The notes beneath the pieces were generated by a model. That model saw only the letters and a program-made list of their open reading frames with translations, searched no databases and was not told the origin of the DNA. Source: Nostoc sp. S13 (lineage in GTDB: Bacteria > Cyanobacteriota > Cyanobacteriia > Cyanobacteriales > Nostocaceae). From it: a DNA stretch of 64,000 bases. Positions 1 through 64,000 of this stretch are shown here, piece after piece. The first letter of the stretch is position 1, and the number at the start of each line of letters is the position of its first letter. The stretch lies in contig NZ_JAQYWQ010000004.1 in assembly GCF_029379315.1 (NCBI RefSeq), positions 62,001 through 126,000 of the forward strand. The letters run 5' to 3'. Made by a program: the position numbers and the translations under genes.

Positions 1-1439
1 TTCCTGTACATTTAGGCTCAATGAGTGAAAGTGTCCGCAGCTTAATTAATGATCAAGGCGATACTCTAAAACCAGGAAATGTCTATTTATCTAATAACCC
101 CTATAATGGCGGAACCCACCTTCCTGATGTCACTGCAATTACCCCTGTATTTCTGAAAAGTGAGGGAAATAGTACACCGCCTACTCCCATTTTCTACGTT
201 GCTTCTCGTGGACATCAAGCCGATATCGGTGGAATTACTCCTGGTTCAATGCCTCCCCACAGTACCACAGTAAAAGAAGAAGGAATTATTTTTGATAATT
301 TTCTCTTAGTTGAAGAGGGAAATTTTCGAGAAACCGCAGTCAGACAGCACCTCTCAAATCATACTTATCCTGCCCGTAACCCTGAGCAAAATATCGCTGA
401 TTTAAAAGCACAAATTGCTGCAAATGAACGGGGAGTTCTTGAACTCCGTAAAATGGCTTCACAATACGGACTTAAGACTGTCCAAGATTATATGAAATTT
501 GTGCAAGCTAATGCTGAAGAGTCAGTGAGAAAGGTGATCAATCTTCTCAAGGATGGCTCATTTATTTATGAAATGGATAATGGGGCAATAATTCAAGTTA
601 AAGTGACAATTCACCAAGAAAGTCGCAGTGCTACCATTGATTTTACTGGAACTTCTCGGCAACTAAATAGTAATTTTAATGCTCCGAAAGCGGTAACTCA
701 AGCAGCAGTCTTATATGTCTTTCGGACTTTGGTTAATGATCATATTCCTGTGAATGCCGGGTGTCTTAACCCTCTAAAAATTATTATACCTGTCGGCTGT
801 ATGCTGAATCCAGTTTATCCAGCAGCAGTAGTAGCGGGTAATGTCGAAACTTCTCAAACCATTGTTGATGCTTTATATGGTGCCTTGGGTGTGATGGCTG
901 CTTCTCAAGGAACGATGAATAATTTTACTTTTGGTAATGAGCAATATCAATATTATGAAACTATCTGCGGCGGCTCTGGGGCAGGAATTGATTTTGATGG
1001 AACTGATGGTGTTCATTCTCACATGACTAACTCCCGCTTAACCGATCCAGAAGTTTTAGAAACCCGTTATCCTGTACTTTTAGAAAGCTTTAGTCTTCGT
1101 CCCGATAGCGGTGGTAAAGGAAAATATTCCGGTGGTAATGGAGTTGTCCGCCGCATCCGCTTTCTAGAACCGATGACAGCTAATATTCTCTCTGGTCATC
1201 GGGTTGTCCCTACCTTTGGATTAAATGGTGGAGAAGCCGGAATTGTCGGACGCAACTGGATACAACGTCAGAATGGAATTGAAGAGAATTTAGACAGCAC
1301 AGCAACAGTAGAGATGAAATCTGGGGATATTTTTGTGATAGAAACTCCTGGAGGAGGTGGATTTGGTAAAAAGCCAGGAGGACAACCAGGACAACCAAAG
1401 CAAACGGAAGGGCAGTCTATAGTATGCGATTTTTCTTGA
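1..1439 (+). CDS. Hydantoinase B / 5-oxoprolinase family protein, 3' part
   Basis: The reading frame is open from base 3, upstream of the first ATG at 21, so the gene is cut by the window edge; about 479 residues remain. The segment PVHLGSMSESV at the edge and the motif HQADIGG followed by PGSMPP are typical of the HyuB / C-terminal half of ATP-dependent 5-oxoprolinase, which opens 5-oxoproline or hydantoin-type rings. The C-terminus is glycine-rich (TPGGGGFG), as in the family. In many bacteria HyuA and HyuB are fused or adjacent; the HyuA part would lie to the left. Substrate (5-oxoproline or N-methylhydantoin) cannot be told from this piece. No other gene of the pathway is in view. Confidence 0.88.
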   Translation, partial: PVHLGSMSESVRSLINDQGDTLKPGNVYLSNNPYNGGTHLPDVTAITPVFLKSEGNSTPPTPIFYVASRGHQADIGGITPGSMPPHSTTVKEEGIIFDNFLLVEEGNFRETAVRQHLSNHTYPARNPEQNIADLKAQIAANERGVLELRKMASQYGLKTVQDYMKFVQANAEESVRKVINLLKDGSFIYEMDNGAIIQVKVTIHQESRSATIDFTGTSRQLNSNFNAPKAVTQAAVLYVFRTLVNDHIPVNAGCLNPLKIIIPVGCMLNPVYPAAVVAGNVETSQTIVDALYGALGVMAASQGTMNNFTFGNEQYQYYETICGGSGAGIDFDGTDGVHSHMTNSRLTDPEVLETRYPVLLESFSLRPDSGGKGKYSGGNGVVRRIRFLEPMTANILSGHRVVPTFGLNGGEAGIVGRNWIQRQNGIEENLDSTATVEMKSGDIFVIETPGGGGFGKKPGGQPGQPKQTEGQSIVCDFS

Positions 1440-1684
1440 GTTTTAGTTTAATTCTGCTAATTCTATTTGCGATCGCTCGTTGTTTTCGCCTTGTTTGACG
1501 CTTAAAAAGAGTACTAAGTCCATTTAATATTGTAAGTAACTTACGACGCCATTTTGATTTAGACATCTTTACATCCCATTTTTCAGTAACTTAGGGTACT
1601 AATAAGTATAAATCAAACACATTAATTCGATGCTAAGGGGGCATTAAATCAAGTCACTCCTAGTTATAATAATCACTTGTAGTG

Positions 1685-2500
1685 CTACTTTGCACTAGCT
1701 TGACAACATTTTATAAGTGGTTGTTTAGCTAAATTCTCTAAATCTACGGACTTAAGCAAATTCATCCACTCCACCGCTAGAGTTGGATCTTCAGGTTTGG
1801 CAAGACGCAATTGGGCCAGAGTAGTCAAGGCATCGTTCCAAATACCATTCTTAGCATAGAGGTTTACCCGTTGCTGAGGAGTTGCTTGCTTCGGGCTATT
1901 TACTAATTTAGGATTTAGATTCACCCGTTGCACCCATCCTTCCACATACTCCGGTTCTGGAGGTTGTTGTGGATTGCAAATGATTTTCATCTTAAAAAAC
2001 CAGTGATACATCTTGTCTACTTGCAATGGGGGAGTAGTTGCGCTTAAGCGAATACTAATAATTCCTGGTTCTTCTGGTTTTATTACTGTTGTTCGGTAAA
2101 GAGTTTGACTTAGTTTACTTGACTCATCTTTGAGAACAAACTCAATGGAATTAATTACAGATTTTTGATAAGGGACAAAAAACCAAAAAGTTGGATATTC
2201 CTCAGTCGTCAAGCCCCAAACTTTAGTAACAGAAACTGCTTCTGTTTGTGCTTGCTTGAGTGTCTCTTTGTATACAGGTACAAGTGCAATGACAGACTGA
2301 TTACTAACACCACAACCACGACTTGCAGCTCCTCCGCGATCGCCTGTTGCACCCCTGTCTGGAGGAGGTGGAGGAGGCGAAAATGTCAGAGGAGCGGCAG
2401 CAACTGGTGTCATGCAAATCATTGGAGAATAGCCGATAATTCCCAACCAAGCTATCCCGAATGTAGCGAATAATTGTATTTTTGTGCTATAGTTTTTCAT
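1685..2500 (-). CDS. DUF928 domain secreted protein
   Basis: A 271-residue protein with an N-terminal hydrophobic segment (about residues 8-35, ending in alanines) that reads as a signal peptide or anchor. A proline run and a DRGATGDRGG-AASRGC stretch follow; this Pro/Gly/Arg-rich entry with a Cys is characteristic of cyanobacterial DUF928 proteins. The rest (about 70-200) looks like a beta-rich domain. Function is unknown. It is the last gene of a minus-strand set (sigma-like, DUF1822, CHAT-CHASE2, DUF928) with gaps of 58, 53 and 70 bp, so co-transcription is likely. I recall DUF928 and CHASE2 genes often being neighbours in cyanobacteria. Confidence 0.75.
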   Translation of the reverse strand: MKNYSTKIQLFATFGIAWLGIIGYSPMICMTPVAAAPLTFSPPPPPPDRGATGDRGGAASRGCGVSNQSVIALVPVYKETLKQAQTEAVSVTKVWGLTTEEYPTFWFFVPYQKSVINSIEFVLKDESSKLSQTLYRTTVIKPEEPGIISIRLSATTPPLQVDKMYHWFFKMKIICNPQQPPEPEYVEGWVQRVNLNPKLVNSPKQATPQQRVNLYAKNGIWNDALTTLAQLRLAKPEDPTLAVEWMNLLKSVDLENLAKQPLIKCCQASAK

Positions 2501-2570
2501 AGAAAATTAGGAGTTACATAATTTGGGATTCTGGATTATACAAAACTTATACAGCAATACTTTTCAAAAT

Positions 2571-4943
2571 TTATATTTTAATTTTTATGTTTAAGTAAGT
2601 TCTGACTATTAAAATATTACTTCCTAAAGCCAACATAGCAGGAATGAGGGGAACCCAACAACTATATGCAATGAAAAATATAAAACAGCTACCATATAAA
2701 CTTGTAATAGCTATCCCTGCTGCCAAGCTTAAGTAAGTGAATCGGTGCAGATAAGCAGTAAGCAAACCGCCTAAAAAAGACCAGCCCCAAACCCAAATTA
2801 CTTCACCCCAAAGTGGCCAAGTCCACAACAGAGGTTGTCCGTCCAAAGCGGCACTGAGCAGTTGACTGACCATTTGAGCTTGTAAAAATACGCCTGGTAT
2901 TGCCTGTAATTTCCCTTGAGGAGTGGTGTAGGGAGTTAACCAGTAATCACCAAAAGTTTCTGCTGTTGTGCCAATAATAACGATCCTGTCTTTGACTGCA
3001 TTGGCATTTAGCTTACCCGTTAGCACTTGTCCCAAAGTAATATGTGGTGCGTTGGCGAAGCCTGCCGAAGGTATCGCATCTGGGGAACCAGAGGAACGAT
3101 AATTTAACAAAATTTGGTGTCCAAAAGCGTCAATCCCTTGATAACCACCGCCATGAGCTTCTATTGGTTTAAATGTCACCTTCCCTAATTGCCACGCGCC
3201 ATCAGGGGTAAATTGCAACTGAATTCCCTTGGTGTACAAGTAACGCAATGCAAGTTGAACACTCAGGGCATAGGGCGCACTACAAGGAGATGAGGGTGAG
3301 GGAGTTAACGCTAACAGATGGCGACGCACCACATGATCTGAATCTATGACAATATCGCTAAAACCTAGACCTTGTGGAGAAATTTCTGCTGGTGGTTTCA
3401 CACCTGGTTTTCCGGCTTGAGAATCGCTAAGTTGACACACCCCCACAAAGCGATCGCTTTTTCGCATTCGTTCTGCCAATGCTGGATAATCCTTACCCAC
3501 TGGATAATCTCGGTATATATCCAAACCAATAACTTGTGGTTGATATGTCTCTAATTTTTCTAACAGTTGGGCAAGTGATTTGTCAGACAAGGAACCTTGA
3601 GGTTTTTCCTGTTTTTGCGCCTGCACATCTTCTTCAGTCACAGTCACAACCAGTAGGCGTGAGTCTGGTTTCTCAGAAGGACGCAAGCGTAACAGTTGGT
3701 CAAACGCACTTAATTCTAATGGTTGCATCACACCTAAATACCTTACCCCTGTTAATATTCCAGTCATTACCATGCTCGTCAGTAGGATCAATGAGAAGCC
3801 AAGCCGATTTGTGATTCTTTTAACAGCCGTGGTTTTAGACAAAGATGTGGGAAGATTGGCTGTATTTGTAAATAATTCCCCCCAATTCAATGGCATCTCT
3901 GCGGGATTTTGACAGATGACAGGCAACCATGTCGCACAGGGAAATTGATTTTCTAGCCCCTGTAACCTTTCTCGTGCCTCCCTCACAGCTAAATACAACG
4001 AGTCTCCCTGCGCGAAGGCTGACAAAAAATACTTTAAAAACTGCTGCGCCACCCGATCAGGTACAGGCTCTCGCATCACGATGATTTCGGGAATATACAA
4101 ATCTGCAAACTCCCGTGCCAATCCCAAGCCATCACAGGAATTAAAAATCGCCAGTTTTAGACCCCGTTCCACTGCCTTTTTCAAGGCATACTTTAACTGG
4201 CTAATTGTGAGACTTTCAGTTTGATTAATGTAGATTTTTCCTGTTTCATTCGTTTCCTGAGTAGAACTGTGTCCGGCGAAAAATAGAATCTGCCAATGCT
4301 GCTCCCATAGTTGGTCAGTCAGGTCTTGGCATTGTGGCTCAACTAAAAAAGTGATGTCTGTATTAGGTAACAAATTAAGCAGCGCCTGGTCTGCTTTGGT
4401 ATCAATTCCTTGGCTGTTACCCAAAATCGCTAAGATTTTTACTTTGTCGGATGTGGTTGTGATTCGGTTGACTTGTTCGTAGGCGGGAGCGCTGAGAGCT
4501 ATTTCAGCTTGGGGATAGCGTTCCACCAAATCCCAAAGATGCCAGGGAAGTTTTTGTAAACCGAGGTCTTTAGTTTGTAAAAGCACACGGATATTATCCG
4601 CAAGCATCAGTTTTTCCAACCATTTCTCGCGGATAGGACGAAAGGAATCGGCAGCAAGCCAAGTATTAAAACGTACTTTAAATTCCTCAGTCACCTGCTG
4701 GCAGTCTTCTAGGCTGGCGGCTTGATTAAGTTCCTTAGGTAAACCAATAGGACGAGATGGCAACCTTAAATTACGATAAATAGATTGCCAACGGTAATAA
4801 TCGCGGAGAATTTCTGGGTTGGGGGGAAGCGCACCCGTAATTTCCACACTAGGGCGGACATTTTCATCGCCAATCTGTAGCGTCACCGGAAACCCTTGTT
4901 CAAAGTTTCCCTCCCCTAACTTTAAGATGACTAACTTGCCCAT
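2571..4943 (-). CDS. CHAT-CHASE2 membrane sensor protein
   Basis: A 790-residue protein. Residues about 1-355 form a CHAT domain (caspase-like peptidase fold): the catalytic pair is visible as His225 in FFAGHSS and Cys270 in FNSCDG. A membrane segment lies at about 383-402, then a CHASE2 extracytoplasmic sensor domain (about 405-720), then two or three membrane helices at the end (about 730-785). CHASE2 usually senses unknown ligands and is often joined to kinases or cyclases; here the cytoplasmic output would be a peptidase. Both catalytic residues are present, so the protease may be active. It lies between DUF1822 and DUF928 genes in one apparent operon. Ligand and target protein are unknown. 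Confidence 0.85.
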   Translation of the reverse strand: MGKLVILKLGEGNFEQGFPVTLQIGDENVRPSVEITGALPPNPEILRDYYRWQSIYRNLRLPSRPIGLPKELNQAASLEDCQQVTEEFKVRFNTWLAADSFRPIREKWLEKLMLADNIRVLLQTKDLGLQKLPWHLWDLVERYPQAEIALSAPAYEQVNRITTTSDKVKILAILGNSQGIDTKADQALLNLLPNTDITFLVEPQCQDLTDQLWEQHWQILFFAGHSSTQETNETGKIYINQTESLTISQLKYALKKAVERGLKLAIFNSCDGLGLAREFADLYIPEIIVMREPVPDRVAQQFLKYFLSAFAQGDSLYLAVREARERLQGLENQFPCATWLPVICQNPAEMPLNWGELFTNTANLPTSLSKTTAVKRITNRLGFSLILLTSMVMTGILTGVRYLGVMQPLELSAFDQLLRLRPSEKPDSRLLVVTVTEEDVQAQKQEKPQGSLSDKSLAQLLEKLETYQPQVIGLDIYRDYPVGKDYPALAERMRKSDRFVGVCQLSDSQAGKPGVKPPAEISPQGLGFSDIVIDSDHVVRRHLLALTPSPSSPCSAPYALSVQLALRYLYTKGIQLQFTPDGAWQLGKVTFKPIEAHGGGYQGIDAFGHQILLNYRSSGSPDAIPSAGFANAPHITLGQVLTGKLNANAVKDRIVIIGTTAETFGDYWLTPYTTPQGKLQAIPGVFLQAQMVSQLLSAALDGQPLLWTWPLWGEVIWVWGWSFLGGLLTAYLHRFTYLSLAAGIAITSLYGSCFIFFIAYSCWVPLIPAMLALGSNILIVRTYLNIKIKI

Positions 4944-4996
4944 AGCTAGTTCTCCACAGATGATGAGTTATATCTATTATCTGGGTTACTAAACAC

Positions 4997-6148
4997 TTAA
5001 AACCGCAAAATCTCTCGGTCATAATCTTCAGGTGCGGGTTCTATTTCCCAAACCAATCCTTCTCCTAGTTCCAAAATGACTTCCAAGTACAACATATCTA
5101 CAAAAGTTGTTGCCGTATCTTCATTATTCTCAAAAGTTTGTAAGTCTTCCGTTAGTAGGCGCAGCTTAAACCCAGCAGGAATTTGACCACCAGGAGTTGC
5201 ACTTCGCAATTCAAAGCGCCAAACATAGTCTTCAGAAGCGCTTTTAGAGAAAATACGTAACTCGTATGTATGCTCTGCAACTATTATTTTGCGAGACAAA
5301 CCCATAACTGGTGCTGCACTCCGCATTCCCGCAGGGACTACGACAAATTCTCTTTTTTCCCATCCCCACTGTTGAGCTAAATTGGCTACTCCTGTCTGCA
5401 ACCATTGCGGAATTGACCACTGCATCAGTAAACCCTGACGCAGTTCATATAATTTTTTTCGCCAACCGCTATGTGCCAAGAACGCACCCCACAGTGAAAA
5501 TGGAACCGCTAAACGCGGGAATTTCACATTGGGATTACCCAACCTTTCTAAAAGGTTTTCTGCTTGGGTTTTAAGAATAGGAACTAAAGATGTAATCTCG
5601 GCGCGTAAGGCTTGTGGCTCATTAAGTTGGCGTGTAACCCACAGCACATTGATATCTGAAATTAAATCTTCACTTTCCAAGCTGTAAGTACGATCGCCAG
5701 GATCATAAACCCCTTTTGTTTTTAGAATTTGATGGGTTGTGTAGCCAAAAATCTTCATCCAGCCATCATCGGGGTTAAGCTGTACTGCTATGTAGTAGTC
5801 AGCAACCCACTCTGGTATATCTACCCATTCTTGCGGTACGCGCAACTCATCGTCATCTATAGCGAGGGTAGGTATTAATACAAGGCGATCGCAATCAAAA
5901 GTAATAGCTGTGCCATTGACTACTTCCCAAAAACTCGGCAATGCGGCACTGTTAGGGTAAACCCTGGCGGTGGCAGCAATTTCCTCCTTGAACCAAGGCA
6001 AAAAAGCTTGCAAGCATTTTTGATTTATCCATCCACGTTGACAAGCACCAGCTGTTGAGTATGGTTGTTCTTGCTCCTCTGGAGATTGGGTAATTTCCAA
6101 GTATAAATGCTGTGAGTCAATGGTGAATGGGGGAGGTGGGTTCAACAT
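4997..6148 (-). CDS. DUF1822 family protein
   Basis: A 383-residue soluble protein with no signal peptide. The composition and segments such as WVDIPEWVADYYIAVQ (about residue 125) and the C-terminal LYLEVILELGEGLVWEIEP match my recollection of DUF1822, a cyanobacterial family of unknown function encoded beside sigma-like factors and CHASE2 proteins. The family usually contains the phrase DIPEWVADYYxAVQVNPDDGW, seen here almost intact. It is 58 bp downstream of the sigma-like gene and 53 bp upstream of the CHAT-CHASE2 gene, which suggests one transcript and a shared signalling role. No catalytic motif is recognisable. Confidence 0.75.
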   Translation of the reverse strand: MLNPPPPFTIDSQHLYLEITQSPEEQEQPYSTAGACQRGWINQKCLQAFLPWFKEEIAATARVYPNSAALPSFWEVVNGTAITFDCDRLVLIPTLAIDDDELRVPQEWVDIPEWVADYYIAVQLNPDDGWMKIFGYTTHQILKTKGVYDPGDRTYSLESEDLISDINVLWVTRQLNEPQALRAEITSLVPILKTQAENLLERLGNPNVKFPRLAVPFSLWGAFLAHSGWRKKLYELRQGLLMQWSIPQWLQTGVANLAQQWGWEKREFVVVPAGMRSAAPVMGLSRKIIVAEHTYELRIFSKSASEDYVWRFELRSATPGGQIPAGFKLRLLTEDLQTFENNEDTATTFVDMLYLEVILELGEGLVWEIEPAPEDYDREILRF

Positions 6149-6206
6149 AAATAATCTTAGAATGGCTTCATATAAAGACGATATTAGGGAGAGGGGAGAG
6201 ACAAAA

Positions 6207-7409
6207 TTATTTCTTGTCTACTGATTGAATTTGGGTATGGCTATATTGGACTTTCAGCCATTCCTCTAAACTTGTGTTTATGGCATCTACTACGTCGGAT
6301 TTAGGGGAAATATGCAAAGTATTTTGACTCCATTGCGTGAGAGTCAGGAGCAATGACTTTTTAATGCTGCTAAGGCGACGGGAAACAGTATATTGCTTAA
6401 TTTCTAACTGTGCAGCAATTTCTTGTTGAGTCAGTTGTTGAACGTAGTAAGCTTGTAGCACTTTTTGGGACTCAGCATCGAGTGCAGCGATCGCTTGGGA
6501 CAAAACTTGGTTTAACTGAGTTTGCTGCGATCGCATATTCGCGGCTTCTTCCTCTTCAATAATTTCTGTGAGTAAAGATGTTTGCAAATCTACAGGCAAT
6601 ATATCTAATAAATTACCATCATCTTCTTTCAGGGGAGCGTCTGTGGAAACAAACTTAGGATAAAAGAAATTACGGGCAGCTTTAGCAGAAGATAATAGCC
6701 AGCTTTCTATGGTTTGCTGGTTGACTGCGGGAGTAGGTGAACTCAATCGGCTTAAACGTTCTACATTATAAAGATTAGTAATAGCTTCCGAAGTTAAAGC
6801 ATCTGGTTTGGTCAACTGGCGAATTTTTGTGTTGTCACCTGTGTAGAGTTCTTTAAAGCATTCCCATGCTAAAACATAACTTTCAATGCTTTGAGCGTTA
6901 AATCCGGCATTTTGTAATGACTGCACTAGTCGTTTGCGGCTGAGTTTGTGCAATAATGCCCAGTCTGAACAAATGTCTACTTCCCGATGTAAGCGCAGTA
7001 CATCTTTGATAATCGATTCAAAAGCTAATTCTGCATAGCTTTTTAAATGCGAACTGTATTGAGGATTGAAAGTTTTGAGTATTTTGTTAATATGAGCGAT
7101 CGCCATCTGAAAACAATCTGCTACAGACGACTGTGTGGAAAAGTTGAGGGTAAATTTCCTAGCACTCCAATAGCACACCTCTTGTAAATAAGCAGAAATA
7201 TGTGCAAGTGCTACAGCACTAGATTGAGTCTGCCAAACCCTATACCAATAAAGTGCCCAAAAGGCATCTGATTTCTTAGTTGACGACCCCTCCAGGCAAA
7301 CTTTCATACTGCGTCGCAGTTTGGCATCTGTTGCCCAACCACTAAATTGGTCTGCCTCAAATTGCACAAATGTAGAAAAGATTTCAACAATGCCCTGTCG
7401 GGGTTGCAT
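6207..7409 (-). CDS. Sigma-70-like regulator, first gene of the CHAT-CHASE2 operon
   Basis: A 400-residue protein. The C-terminal part (about 295-360) resembles sigma region 4: an acidic EIIEEEEAA stretch, LNQVLSQAIAALDAESQKVL, then a helix-turn-helix-like LTQQEIAAQLEIKQYTVSRRL. The first 280 residues have no standard sigma region 2 that I can place, so this is an atypical group specific to cyanobacteria. The start MQPRQGIVEIF is typical of this group. It opens the minus-strand operon with DUF1822, CHAT-CHASE2 and DUF928 genes and probably controls it or a secreted partner such as the haemagglutinin-like gene nearby. The first bases of the gene are repeated inside the decayed exporter gene 1 kb away. 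Confidence 0.75.
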   Translation of the reverse strand: MQPRQGIVEIFSTFVQFEADQFSGWATDAKLRRSMKVCLEGSSTKKSDAFWALYWYRVWQTQSSAVALAHISAYLQEVCYWSARKFTLNFSTQSSVADCFQMAIAHINKILKTFNPQYSSHLKSYAELAFESIIKDVLRLHREVDICSDWALLHKLSRKRLVQSLQNAGFNAQSIESYVLAWECFKELYTGDNTKIRQLTKPDALTSEAITNLYNVERLSRLSSPTPAVNQQTIESWLLSSAKAARNFFYPKFVSTDAPLKEDDGNLLDILPVDLQTSLLTEIIEEEEAANMRSQQTQLNQVLSQAIAALDAESQKVLQAYYVQQLTQQEIAAQLEIKQYTVSRRLSSIKKSLLLTLTQWSQNTLHISPKSDVVDAINTSLEEWLKVQYSHTQIQSVDKK

Positions 7410-7424
7410 GGAATATTTGCCGTT
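7355..7424. repeat. 70-bp direct repeat, copy at the start of the sigma-like gene
   Basis: These 70 bases cover the first codons and upstream edge of the minus-strand sigma-like gene. They match 8403-8472 at 65 of 70 positions by eye, in the same orientation. The match runs across the start codon (CAT here, GAT in the copy), so the copy has lost the ATG. Confidence 0.9.
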
Positions 7425-7597
7425 GTTTGAACCATAGCTGATTTCAATTATACAACCATAGAGGCAAAAGCTAATTCCTTACTGCATAAGGATTTTACAG
7501 ATTTTTACCAAATTTTCTATTCTCAGTGCATAAAAACTAAAAGTAATCGTAAAGAGTGATATGCAGAGAAGTTCATTTAGTAAGTATCACAAAAAAG

Positions 7598-8026
7598 ATG
7601 GATCCTTTACTACCAAACATACAGATCGATACAGGTACTATCAGTTTTAATAATGGAGTTCCAGTAGGAGGCTATGCTCACCTGAGTTTGTTTCCAGATG
7701 GAAGTTATAGCTTTACAGGTCATTTCCATGATAGTGGCGCTACTAGCTATGATACATCACTTGTTTTTGCACTTAAAGATGACTTAGATGGTTCAGTTTT
7801 TACGTTCTCGCATACGGGGCGAACTCATGGCACTTTTGAGGCTGGTTCTAGAAATGATGATTGGGGTGTATCCGGTACTAATCCAGCGCTAGCTGCTGCT
7901 TGGGGTGGAATATCGAGTAACTACAATTGGTCTTGGGATGCTGGGGCAAATCTCGATTTAACGAGTATATTTGATGGAGCAACTAAGGCAGTAGGCTTGG
8001 CTGGAGCGGTAATTGCTATTGTTTGA
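7598..8026 (+). CDS. Small protein of unknown function
   Basis: 142 residues if started at the ATG at 7598, which I prefer because the 14 residues from an earlier ATG at 7556 are unlike the rest. The protein is rich in Gly, Ser, Asp and aromatic residues; the core (about 15-65) carries GGYAHLSLFPDGSYSF-type beta strands and a GHFHDSGATSYD segment with several His. The last 25 residues are hydrophobic and Ala/Gly-rich (KAVGLAGAVIAIV). I do not recognise a named family. It lies just upstream of the decayed C39 exporter locus, so it might once have been a secreted cargo, but no clear double-glycine leader is present. Confidence 0.6.
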   Translation: MDPLLPNIQIDTGTISFNNGVPVGGYAHLSLFPDGSYSFTGHFHDSGATSYDTSLVFALKDDLDGSVFTFSHTGRTHGTFEAGSRNDDWGVSGTNPALAAAWGGISSNYNWSWDAGANLDLTSIFDGATKAVGLAGAVIAIV

Positions 8027-8028
8027 TA

Positions 8029-8132
8029 TATAGCAATCCTAAATCATTCGTGAGAAATAAAATCGCTGAAATACTTATATATACGTACTTTCTAGCTACG
8101 TATTTTCTCACGTTTCAATTGCGATTGCTATA
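8029..8132. repeat. Inverted-repeat element family B, copy 1
   Basis: Begins TATAGCAATCCTAAAT and ends with its near complement ATTGCGATTGCTATA, with TCGTGAGAAA / TTTCTCACG just inside. Related elements with the same ends lie at 10062-10201 and 43312-43415. About 104 bp, no coding capacity: a miniature inverted-repeat element. Confidence 0.75.
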
Positions 8133-8258
8133 GCTGTTTTTCAGCACTTACGCAAATGAATAAGTTTTTGGGCGATCCATATTTTTCAAATTGGTAGAAC
8201 TTTCCAGAAATAGCCCAGTACTCACAAGTCTAGGTTTAACAAACTAAATATCATCTCT

Positions 8259-8292
8259 AGTCGGGGTTTTCTCCCCGACTTCTTTTTTTCTC
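8259..8292 (+). terminator. Rho-independent terminator
   Basis: AGTCGGGG, a short loop, CCCCGACT, then TCTTTTTTTC. It sits between the small unknown gene and the decayed exporter gene and would end transcripts from the left, or act as an attenuator for the former exporter gene 20 bp further on. Confidence 0.8.
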
Positions 8293-8310
8293 TTACCATT
8301 AGTCTTGAAA

Positions 8311-9390
8311 ATGAAATACCAAATAGTTCTACAACACAGTAAAGAAGACTGTGATGCAGCGTTCCTAGCAACCATTGCCAAACACCACGGACGCACCTTT
8401 ACCCTCAAATTGTACAAAGGTAGAAAAGATTTTAACAATGCCCTGTCGGGGTTGGATAGAATATTTGCCGTTCCTTGCTGGGATTGATGCGAGGAGCGGA
8501 AGTACTAGGATTCAATGCTCGCCAAGTTAAAGCCACTCCCCAACTAATCGATCAATTATACCAAATATCCCTACCAGTCATTATTATTCACTGGAAGGGC
8601 TACCACTGGGTAGTTTTATACGGGCAAAAAGGTAAGAAATATGTCATCGCTGACCCTGGGGTTGGTATCCATTACCTGACTCGCCAGGAGTTAGTTGCAG
8701 GTTGGGTAATGGCGTGATGTAACTGCTGACTCCTGATGAAAGCCGCTTTTATTAGGAGTCAGATAAAATTGGCGGTCTTGGGCGTTATATGCAACGGGTT
8801 TGGCCCTATCGCGATCGCTATTAACATCGCGATTGGACTGCTTTCTTTGGCATCTCCTTTCATGATGCAACTGCTCACCGATGATGTGTTAGTACGAGGT
8901 GATACCCAACTACTAACTACTGTGGCAATTGGCGTTATTGCTATGAACTTTATTAGAAGCGCCATTAGTTTAGTACAATCTCACCTCATCAGTCACTTTG
9001 GTCAAAGATTGCAATTAGGACTAATCCTCAAATACGGACGCAAACTTTTACATTTACCTCTCTCCTACTTTGAAGGACGACGCAGTGGGGAAGTTGTCAG
9101 CAGCATGCTGATGTCAAGGCCATCAATAACTTAGTTTCCCAAATCGTCCTCGGATTACCAAGTCAATTTTTTATCGCTATAATTTCCTTGGGCATTATGC
9201 CCTTTTACAGTTGGGAACTAACTCTAGCTTGCATAGTTGCATTTATTCTTGTCACGGCTGTTAACTTGCTTTTCTTACCCGCAATGCGCCAGAAAATCCG
9301 CAATATGATTGTTTCTGGTACAGAAAATCAAGGCTTTTTGGTGGAAACATTTCGCGGTTTCCAAGACCTTTGGCGGAATGTTTATTCTCT
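8311..9390 (+). pseudogene. C39-peptidase ABC exporter, decayed
   Basis: Pieces of one bacteriocin-type exporter read in order across frames. A C39 peptidase domain starts at 8311 (LQHSKEDC with catalytic Cys14), is replaced in its middle by the 70-bp copy at 8403-8472, and resumes at about 8473 with LLGLMRGAEVLGFNARQV and the catalytic HW and ADPG motifs. Two in-frame stops follow, TAA at 8720 and TAG at 8753, on either side of LLTPDESRFY. A frameshift leads into the membrane domain (LLSLASPFMMQLLTDDVLVRGD) and another near 9108 into VKAINNLVSQIVLGLPSQFF. The frame ends shortly after GFLVETFRG; the whole ATPase domain is missing. The intact family has about 700-1000 residues and cleaves and exports double-glycine-leader peptides. 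Confidence 0.9.
8403..8472. repeat. 70-bp direct repeat, copy inside the exporter pseudogene
   Basis: Matches 7355-7424 at 65 of 70 positions. Read on the minus strand it gives QPRQGIVKIFSTFVQFEG, close to the sigma-like protein start MQPRQGIVEIF. It replaces the stretch of the C39 domain that should lie between GRTFT and LLGL. Confidence 0.9.
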
Positions 9391-9745
9391 GCGTTCTAGG
9401 ACTAGCTGTTCCAGTTGCTGCTGTTACTAAATAGACTTATCCACAAATAAACCTCAAAATAGCTGAAACCCTTACATAGCTGGCTTTTTAGCTTATATAA
9501 AACAGGAACCTCTAAAACCCTCTCCAGAGCTAGGTTTCAGCCAAATAAAGTTCTCATTTCCGGATAAGTCTAATATAAAGTTACCGTTCAAGGACAGGCG
9601 GTTGTGCGTCCGGCGGGTGAATTGCGAATTGTGCAAGCGGCGATTGAAGGTCAGGTAATGCACATTTATGTTAAAAAAATCAAGTTATCAAAAAAGGAGA
9701 TGCGATCGCAATTATCGACGACTCCCGTCTGCAAACCAAAAAGAC
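9391..9745 (+). pseudogene. HlyD-type membrane-fusion protein, remnant
   Basis: After the truncated exporter, the frame reads LGLAVPVAAVTK (end of an N-terminal membrane helix), is interrupted by the 137-bp element at 9432-9572, then continues KVTVQGQAVVRPAGELRIVQAAIEGQV, a shifted frame, KKGDAIAIIDDSRLQTKK. This is the characteristic N-terminal half of HlyD adaptor proteins that pair with C39 ABC exporters in cyanobacteria. Coding similarity stops where the 21-bp tandem repeat begins. The gene is clearly dead. Together with the preceding pseudogene it marks a lost type I secretion system. Confidence 0.85.
9432..9572. mobile_element. 137-bp miniature element family A, copy 1
   Basis: Element GACTTATCC...GGATAAGTC flanked by TA on both sides. 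The ends form a long imperfect inverted repeat (the motif GCTGAAACC recurs inside each arm). The same element occurs inverted at 44264-44404 and 46415-46555 and runs off the window at 63929. No coding capacity. The TA duplication suggests mobilisation by an IS630/Tc1-type transposase elsewhere in the genome. Confidence 0.9.
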
Positions 9746-9748
9746 TAT

Positions 9749-9916
9749 ATTGAATTCGGGCGGTCGTTGATTGAATTCGGGCAGTCGTTGATTGAATTCG
9801 GGCAGTCGTTAATTGAATTTGGGCGGTCGTTAATTGAATTCGGGCAGTCGTTAATTGAATTTGGGCAGTCGTTAATTGAATTTGGGCAGTTGTTAATTGA
9901 ATTCGGACAAACTCCA
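9749..9916. repeat. 21-bp tandem repeat, about eight units
   Basis: Units of ATTGAATTCGGGCAGTCGTTA with C/T and A/G variants; the eighth is degenerate. Since 21 is a multiple of three, every frame stays open and short spurious frames arise on both strands. It begins exactly where HlyD similarity ends. Not a CRISPR: there are no spacers. Confidence 0.95.
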
Positions 9917-10296
9917 AGAATTTACATAAAGCCATTCCAGATTTTTGTAATAAATAAACTAATCTGACTCAGGGAGCCTTAGAACTTGCCGAAAAGTCGC
10001 TGATGGAACTAACAAAACATATGTTACTCAGTATTTTAAGTTTTAAGAACTTTACTCTCATCTATAGCAATCCTAAACGAGTTGTGAAAAATATAGAGAA
10101 GGAAACGAACCGCGTTCGCGCAGAGTTTTGTAGAGAAGAACGCAAAGGGAAGAAAAAAAAAGAGATATATAAATTTCACAAATGATTTAGGACTGCTATA
10201 GTTCAAATATCTGCTGAAATTAATTGTAGAAAAATTTATCAATAAATTGATTGCATATTCACAGATAAGAAATGAGCAGGCGAGGCTGGTTATGAT
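9917..10296. other. Gene-free stretch after the decayed exporter
   Basis: A short frame near 9963-10010 (LTQGALELAEKSLMEL) could be another secretion-gene remnant but is too short to name. Most of the rest is the family B element at 10062-10201. The last 95 bp hold the upstream region of the haemagglutinin-type gene; no clear promoter was recognised. Confidence 0.5.
10062..10201. repeat. Inverted-repeat element family B, copy 2
   Basis: Starts CTATAGCAATCCTAAA and ends TTTAGGACTGCTATAG, with TTGTGAAAA / TTTCACAA just inside; about 140 bp, AT- and purine-rich centre. Same ends as 8029-8132 and 43312-43415. Confidence 0.75.
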
Positions 10297-13200
10297 ATGG
10301 CAATTTGTGGAAATAGGAATTGGCTCTCAGGTTTATTAGGAGTTTTTAGGATTACTGGAGTGCTTGCTCATGTCATATTTTGTTGTGAAAATCACGCTTT
10401 AGCCCAGATTACCCCTGATAAAACATTGGGTAATAACTCTCCAAAAATTACTCCCAATGTCAATATTAAAGGTAGTGCTGCTGACCGGATTGATGGCGGA
10501 GCAATTCGCGGTGCAAACCTGTTCCAGAGTTTCCAGGAATTCAATGTGGGGGAGTTGCAGCGTGTTTATTTTGCCAATCCCACGGGAATCTCCAATATCC
10601 TCACACGGGTGACGGGAAGTAACGTCTCGAATATTCTCGGCACTTTGGGGGTAGATGGTAGTGCAAATTTGTTTTTTCTCAATCCCAATGGCATCATTTT
10701 TGGACAGAATGCGCGTTTGGATGTGAGCGGTTCCTTTATAGCGACTACGGCGAACTCATTTGTGTTTGGTGATGGATTGGAATTTAGTGCAACTAATCCT
10801 CAGATTCCTTCTGCATTACTAACAGTTAATCCTTCGGCGTTGTTTTTTAACCAACTTCAGGCTGGTAGCATTCAAAACAGGTCAATTGCACCAGCAGGAA
10901 TAGACCCATCAGGTTTTCCAGTAATTGGTTTAGGAGTACCTGATGGAAAAAGTTTGTTGCTAGTGGGCGGTAATGTCAGCATGGATGGCGGCAAGTTAAA
11001 TGCTTATGGTGGGAGAGTTGAATTAGGGGGGTTAGCAGCACCTGGAAATGTCAATCTTCTTTTTAATGGAGATAATCTCAGCTTGAAATTTCCTCTTAAT
11101 GTGACTCGTTCAGATATATCGCTTACCAATCAAGCAGGTGTATTTGTCACTGGTGCTAGTGGCGGCGGTAATATTGCAATCAATGCCCGAAATGTAGACA
11201 TATTAGGTGGAAGTATCCTTTCTGCTGGTATTGGGCAAGGGTTGGGTACACCTGAAACTGTTGCTGGGGATATTACGGTTAATGGGACTGGAGAAATCAA
11301 AGTTGCTGGTTCTGGGAGCAGAATTCGCAATTTAGTGGGCTTGGGATCAAAAGGCAATGGAGGTAACATAACTATCGATTCTGGTGACTTCTCATTACAA
11401 GATAGCGCTCAACTGCAAGCATTAACTTATGGACAGGGGAATGCGGGGAATGTGACAGTGAATGCAAAAAATGCTGTTTCCCTTGCAGATGCTGACATCT
11501 TTAGCAGAGTGCAAGCAGGAGGCGTGGGTAAGGCTGGCAATATCGATATTAATGCTACTTCCCTGTCACTTACTGATGGCGCTCAACTGCAAGCATTAAC
11601 TTATGGCCAAGGAAATGCGGGGAATGTGACAGTGAATGCAAAAAATGCTGTTTCCCTTGCAGATGCTGACATCTTCACCACAGTGCAAGCAGGAGGCGTG
11701 GGTAATGGTGGCAATATCGATATCAATGCTACTTCCCTGTCACTTACTGATGGCGCTAAACTTCTTGCCTCAACTTATGGACAAGGAAATGCGGGGAATG
11801 TGACAGTGAATGCAAAAAATGCTATTTCCCTTGCAGGTCAATCAACTGTCATCTTCAGCACAGTGGAAGCAGGAGGCGTGGGTAAGGGTGGCAATATCGA
11901 TATCAATGCTACTTCCCTGTCACTTGCTGATGGCGCTCAACTGAATAGCAGCATACATGGACAGGGGAATGCCGGCAGCGTATTTGTGCAGGCGTCTGAC
12001 TCGGTTTCACTCACAAATAGCAACATCCTCAGCAGTGTAGATAGTGGAGCAGCCGGCAATGGTGGCGATATCAATATTAAAGCTAAGACACTTTCCTTAA
12101 CTGATGGCCAACTAATTGCTAGCACCTTAGGACGAGGAAAAGCAGGTAGCATATTTGTGCAAGCCTCTGACTCGGTTTCTCTGATCAATAGCTTCATTGC
12201 CAGCAGTGTAGAAAATGAAGGGGTCGGCAATGGTGGTGAGATTAATATTACTACTGGGGCGCTTTCTCTAAGTGATAGCGCTTCTTTGTTTGTCAGCACA
12301 TATGGACGGGGGAATGCCGGTAACGTATTTGTGCAAGCTTTGGGTAGAGTCTCTCTGGCAAACAATAGCTTTATTGGCAGCAATGTAACAAAACAAGTAG
12401 TCGGCAGCAATGGTGGTGATATCAATATCACAGCTGGGTCACTCTCCTTAACTAATGGTGCTTTTCTGAATGCCAGTACCTCTGGACAGGGGAATGGTGG
12501 CAACATTTTTGTGCAAGCGTCGGACTCGGTTTCTCTCACAAATAGCAGTATGCTCAACAGTGTAGATAGTGGAGCAGCCGGCAATAGTGGCGATATTAAT
12601 ATTAAAGCTAAGACATTTTCCTTAACTGATGGAGCTGGTCTACTTACCAACATCCTTGGAAAAGGGAATGCAGGCAGCGTATTTGTACAGGCATCGGGTA
12701 GAGTCTCCCTTGCAAGTGGCAGCTTCATCTATAGCAATGTTTTCGGAGTAGGAAGGGGGGGCGACATCAATATCACCGCCGACTCGCTTTCCCTAACTGA
12801 TGGCGCTGATCTAGTTACTGCAACTTATGGACAGGGGAATGCAGGAAATGTGACGATTAAAGCTGATGGTGCAGTTTCCTTTGACGGTGTGCGGGTAATA
12901 GATGGCTTTCCTATACTTAGCGGGGCTTACAGTGGGGTGATAGCAGTAGCAACTCCAGGAAGTGTGGGCATTGGCAATGGTGGCGACATCAATATCACCG
13001 CAGGTTCATTTTCTCTAACCAATGGCGCTCAATTGAGTACTTTCACTGGTGGACAGGGGAATGCAGGAAACGTAACTATTAAAGCTGATGGTGCAGTTTT
13101 ATTGGACGGTGCGTGGGAAATAAGTGGTATCCCTGTACCAAGCAGCGTTTACAGCGGGGTGGGAGCGTTATCAGCTAGCCAGGCCGAGGCTTTCGGATTT

Positions 13201-15024
13201 TTGGGAGTGATACCAGATCAAGGAATTCTGGGTAATGGTAGGGGTGGCAATATCAATATTACTGCTGGCTCACTCTTTTTAACTAATGGTGCTCAACTGG
13301 AAACTAGTACTGATGGACAAGGGAATGCTGGTAGCGTATTTGTCCAAGCGAAAAATTCGGTTTCTCTGGCAGGCAGTGGCACTAGTATCCTCAGTACTGT
13401 AAACCCTGGAGCAGTAGGCAAGGGTGGCGAGATCCATATTAGTGCTGACTCGCTCTTTTTGAGCAATGGTGCTCAACTGGAAACTAGTACTGGTGGACAA
13501 GGGAATGCTGGTAGCGTATTTGTCCAAGCGAAAGATTCGGTTTCTATGGCAGGCAGTAGTAGTCGCATCCTCAGTACTGTAAACCCTGGAGCAGTAGGCA
13601 AGGGTGGTGACATCAACATCTCATCCCGGTCTTTTTCTGTAACGGGTGGCGCTGAACTAGCTGCTAGCACTCAAGGACAGGGAAATGCAGGAAATATTCT
13701 GGTCGATGCAACAGATTCTGTTGAACTCTCCGGAGTTGCTTCGTTCCCAGTCCTTGAAGATGGTCGTGCAGGCGGATTCTCTAGTGGGTTGTTTACGTCC
13801 ACCGACAAAGGAGCCAGTGGACAAGGTGGTGAACTGGAGGTCACTACTGGTATCTTACATGTATCAGATGGGGCGGTTTTGAGCGCCCGCAGCCAAAGCG
13901 GCTTCAAGGGTGGTAATATCACTGTTAATGCTAATGTCCTTGAAGTAATAGGTGGTGGGCAATTTCTTACCACTGCTTTCAACAGCGGCGATGCAGGTAA
14001 CATCACCGTCAAAGTAAAAGATCGCAGCACTATTTCAGGCAGTGATTCCACTTTCAGCGATCGCTTTAACTCTGTTGCTAAAGTTTTTGGTGAGGAGGAA
14101 GCCTTGGCTACAATTGATCCTGTTGGCCCACAAGCCGGGTTATTTGCCAACACCGCGACTGGCTCTAGTGGAAATGGCGGCAGTATCTTCATTGACCCTA
14201 TGCGGTTAGCGATCGCAGATGGAGCGGGTGTCGCCGTAAATAGCCAAGGAACCGGCAATGGTGGCAGCCTACAGGTACAAGCAGGCTTTCTCACCCTGGA
14301 CAATAAGGCTTTCCTCTCGGCAATAGCAAACAGCGGTCAAGGTGGTAATATTGCGCTAACGGTGCAGGATATGCTGCTACTACGCCGCAACAGTCAAATT
14401 TCCACTACTGCCGGGAATCACGAATTCGGTGGCGATGGCGGTAACATCACCATCAATACCCCCTTCATTATCGCCGTCCCCAACGAAAACAGCGATATCA
14501 GCGCTAACGCCTTCACTGGTATAGGTGGTAGAGTTTACATTACAACAGACGGGCTTTTCGGTATTGTGCCCCAAAAAAGTCCAACCGGAAAGAGCGACAT
14601 TACAGCAAGTTCGGAATTGGGAGTGAGTGGGGAGGTAACTATCAAAACTCTGGGTACTGACCCTAGTCACGGCTTAATTCAACTACCCTCTAACGTCGTG
14701 GAGGCATCCCAACAAATCACCCAAGGTTGCACTTCCAGAAGAGGAAAAAACGCCAGTCATTTTATCGCCACAGGACGCGGTGGATTACCCCTTAGCCCCA
14801 ACGAGCCTCTGCGGGGACGAGCAGTGATTACAGGTTGGGTAGATTTGCCCTCACAAGCAACAGAGAGAGTCACGGATAAAAAACCTACTACATCTGTGAC
14901 CAAATCTACTAATAAGATTGTGGAGGCTCAAGGATGGATTGTCGATGCTAACGGTAATATTATCCTTGTGGCTCAATCTGGGCAAAGTTCTTTTATTCCC
15001 TCTGCGATTTCCTGTAATCAATAA
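10297..15024 (+). CDS. Filamentous haemagglutinin-type secreted protein (two-partner secretion)
   Basis: 1575 residues. A signal peptide (about 1-36, ending HALAQ) is followed by the haemagglutination-activity/TPS domain (about 37-165) with GAIRGANLFQSFQEFNVGE, FANPTGISNILTRVTG and LFFLNPNGIIFGQNA, all hallmarks of TpsA exoproteins. The rest is a long beta-helix built from repeats of about 58 residues, such as GQGNAGNVTVNAKNAVSLAD and LSLTDGAQL, some nearly identical at DNA level. The C-terminus carries a conserved cyanobacterial tail (about 1455-1570) with one Cys in TQGCTSR. Such proteins are exported by a TpsB/Omp85 pore, which is not in this window. It is followed after 33 bp by the TPR-CHAT gene, a frequent pairing. 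Likely an adhesin or cell-surface protein. Confidence 0.9.
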   Translation: MAICGNRNWLSGLLGVFRITGVLAHVIFCCENHALAQITPDKTLGNNSPKITPNVNIKGSAADRIDGGAIRGANLFQSFQEFNVGELQRVYFANPTGISNILTRVTGSNVSNILGTLGVDGSANLFFLNPNGIIFGQNARLDVSGSFIATTANSFVFGDGLEFSATNPQIPSALLTVNPSALFFNQLQAGSIQNRSIAPAGIDPSGFPVIGLGVPDGKSLLLVGGNVSMDGGKLNAYGGRVELGGLAAPGNVNLLFNGDNLSLKFPLNVTRSDISLTNQAGVFVTGASGGGNIAINARNVDILGGSILSAGIGQGLGTPETVAGDITVNGTGEIKVAGSGSRIRNLVGLGSKGNGGNITIDSGDFSLQDSAQLQALTYGQGNAGNVTVNAKNAVSLADADIFSRVQAGGVGKAGNIDINATSLSLTDGAQLQALTYGQGNAGNVTVNAKNAVSLADADIFTTVQAGGVGNGGNIDINATSLSLTDGAKLLASTYGQGNAGNVTVNAKNAISLAGQSTVIFSTVEAGGVGKGGNIDINATSLSLADGAQLNSSIHGQGNAGSVFVQASDSVSLTNSNILSSVDSGAAGNGGDINIKAKTLSLTDGQLIASTLGRGKAGSIFVQASDSVSLINSFIASSVENEGVGNGGEINITTGALSLSDSASLFVSTYGRGNAGNVFVQALGRVSLANNSFIGSNVTKQVVGSNGGDINITAGSLSLTNGAFLNASTSGQGNGGNIFVQASDSVSLTNSSMLNSVDSGAAGNSGDINIKAKTFSLTDGAGLLTNILGKGNAGSVFVQASGRVSLASGSFIYSNVFGVGRGGDINITADSLSLTDGADLVTATYGQGNAGNVTIKADGAVSFDGVRVIDGFPILSGAYSGVIAVATPGSVGIGNGGDINITAGSFSLTNGAQLSTFTGGQGNAGNVTIKADGAVLLDGAWEISGIPVPSSVYSGVGALSASQAEAFGFLGVIPDQGILGNGRGGNINITAGSLFLTNGAQLETSTDGQGNAGSVFVQAKNSVSLAGSGTSILSTVNPGAVGKGGEIHISADSLFLSNGAQLETSTGGQGNAGSVFVQAKDSVSMAGSSSRILSTVNPGAVGKGGDINISSRSFSVTGGAELAASTQGQGNAGNILVDATDSVELSGVASFPVLEDGRAGGFSSGLFTSTDKGASGQGGELEVTTGILHVSDGAVLSARSQSGFKGGNITVNANVLEVIGGGQFLTTAFNSGDAGNITVKVKDRSTISGSDSTFSDRFNSVAKVFGEEEALATIDPVGPQAGLFANTATGSSGNGGSIFIDPMRLAIADGAGVAVNSQGTGNGGSLQVQAGFLTLDNKAFLSAIANSGQGGNIALTVQDMLLLRRNSQISTTAGNHEFGGDGGNITINTPFIIAVPNENSDISANAFTGIGGRVYITTDGLFGIVPQKSPTGKSDITASSELGVSGEVTIKTLGTDPSHGLIQLPSNVVEASQQITQGCTSRRGKNASHFIATGRGGLPLSPNEPLRGRAVITGWVDLPSQATERVTDKKPTTSVTKSTNKIVEAQGWIVDANGNIILVAQSGQSSFIPSAISCNQ
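11402..11930. repeat. 174-bp in-frame tandem repeats in the haemagglutinin-type gene
   Basis: Three successive units with a period of 174 bp (58 codons), for example GGCGCTCAACTGCAAGC at about 11404 and 11578. The DNA is nearly identical between units, more than protein function needs, which points to recent duplication or gene conversion. Confidence 0.85.
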
Positions 15025-15057
15025 TTCGTTACCCCAAGAGTATGGGGAGGAATTCCC

Positions 15058-17841
15058 ATGAAACCGAAGATTCATAAAAACAATCAGTGGCAACGCATGG
15101 GTAACAGATGGTTCATTCGTCCTTTTAAAATCCATGACTTGCCTGTTTTCATTCTCTTGGTTCTAGCGACAGCTTTTTTGTGCGTTATTACTTTTCCTGT
15201 TGCTGCAACTGTACAGACACAACATAGGGAGCATTTCACTTTCGTAAAAAGCCTTGTAAAATCTCACCCCAACCCTTTCGTTGGTAAGGAGAGGGAGCAG
15301 GAATCTTGTTTCTCATCTGGTATGTTTGCAAAACTGAGATGCTCCCCACAACATATCGCAACTCTTGGAGTGTCAATCCAAAATCCGACTGCACTAACAC
15401 AAGACTTGTTGCAACAGGGTAAAGTGCTATATGAGACAGGACAGTTTGCAGAAGCAGTTAAAGTTTTGCAACAAGCAGTTAAAAGTTATGGCAGCCAAGG
15501 CAATGAATTGCGGCAAGCTGTAGCATTAAGTAATTTGGCGTTGGCATATCAAAAAATGGGTAATTTGCCACCAGCGCAACAGGCAATTACAGATAGCTTG
15601 AAGTTGCTCGAAAAATCCTCTAATTCCCAAAATCTTCAGGTTTTGGCTCCAATTCTGGATATTCAAGGTAGTATTCAGCTAGACTTGGGACAAGCTGAAC
15701 AGGCACTTAACACCTGGCAACGTGCAGAAGTAAGCTATAAGCAATTAGGTGATCAAAATGGCATTAACCGCGATCGCATCAATCAAGCACAAGCATGGCA
15801 AGTTTTAGGATTTTACCGTCGGGGTTTGACAATCTTAACTCAATTGCAGCAGCAGTCACAATTAAAACCTAACTCTATCATAAAAGCAGTAGAATTACGG
15901 TCTTTTGGCGATGCTCTACAATTAGCCGGAGATTTGAAACAATCGCGTCAGGTATTACAGCAAAGTTTGTCAATTGCCCAAAAATTGGATTCTCCCCAGG
16001 ATGTGAGCGCTGCTTTGTTCAGTTTAGGCAATACAGCACAAGTACAGCAAGATTTTAAAGGGGCAATAGAATTCTATCAACAAGCTGGTGCGATCGCTCC
16101 TAACCCGATTAGCAAAGTTCAGGCTGAAATAAATCAGTTGAGCTTGCTAGTGAACATGGGACAAACACCAGCCGCGCAGACACTATTCCCGCAAATTCAA
16201 ACTCAACTGGCACAACTACCTCCATCTGTGACAACTATCTATGCCCAGATTAATCTAGCTCAAAGCTTGATGAAATTTGGAACTACACCTCAAGCGATCG
16301 CTCAAATCTGCGCCACAGCCTTGAAACAAGCTCAAAATTTGGCAGATCAGCGAGCCGAGAGCTTTGCCGTTGGGACTCTGGGCAGCGTATACGAGCAAAC
16401 TAAACAATGGACAATTGCCCAGAACCTCACCCAACAGGCACTGATCATAGCCCAAACAATCAACGCCCCAGATATCGCTTATCGTTGGCATTGGCAATTG
16501 GGACGCTTGTTAAAACAGCAGGGAGAGATTAAAGGCGCTATTGCCGCCTATGATACTGCGGTCAGTGAATTGCAGACTCTGCGTAGTGATTTAGTTGTTG
16601 TGAATCGAGATGTCCAGTTTTCCTTTAAAGAAAGTGTAGAACCTGTATATCGAGAGTCAGTAGAATTACTGTTACAGTTTCAGCAAACTGATCCGAGCGA
16701 AGCAACCCTAGACAAAGCTAGACAGAGGATTGAAGCACTGCAACTGGCGGCATTAGACGACTTTTTCCGGGAAGCTTGCATTAATGCCAAAACTGTTTTG
16801 CTTGACACAGTGGTAGATAAAGATAATCCTACAGCCGCAATCATTTATCCAATTATTCTGCCTTCTCAACTGCAAGTGATTGTCAAAATTCCTAAACATA
16901 CACTGCGTAATTATACAGTAAATAAGTCACAGAAGGAAGTAGAAGGTACTCTAAGACAACTTAGAGAGTATCTTTTAGAACCTGATAGGACTGAGGAAGT
17001 ACAGGCGCTCTCACAAGAAGTCTATGGGTGGTTAATCAAAGAAATTGAGTCAGATTTAAAAGAAAGTGGAGTCAAAACCCTTGTATTTGTACTGGATGGA
17101 ATATTGCGAAACGTGCCAATGGCTATACTGTATGACGGTCAGCAATATCTGGTAGAAAAATATGCTGTAGGACTCAGCTTGGGACTCCAGTTACTTGCAC
17201 CCAAACCTTTAACAGAAACAAAACTCAATGTCCTAGCTGCCGGGTTAGTGCAACCACCACAAAACTTTCAACAGGAATTTCCACCGTTACCAGAAATTAA
17301 ATCAGAATTCAACTCTATTTCTCAAGCGATCGCATCTACCACCAAGTTACTAGATCGGGACTTTAACAGCAAAAACCTAGAGAGTAAGGTCAATACCGTG
17401 CCATTTAATGTGTTACATCTGGCAACCCACGGTCAATTTAGCTCCAGTGCTGAGAATACTTTTATACTTGCTGCTGATGGGCCGATCAACGTCACGCAAT
17501 TTGATAGCTTGCTGCGCCGTCGGGATGATACTCGCTCAGAAGCCTTGGAAATGCTGGTTTTGAGTGCTTGCGAAACTGCTGCTGGTGACAATCGCGCCAC
17601 GTTAGGGCTAGCAGGAGCATCCGTAAAAGCTGGTGCCCGTAGTACTTTGGCTTCACTGTGGCATATCAGCGATAAATCTACTGCGATCTTAATTGGTGAA
17701 TTTTATCGTGAGTTAGTTAAAACTAAAGTGACAAAGGCTGAAGCTTTGCGTCGTGCCCAAGTAAAGTTGTTAAAAGATTATCCTAATTACAGTCGTCCTG
17801 GTTACTGGGCACCTTATGTTTTAGTTGGTAACTGGCTTTGA
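15058..17841 (+). CDS. TPR-CHAT domain protein
   Basis: 927 residues. A hydrophobic segment at about 28-50 looks like a signal anchor. Residues about 105-500 hold tetratricopeptide repeats (AEAVKVLQQAV, ALSNLALAYQKMGN, GAIEFYQQAGAIA). The C-terminal third is a CHAT peptidase domain with the dyad His791 in LATHGQF and Cys838 in LSACETA; the end RPGYWAPYVLVGNWL is typical. Probably acts on or with the haemagglutinin-type protein encoded 33 bp upstream, as in many cyanobacterial pairs. Residues about 70-100 (HPNPFVGKEREQESCF) come from a repeat-like GGTAAGGAGAGGGAG insertion that stays in frame. The 3' end overlaps the convergent LarA-type gene by 59 bp. Confidence 0.88.
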   Translation: MKPKIHKNNQWQRMGNRWFIRPFKIHDLPVFILLVLATAFLCVITFPVAATVQTQHREHFTFVKSLVKSHPNPFVGKEREQESCFSSGMFAKLRCSPQHIATLGVSIQNPTALTQDLLQQGKVLYETGQFAEAVKVLQQAVKSYGSQGNELRQAVALSNLALAYQKMGNLPPAQQAITDSLKLLEKSSNSQNLQVLAPILDIQGSIQLDLGQAEQALNTWQRAEVSYKQLGDQNGINRDRINQAQAWQVLGFYRRGLTILTQLQQQSQLKPNSIIKAVELRSFGDALQLAGDLKQSRQVLQQSLSIAQKLDSPQDVSAALFSLGNTAQVQQDFKGAIEFYQQAGAIAPNPISKVQAEINQLSLLVNMGQTPAAQTLFPQIQTQLAQLPPSVTTIYAQINLAQSLMKFGTTPQAIAQICATALKQAQNLADQRAESFAVGTLGSVYEQTKQWTIAQNLTQQALIIAQTINAPDIAYRWHWQLGRLLKQQGEIKGAIAAYDTAVSELQTLRSDLVVVNRDVQFSFKESVEPVYRESVELLLQFQQTDPSEATLDKARQRIEALQLAALDDFFREACINAKTVLLDTVVDKDNPTAAIIYPIILPSQLQVIVKIPKHTLRNYTVNKSQKEVEGTLRQLREYLLEPDRTEEVQALSQEVYGWLIKEIESDLKESGVKTLVFVLDGILRNVPMAILYDGQQYLVEKYAVGLSLGLQLLAPKPLTETKLNVLAAGLVQPPQNFQQEFPPLPEIKSEFNSISQAIASTTKLLDRDFNSKNLESKVNTVPFNVLHLATHGQFSSSAENTFILAADGPINVTQFDSLLRRRDDTRSEALEMLVLSACETAAGDNRATLGLAGASVKAGARSTLASLWHISDKSTAILIGEFYRELVKTKVTKAEALRRAQVKLLKDYPNYSRPGYWAPYVLVGNWL

Positions 17842-19090
17842 CACGGTACAGTATTTCGCCAGCCTTGGGCACAAGCAAGATACTTTCATGCTCACGGTTA
17901 GCCCATTCAGTGGGTAGAATAGTAGCCGGATCACGATAGTTCAAGTTATGAGCAGCACAGCGTTCAGCAGAAATACCAGTAGCTAAAGTGACGCGAATCC
18001 GCGCTTGTTCCCCTTGTATCGGATCAAAAGTACCCATACCTTTTAAGTGAGTACTATGAGCCAGCACTCCACCGGGATAGGCTTGGAATTTATCCCACTG
18101 TTTGAGGAAGTAATCTCGCACATGATAGCCAATTTGGGCTAGGATTTCGCCGTGTGTATAGCTAAACTCGGTAATATGAGGAGCATATATAATTACTTCA
18201 CCTTTGTCGGCCACTACTGGCTCTAGCTTGTACATTCCTTTAGCTGCTGTCCAAATGTCGTCATACATTTGGGGCATTACCGAAAGCACTTGTTTAAACG
18301 GCTGATCTACATATTGAATATGCAGTTTGGCTGATAATTTTGCAGCACCTTCCCAGGCTGACTCTGGTTTATCTATATATAGTCCAGCTAGCTGATTCGT
18401 TTTTGGGGCAACCACCATCGCTAGGCAAAGCTTCGGGGTAGAAATCAGGCTAGCGGCTCGGTTAATCAAGCGTCGAACTGGTGTTATTCCCGGTGTACCA
18501 ATAATTTCGTAACAGGTGATTAAAGCACCCAACCAGTGTGATAAATCAATTACTTCTTGACCACCAATACCGGGAAAAAAGTATTTATTTCCACCAGAAA
18601 AACCGACAACTTCGTGGGGAAACACCGGGCCGCAAATCATTATTAGATCGTATTCTGTTACCAGTTTGTTAACACGCACTTCAACTGCTTGATGTAGCAT
18701 TCCCCGGCTGATGTCTGCAATCTCATCTGCCGAAATTACGCCACAAGAAATAAAGGTATCCTGCTGATTCCAAAGGTGGTTAAAGATGCGAACTTTTTTA
18801 AAAGTTGTCTCTCGCTCCTCTGGTGTCACTCCTACCAAGTGATTGATTTGTTCTTGGCTCATGGGATTATGTGTACCCAGAGCGATCAAAAAATCCAGAG
18901 CCGCAACCCTTTTACCCAACTCCTGATGAAGCAATCGAAACATTTGAGGTATAGGAGCAGTGCGGGTGCCATCTGGAATTAATATTAAGATGCGCTGTCC
19001 ATCCAACTTAGGGTCTGCCAAAGCTTGATGAACTAGATCACAAACTTGCTCATCTGAAAGTGTTCCGTTAGTTATAGCCAGTGAATACAT
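17783..19090 (-). CDS. LarA-superfamily racemase/epimerase, possible D-mannonate/D-gluconate 2-epimerase
   Basis: 435 residues of the nickel-pincer LarA superfamily (DUF2088). Residues equivalent to those used by lactate racemase are all visible: Asp40 and Arg43 in PDGTR, His74 in GTHNP, His159, Lys169 in HEVVGFSGGNK and His185 in DLSHW, with the same spacings as the lactate enzyme (His to Lys 10, Lys to His 16). The superfamily includes racemases of lactate, malate and phenyllactate and a D-gluconate 2-epimerase. Its neighbours make D-mannonate and use D-gluconate, which are C2 epimers, so the epimerase role is my inference. It follows the SDR gene after 2 bp. The cofactor genes larB, larC and larE are not in the window. 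Confidence 0.8.
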   Translation of the reverse strand: MYSLAITNGTLSDEQVCDLVHQALADPKLDGQRILILIPDGTRTAPIPQMFRLLHQELGKRVAALDFLIALGTHNPMSQEQINHLVGVTPEERETTFKKVRIFNHLWNQQDTFISCGVISADEIADISRGMLHQAVEVRVNKLVTEYDLIMICGPVFPHEVVGFSGGNKYFFPGIGGQEVIDLSHWLGALITCYEIIGTPGITPVRRLINRAASLISTPKLCLAMVVAPKTNQLAGLYIDKPESAWEGAAKLSAKLHIQYVDQPFKQVLSVMPQMYDDIWTAAKGMYKLEPVVADKGEVIIYAPHITEFSYTHGEILAQIGYHVRDYFLKQWDKFQAYPGGVLAHSTHLKGMGTFDPIQGEQARIRVTLATGISAERCAAHNLNYRDPATILPTEWANREHESILLVPKAGEILYRVKASYQLKHKVPSNQDDCN

Positions 19091-19092
19091 TA

Positions 19093-19932
19093 TTAAACTC
19101 CACTGTAGATACTAAATCCACCGTCTACCGGCACAACTACCCCGTTGACAAAACTAGAACCAGAACTACATAACCAAATTAAAGTACTGAGTAATTCCTC
19201 CGGTTTTCCAAAACGTCCGGCGGGGGTATGGTCAATAATTTTTTGTCCGCGTATAGTCAAGCTTCCATCTGGATTTAAGAGTAAATCTCGATTTTGCTCT
19301 CCAATAAAAAAACCTGGCGCGATCGCATTTACTCGCAGTCCATCACCATACTTTTGGGCGAGTTCTACCGCTAGCCAGCGAGTAAAGTTATCTATCCCCG
19401 CTTTAGCGGCTGAGTAGCCAACCACGCGGCTAATCACCCGAATGGCAGACATGGAAGAAATATTCACAATACAACCGTGGGGCTGATTTCTTTCCACCAT
19501 TGCTTGACCAAAAACTTGGCTAGGCAGTAAAGTACCGAGTAAGTTGAGGCTAACTACTTCCTCAAAAGCTGCGTGTGGCATATCAAAAATAGTAGCATCA
19601 GCAGTAATTGTGGCAGCAGGAATATTACCACCAGCCATATTTACTAAGATGTCTATATTACCCCAACGCTGTATAATAGCAGCCCTAGCTATTTCTAATT
19701 GAGAGCGATCGCTAACATCTGCTACCACAGCCATACTTTCTCCACCATTAGCAGTAATTTCAGCCACTACCGCACCCGCCCGTACTTCATTGCGACCCAA
19801 AACGGCGACTCGCGCACCAGCAAGGGACAAACCCTTTGCCATAGCCGCACCAAGCACACCAGAACCGCCTGTGACTACTGCTACCTGCTCTTTCAAGCCA
19901 AAAAGTTTATTTAAAATCCAGTCTGGCATCAA
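19093..19932 (-). CDS. SDR oxidoreductase, probable D-fructuronate reductase (D-mannonate dehydrogenase)
   Basis: 279 residues. Classical short-chain dehydrogenase: cofactor loop TGGSGVLG at 21-28, NMAGG at about 98-102, catalytic Ser160, Tyr173 and Lys177 in YSAAK. The N-terminal LFGLKEQVAVVTGGSGVLG and the length match SDR-type mannonate/fructuronate oxidoreductases, which do the job of UxuB in organisms lacking the classical enzyme. Position between uxaC and the LarA-type gene fits reduction of D-fructuronate to D-mannonate with NAD(P)H. Gluconate 5-dehydrogenase-like activity is an alternative for this fold. Gap to uxaC 123 bp, to the LarA-type gene 2 bp. Confidence 0.75.
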   Translation of the reverse strand: MMPDWILNKLFGLKEQVAVVTGGSGVLGAAMAKGLSLAGARVAVLGRNEVRAGAVVAEITANGGESMAVVADVSDRSQLEIARAAIIQRWGNIDILVNMAGGNIPAATITADATIFDMPHAAFEEVVSLNLLGTLLPSQVFGQAMVERNQPHGCIVNISSMSAIRVISRVVGYSAAKAGIDNFTRWLAVELAQKYGDGLRVNAIAPGFFIGEQNRDLLLNPDGSLTIRGQKIIDHTPAGRFGKPEELLSTLIWLCSSGSSFVNGVVVPVDGGFSIYSGV

Positions 19933-20055
19933 CGACTCCCCTACTTAGTACAACATTATTTCATTATTCTCTCCGTACCTCTCCGTACCTCCGCGCCCCT
20001 CTGCGCTTCCCTCTGCGCTCCTTTGCGTTAAAATTCCCCCCTCAATTTCTAGTCC

Positions 20056-21477
20056 TTAGTCCAATTTGTAAGCAACCTTAGCAAGGTCATAAGCCAAAGC
20101 GCGAGCCATATCATACCCTTCCTCCTCCTCAACCAATCCACGCGTTACCAATCCAGCTAACCAGTTACAAGCTACTCGCCGCCAGACATTGTGACGAGCC
20201 GGAATAGAAACGAAAGCCCGTGTATCATCATTAAACCCAGCAGTATTATAAAGTCCAGCAGTTTCCATTACCTGATTGAAATAGCGCTCCATGCCATTTA
20301 CGCTGTCGTGAAACCACCAAGGTGGCCCGAGCAGTATGGTAGGATAATGACCAGCTAACGGAGCCATCTCCCGGCTTAGGGTGCTTTCATCCATGCCAAA
20401 AATGATTAAGTGGAAACGCTGATCATTACCGTAAGCTGATAACAACGGGCGCAGATTTTGAGTCCATTCTATTTTTAGCGGAATATCAGCACCTTTATCA
20501 GATCCAAACAGCTTAAATAAAGCCGGGTTATGGTTACGCATAACACCACAATGCATTTGCATCACCAAGCCATCTTCCACACTCATCCGCGCCATTTCCA
20601 TGAACATATGACCGGTAAAATGTTCTACATCACCTGGATTCAACTTGCCGGTTAATGCTCTAGCAAAGATAGCTTCTGCTTCTTGGTCAGAAAGGCGTGT
20701 GGTATAAGGTGTAGCTGCACCTTGATCGGTAGCTGTCGCGCCCATTTTTTTAAAGAAAGCTCGACGTTCTTCTAAAGCTTGCACAAAAGCAGCGTAAGTA
20801 TTAATTTCTCTACCGACAGTGCTTTCCAATTTGGTCAGATTTTCGCGCCAACCAGGAGCATCGAGGTTAACGACTGCATCTGGTCGGAAAGTTGGTCTGA
20901 TTTGAGTAAAACCTGATTCGTGGAGCGATCGCTGATTCTCTAGGTTATCACTGGCTGCATCGGTAGTACAAAGCACTTCGATGTTAAAGCGTTTGAATAA
21001 AGCACGAGGGGAGAACTGAGGCAAAGCTAACAAACCTTCCAGGTAATCATAGATATGTCCGGCATTGCCAGAGTTTAAAGGTTCATCGACACCAAAGACG
21101 TTTGTTAGTTCATCTTTCAACCACAACCCAGAGGGAGTACCCTGGAATAGATAAAAATGTTCGGCGAACAATTGCCAGATTTTGCGGTGGTCAGTTTCTG
21201 GTGGTGAACCATCACTGGTAGGTATGCCCAAAGCTTGCAGAGGTACACCCCGACTATAGAGCATACGCAAAAGGTAGTGATCAGGAATAATCAGTAATTC
21301 CGTCGGTGAACCAAAACGGGCTACTGGATTAGCTAATAAGGCTGGATCTACGTGCCCGTGTGGGCAGACTAAGGGTAGCGCAGATATGCTATCGAAAAAT
21401 TCATGGGCTAGTCGTCTTTGAACTGGTTCTGGAGAAAAGCAGCGATCGGGAGATAAACTCGGTTTTTTAGTTAACAT
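20056..21477 (-). CDS. uxaC: Glucuronate isomerase
   Basis: 473 residues, the usual length of UxaC, a metal-dependent enzyme of the amidohydrolase superfamily that converts D-glucuronate to D-fructuronate (and D-galacturonate to D-tagaturonate). Recognisable features: the N-terminal LVCPHGHVDP metal site (about 36-45), PDHYLLRMLYSRGV, the central TTDAASD, and late segments MQMHCGVMRNHN, FGMDES and WWFHDS plus ARHNVWRRVACNWLAGLV near the end. It lies downstream of the LacI-type regulator and upstream of the SDR gene on the minus strand. With inositol oxygenase encoded 2 kb away, glucuronate is the likely substrate. Confidence 0.95.
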   Translation of the reverse strand: MLTKKPSLSPDRCFSPEPVQRRLAHEFFDSISALPLVCPHGHVDPALLANPVARFGSPTELLIIPDHYLLRMLYSRGVPLQALGIPTSDGSPPETDHRKIWQLFAEHFYLFQGTPSGLWLKDELTNVFGVDEPLNSGNAGHIYDYLEGLLALPQFSPRALFKRFNIEVLCTTDAASDNLENQRSLHESGFTQIRPTFRPDAVVNLDAPGWRENLTKLESTVGREINTYAAFVQALEERRAFFKKMGATATDQGAATPYTTRLSDQEAEAIFARALTGKLNPGDVEHFTGHMFMEMARMSVEDGLVMQMHCGVMRNHNPALFKLFGSDKGADIPLKIEWTQNLRPLLSAYGNDQRFHLIIFGMDESTLSREMAPLAGHYPTILLGPPWWFHDSVNGMERYFNQVMETAGLYNTAGFNDDTRAFVSIPARHNVWRRVACNWLAGLVTRGLVEEEEGYDMARALAYDLAKVAYKLD

Positions 21478-21561
21478 AATTTTTGTTTGATTAAAATTTT
21501 TTCAAATTACTACTTCCCACTCCCCACTCCCCATCTCAGTCGTGGTCTAAATACCTGAAAA

Positions 21562-22587
21562 TTACTCTAATGCTGCACTACTACCACGCTGTACTAGAAA
21601 AGGAGATAAAACGCGGTTTTCTACAGTTTTTTCTTCTAATAAATCGAGTAACATTTGCATGGCATAGCCACCAATTTCTAACATTGGCTGGCTGACTGTG
21701 GTCAGTGCTGGCGTAACATAACAGCCCAAAGCAATACCATCAAATCCGACAAGGCTTAAACTTCGCGGTACTAAAATACCTAGTTCTTGGCAGGCTAATA
21801 GAGCGCCAATCGCCACCATATCGTTGTAACAAAATATGCCTGTAACTTCAGCAGTTAATAATTTAGAAAGCATATTTTGTCCGGTAGCAACATCGCTGAT
21901 TCTGGTATCATCCTCATCACTAATTGCAACCCAATCAGTATTTTGTGGTAGACCAGCTTCAGCAAGAGCCATTCCATATCCTTCCAGGCGCTGCTGGTTT
22001 GACCTGCTGCGATCGCCCACACCCAGATAACCAATAGCGGTGTGTCCCAGACTTATGAGATGCTCTACGGCTAATTTAGCACCTAAGCGATCGTCTATTG
22101 CTACTGAGTGAAATATTTCTGATTGATCTTCAGTCTGGCTATTAATCAAAACTGTTGGCACAGCAATTTGCGTTAGTTGTTTGGTATGCTGTTTACTAAT
22201 TCGTGAGTCCGCTACTAAGATCCCGTCCACCCGGCGGCGATGAAAAGTATCAATAGCTGCTATTTCTTCCTCAAAATTTCGGTGGGAAGCACTTAACAAA
22301 ACACTCAAACCTGCCGGTCTAGCTATCTTCTCAATTCCCTCTACTACCTCAGCGAAAAAGGGATCTGCGATAGAAGTCACCACTACACCAATGCTATTAG
22401 TACGTTTATTTTGTAAGCTTTGAGCAATAGCGTTCGGCACATAGCTCATCTCCTGCGCCAGTCGTTTAATTTCTTCTCGCACTTTCGGACTAATTAGAGG
22501 GTTATCTCGCAAAGCGCGTGAAACTGTAGAATGAGAAACACCTGCTCTTTGAGCAATATCTTCAATTGAAATTCTTCGTTTATTCAT
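21562..22587 (-). CDS. LacI-family transcriptional regulator
   Basis: 341 residues. N-terminal helix-turn-helix and hinge (about 5-60: SIEDIAQRAGVSHSTVSRAL, then YVPNAIAQSLQ) followed by a periplasmic-binding-protein-like effector domain (about 62-335; NSIGVVVTSIADPFF, GFDGIALG). First gene of a minus-strand set with uxaC, the SDR and the LarA-type gene. A perfect 11-bp-arm palindrome lies 22 bp upstream of its start codon and two variants lie before the inositol oxygenase gene, so it probably represses itself, gntK and the oxygenase gene until an inducer appears. The inducer could be inositol, a hexuronate or gluconate; the sequence does not decide. Confidence 0.92.
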   Translation of the reverse strand: MNKRRISIEDIAQRAGVSHSTVSRALRDNPLISPKVREEIKRLAQEMSYVPNAIAQSLQNKRTNSIGVVVTSIADPFFAEVVEGIEKIARPAGLSVLLSASHRNFEEEIAAIDTFHRRRVDGILVADSRISKQHTKQLTQIAVPTVLINSQTEDQSEIFHSVAIDDRLGAKLAVEHLISLGHTAIGYLGVGDRSRSNQQRLEGYGMALAEAGLPQNTDWVAISDEDDTRISDVATGQNMLSKLLTAEVTGIFCYNDMVAIGALLACQELGILVPRSLSLVGFDGIALGCYVTPALTTVSQPMLEIGGYAMQMLLDLLEEKTVENRVLSPFLVQRGSSAALE

Positions 22588-22608
22588 TTTTTATTTTAAT
22601 GTTTTTAT

Positions 22609-22632
22609 ATTAATGCACACCTGTGCATTAAT
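22609..22632. promoter_or_regulatory. Operator 1, LacI-type palindrome
   Basis: ATTAATGCACA-CC-TGTGCATTAAT: perfect 11-base arms around CC. Core TGCACACCTGTGCA at 22614-22627. It lies in the divergent promoter region between the regulator gene and gntK; the exact reverse complement of the core recurs at 23341. Confidence 0.85.
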
Positions 22633-22756
22633 ATGTATTATAGAAAATAATCATTATTTGTCAAGAGATTTAATACAACTCCCTTTTTAATGGAAAGGAG
22701 TCATGAGTCGTGAATTCTGCCTCCGTTTGAATAACTTAACTTTTCTTAAGAAAAAT

Positions 22757-23257
22757 ATGAGCAAGCAGTCAATGATTATTATCGTAATGGGTGTCTCCGG
22801 TTCTGGTAAAACCACCATCGGAAAACTGCTAGCAGACTCGTTAGAATGGGAGTTTAGCGACGCTGATGCTTTCCACTCGCCAGAGAATGTTGAGAAAATG
22901 CAGCGCGGTATCCCTCTGAGTGAAGCTGACAGGATGCCTTGGTTGCAAGATTTGCAAACAGCTATTAAACACTGGCTGGAAGAAAATCAAAATGTGGTGC
23001 TGGCGTGTTCGGCTTTAAAAAACAGCTATCGGCAATTTTTGCTATTGGATAGCGTTCGCATCAAGCTAGTTTACCTCAAAGGGTCTTATGAGTTGATTCA
23101 AATGCGGTTGCAAGAGCGTCGCAATCATTACATGAGCGAAAAACTGCTTAACAGCCAGTTTTATACTCTTGAAGAACCATTGGATACCATATCTATGGAT
23201 GTTGCACAACCACCACAGGTAATTGTCCAAAACATTAGAACGGCTTTGGGAATTTAG
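22757..23257 (+). CDS. gntK: Gluconokinase
   Basis: 166 residues from the ATG at 22757. The P-loop GVSGSGKTT is near the N-terminus (about 11-19), followed by DADAFHSPENVEKMQRGIPLSEADRMPWL, the gluconate-binding signature of GntK, and LACSALKNSYRQFL. It phosphorylates D-gluconate to 6-phosphogluconate for the pentose-phosphate or Entner-Doudoroff route. An upstream ATG at 22703 has AAAGGAG only 2 bp away, too close for normal initiation, and would add 18 residues unlike the family, so I chose 22757. It is divergent from the regulator gene and would be controlled through operator 1. Confidence 0.92.
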   Translation: MSKQSMIIIVMGVSGSGKTTIGKLLADSLEWEFSDADAFHSPENVEKMQRGIPLSEADRMPWLQDLQTAIKHWLEENQNVVLACSALKNSYRQFLLLDSVRIKLVYLKGSYELIQMRLQERRNHYMSEKLLNSQFYTLEEPLDTISMDVAQPPQVIVQNIRTALGI

Positions 23258-23340
23258 CTTATTGGTAACAACCGTAAGATTAAGATTAATCACGCTTCTA
23301 TGAAAACATCAAAGACGAAATGAAACTTAACACACATTTA

Positions 23341-23354
23341 TGCACAGGTGTGCA
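23341..23354. promoter_or_regulatory. Operator 2, LacI-type palindrome
   Basis: TGCACAGGTGTGCA, the exact reverse complement of the operator 1 core. It is 84 bp upstream of the inositol oxygenase start codon. Confidence 0.8.
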
Positions 23355-23376
23355 AGGATAAGTTCAATACAGTTTT

Positions 23377-23390
23377 TGCATACCTGTACA
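23377..23390. promoter_or_regulatory. Operator 3, LacI-type palindrome variant
   Basis: TGCATACCTGTACA, two changes from the operator 1 core. Its centre is 36 bp from that of operator 2, and it lies 48 bp upstream of the inositol oxygenase start, overlapping the probable promoter. Confidence 0.75.
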
Positions 23391-23437
23391 TAAAATAAAG
23401 TCCCATTTAACAAATCAATATCGACAAGTAAAAAGTT

Positions 23438-24334
23438 ATGTCTCAAACTCTAAATAATGCAATTGCTCAAGCTCAAAACAATCCTTTACATTCCCTAGAA
23501 GAATGGGAAAAAGACTTACTTAATCGCTATCCAGACCCAGACAGCATCGTTAAAGAAGGTAAAACTACCCAAGAGTATAGGAATTACGAAGCGCCTACTA
23601 GAGAGACGGTGAAAGAGTTCTATCGGTTAAATCATATTAATCAAACGTATGATTTTGTATTAGAGAAAAAAGAACACTTTCTGAAGTTGGATAAGAAAGA
23701 AATGTCTGTTTGGGATGCATTAGAATTTTTGAATCAATTGGTTGATGATTCCGATCCTGATACAGACTTAGATCAGTTACAGCATCTATTGCAAACATCA
23801 GAAGCGATTCGCGCTGATAATCACCCAGACTGGATGGTACTTACTGGCTTATTTCACGATATGGGGAAGGTACTTTGCTTATTTGGTGAACCCCAATGGG
23901 CCACAGTAGGCGATACCTATCCTGTGGGTTGTGCATTTTCTGATAAAATTGTTTTCTCAGAATTTTTCCAAGAAAACCCTGATTACAATAACCCTCTATA
24001 TAACACTACATATGGTATTTACGAACCGAATTGTGGTTTGAGTAATGTACACATGTCATGGGGACATGATGAGTATGTATATTACATAATGAAAAACTAT
24101 TTGCCCGAATCTGCATTGTACATCCTCCGCTATCACTCATTTTATCCTCAACATCGCGAAAATGCTTACGAATATTTGATGGATAAACACGATAAAGAAA
24201 TGTTTAAATGGGTGAAATTATTCAATCCCTACGATTTATATTCAAAGAACCCTAATCCTCCAGATTGGCAAAAATTAAAGCCTTACTATGAAGATTTAGT
24301 GGCAAAATACTTACCCAGAACCTTAAAATTATAA
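23438..24334 (+). CDS. Inositol oxygenase
   Basis: 298 residues of the myo-inositol oxygenase (MIOX) family, a di-iron HD-fold enzyme that uses O2 to cleave myo-inositol to D-glucuronate. All six iron ligands known from the mammalian enzyme can be placed: His129 (NHPDW), His140 and Asp141 (FHDMGK), His210 (MSWGHDEY), His233 (RYHSFYP) and Asp266 (FNPYDLYSK). [16 protein letters not shown] is nearly as in eukaryotes. MIOX is common in eukaryotes and patchy in bacteria. Two palindromic operators precede it. Glucuronate isomerase, an SDR and gluconokinase genes nearby supply the following steps. Confidence 0.95.
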
Positions 24335-24913
24335 ATCTCTACCATTTGCAAAAGCAAAGAATTTAAAAAATACCCTACAGATATTAGAACTGATTGGGGT
24401 TACTTTTTCTAATGATGAATTACAACTCTTCAGCAAGCCTAAACCGAGCGGAATATTTTGTAACAATGAAATAACTTCTTTGACTTTGTAAAGTTCGATA
24501 AACGGGGATCATATTTGGAATAATGCAGGTTAAACTAAAATTAATGTCTAAACCAAATACAAACTCACAACTTTGACAAGATTTAAGACCAGGCTCTACT
24601 AATTTTAGTTAAAAGCTGTTTTTCGCCTACGCACTTCCAAATTTAATTTCACAAAAACATGTGAGTTTTTGACGTAGTGTAGTGCTCATAGTTTTGCTTT
24701 AAAAAACAAAACATTTAAATTTAGGGGAATTAATAGCGCTAACTCCAATCAGGTAACAATATAAGACCTTTGAGATGAGTTGGAATTGCCAAAAGCAGCA
24801 GTACTGCTAGGTTATATCTGAAGTTTTCAGACCTAGCTAATATTGTGATAAATTGGCAAATTTATATTCTACTGACCTTTTTGAATCAAATTTAAATCCG
24901 TTGTTAGAAATAA
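24335..24913. other. Gene-free spacer between inositol oxygenase and the sugar-binding protein
   Basis: About 580 bp, AT-rich, no credible gene on either strand and no recognised repeat family. It must hold the end of the oxygenase transcript and the promoter of the transporter set. I see no copy of the LacI-type palindrome here, so the transporter may be controlled separately. Confidence 0.5.
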
Positions 24914-25924
24914 ATGAATATGAAGAGAATTGCGCTCATAGTTGGGATATTAGGTTTCGCGGTTGTTGGTTGCACAAATGGCGCTCAAAATGACAACACT
25001 GCTACTAATACTACTAACACCGCTACTAATATAAGTGCAAAGAGTCAGGTTAGTACTCCAAATAGAAAATTGCAAACAATCGGTGTTGCTCTTGGTGACT
25101 TGGGCAATCCCTTTTATAATGCAGTGCAGAAGGGGGCTGAGACAGAAGCCAAGAAAATCGGGGATAATATCAGAGTTAGTGCGGTTTCCAGTGCTTTTGA
25201 CCTGAACCAACAAACCAATCAAATCGAAAATTTTACGGCTGCAAATACTGACCTAATTATCCTCAGCGCTGTTGACAAAAAAGGAGTTAAACCAGTTATT
25301 GACCAAGCAAGGCTTGCAGGTAAAATTGTCATTGCAGTAGATTCAGCCGTTGATGCAGATGTGGATGCGATGATTAGCTCCAACAATACCCAAGCGGGAG
25401 AGATTGGTTGCCAATATATAGCCGATCGCATCAAAGGTCAAGGTAGTGTAGTCATTCTCAACGGGACTCCGATGGACTCAATCAATCAGCGAGTCAGTGG
25501 CTGCGAGAAGTCATTGTCCAAATATCCGAATATTAAACTCATCTCTAAAGAGCAAAACGCTGAAGGGACTAGGGATGGAGGACTGAGAGTCATGAGCGAT
25601 TTACTCACAACCTTTCCCAAAATTGATGCCGTTTTTGCCACTAACGATCAAAGCGGTGTGGGCGCAGATTTAGCAGCTAGACAAGCAAGACGTAAAGAAT
25701 TTTTTATTGTTGGGGTTGACGGTTCACCAGATGCAACCAAAGCAATGGAAGATAAAGATGGTCTATTTGCTGCAACTGCTGCTCAAAATCCCGCAGGAAT
25801 GGCCCAAAAAGCGGTTCAGATTGGCAACGATATCATTCAGGGGAAAAAACCCGACTCATCTAACATTCTAATTCCAGTCAACTTGGTTACTAGAGAGAAT
25901 CTGAGCAACTACAAAGGTTGGTAA
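24914..25924 (+). CDS. Sugar ABC transporter substrate-binding lipoprotein 1
   Basis: 336 residues. Signal peptide with lipobox AVVGC (Cys20), a Thr/Asn-rich linker, then a ribose-binding-type periplasmic fold (about 45-335): GVALGDLGNPFYNAVQKG, IILSAVDKKGVKPVIDQA, FATNDQSGVGADLAA and FIVGVDGSPDA. This class binds ribose, xylose, inositol or similar. It is followed 51 bp later by a close paralogue and then by ATPase and permease genes of the same class. In this neighbourhood myo-inositol or a related polyol is a reasonable ligand, but that is inference. Confidence 0.88.
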   Translation: MNMKRIALIVGILGFAVVGCTNGAQNDNTATNTTNTATNISAKSQVSTPNRKLQTIGVALGDLGNPFYNAVQKGAETEAKKIGDNIRVSAVSSAFDLNQQTNQIENFTAANTDLIILSAVDKKGVKPVIDQARLAGKIVIAVDSAVDADVDAMISSNNTQAGEIGCQYIADRIKGQGSVVILNGTPMDSINQRVSGCEKSLSKYPNIKLISKEQNAEGTRDGGLRVMSDLLTTFPKIDAVFATNDQSGVGADLAARQARRKEFFIVGVDGSPDATKAMEDKDGLFAATAAQNPAGMAQKAVQIGNDIIQGKKPDSSNILIPVNLVTRENLSNYKGW

Positions 25925-25975
25925 TACTAATTCGTAATTAGGACACACTCGGTTCAAAATTTGGTGTAAGTAAGA

Positions 25976-27046
25976 ATGAGTTTTAGGAGATATATGAATG
26001 TGAAAAAGATTACGTTCACTTCTGGTGTTACGCTTCGCGTAATCGCAGCTAGCCTACTAGGTATTATTAGTGGTAGTCTTGTTGGCTGTACAAATGGTTC
26101 TGCTGATCGCAACACTGCTACTAACACTGATACCAAACCGGCTACGAATATAAGTGCAGAGAATAAGACTGCCACTGGGAATACAAAATTACGATCAGTT
26201 GCCTTCACTGTTGGTGATTTAAGTAATCCTTTCTTCGTGCTCATGGGACAAGCAACTGAGGCAGAGGCGAAGAAAATTGGCGGTAAGGATGTCAATGTTA
26301 GCGTAGTTTCCAGTGCCTACGACCTCAACCAACAAGCCAATCAAATTGAAAACTTTACTGCTGCCAATACTGATATAATTATCGTAAATGCTGCTGATAA
26401 AAGTGGCATTAAGCCAGCAATTGAAAAAGCGAAACTTGCAGGCAGAATTGTCATTGCAGTAGATACTGGTGCTGAAGGAGGTGTGGATGCCACCATTACT
26501 ACTAATAATGTCCAAGCTGGAGAAGTTAGTTGCAAATATATTGCTGACCGCCTCAAAGGGAAAGGCAATGTAGTAATAGTTAACGGGCCGCCAGTGGACT
26601 CAGTGATTCAGCGAGTTAGTGGCTGCGAGAATGTATTATCTAAATATCCCGATATCAAAATCCTTTCTAAAAACCAGAATGCAGAAGGTAGTCGGGATGG
26701 AGGACTCAGAGTTATGACTGATTTGCTCACAACCTTTCCGAAAATTGATGCTGTTTTTGCCATCAATGATCCGAGTGGAGTCGGCGCAGAACTAGCAGCT
26801 AATCAAGCACAACGTAAAGATTTCTTTATTGTCGGGGTTGATGGTGCGCCAGAAGCAATAACTGCGATCGCTGCTAAAGATGGTTTATATGCGGCAACTG
26901 CTACTCAAAATCCGCGAGGGATGGCCGAAAAAGCAGTTCAGGTTGGTAACGACATCTTAAATGGGAAAAAACCAACTAGTTCTACCATTTTGATTCCAGT
27001 TAAGTTGGTCACAAAAGATAATGTCAGCACAGAAAAAGGCTGGTAA
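25976..27046 (+). CDS. Sugar ABC transporter substrate-binding lipoprotein 2
   Basis: 356 residues, a tandem paralogue of the preceding protein. Lipobox LVGC after a longer N-terminal region, then the same fold: FTVGDLSNPFFVLMGQA, IIVNAADKSGIKPAIEKA, FAINDPSGVGAELAANQAQ, FIVGVDGAPEA. Identity with paralogue 1 looks well above half over the binding domain. Some binding-pocket neighbours differ (for example ALGDLGNPFYNAV against TVGDLSNPFFVLM), so the two may bind different sugars. The ORF start at 25976 (MSFRRYMNVKK) could instead be the ATG seven codons later; MNVKKI at 25994 resembles the MNMKRI start of paralogue 1. Confidence 0.88.
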   Translation: MSFRRYMNVKKITFTSGVTLRVIAASLLGIISGSLVGCTNGSADRNTATNTDTKPATNISAENKTATGNTKLRSVAFTVGDLSNPFFVLMGQATEAEAKKIGGKDVNVSVVSSAYDLNQQANQIENFTAANTDIIIVNAADKSGIKPAIEKAKLAGRIVIAVDTGAEGGVDATITTNNVQAGEVSCKYIADRLKGKGNVVIVNGPPVDSVIQRVSGCENVLSKYPDIKILSKNQNAEGSRDGGLRVMTDLLTTFPKIDAVFAINDPSGVGAELAANQAQRKDFFIVGVDGAPEAITAIAAKDGLYAATATQNPRGMAEKAVQVGNDILNGKKPTSSTILIPVKLVTKDNVSTEKGW

Positions 27047-27513
27047 GTAATAAAAATTGTGAATTTGCAATTTTAAATTATGTCTGATGTGAATCCTTTG
27101 GTGCATTTGTAAAGTTTTTGCACATACCTATAAAGTACGGCGGTTTTCACTTAAATTAATACAAAACCTAACCCCCAGCCCCTTCCCTACAAGGGAAGGG
27201 GAGTAAGATTCAAAGCCTCTCCCCTTTTAGGGGAGAGGAATGGAAGTGAGGTCAAAACTCTATGTACTGCAACCGAGAACCGTTATGTATCTGCATCAGC
27301 GTCAAGTCTGAGTGCCGATTTATAGCACTCAGAAATTTCAGAGACAGTCTCTATCAACTAACGTTAACAACGAAGTATGAAAATATCTCTTCCCCACTCC
27401 CTATTTTCAAACTACTAATCAGCTTTTAAAACATGACTTTGTGATCAGAATATGAGTTGATTAATTCCTAACTCACAATTGCGAATTTTAAATAGTTTTT
27501 ACAGGAGATGTTC
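27047..27513. other. Gene-free spacer with G+C-rich hairpins
   Basis: About 27170-27262 holds two stacked hairpins of the CCCCTTCCCT-ACA-AGGGAAGGGG and CTCTCCCC-TTTT-GGGGAGAG kind, a common dispersed repeat of cyanobacterial spacers. A half-site CATACCTATAAA at 27123-27134 resembles operator 3 but lacks a good second arm. Otherwise nothing recognised. Confidence 0.55.
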
Positions 27514-29070
27514 ATGACAACAACTATTGAAACCTCATTTCCTGATGCACCAAGTAGCACCCCGGTGTTAGAAATGCAAGGGATTACGAAACGATTTCAT
27601 GGTGTATCTGCGCTCCAAAATGTTAATCTGACGATTTATCCGGGAGAAGTTCACGCCCTCATGGGTGAAAACGGAGCAGGCAAAAGCACATTGATGAAAA
27701 TCCTGGCTGGGGCTTACATTGCCGATGAAGGAGAAATTCGCATCAATGGTCAACCCTTAAAAATTACCGATCCGGCGACAGCACGCAAGTCGGGTATTAA
27801 TCTCATTTATCAAGAGCTGAATGTTGCACCTAATTTAACCGTTACCGAAAATATGTTTATGGGTAGCGAGTTACAGCGAGGTCAGTTTTTAGACCGCAAA
27901 GGGATGCTACTGGAAGCAGAGGAAGTGCTGGAAAGCCTTGGAGCCAATTTTACAGCGCAGACTATAGTTGGTACTTTGTCAATCGCCGAACAGCAGCAAG
28001 TAGAAATTGCGCGGGCACTGAAAGACAAAAGCCGTGTTTTGGTGATGGATGAGCCAACAGCAGCACTATCTGACCGTGAGACTGAGCATTTGTTTGAGGT
28101 AATTCGCAAACTGCGGAATGATGGCATTGCGATTATTTACATCAGCCATCGTATGGAAGAAATCTATGCCTTAGCTGACCGGATTAGCGTGTTGCGTGAT
28201 GGTCAATATATTGGCAGTCTCACACGCAGTGAAATTTCTCCACAGCGATTGGTACAGATGATGGTCGGTCGCTCCATGCAAGACTTTTATGAACATCAAC
28301 GGCAAATGAATCCTGGCCCAGTCGTGCTGGAAGTCAGAAATATGAGCGACGCGCGTAAGAAGATTGAGCCAGCTAGTTTTAAAGTTCATGCTGGAGAAAT
28401 TGTTGGTTTAGCAGGGCTGGTTGGTGCAGGACGCACAGAACTATCCCGGCTGATTTTTGGTGCTGACCGCAAGGCCAGTGGTGAAGTATTCTTGAATGGC
28501 AAAAAACTGGAAATTAATACGCCCAGTGATGCTATTGCTGCGGGAATTGGCTACGTCCCGGAAGACCGCAAAGACCAAGGTTTATTTCTGGAGATGAGTG
28601 CCCGGAAGAATATTGCCATCAACACACTCAAGCAGGATGCAAAGGCTGGAATTGTTAACTGGCCTTCAGTTAATCGGCTATCAACAGACGCGGTGGAAAA
28701 CTTTAATATCCGCCTGGCCAATTTGGAAATTAGAGCGCTCGATCTTTCTGGTGGTAATCAACAGAAGCTACTACTAGCGCGTTGGTTAGCCATAAAGCCA
28801 AGAGTATTGATGTTAGATGAACCGACACGCGGCGTAGATATCGGTGCCAAAAGCGAAATTTACCGAATTATGAGCGAATTGGCAGCGCAAGGTGTTGCTA
28901 TTTTAATGGTTTCCAGCGAACTATCGGAGATTGTCGGCATGAGCGATCGCGTCTTAGTGATGCGAGAAGGACAGTTGGTAGGCGAACTGGATGGCAGTCT
29001 TGGTCAAGAAATCACCCAAGAAAAGATTATGCACTATGCAACTGGAGCATCGGAGGTATTAGCATCATGA
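27514..29070 (+). CDS. Sugar ABC transporter ATP-binding protein, RbsA type
   Basis: 518 residues with two ABC domains. The first has Walker [10 protein letters not shown] and signature [15 protein letters not shown] with [12 protein letters not shown]. The second has the degenerate P-loop [12 protein letters not shown] and signature [15 protein letters not shown] with [16 protein letters not shown], as in RbsA/XylG/MglA. It energises uptake of the sugar delivered by the two binding lipoproteins. I start at the ATG at 27514: an AGGAG lies 6 bp before it, whereas the ATG at 27508 directly abuts that site. The stop overlaps the permease start as ATGA. Confidence 0.92.
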
Positions 29071-30065
29071 GTCAGACAGTCAGACCGCCTACCAATAAAT
29101 TAGACAACAACCCCGTATCCTGCAACCAGAAATCAATTAGCACTTTCCTGCAAGTTGCGGGTATTCTGCCAATCCTAGTAATTATCTGCATCTTATTTGC
29201 ATTCCTTTCTCCCAACTTCCTGACTGGCGGTAACATCGTTAATATCTTGCGTCAGGCATCAATCAATATTGTGCTGGCGACAGGAATGACCTTTGTGATT
29301 CTCACCGGAGGTATTGACCTTTCAGTTGGGTCAATCTTAGCTGTTTCTGCCGTAGTTGCGTTGCTGGTATCGCTACTGCCAGCTTTAAGTTGGGCGGCCG
29401 TACCTGCTGCTTTGCTGGCAGGATTGCTTTTAGGCTTAGTCAATGGCGCTCTCATCACCTTCTTGGATGTGCCACCTTTTATTGTTACCTTGGGTTCACT
29501 GACTGCCTTGCGGGGTGTAGCCTTTTTGGTTGCCAAGGGGACAACGCTGATTAACCGGGACATCAATTTTGCTTGGGTGGGTAATAGTTATGTCGGCCCT
29601 CTGCCGTGGCTAGTAATCATTGCGCTACTGACCGTAATCGCTAGCTGGTTTGTGTTGCGACAAACTGTTTTAGGAGTGCAGATATATGCTGTCGGTGGTA
29701 ACGAGCGGGCAGCGAGATTAACTGGAATTAAAGTTAATCGTGTATTGCTATTCGTCTATGGTATTAGTGGATTACTCGCAGGTTTAGCCGGAATCATGAG
29801 TGCTAGCCGTCTTTATAGTGCTAGTGGCGTATTAGGTCAAGGTTATGAATTAGATGCGATCGCAGCTGTTATTCTTGGTGGAACCAGCTTCACAGGCGGT
29901 ATTGGTACCATTGGCGGCACACTTTTAGGTGCATTAATCATTGCTATTCTCAACAATGGTTTAACTCTGTTGAACCTCTCTTACTTCTGGCAATTAGTCG
30001 TCAAAGGACTAGTAATTATTTTGGCAGTTATGATTGACCGACTCCGCAGACGTTCCAGACGTTGA
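29067..30065 (+). CDS. Sugar ABC transporter permease, RbsC type
   Basis: 332 residues, about eight to ten membrane helices. Family features: [22 protein letters not shown] near the N-terminus, [30 protein letters not shown] and the cytoplasmic loop [15 protein letters not shown], followed by [19 protein letters not shown]. This is the single permease of ribose-type importers, acting as a dimer with the RbsA-type ATPase whose stop codon overlaps its start by 4 bp (translational coupling). Confidence 0.92.
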
Positions 30066-30084
30066 AGTATCAAAGGGACTGGGG

Positions 30085-30165
30085 CGCCGAGAATAACTAA
30101 CTAATGCCCAATGCCCCATGCCCAATTCCCAATGCCCAATGCCCCATCCCCAATGCCCAATATAT
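30085..30165. repeat. Heptamer repeats (CCCAATG type)
   Basis: Runs of CCCAATG / CCCCATG between the permease and MFS genes. The same type, inverted, occurs at 39510-39590 and 46556-46612. These are the short tandemly repeated sequences common in filamentous cyanobacteria. Confidence 0.9.
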
Positions 30166-30170
30166 AAACT

Positions 30171-31571
30171 ATGTCTTCCACTACTGTTCGTCGTAAATCC
30201 AACACGTTTTATGTCATTTTGATTGCTGGTGCTGCTGCCCTCGGCGGCTTTCTGTTCGGTTTTGATACCGCAGTTATCAACGGCGCGGTTTTATCTATAG
30301 CAAAAGCTTTTAACATCAGTAGTTGGGTAACAGGGCTAGCAGTGTCCCTAGCGTTGCTGGGTTCTGCGGTAGGAGCTTTCTTTGCCGGACAGATTGCAGA
30401 CCGTTATGGTCGAGTCAAGGCAATGGTGGTCGCTTCGGTGTTATTTACTATCAGTGCCATTGGCTCTGGGCTTGCCTTCAGTATCTGGGATTTTATTTTT
30501 TGGCGACTATTAGGTGGGATTGGAATTGGCGTTGCTAGCGTCATCGCCCCAGCTTACATTGCGGAATGTTCTCCCACTCATTTGCGCGGAAGGTTAGGAT
30601 CTCTGCAACAATTAGCGATCGTAGTCGGAATTTTTGTCGCCTTATTAAGCGACTACTTTATCGCTGTGTCAGCAGGTTCAGCAGACTCGCCATTTTTGTT
30701 TGGGGTTGCAGCCTGGCGCTGGATGTTTTGGACAGCAGTCCCACCAGCAGTATTCTACGGGATGGTGGCTTTTACAATTCCTGAATCTCCCCGTTACTTA
30801 GTTGCCAAAGGACGAGAACCAGAAGCTGCTAGCGTTTTGACCAAGATTTTGGGGGGTGATGTGCTGCCAAAAATCGAAGAAATTCGGCAGACAGTGCTTC
30901 GTGAACGCCAGCCTAAGTTTTCTGACATGTTGGGTAGAAGTGGCGGACTCCTGCCCATTGTTTGGATAGGAATAGGCTTATCTGTATTACAGCAATTTGT
31001 TGGTATTAATGTAATCTTCTACTACAGCAGCGTTTTGTGGCGGGCAGTCGGGTTTTCCGAAAAAGATTCCCTAACAATCACAGTGATTACAGGAGCCGTC
31101 AACATTATTACAACATTGATTGCGATCGCCTTCGTGGATAAATTTGGTCGCAAGCCCTTGCTCATACTAGGGTCGATTGGCATGACCTTGACCTTGGGGA
31201 CGATGGCTTATCTTTTTGGCAATGCTCCCCTCGATGCTGCTGGCAACCCCAATCTCACCGGAAGCGCAGGTACAGTCGCTCTCATCGCAGCCAACCTTTA
31301 TGTGTTTTGCTTCGGTTTCTCCTGGGGGCCAGTGGTTTGGGTGCTGTTAGGAGAAATGTTTAATAACAAAATTCGAGCTGCTGCACTTTCAGTTGCTGCT
31401 GCCATGCAATGGGTTGCCAACTTCGTTATTTCCACAACATTTCCTCCCATACTGCAATATTTCGGTCTAGGTTCTGCCTATGGACTCTATACAATTGCCG
31501 CAGCGACCTCATTCTTTTTCATTCTCTTTTTTATTAAAGAAACCAAAGGAATTGAGTTAGAAGATATGTAA
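30171..31571 (+). CDS. MFS sugar porter
   Basis: 466 residues with about 12 membrane helices. Sugar-porter signatures are present: GGFLFGFDTAVINGAV in helix 1, DRYGRVKAM after helix 2, ECSPTHLRGRLGSLQQL, PESPRYLVAKGR in the central loop, QQFVGINVIFYYSSVLW in helix 7, DKFGRKPLL, and SWGPVVWVLLGEMF in helix 10. The family imports hexoses, pentoses or inositol with protons. Its place in the inositol/glucuronate island makes it a second uptake route, possibly for inositol, but substrate cannot be read from sequence. It lies 105 bp after the ABC permease gene, separated by heptamer repeats. Confidence 0.92.
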   Translation: MSSTTVRRKSNTFYVILIAGAAALGGFLFGFDTAVINGAVLSIAKAFNISSWVTGLAVSLALLGSAVGAFFAGQIADRYGRVKAMVVASVLFTISAIGSGLAFSIWDFIFWRLLGGIGIGVASVIAPAYIAECSPTHLRGRLGSLQQLAIVVGIFVALLSDYFIAVSAGSADSPFLFGVAAWRWMFWTAVPPAVFYGMVAFTIPESPRYLVAKGREPEAASVLTKILGGDVLPKIEEIRQTVLRERQPKFSDMLGRSGGLLPIVWIGIGLSVLQQFVGINVIFYYSSVLWRAVGFSEKDSLTITVITGAVNIITTLIAIAFVDKFGRKPLLILGSIGMTLTLGTMAYLFGNAPLDAAGNPNLTGSAGTVALIAANLYVFCFGFSWGPVVWVLLGEMFNNKIRAAALSVAAAMQWVANFVISTTFPPILQYFGLGSAYGLYTIAAATSFFFILFFIKETKGIELEDM

Positions 31572-31738
31572 TTCGTAATTCATAGTCCTGATTTTGCCAT
31601 AAGTATTATCACAGGTTAAGGGAGTTCGTAGTAAGTACTTTAGTACTTAGATAAGGGTTAGAGCTACCCACTACGAACTTATCAAAATTAATTTGGTGAA
31701 CTAAATACAAACTCTCGCTTCAGTCAATCACTAAAAAG

Positions 31739-32785
31739 ATGGAAACTATCAATACGGCTCTTTGTTCTTCTGGTTTGTCTGGAATGGTATTTCATGCGCC
31801 GTTTATTGATTTGCATCCCGGATTTAAATTAGCCGGTTCTTGGGAAAGAAGCAAAAAGCTAATACAGCAACATTATCCTGGAGTAAAAAGCTATCCTTCT
31901 TTGGAAGCATTACTAGCAGATGAGCAAGTAATATTGGTGGTGGTAAATACACCCACTTATACGCATTACGATTATACTAAACAGGCTTTGCTTGCAGATA
32001 AACATGTAGTAGTAGAAAAAGCATTCACCACAACGGTAGCAGAAGCCGAAAAGCTGAAAGACTTGGCACAACAACAAGGAAGGAAATTATCTGTATATCA
32101 AAATCGCAGGTGGGATAGTGATTTTAAAACAGTTAAAAAAATTGTACAGGAAGGCTTGCTAGGTGATATTGTTGAAGCAGAATTTCAACTTCAAAAATAT
32201 AAACCAACTCTCAGCCATAAACAACATGTAGAAGTTCCAAGTCCAGGGGCAGGAACATTAAACAATTTAGGCCCACACTTAATAGATCAGGCTTTGCATT
32301 TATTTGGAATGCCTGATGCTGTTTTTGCAGACATCCGCATAACCAGGCTGCGATCGCAGGTAGATGATTGTTTTGAGTTGATACTATACTACGACAAACT
32401 GCGCGTCAAATTAAAAGCAAGTTTCCTTGTGCGTGAGCCTGCACCTGCCTATATCATACATGGCACTAAGGGTTCTTTTCTTAAAAGCAGGGCCGATAAA
32501 CAAGAAGAGTATTTAGTAGCGGGTATAAAGCCTAACACACTTGATTGGTATACAGAGCCGGAAAGTGAATATGGCTTGCTTCATACAGAAAAAGACACAA
32601 AAGTAATTCGGGAAAAAGTTAAAAGCTCACAGGGCAGTTATTTAGGTTATTACGATGCGGTATACAAATCCATTGTTAATAATCAGCCAATTGCTGTTAC
32701 TGCTGAAGACGGAATTAATGTAATGCGGATTATAGAAGCGGCTACTAAAAGCAGCAATGAGCAAAAAGTTATAGCGCTGCTTTAA
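31739..32785 (+). CDS. Gfo/Idh/MocA family oxidoreductase
   Basis: 348 residues. N-terminal nucleotide-binding fold starting INTALCSSGLSGMVFHAPFI, then VVNTPTYTHYDYTKQALLADKHVVVEKAFTTT, where the EKAF lysine is the conserved catalytic lysine region, YQNRRWDSDF, and a C-terminal beta-sheet domain with NNLGPHLIDQALHLFGMP. The family oxidises or reduces cyclitols and sugars; an inositol- or sugar-related dehydrogenase fits the island. The wording is closer to Bacteroidota members I remember than to typical cyanobacterial ones, and codon use looks somewhat more AT-rich, so horizontal acquisition is possible. A standard IolG role is not established. Confidence 0.85.
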   Translation: METINTALCSSGLSGMVFHAPFIDLHPGFKLAGSWERSKKLIQQHYPGVKSYPSLEALLADEQVILVVVNTPTYTHYDYTKQALLADKHVVVEKAFTTTVAEAEKLKDLAQQQGRKLSVYQNRRWDSDFKTVKKIVQEGLLGDIVEAEFQLQKYKPTLSHKQHVEVPSPGAGTLNNLGPHLIDQALHLFGMPDAVFADIRITRLRSQVDDCFELILYYDKLRVKLKASFLVREPAPAYIIHGTKGSFLKSRADKQEEYLVAGIKPNTLDWYTEPESEYGLLHTEKDTKVIREKVKSSQGSYLGYYDAVYKSIVNNQPIAVTAEDGINVMRIIEAATKSSNEQKVIALL

Positions 32786-33144
32786 GTGACCTTAAACCTC
32801 AACTCAAAATATGTAATTTTAACAAAGTATGTTCAGTTTAATTCCCCTGCCTCTATAGGCAGCAGGAATTGAACGCCTAATTCAAATCCCCGTCACAAAA
32901 CGTAATTGCGAATTGCGAATTGCTTTAATGCTGATTAGCTGATAATCTAATACAGTTCAGTTAAGGGTTTCTTCCTTCTCTTCCTTTGCGTTCTTTGCGT
33001 CCTTAGCGGTTCGTTAAAAAATTAACTTCGACAAAGAATTAAGCCTTAACTCAAGCGTATTAGCTCATAATCTCGAAGCTTTTGTTCGACTGCAATCTCT
33101 TTAGTTACAAAGTCAAAATTCAACCATTTTCAAATAATAAGCCA
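32786..33144. other. Gene-free spacer with a dispersed repeat
   Basis: About 32951-33072 is a repeat beginning ACAGTTCAGTTAAG and containing CTTCTCTTCCTTTGCG and GCGGTTCGTTAAAAAA, shared with 46704-46985 and partly with 49732-49775. The rest probably contains the porin promoter. A possible in-frame upstream start for the porin at 33082 is considered unlikely. Confidence 0.6.
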
Positions 33145-34758
33145 ATGCTAAAAATTATTTTTCATAGTTTTTTCATCTTCTTTTTGGCAATTCCAGCAGT
33201 TTGGGCAGCACCTCCTGAAGATGATTCTAATGCAGCAGATGCTAATAGGAATTTGCAGGGACAAGTCAATTCTGTTTCCCAGTTTTCCGATATTAAACCG
33301 AGTGATTGGGCATTCCAAGCACTGCAATCGCTAGTGGAACGTTATGGCTGTATTGCAGGTTATCCTGATGCAACCTATCGCGGCAACCGTGCTTTGAGTC
33401 GTTATGAGTTTGCAGCTGGTTTAAATGCCTGCTTAGACCGGATTAATGAATTAATTGCTGCGGGTACTAATGATTTAGTCAAGAAAGAAGATTTGGCAGT
33501 GCTGCAAAATTTGCAAACAGAGTTTGCAGCAGAATTGACAACTCTGCGTGGGCGGGTGGATACGCTGGAAGCACATACAGCAACGCTGGAGGGGCAGCAA
33601 TTTTCCACCACTACCAGGCTGAATGCTCAAATTATTACCGCCATTAGTGATACCTTTGGTAATAGAGTCGGTGGAAATCGCGATGAATCCCGTATCTACT
33701 TTGCAAATCGCGGTCGTCTCAACTTTGAGAGCAGCTTCACCGGCAAAGATTTGTTGCGAGTCCGGCTGGAGTTTGGCAACTTTACGAATTCCAATGGCTC
33801 AAGCCAAATTGCCGCAGCCACAGGCACAGGGATGACACGCCTGAACTTCGATTATGACAGCAACGATACACTTTTTGTTCCCCACATCCGTTACTACTTC
33901 CCAGTCGGTGATTCTCTTAACTTCGTTGTTGGGCCCACAGGCATTGGTTACACCGATATTTCAACCACCGTCACTCCCGCCACAATCGCTGACGACGGCA
34001 ATGGGGTTCTCTCACTTTTTGGGTCATACAGTCCCTTATTCCGGCGAGGTGGCGGCGGTGCAGCCGCTAACTGGAACATTAGCAAAGACTTGATTCTCAC
34101 CTTGGGCTATTTAGCAAGCAGTCCCAATGTCCCATCGGCTAGCAACGGCTTGTTTGATGGCGGTTACAACGCCCTGGCGCACTTAGCTTATTATGGTAAG
34201 CAAGGAGCCATTGGTGTGGCCTACTCTCATGGCTATAGCCCTGCTGGAGTAGTCGATATCGCTGCTGGGACGGGTAGTGCGCTGTCAAACGCTCCCTTTG
34301 GCAACAACATTGCTACTTCCAACGATATTGTCGGCGCACAGGGATTCTATCGCTTTTCCCCGAATTTCCAAATCCACGCTTGGGGTGGATATATCTGGGC
34401 AAATGCCAAGAACTCTGGTTTGAGTGATATTTCCAATGGCAGAGGTGGGACAGATTCTGTATTTGTGAACAGTGGTGACAATGCCAATGTCTGGTTTGGG
34501 GCGATTGGGATGTCGTTTCCAGATGTCGGGGGTAGGGGTAACTTGCCGGGAATTCTCTTTGGTATACCGCCGCGTGTCTCTAACAGTGATGTTCGTCAAG
34601 ACCGAGACAACGCTTATCATATCGAAGCATTCTATCGCTACCGACTAAATGATAATATCTCAGTGACTCCTGGTTTTTGGGTGATTCTCAACCCGGAAAA
34701 CGACAGCAGAAATGATACGCAGTATGTGGGTGTGATTCGCACAACCTTTGATTTTTGA
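33145..34758 (+). CDS. SLH-domain outer-membrane porin (OprB-like)
   Basis: 537 residues from the ATG at 33145, which gives a proper signal peptide (MLKIIFHSFFIFFLAIPAVWA). An SLH domain follows (about 45-105: QFSDIKPSDWAFQALQSLVERYG, GYPDATYRGNRALSRYEFAAGL), then a short coiled coil (LTTLRGRVDTLEAHTATLEGQ) and a beta-barrel (about 165-537) ending in aromatic FDF, as outer-membrane proteins do. Cyanobacterial SLH porins carry sugars or inorganic ions across the outer membrane. As the last gene of the catabolic island it may admit the sugar or cyclitol used there. Confidence 0.88.
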   Translation: MLKIIFHSFFIFFLAIPAVWAAPPEDDSNAADANRNLQGQVNSVSQFSDIKPSDWAFQALQSLVERYGCIAGYPDATYRGNRALSRYEFAAGLNACLDRINELIAAGTNDLVKKEDLAVLQNLQTEFAAELTTLRGRVDTLEAHTATLEGQQFSTTTRLNAQIITAISDTFGNRVGGNRDESRIYFANRGRLNFESSFTGKDLLRVRLEFGNFTNSNGSSQIAAATGTGMTRLNFDYDSNDTLFVPHIRYYFPVGDSLNFVVGPTGIGYTDISTTVTPATIADDGNGVLSLFGSYSPLFRRGGGGAAANWNISKDLILTLGYLASSPNVPSASNGLFDGGYNALAHLAYYGKQGAIGVAYSHGYSPAGVVDIAAGTGSALSNAPFGNNIATSNDIVGAQGFYRFSPNFQIHAWGGYIWANAKNSGLSDISNGRGGTDSVFVNSGDNANVWFGAIGMSFPDVGGRGNLPGILFGIPPRVSNSDVRQDRDNAYHIEAFYRYRLNDNISVTPGFWVILNPENDSRNDTQYVGVIRTTFDF

Positions 34759-34760
34759 AG

Positions 34761-34845
34761 AAGAAGTCAGAATTCAGAATTCAGAATTCAGAAGTCAGAA
34801 GTCAGAATTCAGAAGTCAGAATTCAGAATTCAGAATTCAGAATCA
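34761..34845. repeat. Short tandem repeats of AGAATTC / AGAAGTC type
   Basis: About nine near-copies of CAGAATTCAGAAGT-like units directly after the porin stop codon. Low-complexity repeat found in other spacers here (for example near 53330 and 47680); no gene. Confidence 0.85.
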
Positions 34846-34893
34846 ATACTTCGGCATACTTCGACTGCGCTCAGTACAAGAGGCTCAGTAACT

Positions 34894-35133
34894 TTACCAA
34901 GTTGGGTCACTAAACAAATTAATCGTCAATTCTTCGCGTGGCGGTACTGCGGTGATACAAGCGCGGATGATCTCTCCATCCTCTAATTCGACGGTGCAAG
35001 CGTGACAAGACCCCATGAGACAACCTGTGGGAATAAATACCCCAGCCCGGTCTGCTACATCTAACAGGGCTTCTCCCACCTCAGCATCTACTGTGACATC
35101 ATCTGGTAAAAAGCGGACACGAACAATCATCAA
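34894..35133 (-). CDS. 2Fe-2S ferredoxin, plant type
   Basis: 79 residues. The cluster ligands are Cys38, Cys43, Cys46 and Cys59 (C-X4-C-X2-C-X12-C), typical of plant-type [2Fe-2S] ferredoxins. It is shorter than photosynthetic PetF (about 98) and lacks the usual C-terminal tail, so it is one of the specialised small ferredoxins. The context (cobyric acid synthase 115 bp upstream in the same direction) may mean co-transcription, but no partner enzyme is certain. Confidence 0.9.
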   Translation of the reverse strand: MMIVRVRFLPDDVTVDAEVGEALLDVADRAGVFIPTGCLMGSCHACTVELEDGEIIRACITAVPPREELTINLFSDPTW

Positions 35134-35247
35134 TATTACGCATTTAATTTAATATTGTCATTTGTCAGTTGTCAGTTGTCCTTTGCAAATGACTAATAAC
35201 AAATGACAGTTGGAACGAAAAAATGTGCGATTTTTAAGCACTTTAGC

Positions 35248-36732
35248 TTAAGACAAAAACTGAGTTAAGTCTAAATGGCTTTCAACTTCAGTGGCTAGGG
35301 AGTCTAAAATCTGCTCTCGCTGTTCCCGGTAGTTAGCAACACCTGTGGGCAAAGATTTTAAACCTCGCTGTTGACGGAGGCGATTTAACCAAGCCCGTCG
35401 CCAAGGCCCATTGTCAAAAAGTCCGTGCAGGTAACTTCCCCACACCGATTGGCAACTATCTACTAACCCTAAATTAATATCGTCAAATAGGGCATGGTAG
35501 GATTGGGGATCTATGCCTTGCTGTTCAATGCGCGATCGCCCTTGGTGGATTTCAAAGCCATTGACTGGCAAGCCCTGTTGCGGAAAATTTGAGGTAACTT
35601 GGCGCTGGCGGGCAATTTTTTGTCCTGTAATTACAGTTCTAATTGGTAAAAGATTTAACCCCTGAAATCTGCCAGCTTGTCCCTCTATCCCTTCTGGATC
35701 AGCGATGATTTGACCGAGCATTTGATAGCCGCCGCAGATACCTAAAACTGTGCCACCGGAGGCAGCATAGTGTTGGATAGCTTCTGCCATACCGCTTTTT
35801 TGCAGCAGTAGCAAATCAGAAATTGTGGTCTTTGTACCAGGGATAATCACGGCATCAGGATGTCCCAAATCTTGCTTAGGGCTGAGGTATCTCACTGAAA
35901 CTGAGCTTTCTGATTCCAGTGGGTCAAAGTCGGTGAAGTTGGCAATTCTGGGTAAGCGGATGACGGCAATGTTGAGATCAGTTTGGGGTTTATTAGCCGA
36001 CGATTGACGTTCTAGCAGGTCAAGGGAGTCTTCTGCGGGAAAGACATCTTGTAAGTAAGGTATAACACCGATAACGGGGATACCTGTACGTTCTTCTAAC
36101 CATTTTATTCCCGGATCTAGGAGCGATCGCTGTCCTCGAAACTTGTTAATTACTACACCCTTAATTAAGGCGCGTTCATCTGGTTCTAATAACTCTAAAG
36201 TTCCAACGACATGGGCAAAAGCACCACCTCGATCAATATCAACTACTAACATCGTTGGTGCATTTAAATATTTTGCTACCCGCATATTAGTTAAGTCGCG
36301 GTGTTTGAGGTTAATCTCTGCTGGACTACCAGCACCTTCACAAACTACCAAGTCAAATTCTGTTGCTAAATGCTGTAGGGATTCTTCAATTGTCCGCCAC
36401 CCCAGTTCAAAATATTGCTCGTAGTAATCTGAGGCACTGACTTTGCCTACAGACCTACCTTTGATAATTACTTGGGAAGTCATATCCCCTTGGGGTTTAA
36501 GTAAAATTGGGTTCATTTCTACCCAAGGTACTACTCCCGCAGCCCAAGCTTGCACTGCTTGGGCATAGCCAATTTCTCCACCACTGGCAGTGACATAAGC
36601 ATTTAAAGCCATGTTTTGACCTTTAAAGGGAGCCACTCGCCAGCCACGCCGCGACAAAATGCGACAAATAGCTGTAGTTAAAAGTGATTTCCCTGCATGG
36701 GATGTTGTCCCCACCACCATAATTGATTTCAT
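35248..36732 (-). CDS. cobQ: Cobyric acid synthase
   Basis: 494 residues, the usual length of CobQ/CbiP. An N-terminal ATP-binding domain (VVGTTSHAGKS at 6-16, FKGQNMALNA, GDMTSQVII, CEGAGSPAEINL) is followed by a class I glutamine amidotransferase-like domain with the nucleophile Cys in GICGGYQMLG (about 332-341) and a late His in SYLHGLF. It amidates four side chains of adenosylcobyrinic acid a,c-diamide in cobalamin (or pseudocobalamin) synthesis. No other cobalamin gene is adjacent. Confidence 0.95.
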   Translation of the reverse strand: MKSIMVVGTTSHAGKSLLTTAICRILSRRGWRVAPFKGQNMALNAYVTASGGEIGYAQAVQAWAAGVVPWVEMNPILLKPQGDMTSQVIIKGRSVGKVSASDYYEQYFELGWRTIEESLQHLATEFDLVVCEGAGSPAEINLKHRDLTNMRVAKYLNAPTMLVVDIDRGGAFAHVVGTLELLEPDERALIKGVVINKFRGQRSLLDPGIKWLEERTGIPVIGVIPYLQDVFPAEDSLDLLERQSSANKPQTDLNIAVIRLPRIANFTDFDPLESESSVSVRYLSPKQDLGHPDAVIIPGTKTTISDLLLLQKSGMAEAIQHYAASGGTVLGICGGYQMLGQIIADPEGIEGQAGRFQGLNLLPIRTVITGQKIARQRQVTSNFPQQGLPVNGFEIHQGRSRIEQQGIDPQSYHALFDDINLGLVDSCQSVWGSYLHGLFDNGPWRRAWLNRLRQQRGLKSLPTGVANYREQREQILDSLATEVESHLDLTQFLS

Positions 36733-37044
36733 AGTCGCTATTAGTTAGTTTTTCCAGATACAGGGTGAATTTTTAGGAGCAAATAACAGGGGAGCAAGGG
36801 AAGATGAGGGAGATGAAGGAGATGAACTATACACGATGCCCAATACTTCTCTACGAGAGGCTGCGCCAACGACAAAGCTCAGTACAAGTGCCTAATACTT
36901 CAACAAAGCTCAGTACAAGTGCCCAATACTCAGCATCACAAATTTCAGTCAAATGGTTATGGTAAAGACTTCATGAATAGATGTGATGTTTCCGTATATA
37001 TTGTTCCCTTTGATTGCCTAATCCTAACTCTTTAGTTTTTTATT
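36733..37044. other. Gene-free spacer with dispersed repeats
   Basis: About 36850-36925 carries CTCTACGAGAGGCTGCGCC and two copies of AAAGCTCAGTACAAGTGCC, members of repeat families seen also near 58795 and 63260. No gene or clear promoter recognised. Confidence 0.55.
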
Positions 37045-37449
37045 CTAAAAAGGTATCCGTAACCAACGAATCACAGCATCGGATAAATGATCGCGCCATG
37101 AAGGAGTCCGCCAATTTTTTCCCTGATATTGTTCCACCAACTGCCGTCCCAAGGGAGTGAGGCGATAACTATCTGTAATTCCCTGACCATCGACTTCTCG
37201 GCGTAATATACCCACTTGGATCAGCCAGCCCAAGGCGTTGTCACACGCTAATTCTGATAAAGGGCGTTTAGTATAGCCCTGCTTGAGTCCATTTTCCAGA
37301 GCGATCGCACTCAATGAGACACTCTGGTGTCCCATGACTTCAAATAATGATAGATTAAAGGGCGAACACATTAGCGATCGCTCGGCTCTTTCTACTGTGC
37401 TCCGAGGATAGACAAAAATATTTGGGTTTTGGGAATCAACAGTAGCCAT
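37045..37449 (-). CDS. Conserved cyanobacterial protein of unknown function (Npun_F0494-like)
   Basis: 134 residues. Segments VERAERSLMCSPFNLSLF, QGYTKRPLSELACDNALGWLIQVGILRREVDGQGITDSYRLTPLGRQLV match my memory of a small protein family conserved in cyanobacteria and named after Npun_F0494. The pattern of helices followed by LRREVDGQG-TDSYRLTPLGRQL suggests a winged-helix fold, so DNA binding is possible but unproved. It stands alone, divergent from the peroxiredoxin gene 205 bp away. Confidence 0.7.
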   Translation of the reverse strand: MATVDSQNPNIFVYPRSTVERAERSLMCSPFNLSLFEVMGHQSVSLSAIALENGLKQGYTKRPLSELACDNALGWLIQVGILRREVDGQGITDSYRLTPLGRQLVEQYQGKNWRTPSWRDHLSDAVIRWLRIPF

Positions 37450-37653
37450 TGTGTATCGGGAGAAATTTTTCTTATAAAGATTAATTTCAGAATATATTTT
37501 TTCTTGTAACAGTTACCTGATTTAACCAAAATTAGTTATCTCAAGTATAGTTAACGCGATGTGCAACTTATTTTTAGAACCATAAATTAATAAATTAATG
37601 TAATAATGTAAAATTTCAAGTGCATCAACAATCTCAAACAGGAAAGGTTAATT

Positions 37654-38091
37654 ATGTCTCTAGCAGTTGGTACGGATGCACCTGCATTTACCGCCAAAGA
37701 TACAAACGGCAACACAGTCTCGTTATCTGATTTTGCCGGTAAGACGCTCGTTTTGTATTTTTACCCCAAAGATGACACGCCAGGCTGCACCAAACAAGCG
37801 TGTAGTTTTCGAGATGCTCAGTCTCAATATCAAGGTAAAGATATTGTCATCTTGGGAGTAAGTGCAGATGATGAAGTCTCCCATCAGGCATTCACCCAAA
37901 AATATAATTTGAATTTTCCCCTACTGGCTGACAGCGACAAATCTCTCATCAAAGCTTTTGATGTGGATGGCGGCGGTTATGCCAAGCGCGTTACCTACGT
38001 AATCGACCCCAAGGGCAAAATTACCCATGTTGACAGTGCTGTAAATACTACCACCCATGCTAGCGATCTTTTAGCTTCACTTGGGCTGTAG
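37654..38091 (+). CDS. bcp: Peroxiredoxin, BCP/PrxQ type
   Basis: 145 residues. Thioredoxin-fold peroxiredoxin with peroxidatic Cys45 in PKDDTPGCTKQAC and a resolving Cys50 five residues later, the pattern of bacterioferritin comigratory protein / PrxQ. It reduces hydroperoxides using thioredoxin and protects against oxidative stress. A good ribosome-binding site (AGGAAAGG) lies before the ATG. A hairpin terminator follows 39 bp after the stop. Confidence 0.96.
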   Translation: MSLAVGTDAPAFTAKDTNGNTVSLSDFAGKTLVLYFYPKDDTPGCTKQACSFRDAQSQYQGKDIVILGVSADDEVSHQAFTQKYNLNFPLLADSDKSLIKAFDVDGGGYAKRVTYVIDPKGKITHVDSAVNTTTHASDLLASLGL

Positions 38092-38129
38092 TTTTTTACC
38101 TGATAACTAAAGATTTTTTAAATAGTCTG

Positions 38130-38160
38130 AACCCCAAAGCCTAGAGGCTTGGGGTTCTTT
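38130..38160 (+). terminator. Rho-independent terminator after the peroxiredoxin gene
   Basis: GAACCCCAAAGCC-TAGA-GGCTTGGGGTTC with one bulged A, followed by TTTGTTTG. It may serve the convergent gene at 38169 as well. Confidence 0.8.
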
Positions 38161-38168
38161 GTTTGAAT

Positions 38169-38573
38169 TCAGTTACCTAATGGTGGTGTAATTGATTGTG
38201 GTGTACGTGGTGTAAGTGATGGTAGTGTAAGCCCTGGCGAACCAGGAGTTGCTTGTTGCTGACCTGGAATTAGTTTTTGTTGCCTTGCTTTAAAGGCTGC
38301 TGCTGCTGAGTCTAGTTCTTGGTTCTGTTGGTCAGAATTCCAGTTGAGAGTTCCGAAATTCGCCCGATGAATCAGGTCAAACATGTTGAAATTGTCTGAG
38401 TTGGAACGGGAGAAGGGATCGGTATTTTGGTCTGTTGTACTATTACTGGGAAAAGCATCTGATGGATTACTGATTTGAGCCGAACTCGGTTGAGCCATCA
38501 GCAAGGAAGCAAAGCTAATTCCTGCTACGGTAGTTACAAAGAGTCTAGTAATTTGTAAAAATGGTTTTTTCAT
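38169..38573 (-). CDS. Secreted hypothetical protein
   Basis: 134 residues with a clear signal peptide (LFVTTVAGISFASLLMAQPSSA-Q, cleavage about residue 32). The mature part is Ser/Asn/Gln-rich with SDNFNMFDLIHRANFGTLNW and a proline-rich tail (SPGLTLPSLTPRTP). Similar small exported proteins occur in many cyanobacteria, but I know no function. It lies 33 bp downstream of the ABC permease gene and could be co-transcribed with it. Confidence 0.7.
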   Translation of the reverse strand: MKKPFLQITRLFVTTVAGISFASLLMAQPSSAQISNPSDAFPSNSTTDQNTDPFSRSNSDNFNMFDLIHRANFGTLNWNSDQQNQELDSAAAAFKARQQKLIPGQQQATPGSPGLTLPSLTPRTPQSITPPLGN

Positions 38574-38606
38574 GGTATTTTGACCCTAAAATTACTCTAT
38601 TTTATC

Positions 38607-39494
38607 TTAAGCAAGAGTTCGACGCAGTTGGGGTTGAATACTCAGTAAGGCGACAAGGGCAAAGCTAAACAATACCAGCAAGGCTCCCCCAAAGGTAACA
38701 TTACCCCAAGGAGCCTGCATCACTACACTACTTAATCCCCAACTATTGTGGAGATATAGATAGCGAATTGGTTCGATCGCATAGCTGAGAGGATTCAGGG
38801 TAGCCACAACCTGCAACCACTGAGGCATGAAGGATAGAGGAGCTAAAGCAGTACTAGCAAACAACAATGGCAGGTTAGTCACGAAAATCACTGCAATTAA
38901 TTCAATGTGTCCGGGTAGAGTAAAAGCTAAACCGAGGGAGATGGCTGTTACACCCAAAGCTAATAGCAAAACAATTAGAGCGATCGCACCCAACCCAGCT
39001 GCATCTGGTAGCCCAGCACCCAAGAACGCCGCCGCTACTACAATTACTGCTGCTTGCAGCAAACTTTGGCTAATAATGAAGATTGCCGAAGCAAAAACAA
39101 TGGAAAACCGCGATGCTAAGGGTGCTACGAGTAAACGATTCAAAAAGCCGAACTCGCGGTCAAACATTACGGGCAAACCAGCATTCAGCGCCCCAGCAAA
39201 GGCTGTAAACACGATTATACCGGCAGCCAAAAATTGCCCGTAATTTGTTGTATTGCCAAATATACCTTTGGGAGCATTTTGGAACAAAGCACCAAATAGG
39301 ACTAACCACATCACTGGTTGAATAATTCCGGCAATCAAAGATGAGGGACGGCGTTGCAACTGAATAAACAAGCGACGAGTTAAAGCCAACGTCTCTTGTA
39401 CCAATTCACCGAAAAAGTTAGGTGCAGTATTAGCGTCAACTTGTGGTAATACTGCCGGCTGCCAATTTAGATCAGATTTAGGAGTAACACTCAT
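38607..39494 (-). CDS. ABC-2 type transporter permease
   Basis: 295 residues. About six membrane helices; the N-terminal TLALTRRLFIQLQRRPSSLIAGIIQPVMWLVLFGALF is typical of drug/polysaccharide-type ABC-2 permeases (DrrB-like). It is preceded on the same strand by its ATPase gene (39647-40666), separated by a heptamer repeat array. The substrate is unknown; in cyanobacteria such pairs are core genes. Confidence 0.9.
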   Translation of the reverse strand: MSVTPKSDLNWQPAVLPQVDANTAPNFFGELVQETLALTRRLFIQLQRRPSSLIAGIIQPVMWLVLFGALFQNAPKGIFGNTTNYGQFLAAGIIVFTAFAGALNAGLPVMFDREFGFLNRLLVAPLASRFSIVFASAIFIISQSLLQAAVIVVAAAFLGAGLPDAAGLGAIALIVLLLALGVTAISLGLAFTLPGHIELIAVIFVTNLPLLFASTALAPLSFMPQWLQVVATLNPLSYAIEPIRYLYLHNSWGLSSVVMQAPWGNVTFGGALLVLFSFALVALLSIQPQLRRTLA

Positions 39495-39509
39495 AGGAAT
39501 TTTGGATTA

Positions 39510-39590
39510 ATTGGGCATTGGGCATTGGGCATTGGGCATTGGGCATTGGGCATTGGGCATTGGGTATTGGGCATTGGGCATTAATTATTT
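39510..39590. repeat. Heptamer repeats (GGGCATT)
   Basis: About ten copies of TTGGGCA between the permease and ATPase genes, followed by CTCCTCTG-type short repeats to about 39630. STRR-type array, not CRISPR. Confidence 0.95.
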
Positions 39591-39646
39591 TCCTTTGCTC
39601 CTCTGCTCCTCTGCTCCTCTGCTCCTCTGCCCCATGCGCCATGCCC

Positions 39647-40666
39647 CTATCTCATATTCTGCTTTTTCTCAGCCTTAGGATCGCGGATGCCAACGGCTGC
39701 GAGTTCTGCATCTAATAAGGTGCGTCCTGTAGCGGCGAGATAAACGTCATCGAGGCTGGGGCGAGATTGGGCGATACCAAAAATTGGCAAGCCAGCAGTA
39801 TTCAGCGCTTGCTGTATGTTAATCAGAACATCATTCTGAGGTGTCACCACCAAGTTGAGCGAATTACCTTGAGCGCTGTTGATGATCACTTCTTGCACAA
39901 ACGGCAACGGTTGCAAGAGGTTTTTAGCTTTTTCGGCTTCCTCAGTCGGGGAAAACTCGCGGATTCGCAAGGTGATGCGATCGCCGCCGACTTGATCTTT
40001 CAACTGTGAAGGTGTACCACTTGCAATCACAACGCCGCGATCAATAATTGCCACGCGATCGGCTAGAGCGTCAATCTCTTCTAAGTAATGGCTGGTAATT
40101 ACTACCGTCGTCCCAGAGGCGCGTAATTTTCGCAGGAATTCCCATACCACAAAACGAGTTTCTATGTCAAGTCCCACAGTTGGTTCATCCAATACCAAAA
40201 CATCCGGTGCATGGAGCAACCCAGCAGCTAAGTCTAGGCGCTTGCGTAAACCGCCAGAGTAGGTTCCTGTCTTTTTATTAGCGTATTCTTGCAAACCGAG
40301 TAAATCTAATACCGTCTCAATGCGCTGTTTGGCGATCGCGCCTGGGAGGTGATAAAGTGCTGCTTGTAATTGCAGTAGTTCTTTTCCAGTCAACACCTTA
40401 TCGATAGCGACTTCCTGAGCTACATAGCCTAGTCGTTGTCTTGCCACTCTCGGATTATCTAACACAGAGATGCCAGATATTTCGATTTTGCCAGCATCCG
40501 GTGTGGTAAGTGTACACAAGGCACGCAAGGTAGTAGTTTTCCCAGCACCGTTGGGGCCCAATAAACCAAAGATTTCTCCTGATTCTACCTGAAAGGAAAC
40601 ATCTTGGACGGCGACCACTGTACCATAGCGTTTTTGCAGATTTTGAATTAAAACGGCGGGAGCCAT
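39647..40666 (-). CDS. ABC transporter ATP-binding protein, DrrA-like
   Basis: 339 residues. Walker [10 protein letters not shown] (about 36-44), signature [15 protein letters not shown], Walker [13 protein letters not shown], switch His in [14 protein letters not shown], and a C-terminal extension of about 100 residues like that of daunorubicin-resistance ATPases. Partner of the ABC-2 permease downstream. Together they probably export a lipid, polysaccharide or hydrophobic compound; the substrate cannot be read. Confidence 0.92.
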
Positions 40667-40907
40667 GACAGCTTATCCCCTACTATACAAATCTCAACAA
40701 AGTCTATCTTTATTGTAGAAGGTGGAGAGCAAAGTTGATCTGGGTTTAAAGTTGCTTTATCAAGCAATTCAACAATAGGTACAGCATGAGCAGAAGAGCA
40801 AAAAAATCTTTCTCCTTTGCCCCTTTGCTGCTTATTGACAGGATTGGTAATTGAGCTGAACCTAAAAATTACCTATTCCTAAATTAAATTTAACATCATA
40901 CACTGGT

Positions 40908-41411
40908 TCATTGACTAGGGCGGATATATCCTTCGGCTTCCAATTTTTTTAAGGCTCTTTGGGCTGCTGCTCTTCCATATCTTTTCCCAACATCATAAGA
41001 TTCCTGATAAAGTTGGGGAAGAACAGTAATTGTTTTTTGTCCTACAGGTGTCTGATAAAATGTCAAAAGTTGTTTAATTTCTTCATTACTAAAATATTTA
41101 TTATAAATAGGAATAATCTCATTTACAATATCATCTGATTTGATTTCAACAGCAAAATTATCCCAAAACTTTTGAGGTACTTGAGGATAATTGGACTTGA
41201 AATCATTTAATAATTGAGTGATGATCTGTCGAGAAAGATTTTTCACACCAGTTATCTCAAACAATTTCTTGATATTATTAGTTTTTTCTATTTCTTGAGC
41301 GTTACTACTTGGTGCAATAGTATTAGTTGGACTTTGAGCAAAAGCGGCTCTATTGAAGCTCGTTACTAAGGAAAGTACAATTGCTGCTAAGAAGAAAAAA
41401 TTTATCTTCAT
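40908..41411 (-). CDS. DUF2059 exported protein
   Basis: 167 residues with a signal peptide (FFFLAAIVLSLVTSFNRAAFA). The central and C-terminal part (PIYNKYFSNEEIKQLLTFYQTPVGQKTITVLPQLYQES) is the DUF2059 signature. Members are periplasmic proteins of unknown function. Stands alone; 241 bp from the ATPase gene. Confidence 0.85.
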   Translation of the reverse strand: MKINFFFLAAIVLSLVTSFNRAAFAQSPTNTIAPSSNAQEIEKTNNIKKLFEITGVKNLSRQIITQLLNDFKSNYPQVPQKFWDNFAVEIKSDDIVNEIIPIYNKYFSNEEIKQLLTFYQTPVGQKTITVLPQLYQESYDVGKRYGRAAAQRALKKLEAEGYIRPSQ

Positions 41412-41517
41412 TGATTTAAATTTATTTTTAATAGAAGATTATTTAGGTAAGTTTGACAAACGAGGAATCATTATAAGCAATGGACTCAAATTATTAACCT
41501 TAAATTTACCATAGAAG

Positions 41518-42990
41518 TCATTCTTTTACTACCTTTAGGGTGCGTAAACTACTATCAGCACAACCACTGATCAATCCTCCCATCGCCTGGATTTGTTGCA
41601 GATAGTCAAGAACGGGTTTAGTGATCACTTCTCCCGGCATTAACACGGGAATTCCTGGGGGATACGGACAGACGATTTCGGCACAGATGCGTTCGCTTGT
41701 TTGTGCTACAGGCAATGTTTCACTAACAGCAAAAAAGGCTTCACGGGGGGAAAAATGTAAAGGATGACTCACTTTACTTACAAAATTTTGCCAGATATTG
41801 TTGTTAACAGTAAAGTTGCTTCGGCGATATTCTTTGGCAAGGGTGGTAAAACCTTGTACTAATTGCTCAATATCGGCTGGGGTGTTGCCCAAACTAATGA
41901 TAAAGGTGAGATGTTGCAGTGAGGCGAATTCAGCAGTGACAGCAAATTTCTCATCCAGAATTTCATCTGCTTCAAATCCGGTTAAGCCTAAACCAGAAAC
42001 AGTGACAGTTAGCCGCGTTTTATCTAAAGCCACAAAGCCGGGAAATCCCTGCAACCGAGGCATTTCCAAAACTGATAATCCCGGAATTTGGCCGATTCTG
42101 GTTCTAGCTTCGTCAGCAAGTTGTAAAGTGCGAGACATCAGAATTTTGCCGTGGAGTGCCATTTGCTGACGCGCTGCATCTAAAGAAGCTAAAAGTAAAT
42201 AACTAGGACTGGTAGACTGTAAAAGTTGCAAAGCTTTACTGATGCGATCGCCATCTATCCTGTTACCTTGAATGTGCAGCATCGATGCTTGTGTCATTGC
42301 ACCGAGTACTTTGTGGATCGATTGTACAGTTAAATCGGCATCTGCGGCTAAAGCTGGAGTGGGGAATTCTGGATGAAAGCTAAAGTGTGCGCCGTGTGCT
42401 TCATCTACGAGTAGAGGGATATTATATTGATGGGTAATGTTGGCGATCGCATTCAAATTTCCACAAACACCGTAATATGTGGGGTAAACTGTGAACACGG
42501 CCTTCGCGTCGGGATGCTGTTGGAGTGCAGATTCTACAGTATTGGGCGTGATGCTGTGGGCAATATCTAAAACTGGATCATATTCAGGATTAAGAAAAAT
42601 GGGTATTGCACCGGAGAAAATTAAACCAGCGATCGCAGAAGAATGCACATTCCGAGGCAAAATGATTTTATCGCCGGTACCACAGGTAGCAAGAATTGCT
42701 GCTTCAACACCACAGGTAGAACCATTCACAAGAAACCATGTTTGCGAAGCCCCAAATACCTCAGCCGCTAGCTGTTGTGCTTTTTGAATAACGCCTTGGG
42801 GTGCAAAGAGATTATCTAAATCTGCTAATTCGGTTAAATCAGCCCGAAAGACAGCTTTGCCAAGTAAATCAGTCAAGGGTTGAGAAATTCCCTCACCTTG
42901 TTTATGTCCTGGGGTGTAAAAAGGCGCATGGGATCTTGCTGCATTAACTTTTAAGGCATCTAATAAAGGTGTTTGGTTTTGATTAAGCAT
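41518..42990 (-). CDS. Orn/Lys/Arg decarboxylase-like PLP enzyme
   Basis: 490 residues. Fold-type I PLP enzyme of the small Orn/Lys/Arg decarboxylase group: HAPFYTPGHKQGEGI near the start, LVNGSTCGVEAAILA, VYPTYYGVCGNL, DEAHGAHFSFH, and the cofactor lysine in SIHKVLGAMTQASMLH (about 230-245). The C-terminal CPYPPGIPVLMPGEVI is diagnostic of the family. It is the short form common in cyanobacteria, lacking the N-terminal wing domain; the substrate is probably arginine or lysine, giving agmatine or cadaverine for polyamine synthesis. Confidence 0.9.
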   Translation of the reverse strand: MLNQNQTPLLDALKVNAARSHAPFYTPGHKQGEGISQPLTDLLGKAVFRADLTELADLDNLFAPQGVIQKAQQLAAEVFGASQTWFLVNGSTCGVEAAILATCGTGDKIILPRNVHSSAIAGLIFSGAIPIFLNPEYDPVLDIAHSITPNTVESALQQHPDAKAVFTVYPTYYGVCGNLNAIANITHQYNIPLLVDEAHGAHFSFHPEFPTPALAADADLTVQSIHKVLGAMTQASMLHIQGNRIDGDRISKALQLLQSTSPSYLLLASLDAARQQMALHGKILMSRTLQLADEARTRIGQIPGLSVLEMPRLQGFPGFVALDKTRLTVTVSGLGLTGFEADEILDEKFAVTAEFASLQHLTFIISLGNTPADIEQLVQGFTTLAKEYRRSNFTVNNNIWQNFVSKVSHPLHFSPREAFFAVSETLPVAQTSERICAEIVCPYPPGIPVLMPGEVITKPVLDYLQQIQAMGGLISGCADSSLRTLKVVKE

Positions 42991-43311
42991 TTTTGGAGAA
43001 AAAACCGCAGAGTCGCGGAGGACACAGAAGAAGAGATTTGTTAGGGATTTCCAACAAATAAATTACTACTACTTGTGGGGTGGGCGAGATGCCATTGGTG
43101 TCAATTTAAGAAAATTAGAGTCTTGATTCTTTTGAAAAGCACTCTTGCCAGAGTTATTACAACTCACAATCAACATAGAGCAAAAAACTAATGTAAGTAA
43201 GTCCGCAAGAAAATTTCCATACTTGTAAACAAATATAAATTAACGCACCCGACAATTTAATTTTCTTAATATAGTTACAATGATTCACATTTACTTATTT
43301 AGCCTCTCTTT

Positions 43312-43415
43312 TATAGCAATCCTAAATTATTCGTGAAAAGTTAGATCCCCGACTTCTTAAAGAAGTCCGGGATCTGGAAACTGCGAATTTTCATAAATCA
43401 GATAGGATTGCTATA
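43312..43415. repeat. Inverted-repeat element family B, copy 3
   Basis: Starts TATAGCAATCCTAAAT, ends GATAGGATTGCTATA, with TCGTGAAAA / TTTTCATAA inside and an inner hairpin ATCCCCGACTTC-TTAAA-GAAGTCCGGGAT. Same ends as 8029-8132 and 10062-10201. Confidence 0.75.
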
Positions 43416-43436
43416 TTACTTTAGTAAGTGAAAAAG

Positions 43437-43522
43437 CGGGAGAAAACTATGCCGCTTCTGGCAATAACACCCTCGACGGTGGCGCTGGAAAAACAATTTT
43501 GTGGTTGTTTAACCGTGATTAA
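43437..43522 (+). pseudogene. RTX-type repeat remnant
   Basis: A short frame reads GENYAASGNNTLDGGAGKTILWLFNRD before a stop. SGNNTLDGGAG resembles a hemolysin-type calcium-binding nonapeptide repeat. Too short to be a gene; probably the tail of a destroyed RTX gene. Confidence 0.35.
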
Positions 43523-43662
43523 GGCTCTGCGATCATTCTAAGTATGGGTTGCGAGGTGCTATTCTAAGCACGTCGCATTCGATTGCTCAAGAAAAGCAAG
43601 TTATTTATTTCGACATGGTAATTAAAAAAAATATCTAAAACTAGGCTCTACTATATTTAGAG

Positions 43663-44043
43663 TTATCCCTTTCTTGAAACTGTTAGTAAAGTCTGCTGTT
43701 CAAGCCGAGTTTGTAAATCTACAATCAGATTCTCTCCACTTCGTCGAGCTTCCCATAACCCAGAATATTGAAAACCTATATTCCACTTTCCTTGCATATA
43801 ATCTTCATTTTCTGAAACTATGCCTATATATGTGACTGACGCAGGTGAGGTGACTAAATAGCGCTTAGTAAAGCTGATACTACGCCCAATTACCTCGCCA
43901 CTAACAGTCGCTTCTCCTAAATAGTTGTCGTCTAGAATAGAACCACTTAAAGTATTCCCACTCTGAACAAAAGCTGCTTCAAATCGATTAGGCATTTCAT
44001 CTTGCCAGTAAGTTCCTAACCAATTACCGTTTATATCTGCCAT
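43663..44043 (-). CDS. Hypothetical protein
   Basis: 126 residues from the ATG at 44043 (ADINGNWLGTYWQDEMPNRFEAAF). Earlier codons back to 44094 are possible but unlike a start. The segments GTYWQD, FVQSGNTLSGSILDD, GEATVSGEVIGRSISFTKRY, YIGIVSENEDYMQGKWNI suggest a small beta-barrel or lipocalin-like fold. I recognise no named family. It stands alone between repeat-rich spacers. Confidence 0.65.
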   Translation of the reverse strand: MADINGNWLGTYWQDEMPNRFEAAFVQSGNTLSGSILDDNYLGEATVSGEVIGRSISFTKRYLVTSPASVTYIGIVSENEDYMQGKWNIGFQYSGLWEARRSGENLIVDLQTRLEQQTLLTVSRKG

Positions 44044-44099
44044 ATTATTCTCTAATAAGTTTTTTCTATTTATATCTGCCACTAAAGTTTGCACCAGTC

Positions 44100-44525
44100 A
44101 ACCCCTTCCCTACGGGACGCTACGCGAATGAGGAATTAAAAATTAACATTCCCATAAATAAATTTACTCTTCTTGAAGTCAGGATGCCGTATTTCTCTCT
44201 ACGAGATGCCAAGGGCGAACGTGCTGCGAGTCTCGAAATACATTTTTCCTTCTTTTCCATAAATAGACTTATCCGGAAATGAGAACTTTATTTGGCTGAA
44301 ACCTAGCTCTGGAGAGGGTTTTAGAGGTTCCTGTTTTATATAAGCTAAAAAGCCAGCTATGTAAGGGTTTCAGCTATTTTGAGGTTTATTTGTGGATAAG
44401 TCTAATGAATTCAGCGCAAAGTCTGAGCGGAGGTTTCCGACGCTCGCGGACTCGCTAACGCTGCGCTATCCGTTGGCACAGCCCGCCGCAGGCATCAGAA
44501 CTTTGTAAGAGAGGAGCTTGTATCA
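44100..44525. repeat. Long dispersed repeat, copy 1 (interrupted)
   Basis: Contains GGGACGCTACGCGAATGAGG, GAATTAAAAATTAA, TCGAAATACATTTTT, CATAAATA, then the family A element, then AGCGCAAAGTCTGAGCGG and CATCAGAACTTTGTAAGAGAG. The same ordered blocks without the element occur at 47130-47360. This copy also has an extra stretch of about 34 bp (44441-44475). Confidence 0.8.
44264..44404. mobile_element. 137-bp miniature element family A, copy 2
   Basis: GACTTATCCGG...GTGGATAAGTC flanked by TA on both sides, inserted in a dispersed repeat whose other copy (47245-47275) lacks it. Opposite orientation to copy 1. The other copies are at 9432, 46415 and 63929. Confidence 0.92.
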
Positions 44526-44821
44526 TTTTTTAATTTTTAATTGGAGCGTTCGCTTTTGGCGTCTTGTAGAGAAGCCACTGTAAAATCTTTACCTTTGCTT
44601 GGAGGCAATGCCAAGAAAACGCATCAGTAATACTATTCATTGAAAGCGGCAGGAAACTCCATCCCCTCCCTACGGGACGCTGCGCGAACGTGGGTGGAGA
44701 GGGATAGTCGCCCCAACCCTTGGGGCATAGGGCATGGGCCAAACAGGTAACTTCTTCCCCATGCCCTATGCCCCATTCCCCATGCCCAAAAACTCTATCC
44801 CCTTGTGGGTGGAGTTTTTCA
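44526..44821. other. Spacer with short repeats
   Basis: Contains CCCTACGGGACGCTGCGCGAACG and CCCCATGCCC heptamer-like repeats around 44745-44790, and the inverted pair ACTCCATCCCC / GGGGTGGAGT-like near 44655 and 44805. An open frame here on the minus strand is made from these repeats and is not credited. Confidence 0.5.
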
Positions 44822-45904
44822 TCAATGTCCATCACTAGACCAGTGAGGACGATCGCTAGATAATTTGATTACACCGTAAGAACGGCCTACCTGCCATAAA
44901 GTAGAATTTTCATAACTCGTTCGTGGCTCACTAATACTGATAATAGTTCCACTAGCGTTTTTGATATTTAAAGTTCCTGACCAAGTAATTTCCCAATCAA
45001 TTGCTAATCCTTGGGTATGACGAGAGGTAAGAACAGGTCGAAAAGCAATATTATAAGCAGACACCATTTCTTTAGCAGCAAGGACAGAGATAGCTTCCGT
45101 ATAATGCACCCAATTAATATCTACATTCGGCATGGAAGGAACATCTTTAGCAGTAATTTCATAATTACTGATACGGAAAGCATGGTGCATTAAATAAGCT
45201 CTTTCTGGAGAACGTAATACTGAAGCAATACTGATAGTAGCTCCGGCATTTTGTAAGGCTCCCTCAAAAGCTTGTACTTTTTGACGGAAGGGAGAAGCCA
45301 AATCATCGATTAAGTCGCTGTTTGGGAAAAATGTAACCCAGTCCTTTCCACTAAGTCGTTGTCTTAATCTTTTTGCGTATTCGGTTATGTTGTCTAAAGC
45401 CAGATCCAAATCAGTGCCTAGCTTGGTTTTTGTTGCATTAGAAAGCTGTTGAGCTAACTCGGCTCGAAAATTAATGTCTCTTTTTTTATAAGTTTCGCTT
45501 AGTCCCCTTATACTGTTGAGTCCAAAGTCTCCATCAACTGTTAAGGGAGGGTTCAATCGAGCGATCGCAGTTAAACTTTGTTGTAAGTCTTTGACCTCAT
45601 TCTCGCCAAAGTTAAGATAAGATAATAGTTTTTTTACGGCATTGGTATAAATAGCAAAATAAATTGCAAAACCTTGCTCTAGTGCTTTTTTATAAGTACT
45701 AATATCCACAACTCCTGTCACCGTTAAACTATTACGGCTTTGATATTCACGGGTTGCTTTATCTGTAATATTACCAAAATCACCATCAACGGCGGCAATC
45801 GGGAATTTATTATCTAAAAGAAATTTTTGCCAAGCAGTTACAGTCAGTCCCTCAGACTGTTTCTGGAGAGTAGAAAGTTGTAAGGCTTGAAGATTAAAAC
45901 TCAT
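44822..45904 (-). CDS. Peptidoglycan-binding and M15-type peptidase protein
   Basis: 360 residues from the ATG at 45904; a TTG seven codons earlier is less likely. Two regions resemble peptidoglycan-binding repeats (about 25-80: FPIAAVDGDFGNITDKATREYQ; about 130-145: LTVDGDFGLNSIRGL). The C-terminal half carries ASVLRSPERAYLMHHAFRI, SRHTQGLAIDWEI (the H-x6-D zinc ligands of M15/VanY-type peptidases) and RPHWSSDGH at the end, supplying the last His. No signal peptide, so it may act after lysis or as a phage-like endolysin. It stands alone. Confidence 0.8.
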   Translation of the reverse strand: MSFNLQALQLSTLQKQSEGLTVTAWQKFLLDNKFPIAAVDGDFGNITDKATREYQSRNSLTVTGVVDISTYKKALEQGFAIYFAIYTNAVKKLLSYLNFGENEVKDLQQSLTAIARLNPPLTVDGDFGLNSIRGLSETYKKRDINFRAELAQQLSNATKTKLGTDLDLALDNITEYAKRLRQRLSGKDWVTFFPNSDLIDDLASPFRQKVQAFEGALQNAGATISIASVLRSPERAYLMHHAFRISNYEITAKDVPSMPNVDINWVHYTEAISVLAAKEMVSAYNIAFRPVLTSRHTQGLAIDWEITWSGTLNIKNASGTIISISEPRTSYENSTLWQVGRSYGVIKLSSDRPHWSSDGH

Positions 45905-46321
45905 AGTTTTTATGTAATGACACAATTGTTTTAAGGTAATTACTCTGCCAATATTTGTCGGAGAAATTTAGTTATTGTCTTTGCCAAATTTGAATCTCGT
46001 AGTTGATTAAAGCCATTGCGAGTTCAACAAAGGCTGTTTGACAAAACCCACTTTGCATTCTAACACCCCCAGTTATGCTATCTTTTAGCGCCAGTACTCA
46101 AAAGAGGAAATAGCGAACAGCTGGCGTTGTTCGGGGCAGTAAAGCCAATCCTATCTCCTTGAATCCATCATCTGTACCACCTATGCCTCGGCGTAATTTA
46201 CTGCCGTAACCATAATGCTTCATAAGCTGTTACACATTTAACTTGCATAATTAGGGCAGCAAGATGCCCACCCCACAAGAGTTATATAAATTTTAGATAT
46301 GTAAACTAGATGTGGTTTAGC
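45905..46321. other. Gene-free spacer
   Basis: About 417 bp with no credible gene. It may include the promoter of the peptidase gene. No repeat family recognised in this part. Confidence 0.45.
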
Positions 46322-46414
46322 TTAGACATCTCCAGAAATTAAATATGCGTTATCTAGAACCCTTGTAGAGACGCGAAATTTCGCGTCTCTACATTCTTTT
46401 TCGGAGATATCTAA
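46322..46414. repeat. Inverted-repeat element family D with perfect palindrome
   Basis: Ends TTAGACATCTCCAGAAA and TTTCGGAGATATCTAA are near-complements. The centre has the perfect 30-base palindrome at 46364-46393 (TGTAGAGACGCGAAA and its complement). A common cyanobacterial repeat type; the family A element abuts it at 46415. Confidence 0.8.
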
Positions 46415-46555
46415 TAGACTTATCCGGAAATGAGAACTTTATTTGGCTGAAACCTAGCTCTGGAGAGGGTTTTAGAGGTTCCTGTTTTATATAAGCTAAA
46501 AAGCCAGCTATGCAAGGGTTTCAGCTATTTTGAGGTTTATTTGTGGATAAGTCTA
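46415..46555. mobile_element. 137-bp miniature element family A, copy 3
   Basis: Flanked by TA on both sides; differs from copy 2 by about one base (GCAAGG for GTAAGG). Wedged between the family D element and a heptamer array. Confidence 0.92.
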
Positions 46556-46612
46556 TTGGGCATTGGGCATTGGGCATTGGGCATTGGGCATTGGGCATTG
46601 GGCATTGGGCAA
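46556..46612. repeat. Heptamer repeats (TTGGGCA)
   Basis: About eight perfect copies of TTGGGCA immediately after the family A element. Confidence 0.95.
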
Positions 46613-46990
46613 TTCAATTTTAGATTTTGGTGAAGCAGCGCGGGAACAGGGGAGCCAGTGCTTCAAGTCGGCGGAACCCCGCAACGCAGTGGCTCCCCAT
46701 GAGCCAATACAGTTCAGTTAAGCATTTCTTGCTTCTCTTCCTTCTCTTCCTTTGCGACGGCAGTCGCTACAACTCTTAGCCACCCCCTTGCGGAGGTTCC
46801 CTCCGTTGGGGGGAGTGGCGTGGGAACCCCCCTTCGGGTTCACCAGTCGCCTACGGCGGGAAACCCGCCTACAGCGCTGGATTCACCGCAACGCGCTGCC
46901 TCTTTTTTGCGCCCTTTGCGGTTCGTTAAAAAAAAAGACTTTTACAAAGAGTTTTAGCCTTAACCCAAGCGTATTGCCTCCTAAATCATC
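46613..46990. repeat. Dispersed repeat ACAGTTCAGTTAAG family, copy with nested insertion
   Basis: 46706-46757 and 46908-46985 match the left and right parts of 32951-33072 (ACAGTTCAGTTAAG...CTTCTCTTCCTTTGCG and GCGGTTCGTTAAAAAA...AAGCGTATT). Between them sits about 150 bp of G+C-rich palindromic sequence (CTTGCGGAGGTTCCCTCCG, CGCCTACGGCGGG). An open frame here on the plus strand is made of repeats. Confidence 0.75.
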
Positions 46991-47094
46991 TTTACTAGCT
47001 GAAACTTCAATGACTGATGATTAGCCCCAAATGTATTAACCGCTTGAATCTTTGGCACATCTAGGATACCAGTTTTAACACAGTGATACTACAA

Positions 47095-47360
47095 TCCTTG
47101 ATGGCTGGAGAGTGTCAACCCCAACTCTTGGAGACGCTACGCGAACGGGGAATTAAAAATTAATAATCCCCATAAATCAATTTAGGGGCTTGTAATAATG
47201 ACTTAGTATTTCGAGACGCAGAGCGCGAGAAATACATTTTTTCTGTTCTCCATAAATAAATTTAGCGCAAAGTCTGAGCGGAGGTTTCCTCCGTTGGCAC
47301 AGCCCGCCGCAGGCATCAGAACTTTGTAAGAGAGGGGCTTGTACCCTTTTTGTTTTTGGT
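47095..47360. repeat. Long dispersed repeat, copy 2 (unoccupied)
   Basis: Matches 44100-44525 in ordered blocks (GACGCTACGCGAACGGGG, GAATTAAAAATTAA, GAGAAATACATTTTTTCT, CCATAAATAAATTTAGCGC, CATCAGAACTTTGTAAGAGAG) but lacks the family A element and the extra 34 bp. Confidence 0.8.
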
Positions 47361-47724
47361 CAGTCGAACGCTTTTAAATTTTGGATAAAAATACATCCCT
47401 TGGTTAAGGTGGTTAATCTATTAACCACCTTAACCAAGAAATTGAAGGATAACCTTGAATGGTTGAAAACTTAGACAATTGAAGAAGAATACATTCGTCA
47501 GAATCAAGACGCTCTCTGCGAGACGCTGCGCGAACGCGGACACGAGAAAGCGTGACGCTATCAGTCGGGGATTCAGACCCGCGACTACGAAAGTTGACCA
47601 CCAAATTTTCTTGTTTTGTGGGTGTCTTAAACCCGATTATTCATCCACCAGTCGTACAGAATACCTTTCCTGTATTCTGACTCCTGACTCCTGAATTCTG
47701 TTCGATAAAATAATTGAAAATAAG
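47361..47724. other. Gene-free spacer
   Basis: Contains a hairpin TTAACCACCTTAACCA-type (TTGGTTAAGGTGGTTAA around 47399-47440) and repeat scraps (GAGACGCTGCGCGAACGCGG, ACTCCTGA). Two short frames on opposite strands overlap and are not supported. A GTCGGGGATTCAGACCCGCGAC segment near 47565 looks like a tRNA T-arm but no tRNA can be folded. Confidence 0.5.
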
Positions 47725-47756
47725 CTCAAATCCAACCAAAAAGAGTTGGATTTGAG
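47725..47756 (-). terminator. Hairpin terminator after the haem peroxidase gene
   Basis: CTCAAATCCAAC-CAAAAAGA-GTTGGATTTGAG, a perfect 12-bp stem, 46 bp past the peroxidase stop. On the minus strand a T-rich tail follows. Confidence 0.7.
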
Positions 47757-47802
47757 AACATTTACAGTATGAGTCGACCGGACAAAATATAGAAGAGCCA
47801 GA

Positions 47803-49527
47803 CTAGAGTTTCAGTGCGTATTTAATCAGGTCAGGGATATCGAATTTCTGCTTTTTGCCGATTTCGGGTGTCCATCTAGGTGCTTGACGCAGGAACGAGT
47901 AACTATCGTGTAACAGCAAGCCGACAAATGTCTCCAGGACTATCCGGCTACCAACTTTGCCAAGGCTAACTGGTGTTTCAGTCTTCCCACCTTTTTTTCG
48001 CCAATCATGGGCAGCTTCAGCTAATATGTAGTACCAGAGCGGAGCCTTGCCAATAAAGTCTGTATGGATAGAATCCAGAATTGGCAGTTTATCAAACTCA
48101 TCAACATTAGTGGCTTTCCCTACTTTTAGTTGTTCATCGCTAAGAGGCTGATACCCCATTGCCCTTGCGACATCTTGCCCTGATGGCAGACCCATAGACA
48201 TTCCACGCAGAAGGTTACGGAAGGCTAGATTGTTAAATTGTCCTGCTTGAGGCTGAGGCTGAAGTTTACTGATGTCATCTAGTGGAGGTTGCTTATTTAT
48301 CTGAGAAAACTCTGGCAGGAACGCCAACGGATTGACCAAAGAAGGATCGATTTTGTAAGCAGGCTGAGTGCGATTCTTGTTTTTACGAGAGTCTTTATCT
48401 CCTGTTAAGTCAAAAAATAAATTCCAGTCAATTCCCCATTCCTGTGGAAATTTGTCGAAGCCATTAAGTCCACGTTCTTTTAGACCAGCAAAGATGAATT
48501 GCCGTCCGTCAATGCCTCGTGCCAGCTCATTAGGATGAGTAGTATCAGGATTGTTGCCGCCTGTAAGCTTAGTATTGAGACGATAGATGGGGCGCACCAT
48601 TGAATGTCCAAAACGATAAGCCGCAACGGCAAACTCAATGGGCATAAAAGCATCATTACGCGGTTTATAGAAGTGTAAACGTGGAGGATGCTCGAAAATC
48701 GAGTCATTATTATTTAAATGGGGAAGGATATCCTTGTATACATCAGAAGAGGTAATTCTCGGTAGAAAATCGTGGAGTACTACATACTGATAATGCCAGC
48801 GTACCTGACGCTGAATTTCGGCAAAATTCCAATTTGAATGCTCGTCTGCAAGTCGGTTGTGGAATTGCAAAAATACTCCGTGTAATTGAGAAACAATCAC
48901 ATTTTCGTCATTGCGCTTGTCTCCAATGAGTGCACGATGATGTTCACCATTATCATCAGTCCAGCTATGACGTGGTAAATCTTTGGTAATAGCCTTGCCT
49001 TTTAAACCTTCTAATAGATCGCGTCCCAACTGAAATTTGCGACCGTTTGCCGTATACATATACGGTTGATCGTCAGGGCCACTGCCATAAACAGAATCTA
49101 AATCTAGGGCTGGGGTTCTAAAATCTACTAAGGCATTGACATCGTTACGTTGCTGTAAGCTGCTGGCAGGATCAAAGGTAATGTCGTGGTCAATAAACTG
49201 ACCGAAGTAGGTATAGCCTGCATCAATACCGCTGTTTTCTTCATCATCGTGAAGACGACTTTCACGGGGTTTACCTTGTTCGTCAACATCTTCACGAGGA
49301 GCTATGGGTAAATTCTGAGCATTTTTTTCTGGCTCTGCTGACATTCGATTTTCTTCTTGACCATCGCCAGCTAACTTCCGTAAAGCCTCTTCAGACCAAG
49401 TGGCTGGGGGTAAGCTGCGGAAAATTCGCCCAAAGCGTCCCTCAAATTGTGGAGAACGAGGATTAAAGCCTGCTCCACGAACTCCGCCGTGTGAAGAACT
49501 GGTTTTGTTTGGTAAATGAGTACCCAT
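47803..49527 (-). CDS. Animal-type haem peroxidase family protein
   Basis: 574 residues. FGQFIDHDITFDP (about 123-135) matches the distal-histidine region of the peroxidase-cyclooxygenase superfamily, LDLDSVYGSGP is the calcium-site region, and EFAVAAYRFGHSMVRPIYRL (about 305-325) contains the proximal histidine. Also LPRHSWTDDNGEHHRALIGDKRNDENVIVSQLH, common to bacterial members. There is no signal peptide. Bacterial members use H2O2 to oxidise halides or organic substrates, or resemble fatty-acid dioxygenases; the exact activity is unknown. The N-terminal GVRGAGFNPR region is family-typical. Stands alone; preceded by a 480-bp spacer. Confidence 0.88.
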   Translation of the reverse strand: MGTHLPNKTSSSHGGVRGAGFNPRSPQFEGRFGRIFRSLPPATWSEEALRKLAGDGQEENRMSAEPEKNAQNLPIAPREDVDEQGKPRESRLHDDEENSGIDAGYTYFGQFIDHDITFDPASSLQQRNDVNALVDFRTPALDLDSVYGSGPDDQPYMYTANGRKFQLGRDLLEGLKGKAITKDLPRHSWTDDNGEHHRALIGDKRNDENVIVSQLHGVFLQFHNRLADEHSNWNFAEIQRQVRWHYQYVVLHDFLPRITSSDVYKDILPHLNNNDSIFEHPPRLHFYKPRNDAFMPIEFAVAAYRFGHSMVRPIYRLNTKLTGGNNPDTTHPNELARGIDGRQFIFAGLKERGLNGFDKFPQEWGIDWNLFFDLTGDKDSRKNKNRTQPAYKIDPSLVNPLAFLPEFSQINKQPPLDDISKLQPQPQAGQFNNLAFRNLLRGMSMGLPSGQDVARAMGYQPLSDEQLKVGKATNVDEFDKLPILDSIHTDFIGKAPLWYYILAEAAHDWRKKGGKTETPVSLGKVGSRIVLETFVGLLLHDSYSFLRQAPRWTPEIGKKQKFDIPDLIKYALKL

Positions 49528-50006
49528 ATATTCATTCCTGAAAAACTAAGATAGTTGCCAAATTATTTACAGTATTTAAAAGTTTGAGACTCAAGGTGAG
49601 TGCGAAGTTTTTGATGTTGATTGACTAAACCTTGTATTGCGCCTACACAAAGAAAAAAAGTCAACCCTGTTAAATGTAACAGAGGTTGATTGAGGAATTA
49701 TGCAAGAGCATTTGAAATAACCAGATTATATGTCAATACAGTTCAGTTAAGCATTTCTTTCTTCTCTTCGAGAGGCTTTGCCAACGCGATCGCTATCATT
49801 TCTATATGTCAGACTGCAACACAGATGTTTGATGAATTCAGAAAAATAAAATCCTTAAACGTATTACTATTCATCTGATGCTGTCATTTGTCAAGGTTAA
49901 TTTTAGTTTCAAGGTCAGCGAAGCTAGGCAAACTTCTGCCACAGTGTACTAGTAAAGTTCTGGTAAAAGTGCTAAAGGTAAATGATTGGTAGCTTGAGAA
50001 GTACAC
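49528..50006. other. Gene-free spacer
   Basis: Holds a truncated ACAGTTCAGTTAAG repeat copy at about 49738-49775 and promoters of the two divergent genes. A 62-codon plus-strand frame overlaps the repeat and is not credited. Confidence 0.5.
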
Positions 50007-50393
50007 ATGAAAATCACTGATATTCATCATGTAGCTATTATTTGTTCTGACTACGATCGCTCAAAAGATTTTTATGTAGAAGTTTTAGGCTTTTCAATTA
50101 TTCAAGAGACTTTTCGTGCCCAGAGAAATTCTTATAAATTAGATTTACGAGTTGGAGAAAATGCTCAAATAGAGTTATTCTCTTTTCCAAATCCTCCAGA
50201 ACGTGCTAGTAAACCAGAGGCTTGTGGTTTAAGACATCTTGCTTTTGAAGTTGATGATGTTGAGCAAACTGTTTTTTATTTAAAATCGAAAGACGTAAAG
50301 GTAGAAAATATCAGAGTTGATGAAATTACAGGTAAGAAATTTACTTTCTTTAAAGACCCTGATAATTTGCCGTTAGAGATTTATGAGCCTTAA
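50007..50393 (+). CDS. VOC family protein (glyoxalase-like)
   Basis: 128 residues. One vicinal-oxygen-chelate domain with two beta-alpha-beta units: IHHVAIICSDYDRSKDFYVEVLGF and LRHLAFEVDDVEQTVFYLKSK. Metal-ligand positions His8, a Glu in IELFSF, the His in LRHLAF and the Glu in LPLEIYEP are all present. It resembles the small SMU1112c-type / GloA2 group; glyoxalase I or a related lyase or dioxygenase role is possible. Stands alone. Confidence 0.88.
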   Translation: MKITDIHHVAIICSDYDRSKDFYVEVLGFSIIQETFRAQRNSYKLDLRVGENAQIELFSFPNPPERASKPEACGLRHLAFEVDDVEQTVFYLKSKDVKVENIRVDEITGKKFTFFKDPDNLPLEIYEP

Positions 50394-50456
50394 CCTAACG
50401 AACACTAGTTGTTCTATGCTTAAGATAAAAAATATGTTATTAGGATTTAAATAAAG

Positions 50457-50989
50457 CTATTTATTAAATCCTTTGCCTCTAGAAACTTCCAATTCTTGAT
50501 AGCTAGACATATAAGCGTATCCATCTCTAATTTCTAATCCTAAAAACTTGCCAAAACGTACAGAATCATTTCCTATTAATTCACCTTTTCGAGGTTTACC
50601 TTGATAGTTAATTAAAGCTTTTTTAGCATGGCGCAACGAATTTATAGGCACAAAAATATCAGTTTTATTATAGCTATAAAACCTGACTTGTTTCTGGATG
50701 CAAACAGCAACTCACCTAAATTGTTATTTTTTATATCTTGGTTATATGTTAAAGCAAGATACTCATCTACATAGATAAATCTACCTGAATTTATATTTTC
50801 TGTAATATCTAATGAATCAATTAGCTTTTTTAAAAAACCTGCATGTTCAGGATATGTAGCAACTAAATAGTAGATACTACCTAGTACTAATCGTCTAGCT
50901 CCTATCTCCCTATTAATTTGATAATTTTGGTAACATTCTTTGATGATTATAACATAAAATTCATTGAAGGGAATCTTGAACATAGACAT
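50457..50989 (-). pseudogene. Unknown protein gene split by one frameshift
   Basis: Two overlapping minus-strand frames, 115 codons (50642-50989) and 64 codons with a GTG start (50457-50651), read as one protein of about 178 residues if one base is added in the short A run near 50677-50680. The bridged sequence would run ASRNKSGF, YSYNKTDIF, VPINSLRHAKKALINYQGKP. The corrected reading removes both an unnatural C-terminus and a weak start. I know no family. The start ATG overlaps the upstream stop as TAATG. It could be a real mutation, a sequencing error or a programmed shift. Confidence 0.6.
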
Positions 50990-51264
50990 TAGCTTTTGTA
51001 GATAAAAAGCAATGAAAAATTTTTAAAAGATTTTGATTCTTCTAAAGTTTCCAGGCAATCAGAATGATAATATTTCTGTGGATTAGTTCGGTATTGATCC
51101 CATAGCATTGCAAATAATGCTCTAAAATCTCTACTTTGAGTTAATAAAAACTCATTTGCTTTTTTGTGACCGTATTTTGTAAAAATATTTATATTAAATT
51201 GGGTTAATTTTTCACTAGTTTTAATTACAACGTTACCAATTTGCGTTCGATTAATTTTAGTCAT
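50989..51264 (-). CDS. Small hypothetical protein
   Basis: 91 residues, charged and mostly helical (KLTQFNINIFTKYGHKKANEFLLTQSRDFRALFAMLWDQYR). Its stop codon overlaps the ATG of the next (split) gene as TAATG, a sign of translational coupling. It lies 32 bp after another small gene, so 51578-50457 looks like one AT-rich minus-strand operon. I recognise no family. Confidence 0.55.
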   Translation of the reverse strand: MTKINRTQIGNVVIKTSEKLTQFNINIFTKYGHKKANEFLLTQSRDFRALFAMLWDQYRTNPQKYYHSDCLETLEESKSFKNFSLLFIYKS

Positions 51265-51296
51265 AATCCCAATTTCTTAGGTTAATTATAGATTTG

Positions 51297-51578
51297 CTAT
51301 CGGCAAATATAATTTAGGGTTTCTGGTGTAACGTATCGGCCTTTCGCTTTTTTCAGCAAAGCTTGAATTTTAAGTAGTTGATTTCCGATCACTTCAACTA
51401 CAATTACCTGTTCATTTTCGTAAATATCAAATACAAGCATTTTATTTTTTAATCCCAATAATAAATCTTGATTTACTGTGAACATATAAGGAGCATAAAA
51501 TTCACTAGGCAAGCTTTGTAAAAATTTGTTAATTTGTTCTCTCGTTTGAAAAATCCCAGCAATTTTTATAAAAGTCAT
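51297..51578 (-). CDS. Small hypothetical protein
   Basis: 93 residues from the ATG at 51578, chosen because AGAGGT lies 5 bp upstream; an earlier TTG at 51599 is less likely. Beta-rich middle (LLLGLKNKMLVFDIYENEQVIVVEVIGNQ) with flanking helices (QTREQINKFLQSLPSEFYA; LLKIQALLKKAKGRYVTPETLNYI). First gene of the small minus-strand operon. No family recognised. Confidence 0.6.
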   Translation of the reverse strand: MTFIKIAGIFQTREQINKFLQSLPSEFYAPYMFTVNQDLLLGLKNKMLVFDIYENEQVIVVEVIGNQLLKIQALLKKAKGRYVTPETLNYICR

Positions 51579-51763
51579 ATTTACCTCTACTTGAGACAAG
51601 ATTTTTCTAATTCTTACACTTTAAAATTTAGATAGTTGCTCGGCTAGCAAGTATTATTTACATTTCTTAATTTTACGAGAGCTTGACTGGTGGAGAAAGG
51701 TACAAAAAAGACTGAGACTAAAATAAGTTTGAATTCTACGTAAATGCGATATAAATTGAGTAC

Positions 51764-51958
51764 TTATCGCTTTTTCTGAGCTTTCCACGTCCCACCGTAA
51801 ACATAAAATGGGTTGTTTTCACTGACATAAGTCCAACATTTAAAACAGACAAAAATCCACTTGTTACCGTCTTGATATTTCACCCTATACAAAATCGGTG
51901 CAGGTTGACTGCACCGATGGCATAATTTAACTCTAATTGCACCTGACATTTTCCTCAC
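51764..51958 (-). CDS. Small zinc-ribbon-like protein
   Basis: 61-64 residues. Two Cys pairs, CHRC and CFKC, about 24 residues apart, make a zinc ribbon (LCHRCSQPAPILYRV...WIFVCFKCW). The frame may start at GTG 51958, which overlaps the TGA stop of the PIN/TRAM gene as GTGA, or at ATG 51949, with GAGG just upstream. Small proteins of this kind are conserved in cyanobacteria next to PIN/TRAM genes, as I recall. Function unknown. Confidence 0.65.
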   Translation of the reverse strand: MRKMSGAIRVKLCHRCSQPAPILYRVKYQDGNKWIFVCFKCWTYVSENNPFYVYGGTWKAQKKR

Positions 51959-53031
51959 GCCAATGCTGAAGCTTGGGGTTTGGCAAAAATCATTCTTCCG
52001 GCTGTGGTTTGCAAAGCACTGGTAACAACTACTCGCAGTTCACCACCCACATAACTACTACCTTCTTCAACGACTACCATTGTGCCGTCATCTAAATAGC
52101 CAATACCTTGACTGGGTTCTTTGCCTTCCTTGAGAATTTTCAAATCCAGGTTGTCACCAGGTAAATAACTGGGACGCACGGCATTCACTAAATCATTCAC
52201 ATTCAAAACAGGTACTTTCTGAACACTGGCAACTTTAGATAAGTTGTAGTCGTTGGTTAGTAGTGTGCCGCTAATTTCTTGGGCGAAGCGCACTAACTTG
52301 GCATCCACTGTGGCAATATCTTCGTAATCAAGAGCATTGATCAAGATACGATCGGGGTAAGTTTCCTTAATGCGGTTGAGAATTTCTAGTCCTCGCCTTC
52401 CCCGCACGCGCTTTTGGTCTTTGCTAGCATCGGCTACTTGTTGCAGTTCTTGCAAAACAAACTGCGGCACGATAATTTGCCCTTCCAGAAACCCTGTTTC
52501 TAGCAGGGCTTCAATGCGACCATCGATAATGCAACTGGTGTCTAAAACTTTGGTATTGGCGGGTTTTAGCGTCCCTTCCGCTACCATTGATTCTACAGTG
52601 TTGGGATTAATGAACCGCAATAAGCCTCGTCCGTGGGTATCTGCCAAATTCATACCAGTGACAGAGAGGATAATACTGCCGACAACTGCCACCAATGGCT
52701 TAATAAATCCAAAATCTGCCGGTATAGGTAGCAAAAATAATGGGGCTAGCATCAGGTTAGCTAGCAATAGCCCAATCACTAAGCCAATGGCACGAGTTAA
52801 GATTACTTCCAAAGGCATTTCTTTGATTTGTGATTCTAGGCGACGATATGTCGTCTGGAAACTCAGCCCGATCGCACCACCAATAATAGCGGCAAAGACG
52901 GCAACAACTAAGCGTAAAGCTTCAACATTTGTTACCTGATCTAGCGTGCCATTGGGTAGTAGTTCGATGCTGTAGAACCCTATTCCGGACGCTGCTAGGA
53001 TAAATGAGAAAATAATAATGGCATCAAGCAT
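51955..53031 (-). CDS. PIN/TRAM domain membrane protein (YacL-like)
   Basis: 358 residues from the ATG at 53031; a TTG seven codons earlier is less likely. Four membrane helices occupy about residues 1-145, with GAIGLSFQTTYRRLE between two of them. A PIN nuclease domain follows (about 168-290; KVLDTSCIIDGRIEALLETGFLEG, VRGRRGLEILNRI, VDAKLVRFAQEISGTLLTNDYNLSKVA), and a C-terminal TRAM domain (about 300-350; KEPSQGIGYLDDGTMVVVEEG) for RNA binding. The acidic PIN residues appear intact (first Asp in LDTSCIIDG). Probably a membrane-bound ribonuclease; substrate unknown. Confidence 0.9.
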   Translation of the reverse strand: MLDAIIIFSFILAASGIGFYSIELLPNGTLDQVTNVEALRLVVAVFAAIIGGAIGLSFQTTYRRLESQIKEMPLEVILTRAIGLVIGLLLANLMLAPLFLLPIPADFGFIKPLVAVVGSIILSVTGMNLADTHGRGLLRFINPNTVESMVAEGTLKPANTKVLDTSCIIDGRIEALLETGFLEGQIIVPQFVLQELQQVADASKDQKRVRGRRGLEILNRIKETYPDRILINALDYEDIATVDAKLVRFAQEISGTLLTNDYNLSKVASVQKVPVLNVNDLVNAVRPSYLPGDNLDLKILKEGKEPSQGIGYLDDGTMVVVEEGSSYVGGELRVVVTSALQTTAGRMIFAKPQASALA

Positions 53032-53421
53032 GGTTGTCTTGTTTTCCTGCAACTGTGTTAACCGATAAAGTTAAGTATTTTTTATTTCATCGGTAAGGTA
53101 AACTAATCAATATTGACTTACACTAAGGGTTTAGTAGCGCAATATCTGCAATTATTATAACGAAAGGCTTTATCTTAATATTTTTCATTGTTTCGTTGTA
53201 AAACGACAAAAACTTGTAAAGAAACTACTCATTTTGGAAGAATTTAGAAGTCAGAATTAAAAAAACATTGGTACCCAAACTTAATAATTTTAATAAAATT
53301 AAGAAGTTATTGCACACTTGATTTTCCAATTATTCTGGATTCTGGTTTCTGACTCCTGAATTCTTCCCTCATTTTCATTATCTCTAATTCGCAGTTGGGT
53401 TAACTTAAAACTTTTCTCAAA
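53032..53421. other. Gene-free spacer between divergent genes
   Basis: 390 bp, AT-rich, includes GTCAGAATT- and CTGACTCCTGAATTCT-type repeat scraps (53245-53370). Promoters of the PIN/TRAM gene and the HemW-like gene should lie here; none is distinct enough to call. Confidence 0.45.
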
Positions 53422-54603
53422 ATGAGTCAAAAATTTAGTATTTCTGAAATTGCGAGTTCTGCTTATGTACATATACCCTTTTGCAGACGGCGGTGTTTCT
53501 ATTGTGATTTCCCGGTGTCTGTTGTGGGCGATCGCTTGCGGGGCGAAACATCTGGTACTATCTCCCAATATGTTGAGGTGCTATGTCAAGAAATTGCGAT
53601 TACACCAGCATTCGGTCAACCCCTGAAGACAATTTTCTTTGGTGGTGGTACTCCTTCGCTGCTATCAATAGAGCAGTTACAACGTATAGTAACAGAGCTA
53701 GAGAAGCATTTTGGGATTGCCTCTGGGGCAGAAATTTCTATGGAAGTAGACCCAGGCACCTTTGATTTAGTACATATAGCAGGCTATTCCAGTGCAGGCG
53801 TGAACCGCGTAAGTTTGGGTGTCCAAGCCTTTCAAGCAAAATTATTGCAAACGGCGGGGCGATCGCACTCAGTTGAAGATATCTTTGCAGCTGTGGAACT
53901 AATCCACCAAGTCCAGATTCCCGAATTTAGTTTAGATTTAATTTCTGGGTTGCCGCATCAATCTTTGGATCAATGGCAGGATTCCTTAGAAAAAGCGGTA
54001 GCGCTTGTACCTACTCACATTTCCATCTATGATCTTACCATTGAACCAGGTACAGCCTTTGGTCGTTACTACAAACCTGGTGATATTCCTTTGCCCACGG
54101 ATGAAGCCACAGTCAAAATGTACCAGATGGCGCAGCAAGTTTTGATTAGTGCAGGTTATGAGCATTATGAAATTTCCAATTATGCCCAAGCTGGCCATCA
54201 GTGTCGGCATAATCGTATTTATTGGGAAAACCGCCCTTATTATGGTTTTGGGATGGGTGCGGCGAGTTATGTTGAGGGGAAACGCTTCACTCGTCCGCGC
54301 AAGACTAGGGAATATTATCAGTGGGTACAAGCTGGCGGTGTGATTGATTGTGATGTGACTCCCCCAAAGGAAGTATTGTTAGAAACGTTAATGTTGGGGT
54401 TACGTTTGGCGGAGGGTGTGAGTTTGGCGGCGTTGGCGGAGGCATTTGGGGAAGAAAAGGTAAAGGAAATTTGCAGCTGTTTGCAAGTGTATTTTGAAAA
54501 AGCTTGGGTGGAAGTTGCAAAGGGAAGGTTGCGTTTGATTGATCCGCAAGGGTTTTTGTTTTCTAATGTGGTGTTGGCGGAGTTGTTTGAGAAGTTGGGG
54601 TGA
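53422..54603 (+). CDS. hemW: HemW-like radical SAM protein
   Basis: 393 residues. Radical SAM motif Cys21-X3-Cys25-X2-Cys28 in HIPFCRRRCFYCDF, then IFFGGGTPSLLS, SMEVDPGTFD, VNRVSLGVQAFQ and DLISGLPHQSLDQW, with NYAQAGHQCRHNRIYW. The Tyr-Val-His start and absence of the extra Cys of HemN mark it as HemW, a haem chaperone formerly called coproporphyrinogen III oxidase. A nucleotidyltransferase gene follows 10 bp after its stop, probably co-transcribed. Confidence 0.92.
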   Translation: MSQKFSISEIASSAYVHIPFCRRRCFYCDFPVSVVGDRLRGETSGTISQYVEVLCQEIAITPAFGQPLKTIFFGGGTPSLLSIEQLQRIVTELEKHFGIASGAEISMEVDPGTFDLVHIAGYSSAGVNRVSLGVQAFQAKLLQTAGRSHSVEDIFAAVELIHQVQIPEFSLDLISGLPHQSLDQWQDSLEKAVALVPTHISIYDLTIEPGTAFGRYYKPGDIPLPTDEATVKMYQMAQQVLISAGYEHYEISNYAQAGHQCRHNRIYWENRPYYGFGMGAASYVEGKRFTRPRKTREYYQWVQAGGVIDCDVTPPKEVLLETLMLGLRLAEGVSLAALAEAFGEEKVKEICSCLQVYFEKAWVEVAKGRLRLIDPQGFLFSNVVLAELFEKLG

Positions 54604-54613
54604 TCAACTGCTT

Positions 54614-55501
54614 ATGCATAAAAATCAAGTTAAAAAAGCTGTGATTCCGGTAGCTGGTTTTGGGACTCGGTTGTTTCCAGCTACTAAAGTTGTGAAAAAA
54701 GAACTTTTCCCGATTATTGATCAAGATGGTAGAGCAAAACCTGTGATTCTCGCAATTATTGAAGAGGCAATCAGTGCTGGAATTGCAGAAGTGGCGCTCG
54801 TAGTGCAGCCGGATGATCAAGAAATATTTGAAAATTTATTAAAAAATCCACCCAAAAAACAACTTTTACAAAAACTTTCACCGCAAAATCAAGAATATAG
54901 TCAATATTTGCAAGATTTAGGTAACATAATTACCATCTTATTGCAAGAGGAGCAATTAGGCTATGGTCATGCGGTATTTTGTGCCAAAGATTGGGTGCAA
55001 AGTGAGCCGTTTTTGCTATTGTTGGGCGACCACATTTATACATCTGACATTGAAAAATCTTGTGCGCGTCAAGTTTTAGATGTTTACGAACAAGTTAATC
55101 AAAGCGTTGTTGGCTTAACTACAATGTCAGCAGAAATTATTCATAAAGCTGGGTGTGTAGCAGGAGTTTGGCAAGATTTAAACTCGATTTTGTCAGTTAC
55201 ACAACTCTATGAAAAACCTACCATTGAGTATGCACAACAGCATTTGCGTGTAGAGGGAATGGCAGAAAATGAGTTTTTAGGTATATTTGGCTTGTATTTA
55301 CTTACGCCGAAAATTTTTGACTTTCTGGCAGAACATATCAATAAAAATTTCCGAGAAGGAGGTGAATTTCAGTTAACATCTTGTCTTGAGAGATTGCATC
55401 AGCAAGAGGGAATGACAGGATATGTTGTTAAAGGCAAGTGTTTTGATACAGGATTGCCAGATGCTTATCGGCAGACAATGATTGATTTTAGAAAAATATA
55501 A
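54614..55501 (+). CDS. UTP-glucose-1-phosphate uridylyltransferase-like protein
   Basis: 295 residues from the ATG at 54614 (a TTG frame extends upstream into hemW and is rejected). The nucleotide-binding motif AVIPVAGFGTRLFPATKVVKKELFPI is that of GalU-type enzymes, followed by LGYGHAVFCAKDW, LLLLGDHIY and AENEFLGIFGLYLL. It would make UDP-glucose or a related NDP-sugar for glycans. The DHIY site differs from the usual GDD, so the exact substrate is open. A miniature element begins right at its stop codon. Confidence 0.85.
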   Translation: MHKNQVKKAVIPVAGFGTRLFPATKVVKKELFPIIDQDGRAKPVILAIIEEAISAGIAEVALVVQPDDQEIFENLLKNPPKKQLLQKLSPQNQEYSQYLQDLGNIITILLQEEQLGYGHAVFCAKDWVQSEPFLLLLGDHIYTSDIEKSCARQVLDVYEQVNQSVVGLTTMSAEIIHKAGCVAGVWQDLNSILSVTQLYEKPTIEYAQQHLRVEGMAENEFLGIFGLYLLTPKIFDFLAEHINKNFREGGEFQLTSCLERLHQQEGMTGYVVKGKCFDTGLPDAYRQTMIDFRKI

Positions 55502-55635
55502 GTAAGTCGGCGAGAAAAATTCTATGTATATGAAGAAATATACATTTCAATGTAGGGTGCGTTATGCCGTAGACGAACGCATCCTACATTGAAATTTTTT
55601 AACATAGCTTGAAATCTTAACACCGACTTACTTAG
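55500..55635. repeat. Inverted-repeat element family C
   Basis: Outer ends TAAGTAAGTCGGCG and CACCGACTTACTTA are near-complements. Inside, ATTTCAATGTAGGGTGCGTT and AACGCATCCTACATTGAAAT make a long stem with one bulge around ATGCCGTAGACG. It starts on the stop codon of the preceding gene and may act as its terminator. Confidence 0.8.
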
Positions 55636-55762
55636 ATTAATTTCAATTCAATTCCTTTGTCTGGGAGCATCTCACTTTTTAAAGTGGCTCAAGCAGACAG
55701 TAATTTATTGAGATCAGCAAAGCGATGGGCTTTGTGTGAAGTTGAAAATAAACCTAAATCAA

Positions 55763-57166
55763 TCACAAAACTACCTCAAAACTAGCGGTAGTTAGAGCCG
55801 GAAAATAGGTAGCACCTAATTGTGCAAATTTACCCCCCAAATTAATATTAGTATCAGCAAAACCATCCGCCGAACGATTAGGATTATAAAAGAGACTACC
55901 GTTTACGCTATTATAAACAATCTCCGCACTACTACCTGCTGCTAAACTATCGTCCGTGACTGTGGCAAAGTCTGCGGAATTTAATGTAGTTGGGAAGACC
56001 GAGTTAGTTAGAGCGGTAAAGGTAGATTTCGATAGTTGGATCTGGTCTTGATCAGGAGTGAAGTCATTAATAATATCAACTCCTAGTTCCCTAATATCAA
56101 ACTTTGATCCTGTTGCAAATGCAAACTTATCTGAATCTGCGCCTCCTATTAAGATGTCGTCCCCGCTATCTCCTTGTAGGTAATCGTTGCCGTTGTCCCC
56201 GATCAGAATATCTTTTCCACTACTACCAAACAGAGTATCATCACCGTTGCCCCCCACAAGGCTGTCATCATCACTACCCCCGTCTATTTTGTCCGCACCA
56301 GAACCACCAAAAAGGATGTCATCACCGCTCCCCCCATCGATGTAATGGTTGCCAGCAACACCAGAAAGCGAAATATTGTCATCACCGCCCCCAGCAAAAA
56401 TAACCTGATCGCCTGGCAAAAAATCGTTCTGACTCAAGGTATCGTTTGCATTTGTTGTAGTAACATCAGTACTTATCACATTTCTGGATCGAGCAATTGC
56501 CTCTTTTATGGCATCAGCAACATTCTCACTTTCAGAACCAAGAGTCAGTACACTACCTCGACCAAGCTTGGTAACTAGTCCCTCGTAATCGACTACAACA
56601 TCACTCGTAACTAGAAAAATTGGAATAATGTTATTTGCTTCCAGCGCAGTTTTTACTTGTTCTATCTCTGGATAATCTTCATTAGGAGTAATTGCGCGAT
56701 CTCCATTATTGGCAATAGTATTACTTGGACTAACTGCTGCCCGATCTCCGGCAACGTGATAAATACTATCGGTGGCTAGGAAAACAATGCGAAATGAACC
56801 TACTCTATAACCGAGACTGGCACCGCTATCTAAAGCTGCATACAAGAGTGCGTCTAATTGTGATTCGGGCCCATCGTTGCCACCAAAAGCTTCAAAGCCA
56901 AAGATTTTGTCTTTAACTGTTGTGACATTATTTGTTAAAGGGACTTCTGCTCGATATACATAGTCAGCATAACCTCCAAAAGGCGGAATTGGCTTATCCT
57001 TGAAAGAGGCAATACCAAATTTCAGGTCATCACCAAAGATACTCGCTAAAATCGGATTGGTTAACCGATTTACCGTTGTAGGAAGTACGGCTTTTAGCTC
57101 GACCAATTGGTCATAATTTGACGCTGTTAAGTCTTGTAGCAAAATAATATCAGATACTGGAGCCAT
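55763..57166 (-). CDS. Integrin-like VWA and RTX calcium-binding protein
   Basis: 467 residues. Residues about 1-245 resemble an integrin-beta/VWA domain: DIILLQDLTAS carries a DxTxS-like MIDAS motif, then FGIASFKDKPIPPFGG and FLATDSIYH. Residues about 255-350 hold hemolysin-type calcium-binding repeats (GGSGDDILFGGSGADKIDGG, GGNGDDTLFGS, GDNGNDYLQGD). The last 110 residues (FDIRELGVDIINDFTPDQDQIQLS) are the type I secretion-type C-terminal region. No N-terminal signal peptide, as expected for export by a type I system. Probably a calcium-dependent surface or secreted adhesin. The only exporter locus in view (8.3-9.7 kb) is dead. Confidence 0.85.
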   Translation of the reverse strand: MAPVSDIILLQDLTASNYDQLVELKAVLPTTVNRLTNPILASIFGDDLKFGIASFKDKPIPPFGGYADYVYRAEVPLTNNVTTVKDKIFGFEAFGGNDGPESQLDALLYAALDSGASLGYRVGSFRIVFLATDSIYHVAGDRAAVSPSNTIANNGDRAITPNEDYPEIEQVKTALEANNIIPIFLVTSDVVVDYEGLVTKLGRGSVLTLGSESENVADAIKEAIARSRNVISTDVTTTNANDTLSQNDFLPGDQVIFAGGGDDNISLSGVAGNHYIDGGSGDDILFGGSGADKIDGGSDDDSLVGGNGDDTLFGSSGKDILIGDNGNDYLQGDSGDDILIGGADSDKFAFATGSKFDIRELGVDIINDFTPDQDQIQLSKSTFTALTNSVFPTTLNSADFATVTDDSLAAGSSAEIVYNSVNGSLFYNPNRSADGFADTNINLGGKFAQLGATYFPALTTASFEVVL

Positions 57167-57486
57167 AGTTTATGCCTCTGACTATATTTACTTAATGGGT
57201 TGTATTTAAAAGTGCAGGAACGCATTTCAGCTTGATACTAGCAGGATTAATTTATTTAGGATAGTACTTAAACTGATGAAATATAATCTCTTTCAAAAAA
57301 TATTTGCTGTGTCCTGACTCAGCCTTGATTCCGTTAGTCTGGGGCTTGTTATGCTGAGTTACTTAATTTCGTTGTACCCTACTAACGTTATGGTCGCAGA
57401 CTTAACGAGAGAGAATGTCACAAGATATGAGTTAAGCTAAAGTGCGTCAATGGGTCAGCAGTGAAGATAATGCTTTGGATTAGAGG
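57167..57486. other. Gene-free spacer between divergent genes
   Basis: 320 bp with no repeat or RNA recognised. It holds the promoters of the RTX protein gene and the methyltransferase gene. Confidence 0.45.
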
Positions 57487-58611
57487 ATGAATCAGTATTT
57501 TGCAACCGTTGCTCGCGGATTAGAAACCCTCGCGGCTCAGGAGTTAGAGCAACTCGGTGCCCATTCCGTGGAGCCAGGGTTTTGCGGTGTAGCCTTTGAG
57601 GGCGATCGCACCCTACTTTATCGCGTCAACCTCTGGGCTAGGCTGCCGTTCCGAATCTTGGTGAATATCCATGAGTTTCCTTGCCTTGATGCCAAGGATC
57701 TTTATCGCGGCATCCAGACCATCGATTGGGTAAACTATTTGACGCCAGACATGACGCTAGCGGTGAATACCACGGGCAAAAACGATCAGCTCAACCACAC
57801 CCACTTCACGGCTCTCCAAGTCAAAAATGCGATCGTTGACCAGCAGCAGGAAAATCTGGGCGAGCGTTCAAATGTAGAACTTTATGAACCAGATGTGCGG
57901 ATCAATGTTCATATTGAACGCGACTTTTGTACCGTTAAACTCGACAGTTCTGGAAATAGTCTGCACCGCCGAGGCTACCGCCCTGCGGTTGGAGCAGCCC
58001 CTCTAAAGGAATCTCTGGCTGCTGCCCTGATTCAACTTTCGGGCTGGCAGCCAGACCAGATGTTCTATGATCCTCTGTGTGGATCTGGCACTTTACCTCT
58101 GGAAGCTAGCTTAAAGGCACTTAACATTGCACCAGGGCTGTTTCGCGATTGTTTTGGATTTGAAAATTGGCTCGATTTTGATCTGTCCCTTTTAGAAAAG
58201 CTGCTCCAAGAAGCTAAGGACAGCCAATTGGATACCCTGACCGCACCTATTTGGGGAAGCGATCGCGATGAAAATATAATCGAGCAAGCGATTAACAATG
58301 CTCAAAATTGCGGCCTTGATAACCATGTATGGTTTTCTCAAATGGAGCTTGCCGATGTTGTCGCCCCCGCAGATAGTGGAGTTTTATTCTGTAATCCACC
58401 CTATGGCGAACGGCTGGGGCGAGATAGTGATTTAGGGGCATTCTATAAACTTTTGGGCGATGTGTTAAAACAACGCTTCAAAGGCTGGACTGCATTTGTG
58501 CTGAGTGGCAACAAGGAATTGTCTCAATCGATTGGACTAAAATCATCCCGGCGCATTGCGGTGTACAACGGAGCGCTGCCCTGTCAGTTAATGAAATATG
58601 AGCTGTATTAA
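57487..58611 (+). CDS. THUMP-domain class I methyltransferase (RlmL-like)
   Basis: 374 residues. N-terminal ferredoxin-like/THUMP domain (about 1-160; YFATVARGLETLAAQELEQLGA, LYRVNLWARLPFRIL), then DSSGNSLHRRGYRP, and a SAM-dependent methyltransferase fold (about 190-374) with DPLCGSGTLPLEA and the catalytic NPPYGERLG. This matches the N2-guanine methyltransferase half of RlmL, acting on 23S rRNA (G2445 in E. coli). Stands alone. Confidence 0.9.
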   Translation: MNQYFATVARGLETLAAQELEQLGAHSVEPGFCGVAFEGDRTLLYRVNLWARLPFRILVNIHEFPCLDAKDLYRGIQTIDWVNYLTPDMTLAVNTTGKNDQLNHTHFTALQVKNAIVDQQQENLGERSNVELYEPDVRINVHIERDFCTVKLDSSGNSLHRRGYRPAVGAAPLKESLAAALIQLSGWQPDQMFYDPLCGSGTLPLEASLKALNIAPGLFRDCFGFENWLDFDLSLLEKLLQEAKDSQLDTLTAPIWGSDRDENIIEQAINNAQNCGLDNHVWFSQMELADVVAPADSGVLFCNPPYGERLGRDSDLGAFYKLLGDVLKQRFKGWTAFVLSGNKELSQSIGLKSSRRIAVYNGALPCQLMKYELY

Positions 58612-58709
58612 GGGAATCCCAAATAAATTCTTTACTAGTAGCAATTGTCTTGAAAGTCAAGCGATGCCTACGGCGGTAAACTACGCTCTCAACTACTTTA
58701 ACACTAGTA
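58612..58709. other. Spacer after the methyltransferase gene
   Basis: No gene seen; the repeat unit at 58710 follows. The whole gap to the ATP-grasp gene (about 700 bp) holds repeats only. Confidence 0.4.
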
Positions 58710-58884
58710 CAGCACGGCATAAATAAGCAGACCATTGAAAAGCCCTAAAGAGCTGATTCCATAATACTTTTGATTTTTGACTTTTACTTCTCTACGAGAG
58801 GCTGCGCCCTAAGCGTAGCTATGCCGCAGGCTTTACGGCTACGCTCAGTACAAGTGACTTTTTACTTCCGCCTTGCGGTACTAG
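58710..58884. repeat. Direct repeat left of the ATP-grasp-SET cluster
   Basis: Blocks CATAAATA, ACCATT-AAAA, CCATAATACTTTTGA, CTTTTACTTCTCTACGAGAG, GTACAAGTGACTTTT and CTTCCGCCTTGCGGTACTAG occur in the same order at 63184-63316, on the far side of the cluster. This copy has about 40 bp extra (CTAAGCGTAGCTATGCCGCA region). Confidence 0.85.
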
Positions 58885-58991
58885 CCCTTTCAAGGTGTGT
58901 TATTTTCAGTTTTTTCTGGTTCACAATCTTAAAAGTTGAGACATCAGGTCGATTCTTGAGATAAATCCGCTTTGCTTGAAATTTTTTTGGA

Positions 58992-59161
58992 TAAGAGGAT
59001 GTTTGAAAAGTCCTATTGTCGGTATCAAATAGTTTTAGATCCCCCTAAATCCCCCTTTTTAAGGGGGACTTTGATTCCGGTTCCCCCCTTTTTAAGGGGG
59101 GTTAGGGGGGATCTAAAAGTGCCTAAAGTCACAGCAAAACACTTTTCAAACAACCTCTAAG
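58992..59161. repeat. Inverted-repeat element family E
   Basis: Ends TAAGAGGATGTTTGAAAAGT and ACTTTTCAAACAACCTCTAA are near-complements. Inner arms TTTTAGATCCCCCTAA / TTAGGGGGGATCTAAAA enclose two GGGG/CCCC hairpins. A large cruciform-prone miniature element, about 170 bp, 155 bp upstream of the ATP-grasp-SET gene. Confidence 0.85.
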
Positions 59162-59315
59162 AGCGGATGACGACGAAAAGCCCTCACCTTAATAAGACCC
59201 GCCCTCCGGTTTGAGAATTTGCGATAATTCTGTGAAGGTGGCGAAGGTATTGCTAAAAGTCCACATATTTATGTATTTTGAATACATGATAGCTATGACA
59301 CTTTAGGAAATTGAT

Positions 59316-60749
59316 ATGAAAGTTTGCGTTTTGCAACCTGACTATTCCCAATCTACATTAGACTATAAAAACTACGACCCACCTCGCAACCTGTCTCATC
59401 TATTACCCGAAGATCAAGTAGACCATGTATTTCTCAATAAAGCTATAGCCTATCGTCAGTTAAAAGAGCTAAAAAAGCAAGGGTACGATATTTTTGTCAA
59501 CCTGATTGAGGGCTATCGAGATTGGGATATTCCCTTTTCTTACGATGTTGCTACTGCCTTAGAAAACCTCAACTTACCCTACACGGGCCCTAAATCAACT
59601 CCGTACGATCCTCCCAAGGATGTAATCAAATATGTTGCTGAATCGATGGGAGTTAAGACACCAGCGTTTGTAGTAGCTGAAACTTTAGATGATGTGAAAA
59701 ACACCTTTCATAATTTAAAATTTCCTCTGTTTGTGAAGCCCGCAGAAACAGGAGACAGCCTGGGAATTGATCAGAAATCTTATGTAACAACAAAAGAAGA
59801 ACTTCTGAGCAAAGCTGCGGATATTCTAGCTAACTTTGAGCGAGTTTTGATTGAAGAGTATATTGATGGACGCGAACTTACCGTGCTGATAGCAGCTAAC
59901 CCAGACGATGCCGGATCGCCTGTAGTATATAAACCTGTTGAGTTTTTATTTCCCAAAGGTGAGCATATTAAAACCTATGAACTAAAGCATAAACAACATC
60001 ATTCAAAGTGCTATGTTCCTTGTGATGACGAGCAACTTGATGTACGTTTAAGAGAAGCGACAAAGCTGATTTTTTTGGCTATCAATCCGACTGGATATGG
60101 TCGAGCTGACTTTAGAATCGATGGCAAAGGAGAAGTCTTTTTTTTGGAAATTAATTTACCATGTACTGTTCTTTGTGGTGAAGTTTCAGAAAATTCTGCT
60201 GACTATATCCTGAAATTTGACGAGGTTGGTTTAGATGGATTTCTCAAACATATTATTACTGAAGGAATTGCCAGACACCAAGGCCGCCAAAAGAAGTATA
60301 AAGTGCAGAATGATCCGATTTCCGGCTATGGTATCTATGCACTGAAAGATTTGAAATCTGGTGAAGTTGTATTTCCAGGAGAAGCTAGATCACAAAAAAT
60401 TATCACTCGTTCTTATGTCGAATCTCATTGGGATGCGATACAAAAAGAAGATTTTCAACGTTACGCCTATCCCATTAGTGAAGAAGTTTTCATTTTGTGG
60501 GATGATAATCCCATAGAATGGAGTCCACAAAACCACTCTTGCGACTCTAACATTGCTATTCGGGGACTTGATTTTGTGGCAATCCGAGATATTACTGCGG
60601 GTGAGCAACTGACCTTAGATTATGCCACATTATACGATGAAAATATGTTGGAATTTAACTGTCAGTGTGGCTCACTCAATTGTCGAGGTATCATTCGCGG
60701 AATATCTGGAAATTCCGTAACTCAGCGTGAAAAAGTCCCCAAAATGTAG
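59316..60749 (+). CDS. ATP-grasp ligase-SET domain fusion protein
   Basis: 477 residues. Residues about 1-320 are an ATP-grasp ligase related to D-Ala-D-Ala ligase: FPLFVKPAETGDSLGI, VLIEEYIDGRELTVLI and YGRADFRIDGKGEVFFLEIN (metal and ATP site). Residues about 328-465 are a SET domain: GYGIYALKDLKSGEVV, Asn406-His407 in NHSCDSN, GEQLTLDYA, and a post-SET cysteine cluster CQCGSLNC. SET proteins normally methylate lysines. The fusion suggests a ligase product or carrier that is N-methylated, or a regulator. The substrate is unknown. A second SET gene follows 51 bp later and a MATE gene after that. Confidence 0.85.
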   Translation: MKVCVLQPDYSQSTLDYKNYDPPRNLSHLLPEDQVDHVFLNKAIAYRQLKELKKQGYDIFVNLIEGYRDWDIPFSYDVATALENLNLPYTGPKSTPYDPPKDVIKYVAESMGVKTPAFVVAETLDDVKNTFHNLKFPLFVKPAETGDSLGIDQKSYVTTKEELLSKAADILANFERVLIEEYIDGRELTVLIAANPDDAGSPVVYKPVEFLFPKGEHIKTYELKHKQHHSKCYVPCDDEQLDVRLREATKLIFLAINPTGYGRADFRIDGKGEVFFLEINLPCTVLCGEVSENSADYILKFDEVGLDGFLKHIITEGIARHQGRQKKYKVQNDPISGYGIYALKDLKSGEVVFPGEARSQKIITRSYVESHWDAIQKEDFQRYAYPISEEVFILWDDNPIEWSPQNHSCDSNIAIRGLDFVAIRDITAGEQLTLDYATLYDENMLEFNCQCGSLNCRGIIRGISGNSVTQREKVPKM

Positions 60750-60800
60750 GAAGATATATTGTCTTGATTATTCCATACAAAATTCATTTGCGACTATTCG

Positions 60801-61343
60801 ATGAAAAATCAGATATTCTCTACCAACGAAGAGCTAACTACTTCCCAACATGAAATCACTAAAGTTTCATCTTTTGCTGAAGTTTGGGAATGTCCTTTAA
60901 CAGGTGAAAAATCGCTTCATGCAACTGTGAACTTTTTCCCAGGTGAGGTTATTTCCAATCTCATAACTAAAGAAATCTTGAAATATCCAAACTATTTAAC
61001 AGTGCAATTGAATGAGCAGGAACATATTATGTTCACTTCCGAGTTTTTACACTATATAAATCACAGTTGTGACCCGAATGTTTTTTTTGATATTACAAAT
61101 AGGGTTGCCACCTGTCTGAGAAAGATTGAGGTGGGTGAAGAAATGACCTTCTTTTACCCATCTACGGAATGGTCTATGGCTCAAGAGTTTGATTGTAACT
61201 GCGGAACTCAAGCATGTCTGGAACGCATTCAGGGCGCAGCACATTTACCCCCAGCTATTTTGCAGAGCTATCAGCTCAGTGATTATATAAAACAATTAGT
61301 TTTTAAAGAGGTTGATGAGACTAACTTGATGGCAGACAAATAA
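60801..61343 (+). CDS. SET domain protein
   Basis: 180 residues, essentially a lone SET domain: VNFFPGEVISNL, LHYINHSCDPNVFFD (Asn87-His88), RKIEVGEEMTFFYPSTEW and the post-SET cysteines CNCGTQACLERIQG. The catalytic Tyr of the GEE-TFFYP segment is present. It is shorter and more divergent than the fused SET domain upstream. Likely co-transcribed with it (51-bp gap). Role unknown: methylation of the ligase product, of the partner protein, or of another target. Confidence 0.85.
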   Translation: MKNQIFSTNEELTTSQHEITKVSSFAEVWECPLTGEKSLHATVNFFPGEVISNLITKEILKYPNYLTVQLNEQEHIMFTSEFLHYINHSCDPNVFFDITNRVATCLRKIEVGEEMTFFYPSTEWSMAQEFDCNCGTQACLERIQGAAHLPPAILQSYQLSDYIKQLVFKEVDETNLMADK

Positions 61344-61668
61344 TAATTGAATAGCTAAATGTCACTTTCACCATCAAGTGTCCAAAAAGGTGAGTGCCCA
61401 GTTTATGCTTCAATAGGTGGTATAAGGGTTGTTTAATTAGTGATGATAATCGTGTAGATATCAGAAGGGGCTAAACTCGCCTAGCCCTTCTGATATAATT
61501 ATGATTTTTATTTACTTGAAGCCATAGTCTGCGATCGCTGTTGTTTGTTGTTGCGATCGCTCCTGATTATACTCTGACGAGAGTGAGATTCATCGCGTTA
61601 AGCAGCGATTGATGCCTTCGTCATACAAGATTTTGTGAGAAAATGTAAAAATTGAAATATATACTACG
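61344..61668. other. Spacer between the SET and MATE genes
   Basis: Contains the hairpin at 61457-61496 and two GCGATCGC sites near 61530-61560. The gap of 325 bp with a terminator-like hairpin means the MATE gene may have its own promoter. Confidence 0.5.
61457..61496 (+). terminator. Terminator-like hairpin after the SET gene
   Basis: ATATCAGAAGGGGCTA, an 8-base loop, TAGCCCTTCTGATAT: 15 paired bases with one bulge, followed by AATTATGATTTTTATTT. Long but with a weak T tract. Confidence 0.65.
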
Positions 61669-63183
61669 ATGTTAAGCAAATTCATAACCGAGAACTTTGG
61701 CGGTAAGCGCATCAGGACTATTGCGTCAAAGCTCACAGGAGAATACAGATATGACTTCGTAACTCGCTACTTCCGACTGGCGATCGCCAACGTCCTCTCC
61801 AATATCATGATACCACTGGCCAATTTAGTCAGTGTCATCTTCTTAGGTCATCTTTCGGAAATCCACCACCTAGCTGGAGTTGCCCTAGCTGGAAACCTGC
61901 TTAACTTTCTCTACTTCGTTTTAATCTTTTTACGGATGGGCACCACTGGGCTAACAGCACAAGCTGTTGGACGAGATGACCGAGAAGGTGTGTTGTTGGT
62001 GGGACTGCGTAATGGTTTAATTGCTGTTGTGCTGGGTGGAGCGCTCATACTGTTGCATTACCCTTTGGGATATCTAGGGTTTGCTTTGCTAGATGTCGCT
62101 CCAGAGGTTAAGGCTTCAGGGCTTTCCTATTTTAACACCCAGATTTGGGGAGCGCCTGCGATTTTGCTCAACTTCGTCCTGCTTGGCTGGTTTCTGGGAC
62201 AGGAAAAAAATGGCATAGTTGTGCTGTTGTCGGTCGTGGGCAATGCTGTCAACATCGCACTCGACTACCTGTTTATTATCCACTTGGGCTGGGAAAGCAT
62301 GGGGGCAGGAGTGTCTTATGCTACAAGCCAATATCTATCTTTATTGGTGGGATTGATTTTTTTGTGCAAAGAAATCCAGTGGCAAGAGTTACGAGAGGTA
62401 GCTGTTAAAATTTTGGACACCTCAGCTATACGCTCCACCTTGACTTTCAATGCAAATATCTTTATTAGCAATTTAGTTCTGATGTTTACCTCCTTAATGT
62501 TTAACTATCAGGGGGCACAAATGGGAACGATTATTTATGCTCAAAATGCCTTGCTCTTACAGATATGGAATTTGAACTTCTATTTTGTAGAAGGATTGGG
62601 ATATGGCACAGAAACTCTGGTCGGAAACTTTAAAGGAAAAGGAACTTTACGACAGTTAGCACCCCTGGTTGGACTTTCTATCTTAACTGCTCTGCTGGTG
62701 GGATTATCTTTCAGCGGAGTGTGTTGGCTATTTCCTGATACGGTTTTTGGGTTGTTAACCAACCACACCGAAATCACCGAAAACATTCATATTTTTGTTC
62801 CCTGGTTGCTACTTGCCCTGATATGCAGTTCAATAGGTTACATGCTAGATGGGTACTTCTTGGGTTTGGCAGAAGGGCATACTCTCCGCAATGTTAGTTT
62901 AGTTGCTCTTGTCGTGGGATTTTTACCTGCGGATGTAGCCGCCATTAAGTTTGAGAGTAACCATCTTTTGTGGCTGGCTTTTCTTTTATTCGACGCCATC
63001 AGGATGATAATGCTTGGGGTACAGTTACCCAGAACATTTGCTGGTGATGTTGATAATGGTAGTGTCTCCCTTCCCGCTATAGAAGCAGATCGCAACTTTC
63101 CTCTAAATATTGAAGTAGATCGTAAACAGATGCTAGCCGAAAAAGTGGAAGTTTGCCCGGATGAGAGGTCATTACTAAACTAA
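61669..63183 (+). CDS. MATE family efflux transporter
   Basis: 504 residues, about 12 membrane helices arranged as two halves. Family features include IANVLSNIMIPLANLVSVIFLGHLSEIHHLAGVALAGN at the start and LRMGTTGLTAQAVGRDDREG (multidrug and toxin extrusion). These proteins export cationic drugs, metabolites or siderophores using Na+ or H+ gradients. The first 25 residues and the C-terminal 40 (LNIEVDRKQMLAEKVEV) are cytoplasmic. Next to the ATP-grasp-SET and SET genes, it may export their product. Confidence 0.92.
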   Translation: MLSKFITENFGGKRIRTIASKLTGEYRYDFVTRYFRLAIANVLSNIMIPLANLVSVIFLGHLSEIHHLAGVALAGNLLNFLYFVLIFLRMGTTGLTAQAVGRDDREGVLLVGLRNGLIAVVLGGALILLHYPLGYLGFALLDVAPEVKASGLSYFNTQIWGAPAILLNFVLLGWFLGQEKNGIVVLLSVVGNAVNIALDYLFIIHLGWESMGAGVSYATSQYLSLLVGLIFLCKEIQWQELREVAVKILDTSAIRSTLTFNANIFISNLVLMFTSLMFNYQGAQMGTIIYAQNALLLQIWNLNFYFVEGLGYGTETLVGNFKGKGTLRQLAPLVGLSILTALLVGLSFSGVCWLFPDTVFGLLTNHTEITENIHIFVPWLLLALICSSIGYMLDGYFLGLAEGHTLRNVSLVALVVGFLPADVAAIKFESNHLLWLAFLLFDAIRMIMLGVQLPRTFAGDVDNGSVSLPAIEADRNFPLNIEVDRKQMLAEKVEVCPDERSLLN

Positions 63184-63316
63184 TACGCCACAGCGTAAAT
63201 AGAGCAACCATTTAAAATCCCTAAAAAGTCCATTCCATAATACTTTTGACTTTTACTTCTCTACGAGAGGCTACGCTGAGTACAAGTGACTTTTGACTTC
63301 CGCCTTGCGGTACTAG
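63184..63316. repeat. Direct repeat right of the ATP-grasp-SET cluster
   Basis: Related to 58710-58884; shares CTTTTACTTCTCTACGAGAG, GTACAAGTGACTTTT and CTTCCGCCTTGCGGTACTAG in order. Starts at the MATE stop codon. Confidence 0.85.
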
Positions 63317-63515
63317 TGCTCTGTCAAGGCAGCTTTGAAGAGTTCAAGTGTTAGAGGTATTTAATCCTCTTTCAGAAATTTAACTTGAGCTAAAAAAACT
63401 TCAACCCTTCTCTGAGCATGGAATTCAGACAGTTAAGATCACAAATGCTTTAAAAAACTGCCACTATGATCTGTGACTAACAATCTGCAATTTATTTATC
63501 GCTAAAAGGCTATTT
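63317..63515. other. Spacer before the small acidic gene
   Basis: About 200 bp without a gene or recognised repeat; presumably contains the promoter of the gene at 63516. Confidence 0.4.
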
Positions 63516-63782
63516 ATGTCAGACCTATTCACCTTTACCGTTACCAATAAAACCGAACTGGCAATTAAAGAGTTGTGGGTATCTGTCGATGATGAAGAGT
63601 GGGCTTCATTTAGCTTGGGTGAGTCAGGGATTCCATCAGGTGAAACAGCAACAATTGCTTGGGCTGAATATAAGAATGGTTCGCCCTGTGAATGGTACAT
63701 CTCTGCTGTATTTGAAGATGAATCAGAAACTGAGTCAGCCCTATTTAACTTCTGTAAAGAACCAGATTTAACAATTGGATAA
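63516..63782 (+). CDS. Small acidic protein of unknown function
   Basis: 88 residues, strongly acidic. The pattern TFTVTNKTELAIKELWVSVDDEEWASFSLGESGIPSGETATI, then SPCEWYISAVFEDESETESALFNFC, looks like a small beta-sandwich with two Cys that could pair. It resembles small proteins I have seen in cyanobacteria with a xLYVSP-W-LG-pattern, but I cannot name the family. No signal peptide. A terminator follows at 63864. It may or may not belong to the MATE cluster. Confidence 0.6.
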   Translation: MSDLFTFTVTNKTELAIKELWVSVDDEEWASFSLGESGIPSGETATIAWAEYKNGSPCEWYISAVFEDESETESALFNFCKEPDLTIG

Positions 63783-63863
63783 ATTCCTCACTGCGATCGC
63801 CTACGGCGTGTACGCCATCGCGCTTGATAAATGATTGTATATCGACTCTAGACATAAAAACAA

Positions 63864-63896
63864 AAGCCCTACCTCGAAAGCATCTAGGTGGGGCTT
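63864..63896 (+). terminator. Hairpin terminator after the small acidic gene
   Basis: AAGCCCTACCT, 11-base loop, AGGTGGGGCTT: 11-bp stem with one T-G pair. 81 bp past the stop; T-rich tail is weak. Confidence 0.65.
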
Positions 63897-63928
63897 GATA
63901 TTAGAATTGACATTGGCATACCAGATAA

Positions 63929-64000
63929 TAGACTTATCCGGAAATGAGAACTTTATTTGGCTGAAACCTAGCTCTGGAGAGGGTTTTAGAGGTTCCTGTT
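63929..64000. mobile_element. 137-bp miniature element family A, copy 4 (cut by window end)
   Basis: TA then GACTTATCCGG, identical in order to copies 2 and 3 for the 70 bases in view. Confidence 0.9.

Follow-up and report, generated by a model that had tools for sequence, protein, structure and literature searches.

HrmA of the hormogonium-regulating locus of Nostoc sp. S13, a predicted nickel-pincer D-mannonate/D-gluconate 2-epimerase

Results and discussion

The LarA-type protein encoded in the window (64,000 nucleotides of the Nostoc sp. S13 genome) looks like a nickel-cofactor enzyme that interconverts mannonate and gluconate, and judging from homology and gene context it probably closes a route from inositol to 6-phosphogluconate at the hormogonium-regulating (hrm) locus. 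In this route HrmE would convert myo-inositol and O2 to D-glucuronate, which HrmI would isomerise to D-fructuronate and HrmU would reduce to D-mannonate. HrmA, carrying the nickel-pincer nucleotide (NPN) made by LarB, LarE and LarC, would then invert C2 by passing a hydride to and from its cofactor, and HrmK would phosphorylate the resulting D-gluconate to 6-phosphogluconate for the oxidative pentose phosphate pathway. We infer each of these reactions for Nostoc sp. S13, together with the inositol source and the link between flux and the end of hormogonium development.

Identity and extent of the locus

Gene content and order identify the set as the hrm locus of symbiotic Nostoc; its LarA-type member is HrmA. 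The order hrmA-U-I-R / hrmK-E, followed by frtA1A2BC, a sugar permease, mviM and a porin, matches that of the published figure legend (Table 1). The window holds hrmR-I-U-A, hrmK, hrmE and linked frt genes, by which we define the locus, and all named hrm genes are intact in the open reading frame list and family searches. The hrm sources describe a symbiosis locus that tells Nostoc to stop producing motile filaments, and date HrmA and HrmU to 1997 as genes through which a plant extract suppresses hormogonia (PMC5987646, PMC6702271). As far as these sources present it, the N. punctiforme locus (Cohen and Meeks 1997; Campbell 2003) has identical genes, order and linked sugar-transport genes; HrmA, still entered as 'unknown' in a 2018 genome paper, here receives an enzyme class and a predicted reaction, and the operator sequence is here derived from conservation. 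hrmR-I-U-A were clustered in 22 of 26 loci, including those of N. punctiforme NIES-2108 and one Peltigera cyanobiont.

The first-pass annotation overlooked this published identity, and the case is the more interesting because its LarA-type protein is the unexplained HrmA. It had delimited the unit as 17783..24334; the genes in that range are confirmed, but the unit continues to 34758 with an ABC transporter, a permease, a Gfo/Idh protein and a porin. Its description of the genes as lying in chemical order is accurate along hrmI-U-A but not for hrmK and hrmE, which are on the opposite strand with the LacI-family gene between.

Table 1 Features of the hrm locus, in positions of the window
Feature	Position	Strand	Basis or remark
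hrmA, predicted NPN-dependent D-mannonate/D-gluconate 2-epimerase (LarA-type)	17783..19090	-	Lar_N and homology
hrmU, SDR, D-mannonate oxidoreductase (fructuronate reductase)	19093..19932	-	PRK08277
hrmI, uronate/glucuronate isomerase UxaC	20056..21477	-	equivalog model; 2Q01, 454 bits
hrmR, LacI-family repressor	21562..22587	-	family match; name from published gene order
Candidate HrmR operator, hrmR promoter	22614..22627		TGCACACGTGTGCA with 1 mismatch
hrmR promoter-like TTGACA, 16 nt, TATAAT	22664-22659, 22642-22637	-	read by eye
hrmK, gluconokinase, GntK type	22703..23257 (start 22703 or 22757)	+	TIGR01313
Candidate HrmR operator upstream of hrmE	23341..23354		TGCACACGTGTGCA with 1 mismatch
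Weaker palindrome copy near hrmE	23377-23390		3 mismatches; read by eye
hrmE, myo-inositol oxygenase (MIOX)	23438..24334	+	Pfam; 2HUO, 267 bits
frtA1, sugar-binding protein	24914..25924	+	family match; name from published order
frtA2, second sugar-binding protein	25976..27046	+	family match; name from published order
frtB, sugar ABC ATPase	27508..29070	+	family match; name from published order
frtC, sugar ABC permease	29067..30065	+	BPD_transp_2, 158 bits; name from published order
Sugar permease ('glucose permease' in hrm figure legend)	30171..31571	+	Sugar_tr, 371 bits
mviM, Gfo/Idh/MocA oxidoreductase	31739..32785	+	family match and hrm figure legend
oprB, carbohydrate-selective porin	33082..34758	+	OprB, 123 bits, and hrm figure legend

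HrmA as a probable nickel-pincer 2-epimerase

HrmA matches Lar_N (PF09861) at 79.6 bits, against a cut-off of 23.3, and carries D40, R43, H74, H159, K169, H185 and K284 at all seven cofactor and catalytic positions of LarA and GntE2, among which conservation of six lactate racemase catalytic positions had been correctly reported in the first-pass annotation. R43, K169 and H185 align with the NPN-binding residues R41, K164 and H180 of GntE2, and the catalytic D, H, H and K correspond to D40, H74, H159 and K284. These residues are nearly invariant across HrmA-type loci, with H159, K169, H185 and K284 kept in 87 of 87, D40 and R43 in all 86 that cover them, and H74 in 86 of 87. The hexonate-epimerase signature is similarly conserved (E160 in 86 of 87 loci, W280 in 87 of 87), and the E-V/S loop of GntE (groups 19/20) and the tryptophan near the catalytic lysine appear in HrmA as E160-V161 and W280. 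In the stretch that may hold the signature A/V of helix 14, N348-V349-A350 of GntE2 aligns with G341-V342-L343 of HrmA. Against the assignment, two further substrate positions of GntE2 are changed, G286 to A283 and N348 to G341.

The solved protein most like HrmA is Thermotoga GntE2 (4NAR), 35.8% identical over an alignment of 385 residues. When 27 HrmA-type proteins were combined in a profile, it scored 289 bits against 4NAR, compared with 64 for LarA and 43 for Mar2, and assignment as a lactate or malate racemase was rejected on these scores. Placement in NCBIfam group 18 of putative hexonate epimerases (NF052594) was also rejected, with HrmA at 196 bits below the curated cut-off of 500; given this score and 36% identity to GntE2, HrmA forms a branch of its own. 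The phylogenetic tree omitted L032, whose match was too short, and only the part comprising Nostoc, L033 and L083 to L086 was used, on account of the very long branches leading to 4NAR and L040. The cofactor genes larB, larC and larE, which the first-pass annotation had proposed to look for, are all present in the genome, each on another contig and over its NCBIfam cut-off; a larC match also occurs in Synechococcus elongatus, so possession of these genes does not point to HrmA in particular.

Comparison with characterised hexonate pathways

GntE2 is a proven D-mannonate/D-gluconate 2-epimerase that has its cofactor and catalytic residues in common with HrmA, and the Thermotoga maritima gnd-uxaRED-gntEK pectin operon shares the lower half of the proposed route, namely a reductase, a C2 epimerase and a gluconokinase (PMC7583248, PMC3750489). 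The upper halves differ, with galacturonate and UxaE in Thermotoga and an inositol oxygenase in hrm, and Thermotoga also retains uxuA and kdgK, whereas the Nostoc genome gave no UxuA match. The supposed novelty of the route has to be narrowed accordingly: a C2 epimerase in such a setting is not new in kind, but no published assignment of HrmA as a mannonate/gluconate epimerase was found in the literature searched. Homology, residues, cofactor genes, the failure to find UxuA and independent operons together give good support to the first-pass chemistry, a LarA-type C2 epimerase followed by a gluconokinase; the interpretation as a whole stands in part.

The galacturonate pathway of Lactobacillus suebicus likewise leads from mannonate to 6-phosphogluconate without a dehydratase, but there phosphorylation precedes epimerisation, the reverse of the order proposed for hrm, and the genes are not known (PMC6978723). 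If the order seen in L. suebicus extracts applied here, HrmK would phosphorylate D-mannonate and HrmA would epimerise 6-phosphomannonate to 6-phosphogluconate. The high KM values for free D-mannonate fit such a scheme (17 mM for GntE2, 120 mM for GntE1), and that of GntE2 leaves room for another native substrate. We nevertheless regard it as unlikely, as GntE2, the nearest studied relative, uses free D-mannonate, the acidic E160 retained in the substrate loop would not be expected to favour a phosphate, and E. coli GntK is reported to be inactive on mannonate (PMC6978723).

The remaining enzymes and the entry substrate

The other hrm enzymes were assigned by curated models, HrmU as PRK08277 'D-mannonate oxidoreductase' (386 bits, cut-off 281), HrmI as the UxaC equivalog (486 bits, cut-off 387) and HrmK as gluconokinase TIGR01313 (156 bits, cut-off 114). 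Two in-frame starts are available to hrmK, the listed one at 22703 and an ATG at 22757, and matches to its relatives begin at residue 2 to 21. HrmE is a MIOX by Pfam (367 bits), with no NCBIfam match, and in an alignment to 2HUO it keeps all six iron ligands at the positions that we take to be those of the mouse enzyme. Among 22 Nostocales hrmR-I-U-A loci, hrmE is present in 16, absent within ~5 kb beyond hrmK in three, while the other three contigs end too soon to show it, so that it is missing from three of the 19 loci with sufficient flank. This distribution, and the published model in which HrmR binds a galacturonate-like compound (PMC5987646, PMC6702271), make the inositol entry claimed in the first-pass annotation less secure than the route's lower half. 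In locus L037 the ~10-kb flanks of hrmA contain no other hrm gene.

The genomic context of HrmA-type genes was also surveyed outside cyanobacteria, where 64 matches were found in 62 genomes; 60 were taken in, G263 was already included as L033, and G487, G356 and G338 were left out. Of the 62 non-cyanobacterial loci, at least 36 had the mannonate-forming SDR within 9 kb of the HrmA-type gene, 12 had 6-phosphogluconate dehydrogenase (6PGDH), nine UxaE and seven UxaC, these counts being lower bounds because several contigs end near the gene. An HrmU-type SDR was not seen in 26 of the 62 loci; the 10 neighbours scanned at eight of these SDR-less loci (of 106 listed for 22 of the 26) were of types such as S9 peptidase, polyphosphate kinase, FIST, LytR and poly-A polymerase, and speak neither for nor against the reading of HrmA. 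Locus L036 is a full inositol operon in the order UxaE-IolM-IolN-IolO-SDR-HrmA-FGGY kinase-6PGDH. The Thermotoga-type inositol pathway (IolM, IolN, IolO) converts inositol to a hexuronate, as proposed for hrm, and in L036 it would feed an SDR, an HrmA-type protein, a kinase and 6PGDH as in the predicted lower half in Nostoc, where a one-step O2-dependent MIOX takes the place of the three Iol enzymes. The hexuronate is presumably glucuronate in the Nostoc route and tagaturonate in the Thermotoga-type pathway.

According to the published hypothesis, hrm makes a metabolite inhibitor and does not serve carbon catabolism (PMC5987646, PMC6702271). HrmA might then invert a related acid at C2, such as a derivative of galacturonate, to produce a hormogonium inhibitor, and the locus would not be a feeding route; this would agree with the galacturonate-like HrmR ligand and with the acceptance of both uronates by UxaC-type isomerases. 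This appears quite improbable to us: hrmE and hrmK are part of the set, and their predicted functions agree with glucuronate and gluconate, while HrmA-type genes outside cyanobacteria often lie beside 6PGDH and uronate genes. Furthermore, the Nostoc loci examined yielded no UxaE, which leaves galacturonate without a visible path to fructuronate there.

Search for enzymes of the Ashwell pathway

No UxuA match was found in the Nostoc sp. S13 genome (assembly completeness 93.2%), where the first-pass annotation had proposed to check for its absence, or in any of 242 genomes of the same order, while five of 14 controls gave a match. The 24 Nostocales HrmA carriers were also negative, in a search of 26 carrier genomes whose completeness is unstated and one of which has only 5.0 Mb. 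Outside cyanobacteria, the HrmA carrier G263 has a UxuA match above the Pfam cut-off but at 115 bits against the NCBIfam value of 191. The enolase-family proteins over the cut-off in the Nostoc genome are MenC (490 against 259) and a DgcA-like protein (240, below 400), and a third match, L082, is weak at 22.7 bits and under the cut-off; between them, the UxuA and enolase-family searches of the genome returned no mannonate dehydratase, and the presence of UxuA or ManD elsewhere in it was rejected. Neither UxuA nor a KDG kinase was detected at the 62 outside loci, a weak negative because the references were divergent or stand-ins (the divergent G263 protein and two PfkB proteins from the Nostoc genome itself).

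The three PfkB proteins of the genome are a ribokinase, an HMP-P kinase and L010, which scores 100 on the KDG kinase model against a cut-off of 400; a PfkB protein as KDG kinase was provisionally rejected. The absence of kdgK had likewise been proposed as a check, and no clear KDG kinase was seen, but one PfkB protein is left without an assigned substrate. Occurrence of uxuA, kdgK and eda elsewhere under the same control had been named as evidence against the route, and of these a KDPG-aldolase gene (eda) does lie on another contig, whereas uxuA was not found. An Ashwell route, in which UxuA or ManD, a KDG kinase and Eda would degrade mannonate and HrmA would be unrelated, could draw on eda and L010, but with no UxuA match in the genome or its order and only MenC and a DgcA-like protein over the enolase-family cut-off it is highly improbable.

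Implications and regulation

If HrmA catalyses the epimerisation, each step of the hrm pathway has a name, and the pathway should depend on nickel and larBCE; a nickel-pincer enzyme would also be likely to act in a developmental switch of a plant symbiosis. The natural ligand of HrmR may then be glucuronate or fructuronate, and inositol or a uronate could be the plant signal. Light inactivates glucose-6-phosphate dehydrogenase. One speculative extension, which we consider possible but doubtful, is that host inositol or uronate passes through HrmA to 6-phosphogluconate, below that enzyme, and that the reductant so supplied itself acts as the signal to end hormogonium development and promote nitrogen-fixing filaments. 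In that case symbiotic development would depend on a nickel cofactor.

HrmR would repress hrmRIUA and hrmE through TGCACACGTGTGCA, with relief by a uronate-like inducer. Repression through this palindrome is suggested by its conservation, since all 22 loci have a candidate copy in the 300 bp upstream of hrmR, and all 16 with hrmE have one in the 300 bp upstream of that gene.

Identity and distribution of the hrm locus

The six genes in the stretch that the first-pass annotation had read as a route from inositol to 6-phosphogluconate were found to be intact, with families named by Pfam and, except for the inositol oxygenase (MIOX), by NCBIfam. Solved relatives were matched for five of the six products, the regulator excepted, including MIOX (2HUO, 267 bits), UxaC (2Q01, 454 bits), the SDR (4WUV, 201 bits), the gluconokinase (GntK-type kinases 4EUN and 1KNQ) and the LarA-type protein, for which 4NAR is the closest structure. 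Further genes of the unit encode a pair of sugar-binding proteins of the periplasm, the ATPase and permease of an ABC transporter, a separate sugar permease, an oxidoreductase of the Gfo/Idh family and, last, an OprB porin.

Features of the hrm region in the window
Feature	Position	Strand	Remarks
1575-aa repeat protein	10297-15024	+	precedes TPR-CHAT gene; filamentous haemagglutinin-like by eye
TPR-CHAT protein	15058-17841	+	overlaps hrmA 3' end by 59 bases, tail to tail
LarA-type (hrmA), SDR (hrmU), UxaC (hrmI), LacI regulator (hrmR)	within 17783-24334	-	Pfam/NCBIfam
Gluconokinase (hrmK), inositol oxygenase (hrmE)	within 17783-24334	+	Pfam/NCBIfam (inositol oxygenase Pfam only)
Palindrome copy	22614-22627		directly after hrmR promoter-like TTGACA-16-TATAAT
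Palindrome copy	23341-23354		before hrmE
frtA1, frtA2	24914-27046	+	tandem sugar-binding proteins; each matches the other's counterpart in relatives at ~54-63%

When public genomes were searched with the LarA-type protein as query, 26 loci were recovered, 24 of them from Nostocales. The genes hrmR-I-U-A occur together in 22 of the 26, including Nostoc punctiforme NIES-2108 and the Peltigera membranacea cyanobiont 210A. They are adjoined by hrmK in 21 of these 22 loci (the contig of the last ends there), and hrmE is present in 16, with three lacking it in the flank examined and three on contigs that end too early. The legend of a published hrm figure lists the same genes in the same order as the window (PMC5987646). 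Based on this agreement and the conservation of hrmR-I-U-A in relatives, the window locus is the hormogonium-regulating (hrm) locus and its LarA-type protein is HrmA. Where source names are given, the listed HrmA relatives are called 'lactate racemase domain-containing', 'nickel-dependent lactate racemase', DUF2088 and similar.

HrmA belongs to a branch close to GntE2

HrmA shares 35.8% identity with 4NAR over 385 aligned residues, and a profile of 27 HrmA-type proteins scored 289 bits against 4NAR, 64 against LarA (2YJG) and 43 against Mar2. According to PMC7583248, 4NAR is GntE2 of Thermotoga maritima, which, like GntE1, has demonstrated D-mannonate to D-gluconate activity. Residues of GntE2 that bind the nickel-pincer nucleotide (R41, K164, H180) align with HrmA R43, K169 and H185, the catalytic residues D38, H73, H154 and K287 with D40, H74, H159 and K284 (numbers D38, H73 and K287 are from our own mapping), and the substrate-loop E155 with E160. 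These cofactor, catalytic and loop residues are kept in 86 or 87 of 87 loci, comprising the 26 from the scan, 60 from the phylum of a Thermomicrobiales MAG (locus L033) and a distant cyanobacterial LarA homologue with 30% identity (L040, genome G188). The exceptions are L032, a contig-edge fragment with Y at position 74 and coverage that excludes D40 and R43, and L040, which probably acts on another substrate because Arg replaces the loop Glu.

The signature of groups 18-20 comprises E-V/S, W and A/V, as set out in PMC7583248; the two elements that could be placed in HrmA, E-V/S and W, are both kept. HrmA differs from GntE2 at other substrate positions (G286 is A283 and N348 is G341 in HrmA). 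Since it scored 196 bits on the NCBIfam group-18 model, under the cut-off of 500, HrmA is a distinct branch close to GntE2 and not a proven GntE.

Proposed route and genomic context

In the proposed route, HrmE would convert inositol and O2 to glucuronate, HrmI glucuronate to fructuronate, HrmU fructuronate to mannonate, HrmA mannonate to gluconate and HrmK gluconate to 6-phosphogluconate, with every Nostoc reaction predicted from enzyme family. Inositol as entry substrate is the least certain part, because three loci (L021, L026 and L029) carry hrmR-I-U-A and hrmK without hrmE in the ~5 kb examined beyond hrmK, and a fourth (L037) has hrmA alone in the flanks examined, next to a transposase-like ORF pair recognised by eye.

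The first-pass annotation had suggested looking elsewhere in the genome for the cofactor genes and for mannonate dehydratase (UxuA). The organism's own assembly has 7.23 Mb and is 93.2% complete; on contigs other than that of the window it encodes LarB, LarE and both domains of LarC, all over their cut-offs, and UxuA was not found. UxuA was likewise not found in 242 genomes of the same order or in the 24 Nostocales HrmA carriers; one of the 26 HrmA-carrier genomes, the Thermomicrobiales MAG, has a match over the Pfam and under the NCBIfam cut-off. The two enolase-family proteins over cut-off in the own genome are MenC and a DgcA-like protein. The gene for the DgcA-like epimerase adjoins a DUF1611 gene (locus L080). 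Eda is present, and the three PfkB proteins comprise a ribokinase, an HMP-P kinase and a third given no substrate.

The epimerase activity and the lower route are already known from Thermotoga, whose operon is aldH-pelB-gnd-uxaRED-gntEK (PMC3750489), while the assignment of the reaction to HrmA and the MIOX-fed version appear to be new. In the mainly open-access literature found on hrm genes and hormogonia, no title, abstract opening or consulted passage names the HrmA reaction; nor do the hrm passages of PMC5987646, PMC10095879 and PMC6702271, and PMC9620832, PMC8386757 and PMC12825409 match hrm in reference lists only.

HrmA-type loci outside cyanobacteria

A MAG titled Deltaproteobacteria (elsewhere listed as Myxococcota) carries an HrmA-type gene with 56% identity in an operon (L036, 1-17310) that runs UxaE, IolM, IolN, IolO, a mannonate-type SDR, HrmA, an FGGY kinase and 6-phosphogluconate dehydrogenase (6PGDH). 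The kinase scores highest on a gluconokinase model, with 246 bits where the cut-off is 649. By its gene content this operon reads as an inositol route of Thermotoga chemistry with the same lower half, ending in an enzyme that would consume 6-phosphogluconate. HrmA-type genes were also detected (E <= 1e-100) in 62 of 400 genomes of the Thermomicrobiales MAG's phylum (Chloroflexota, broad sense). Within 9 kb of the HrmA-type gene in 62 loci (60 places from that phylum, L033 and L036), neighbours included SDR (36), 6PGDH (12), UxaE (9), UxaC (7), gluconokinase of either kind (5) and Eda (1), with MIOX in none. A rough, uncontrolled estimate that assumes one or two copies of gnd in every ~5 Mb puts the number of 6PGDH neighbours expected by chance among the 62 at less than one.

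Nostoc-type HrmA forms a single group of 24 rows in the tree (support 100/99), nested in a set of 29 (100/99) completed by L033 and four genomes of its phylum. L033 adjoins the Nostoc-type group with support of 94/80, below the starred level, and has UxaC-SDR-HrmA in the Nostoc order at 64, 66 and 74% identity. The simplest reading is a transfer of the I-U-A block, the direction of which, into Nostoc, we infer.

Candidate operator and locus variation

All 22 loci with hrmR-I-U-A have the palindrome TGCACACGTGTGCA (<=2 mismatches) in the 300 bp before hrmR, and all 16 that carry hrmE have it in the corresponding interval before that gene. Its 16-base form (<=3 mismatches) has two matches in the window, both at the hrmR and hrmE promoters; shuffled windows averaged 0.22 matches, with 2 of 100 reaching two. 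No copy was observed near larB, larC, larE or eda (flanks of ~1.5 kb). Two Nostoc loci (L013 and L016) have IolM-like dehydrogenase matches inside, and their candidate hrmR operator lies farther upstream than in others.

The hrm locus has decayed in two genomes of the same genus: G217 (L046) has a whole hrmR beside fragments of hrmI, hrmU and hrmA, with hrmK-E-frt elsewhere, and G237 (L045) has kept hrmK-E-frt, with no HrmA match genome-wide at E <= 1e-30. In a Dendronalium locus (L027, 2166-16856), hrmR-I-U-A-K-E and frt all run in one direction, in contrast to the divergent layout elsewhere, and hrmK overlaps the end of the hrmA match. The junction of hrmA with the TPR-CHAT gene in the window may reflect a recent rearrangement, since the CHAT query has no counterpart in the loci of 26 relatives and the window HrmA extends ~15 residues past the conserved end at 416-421.
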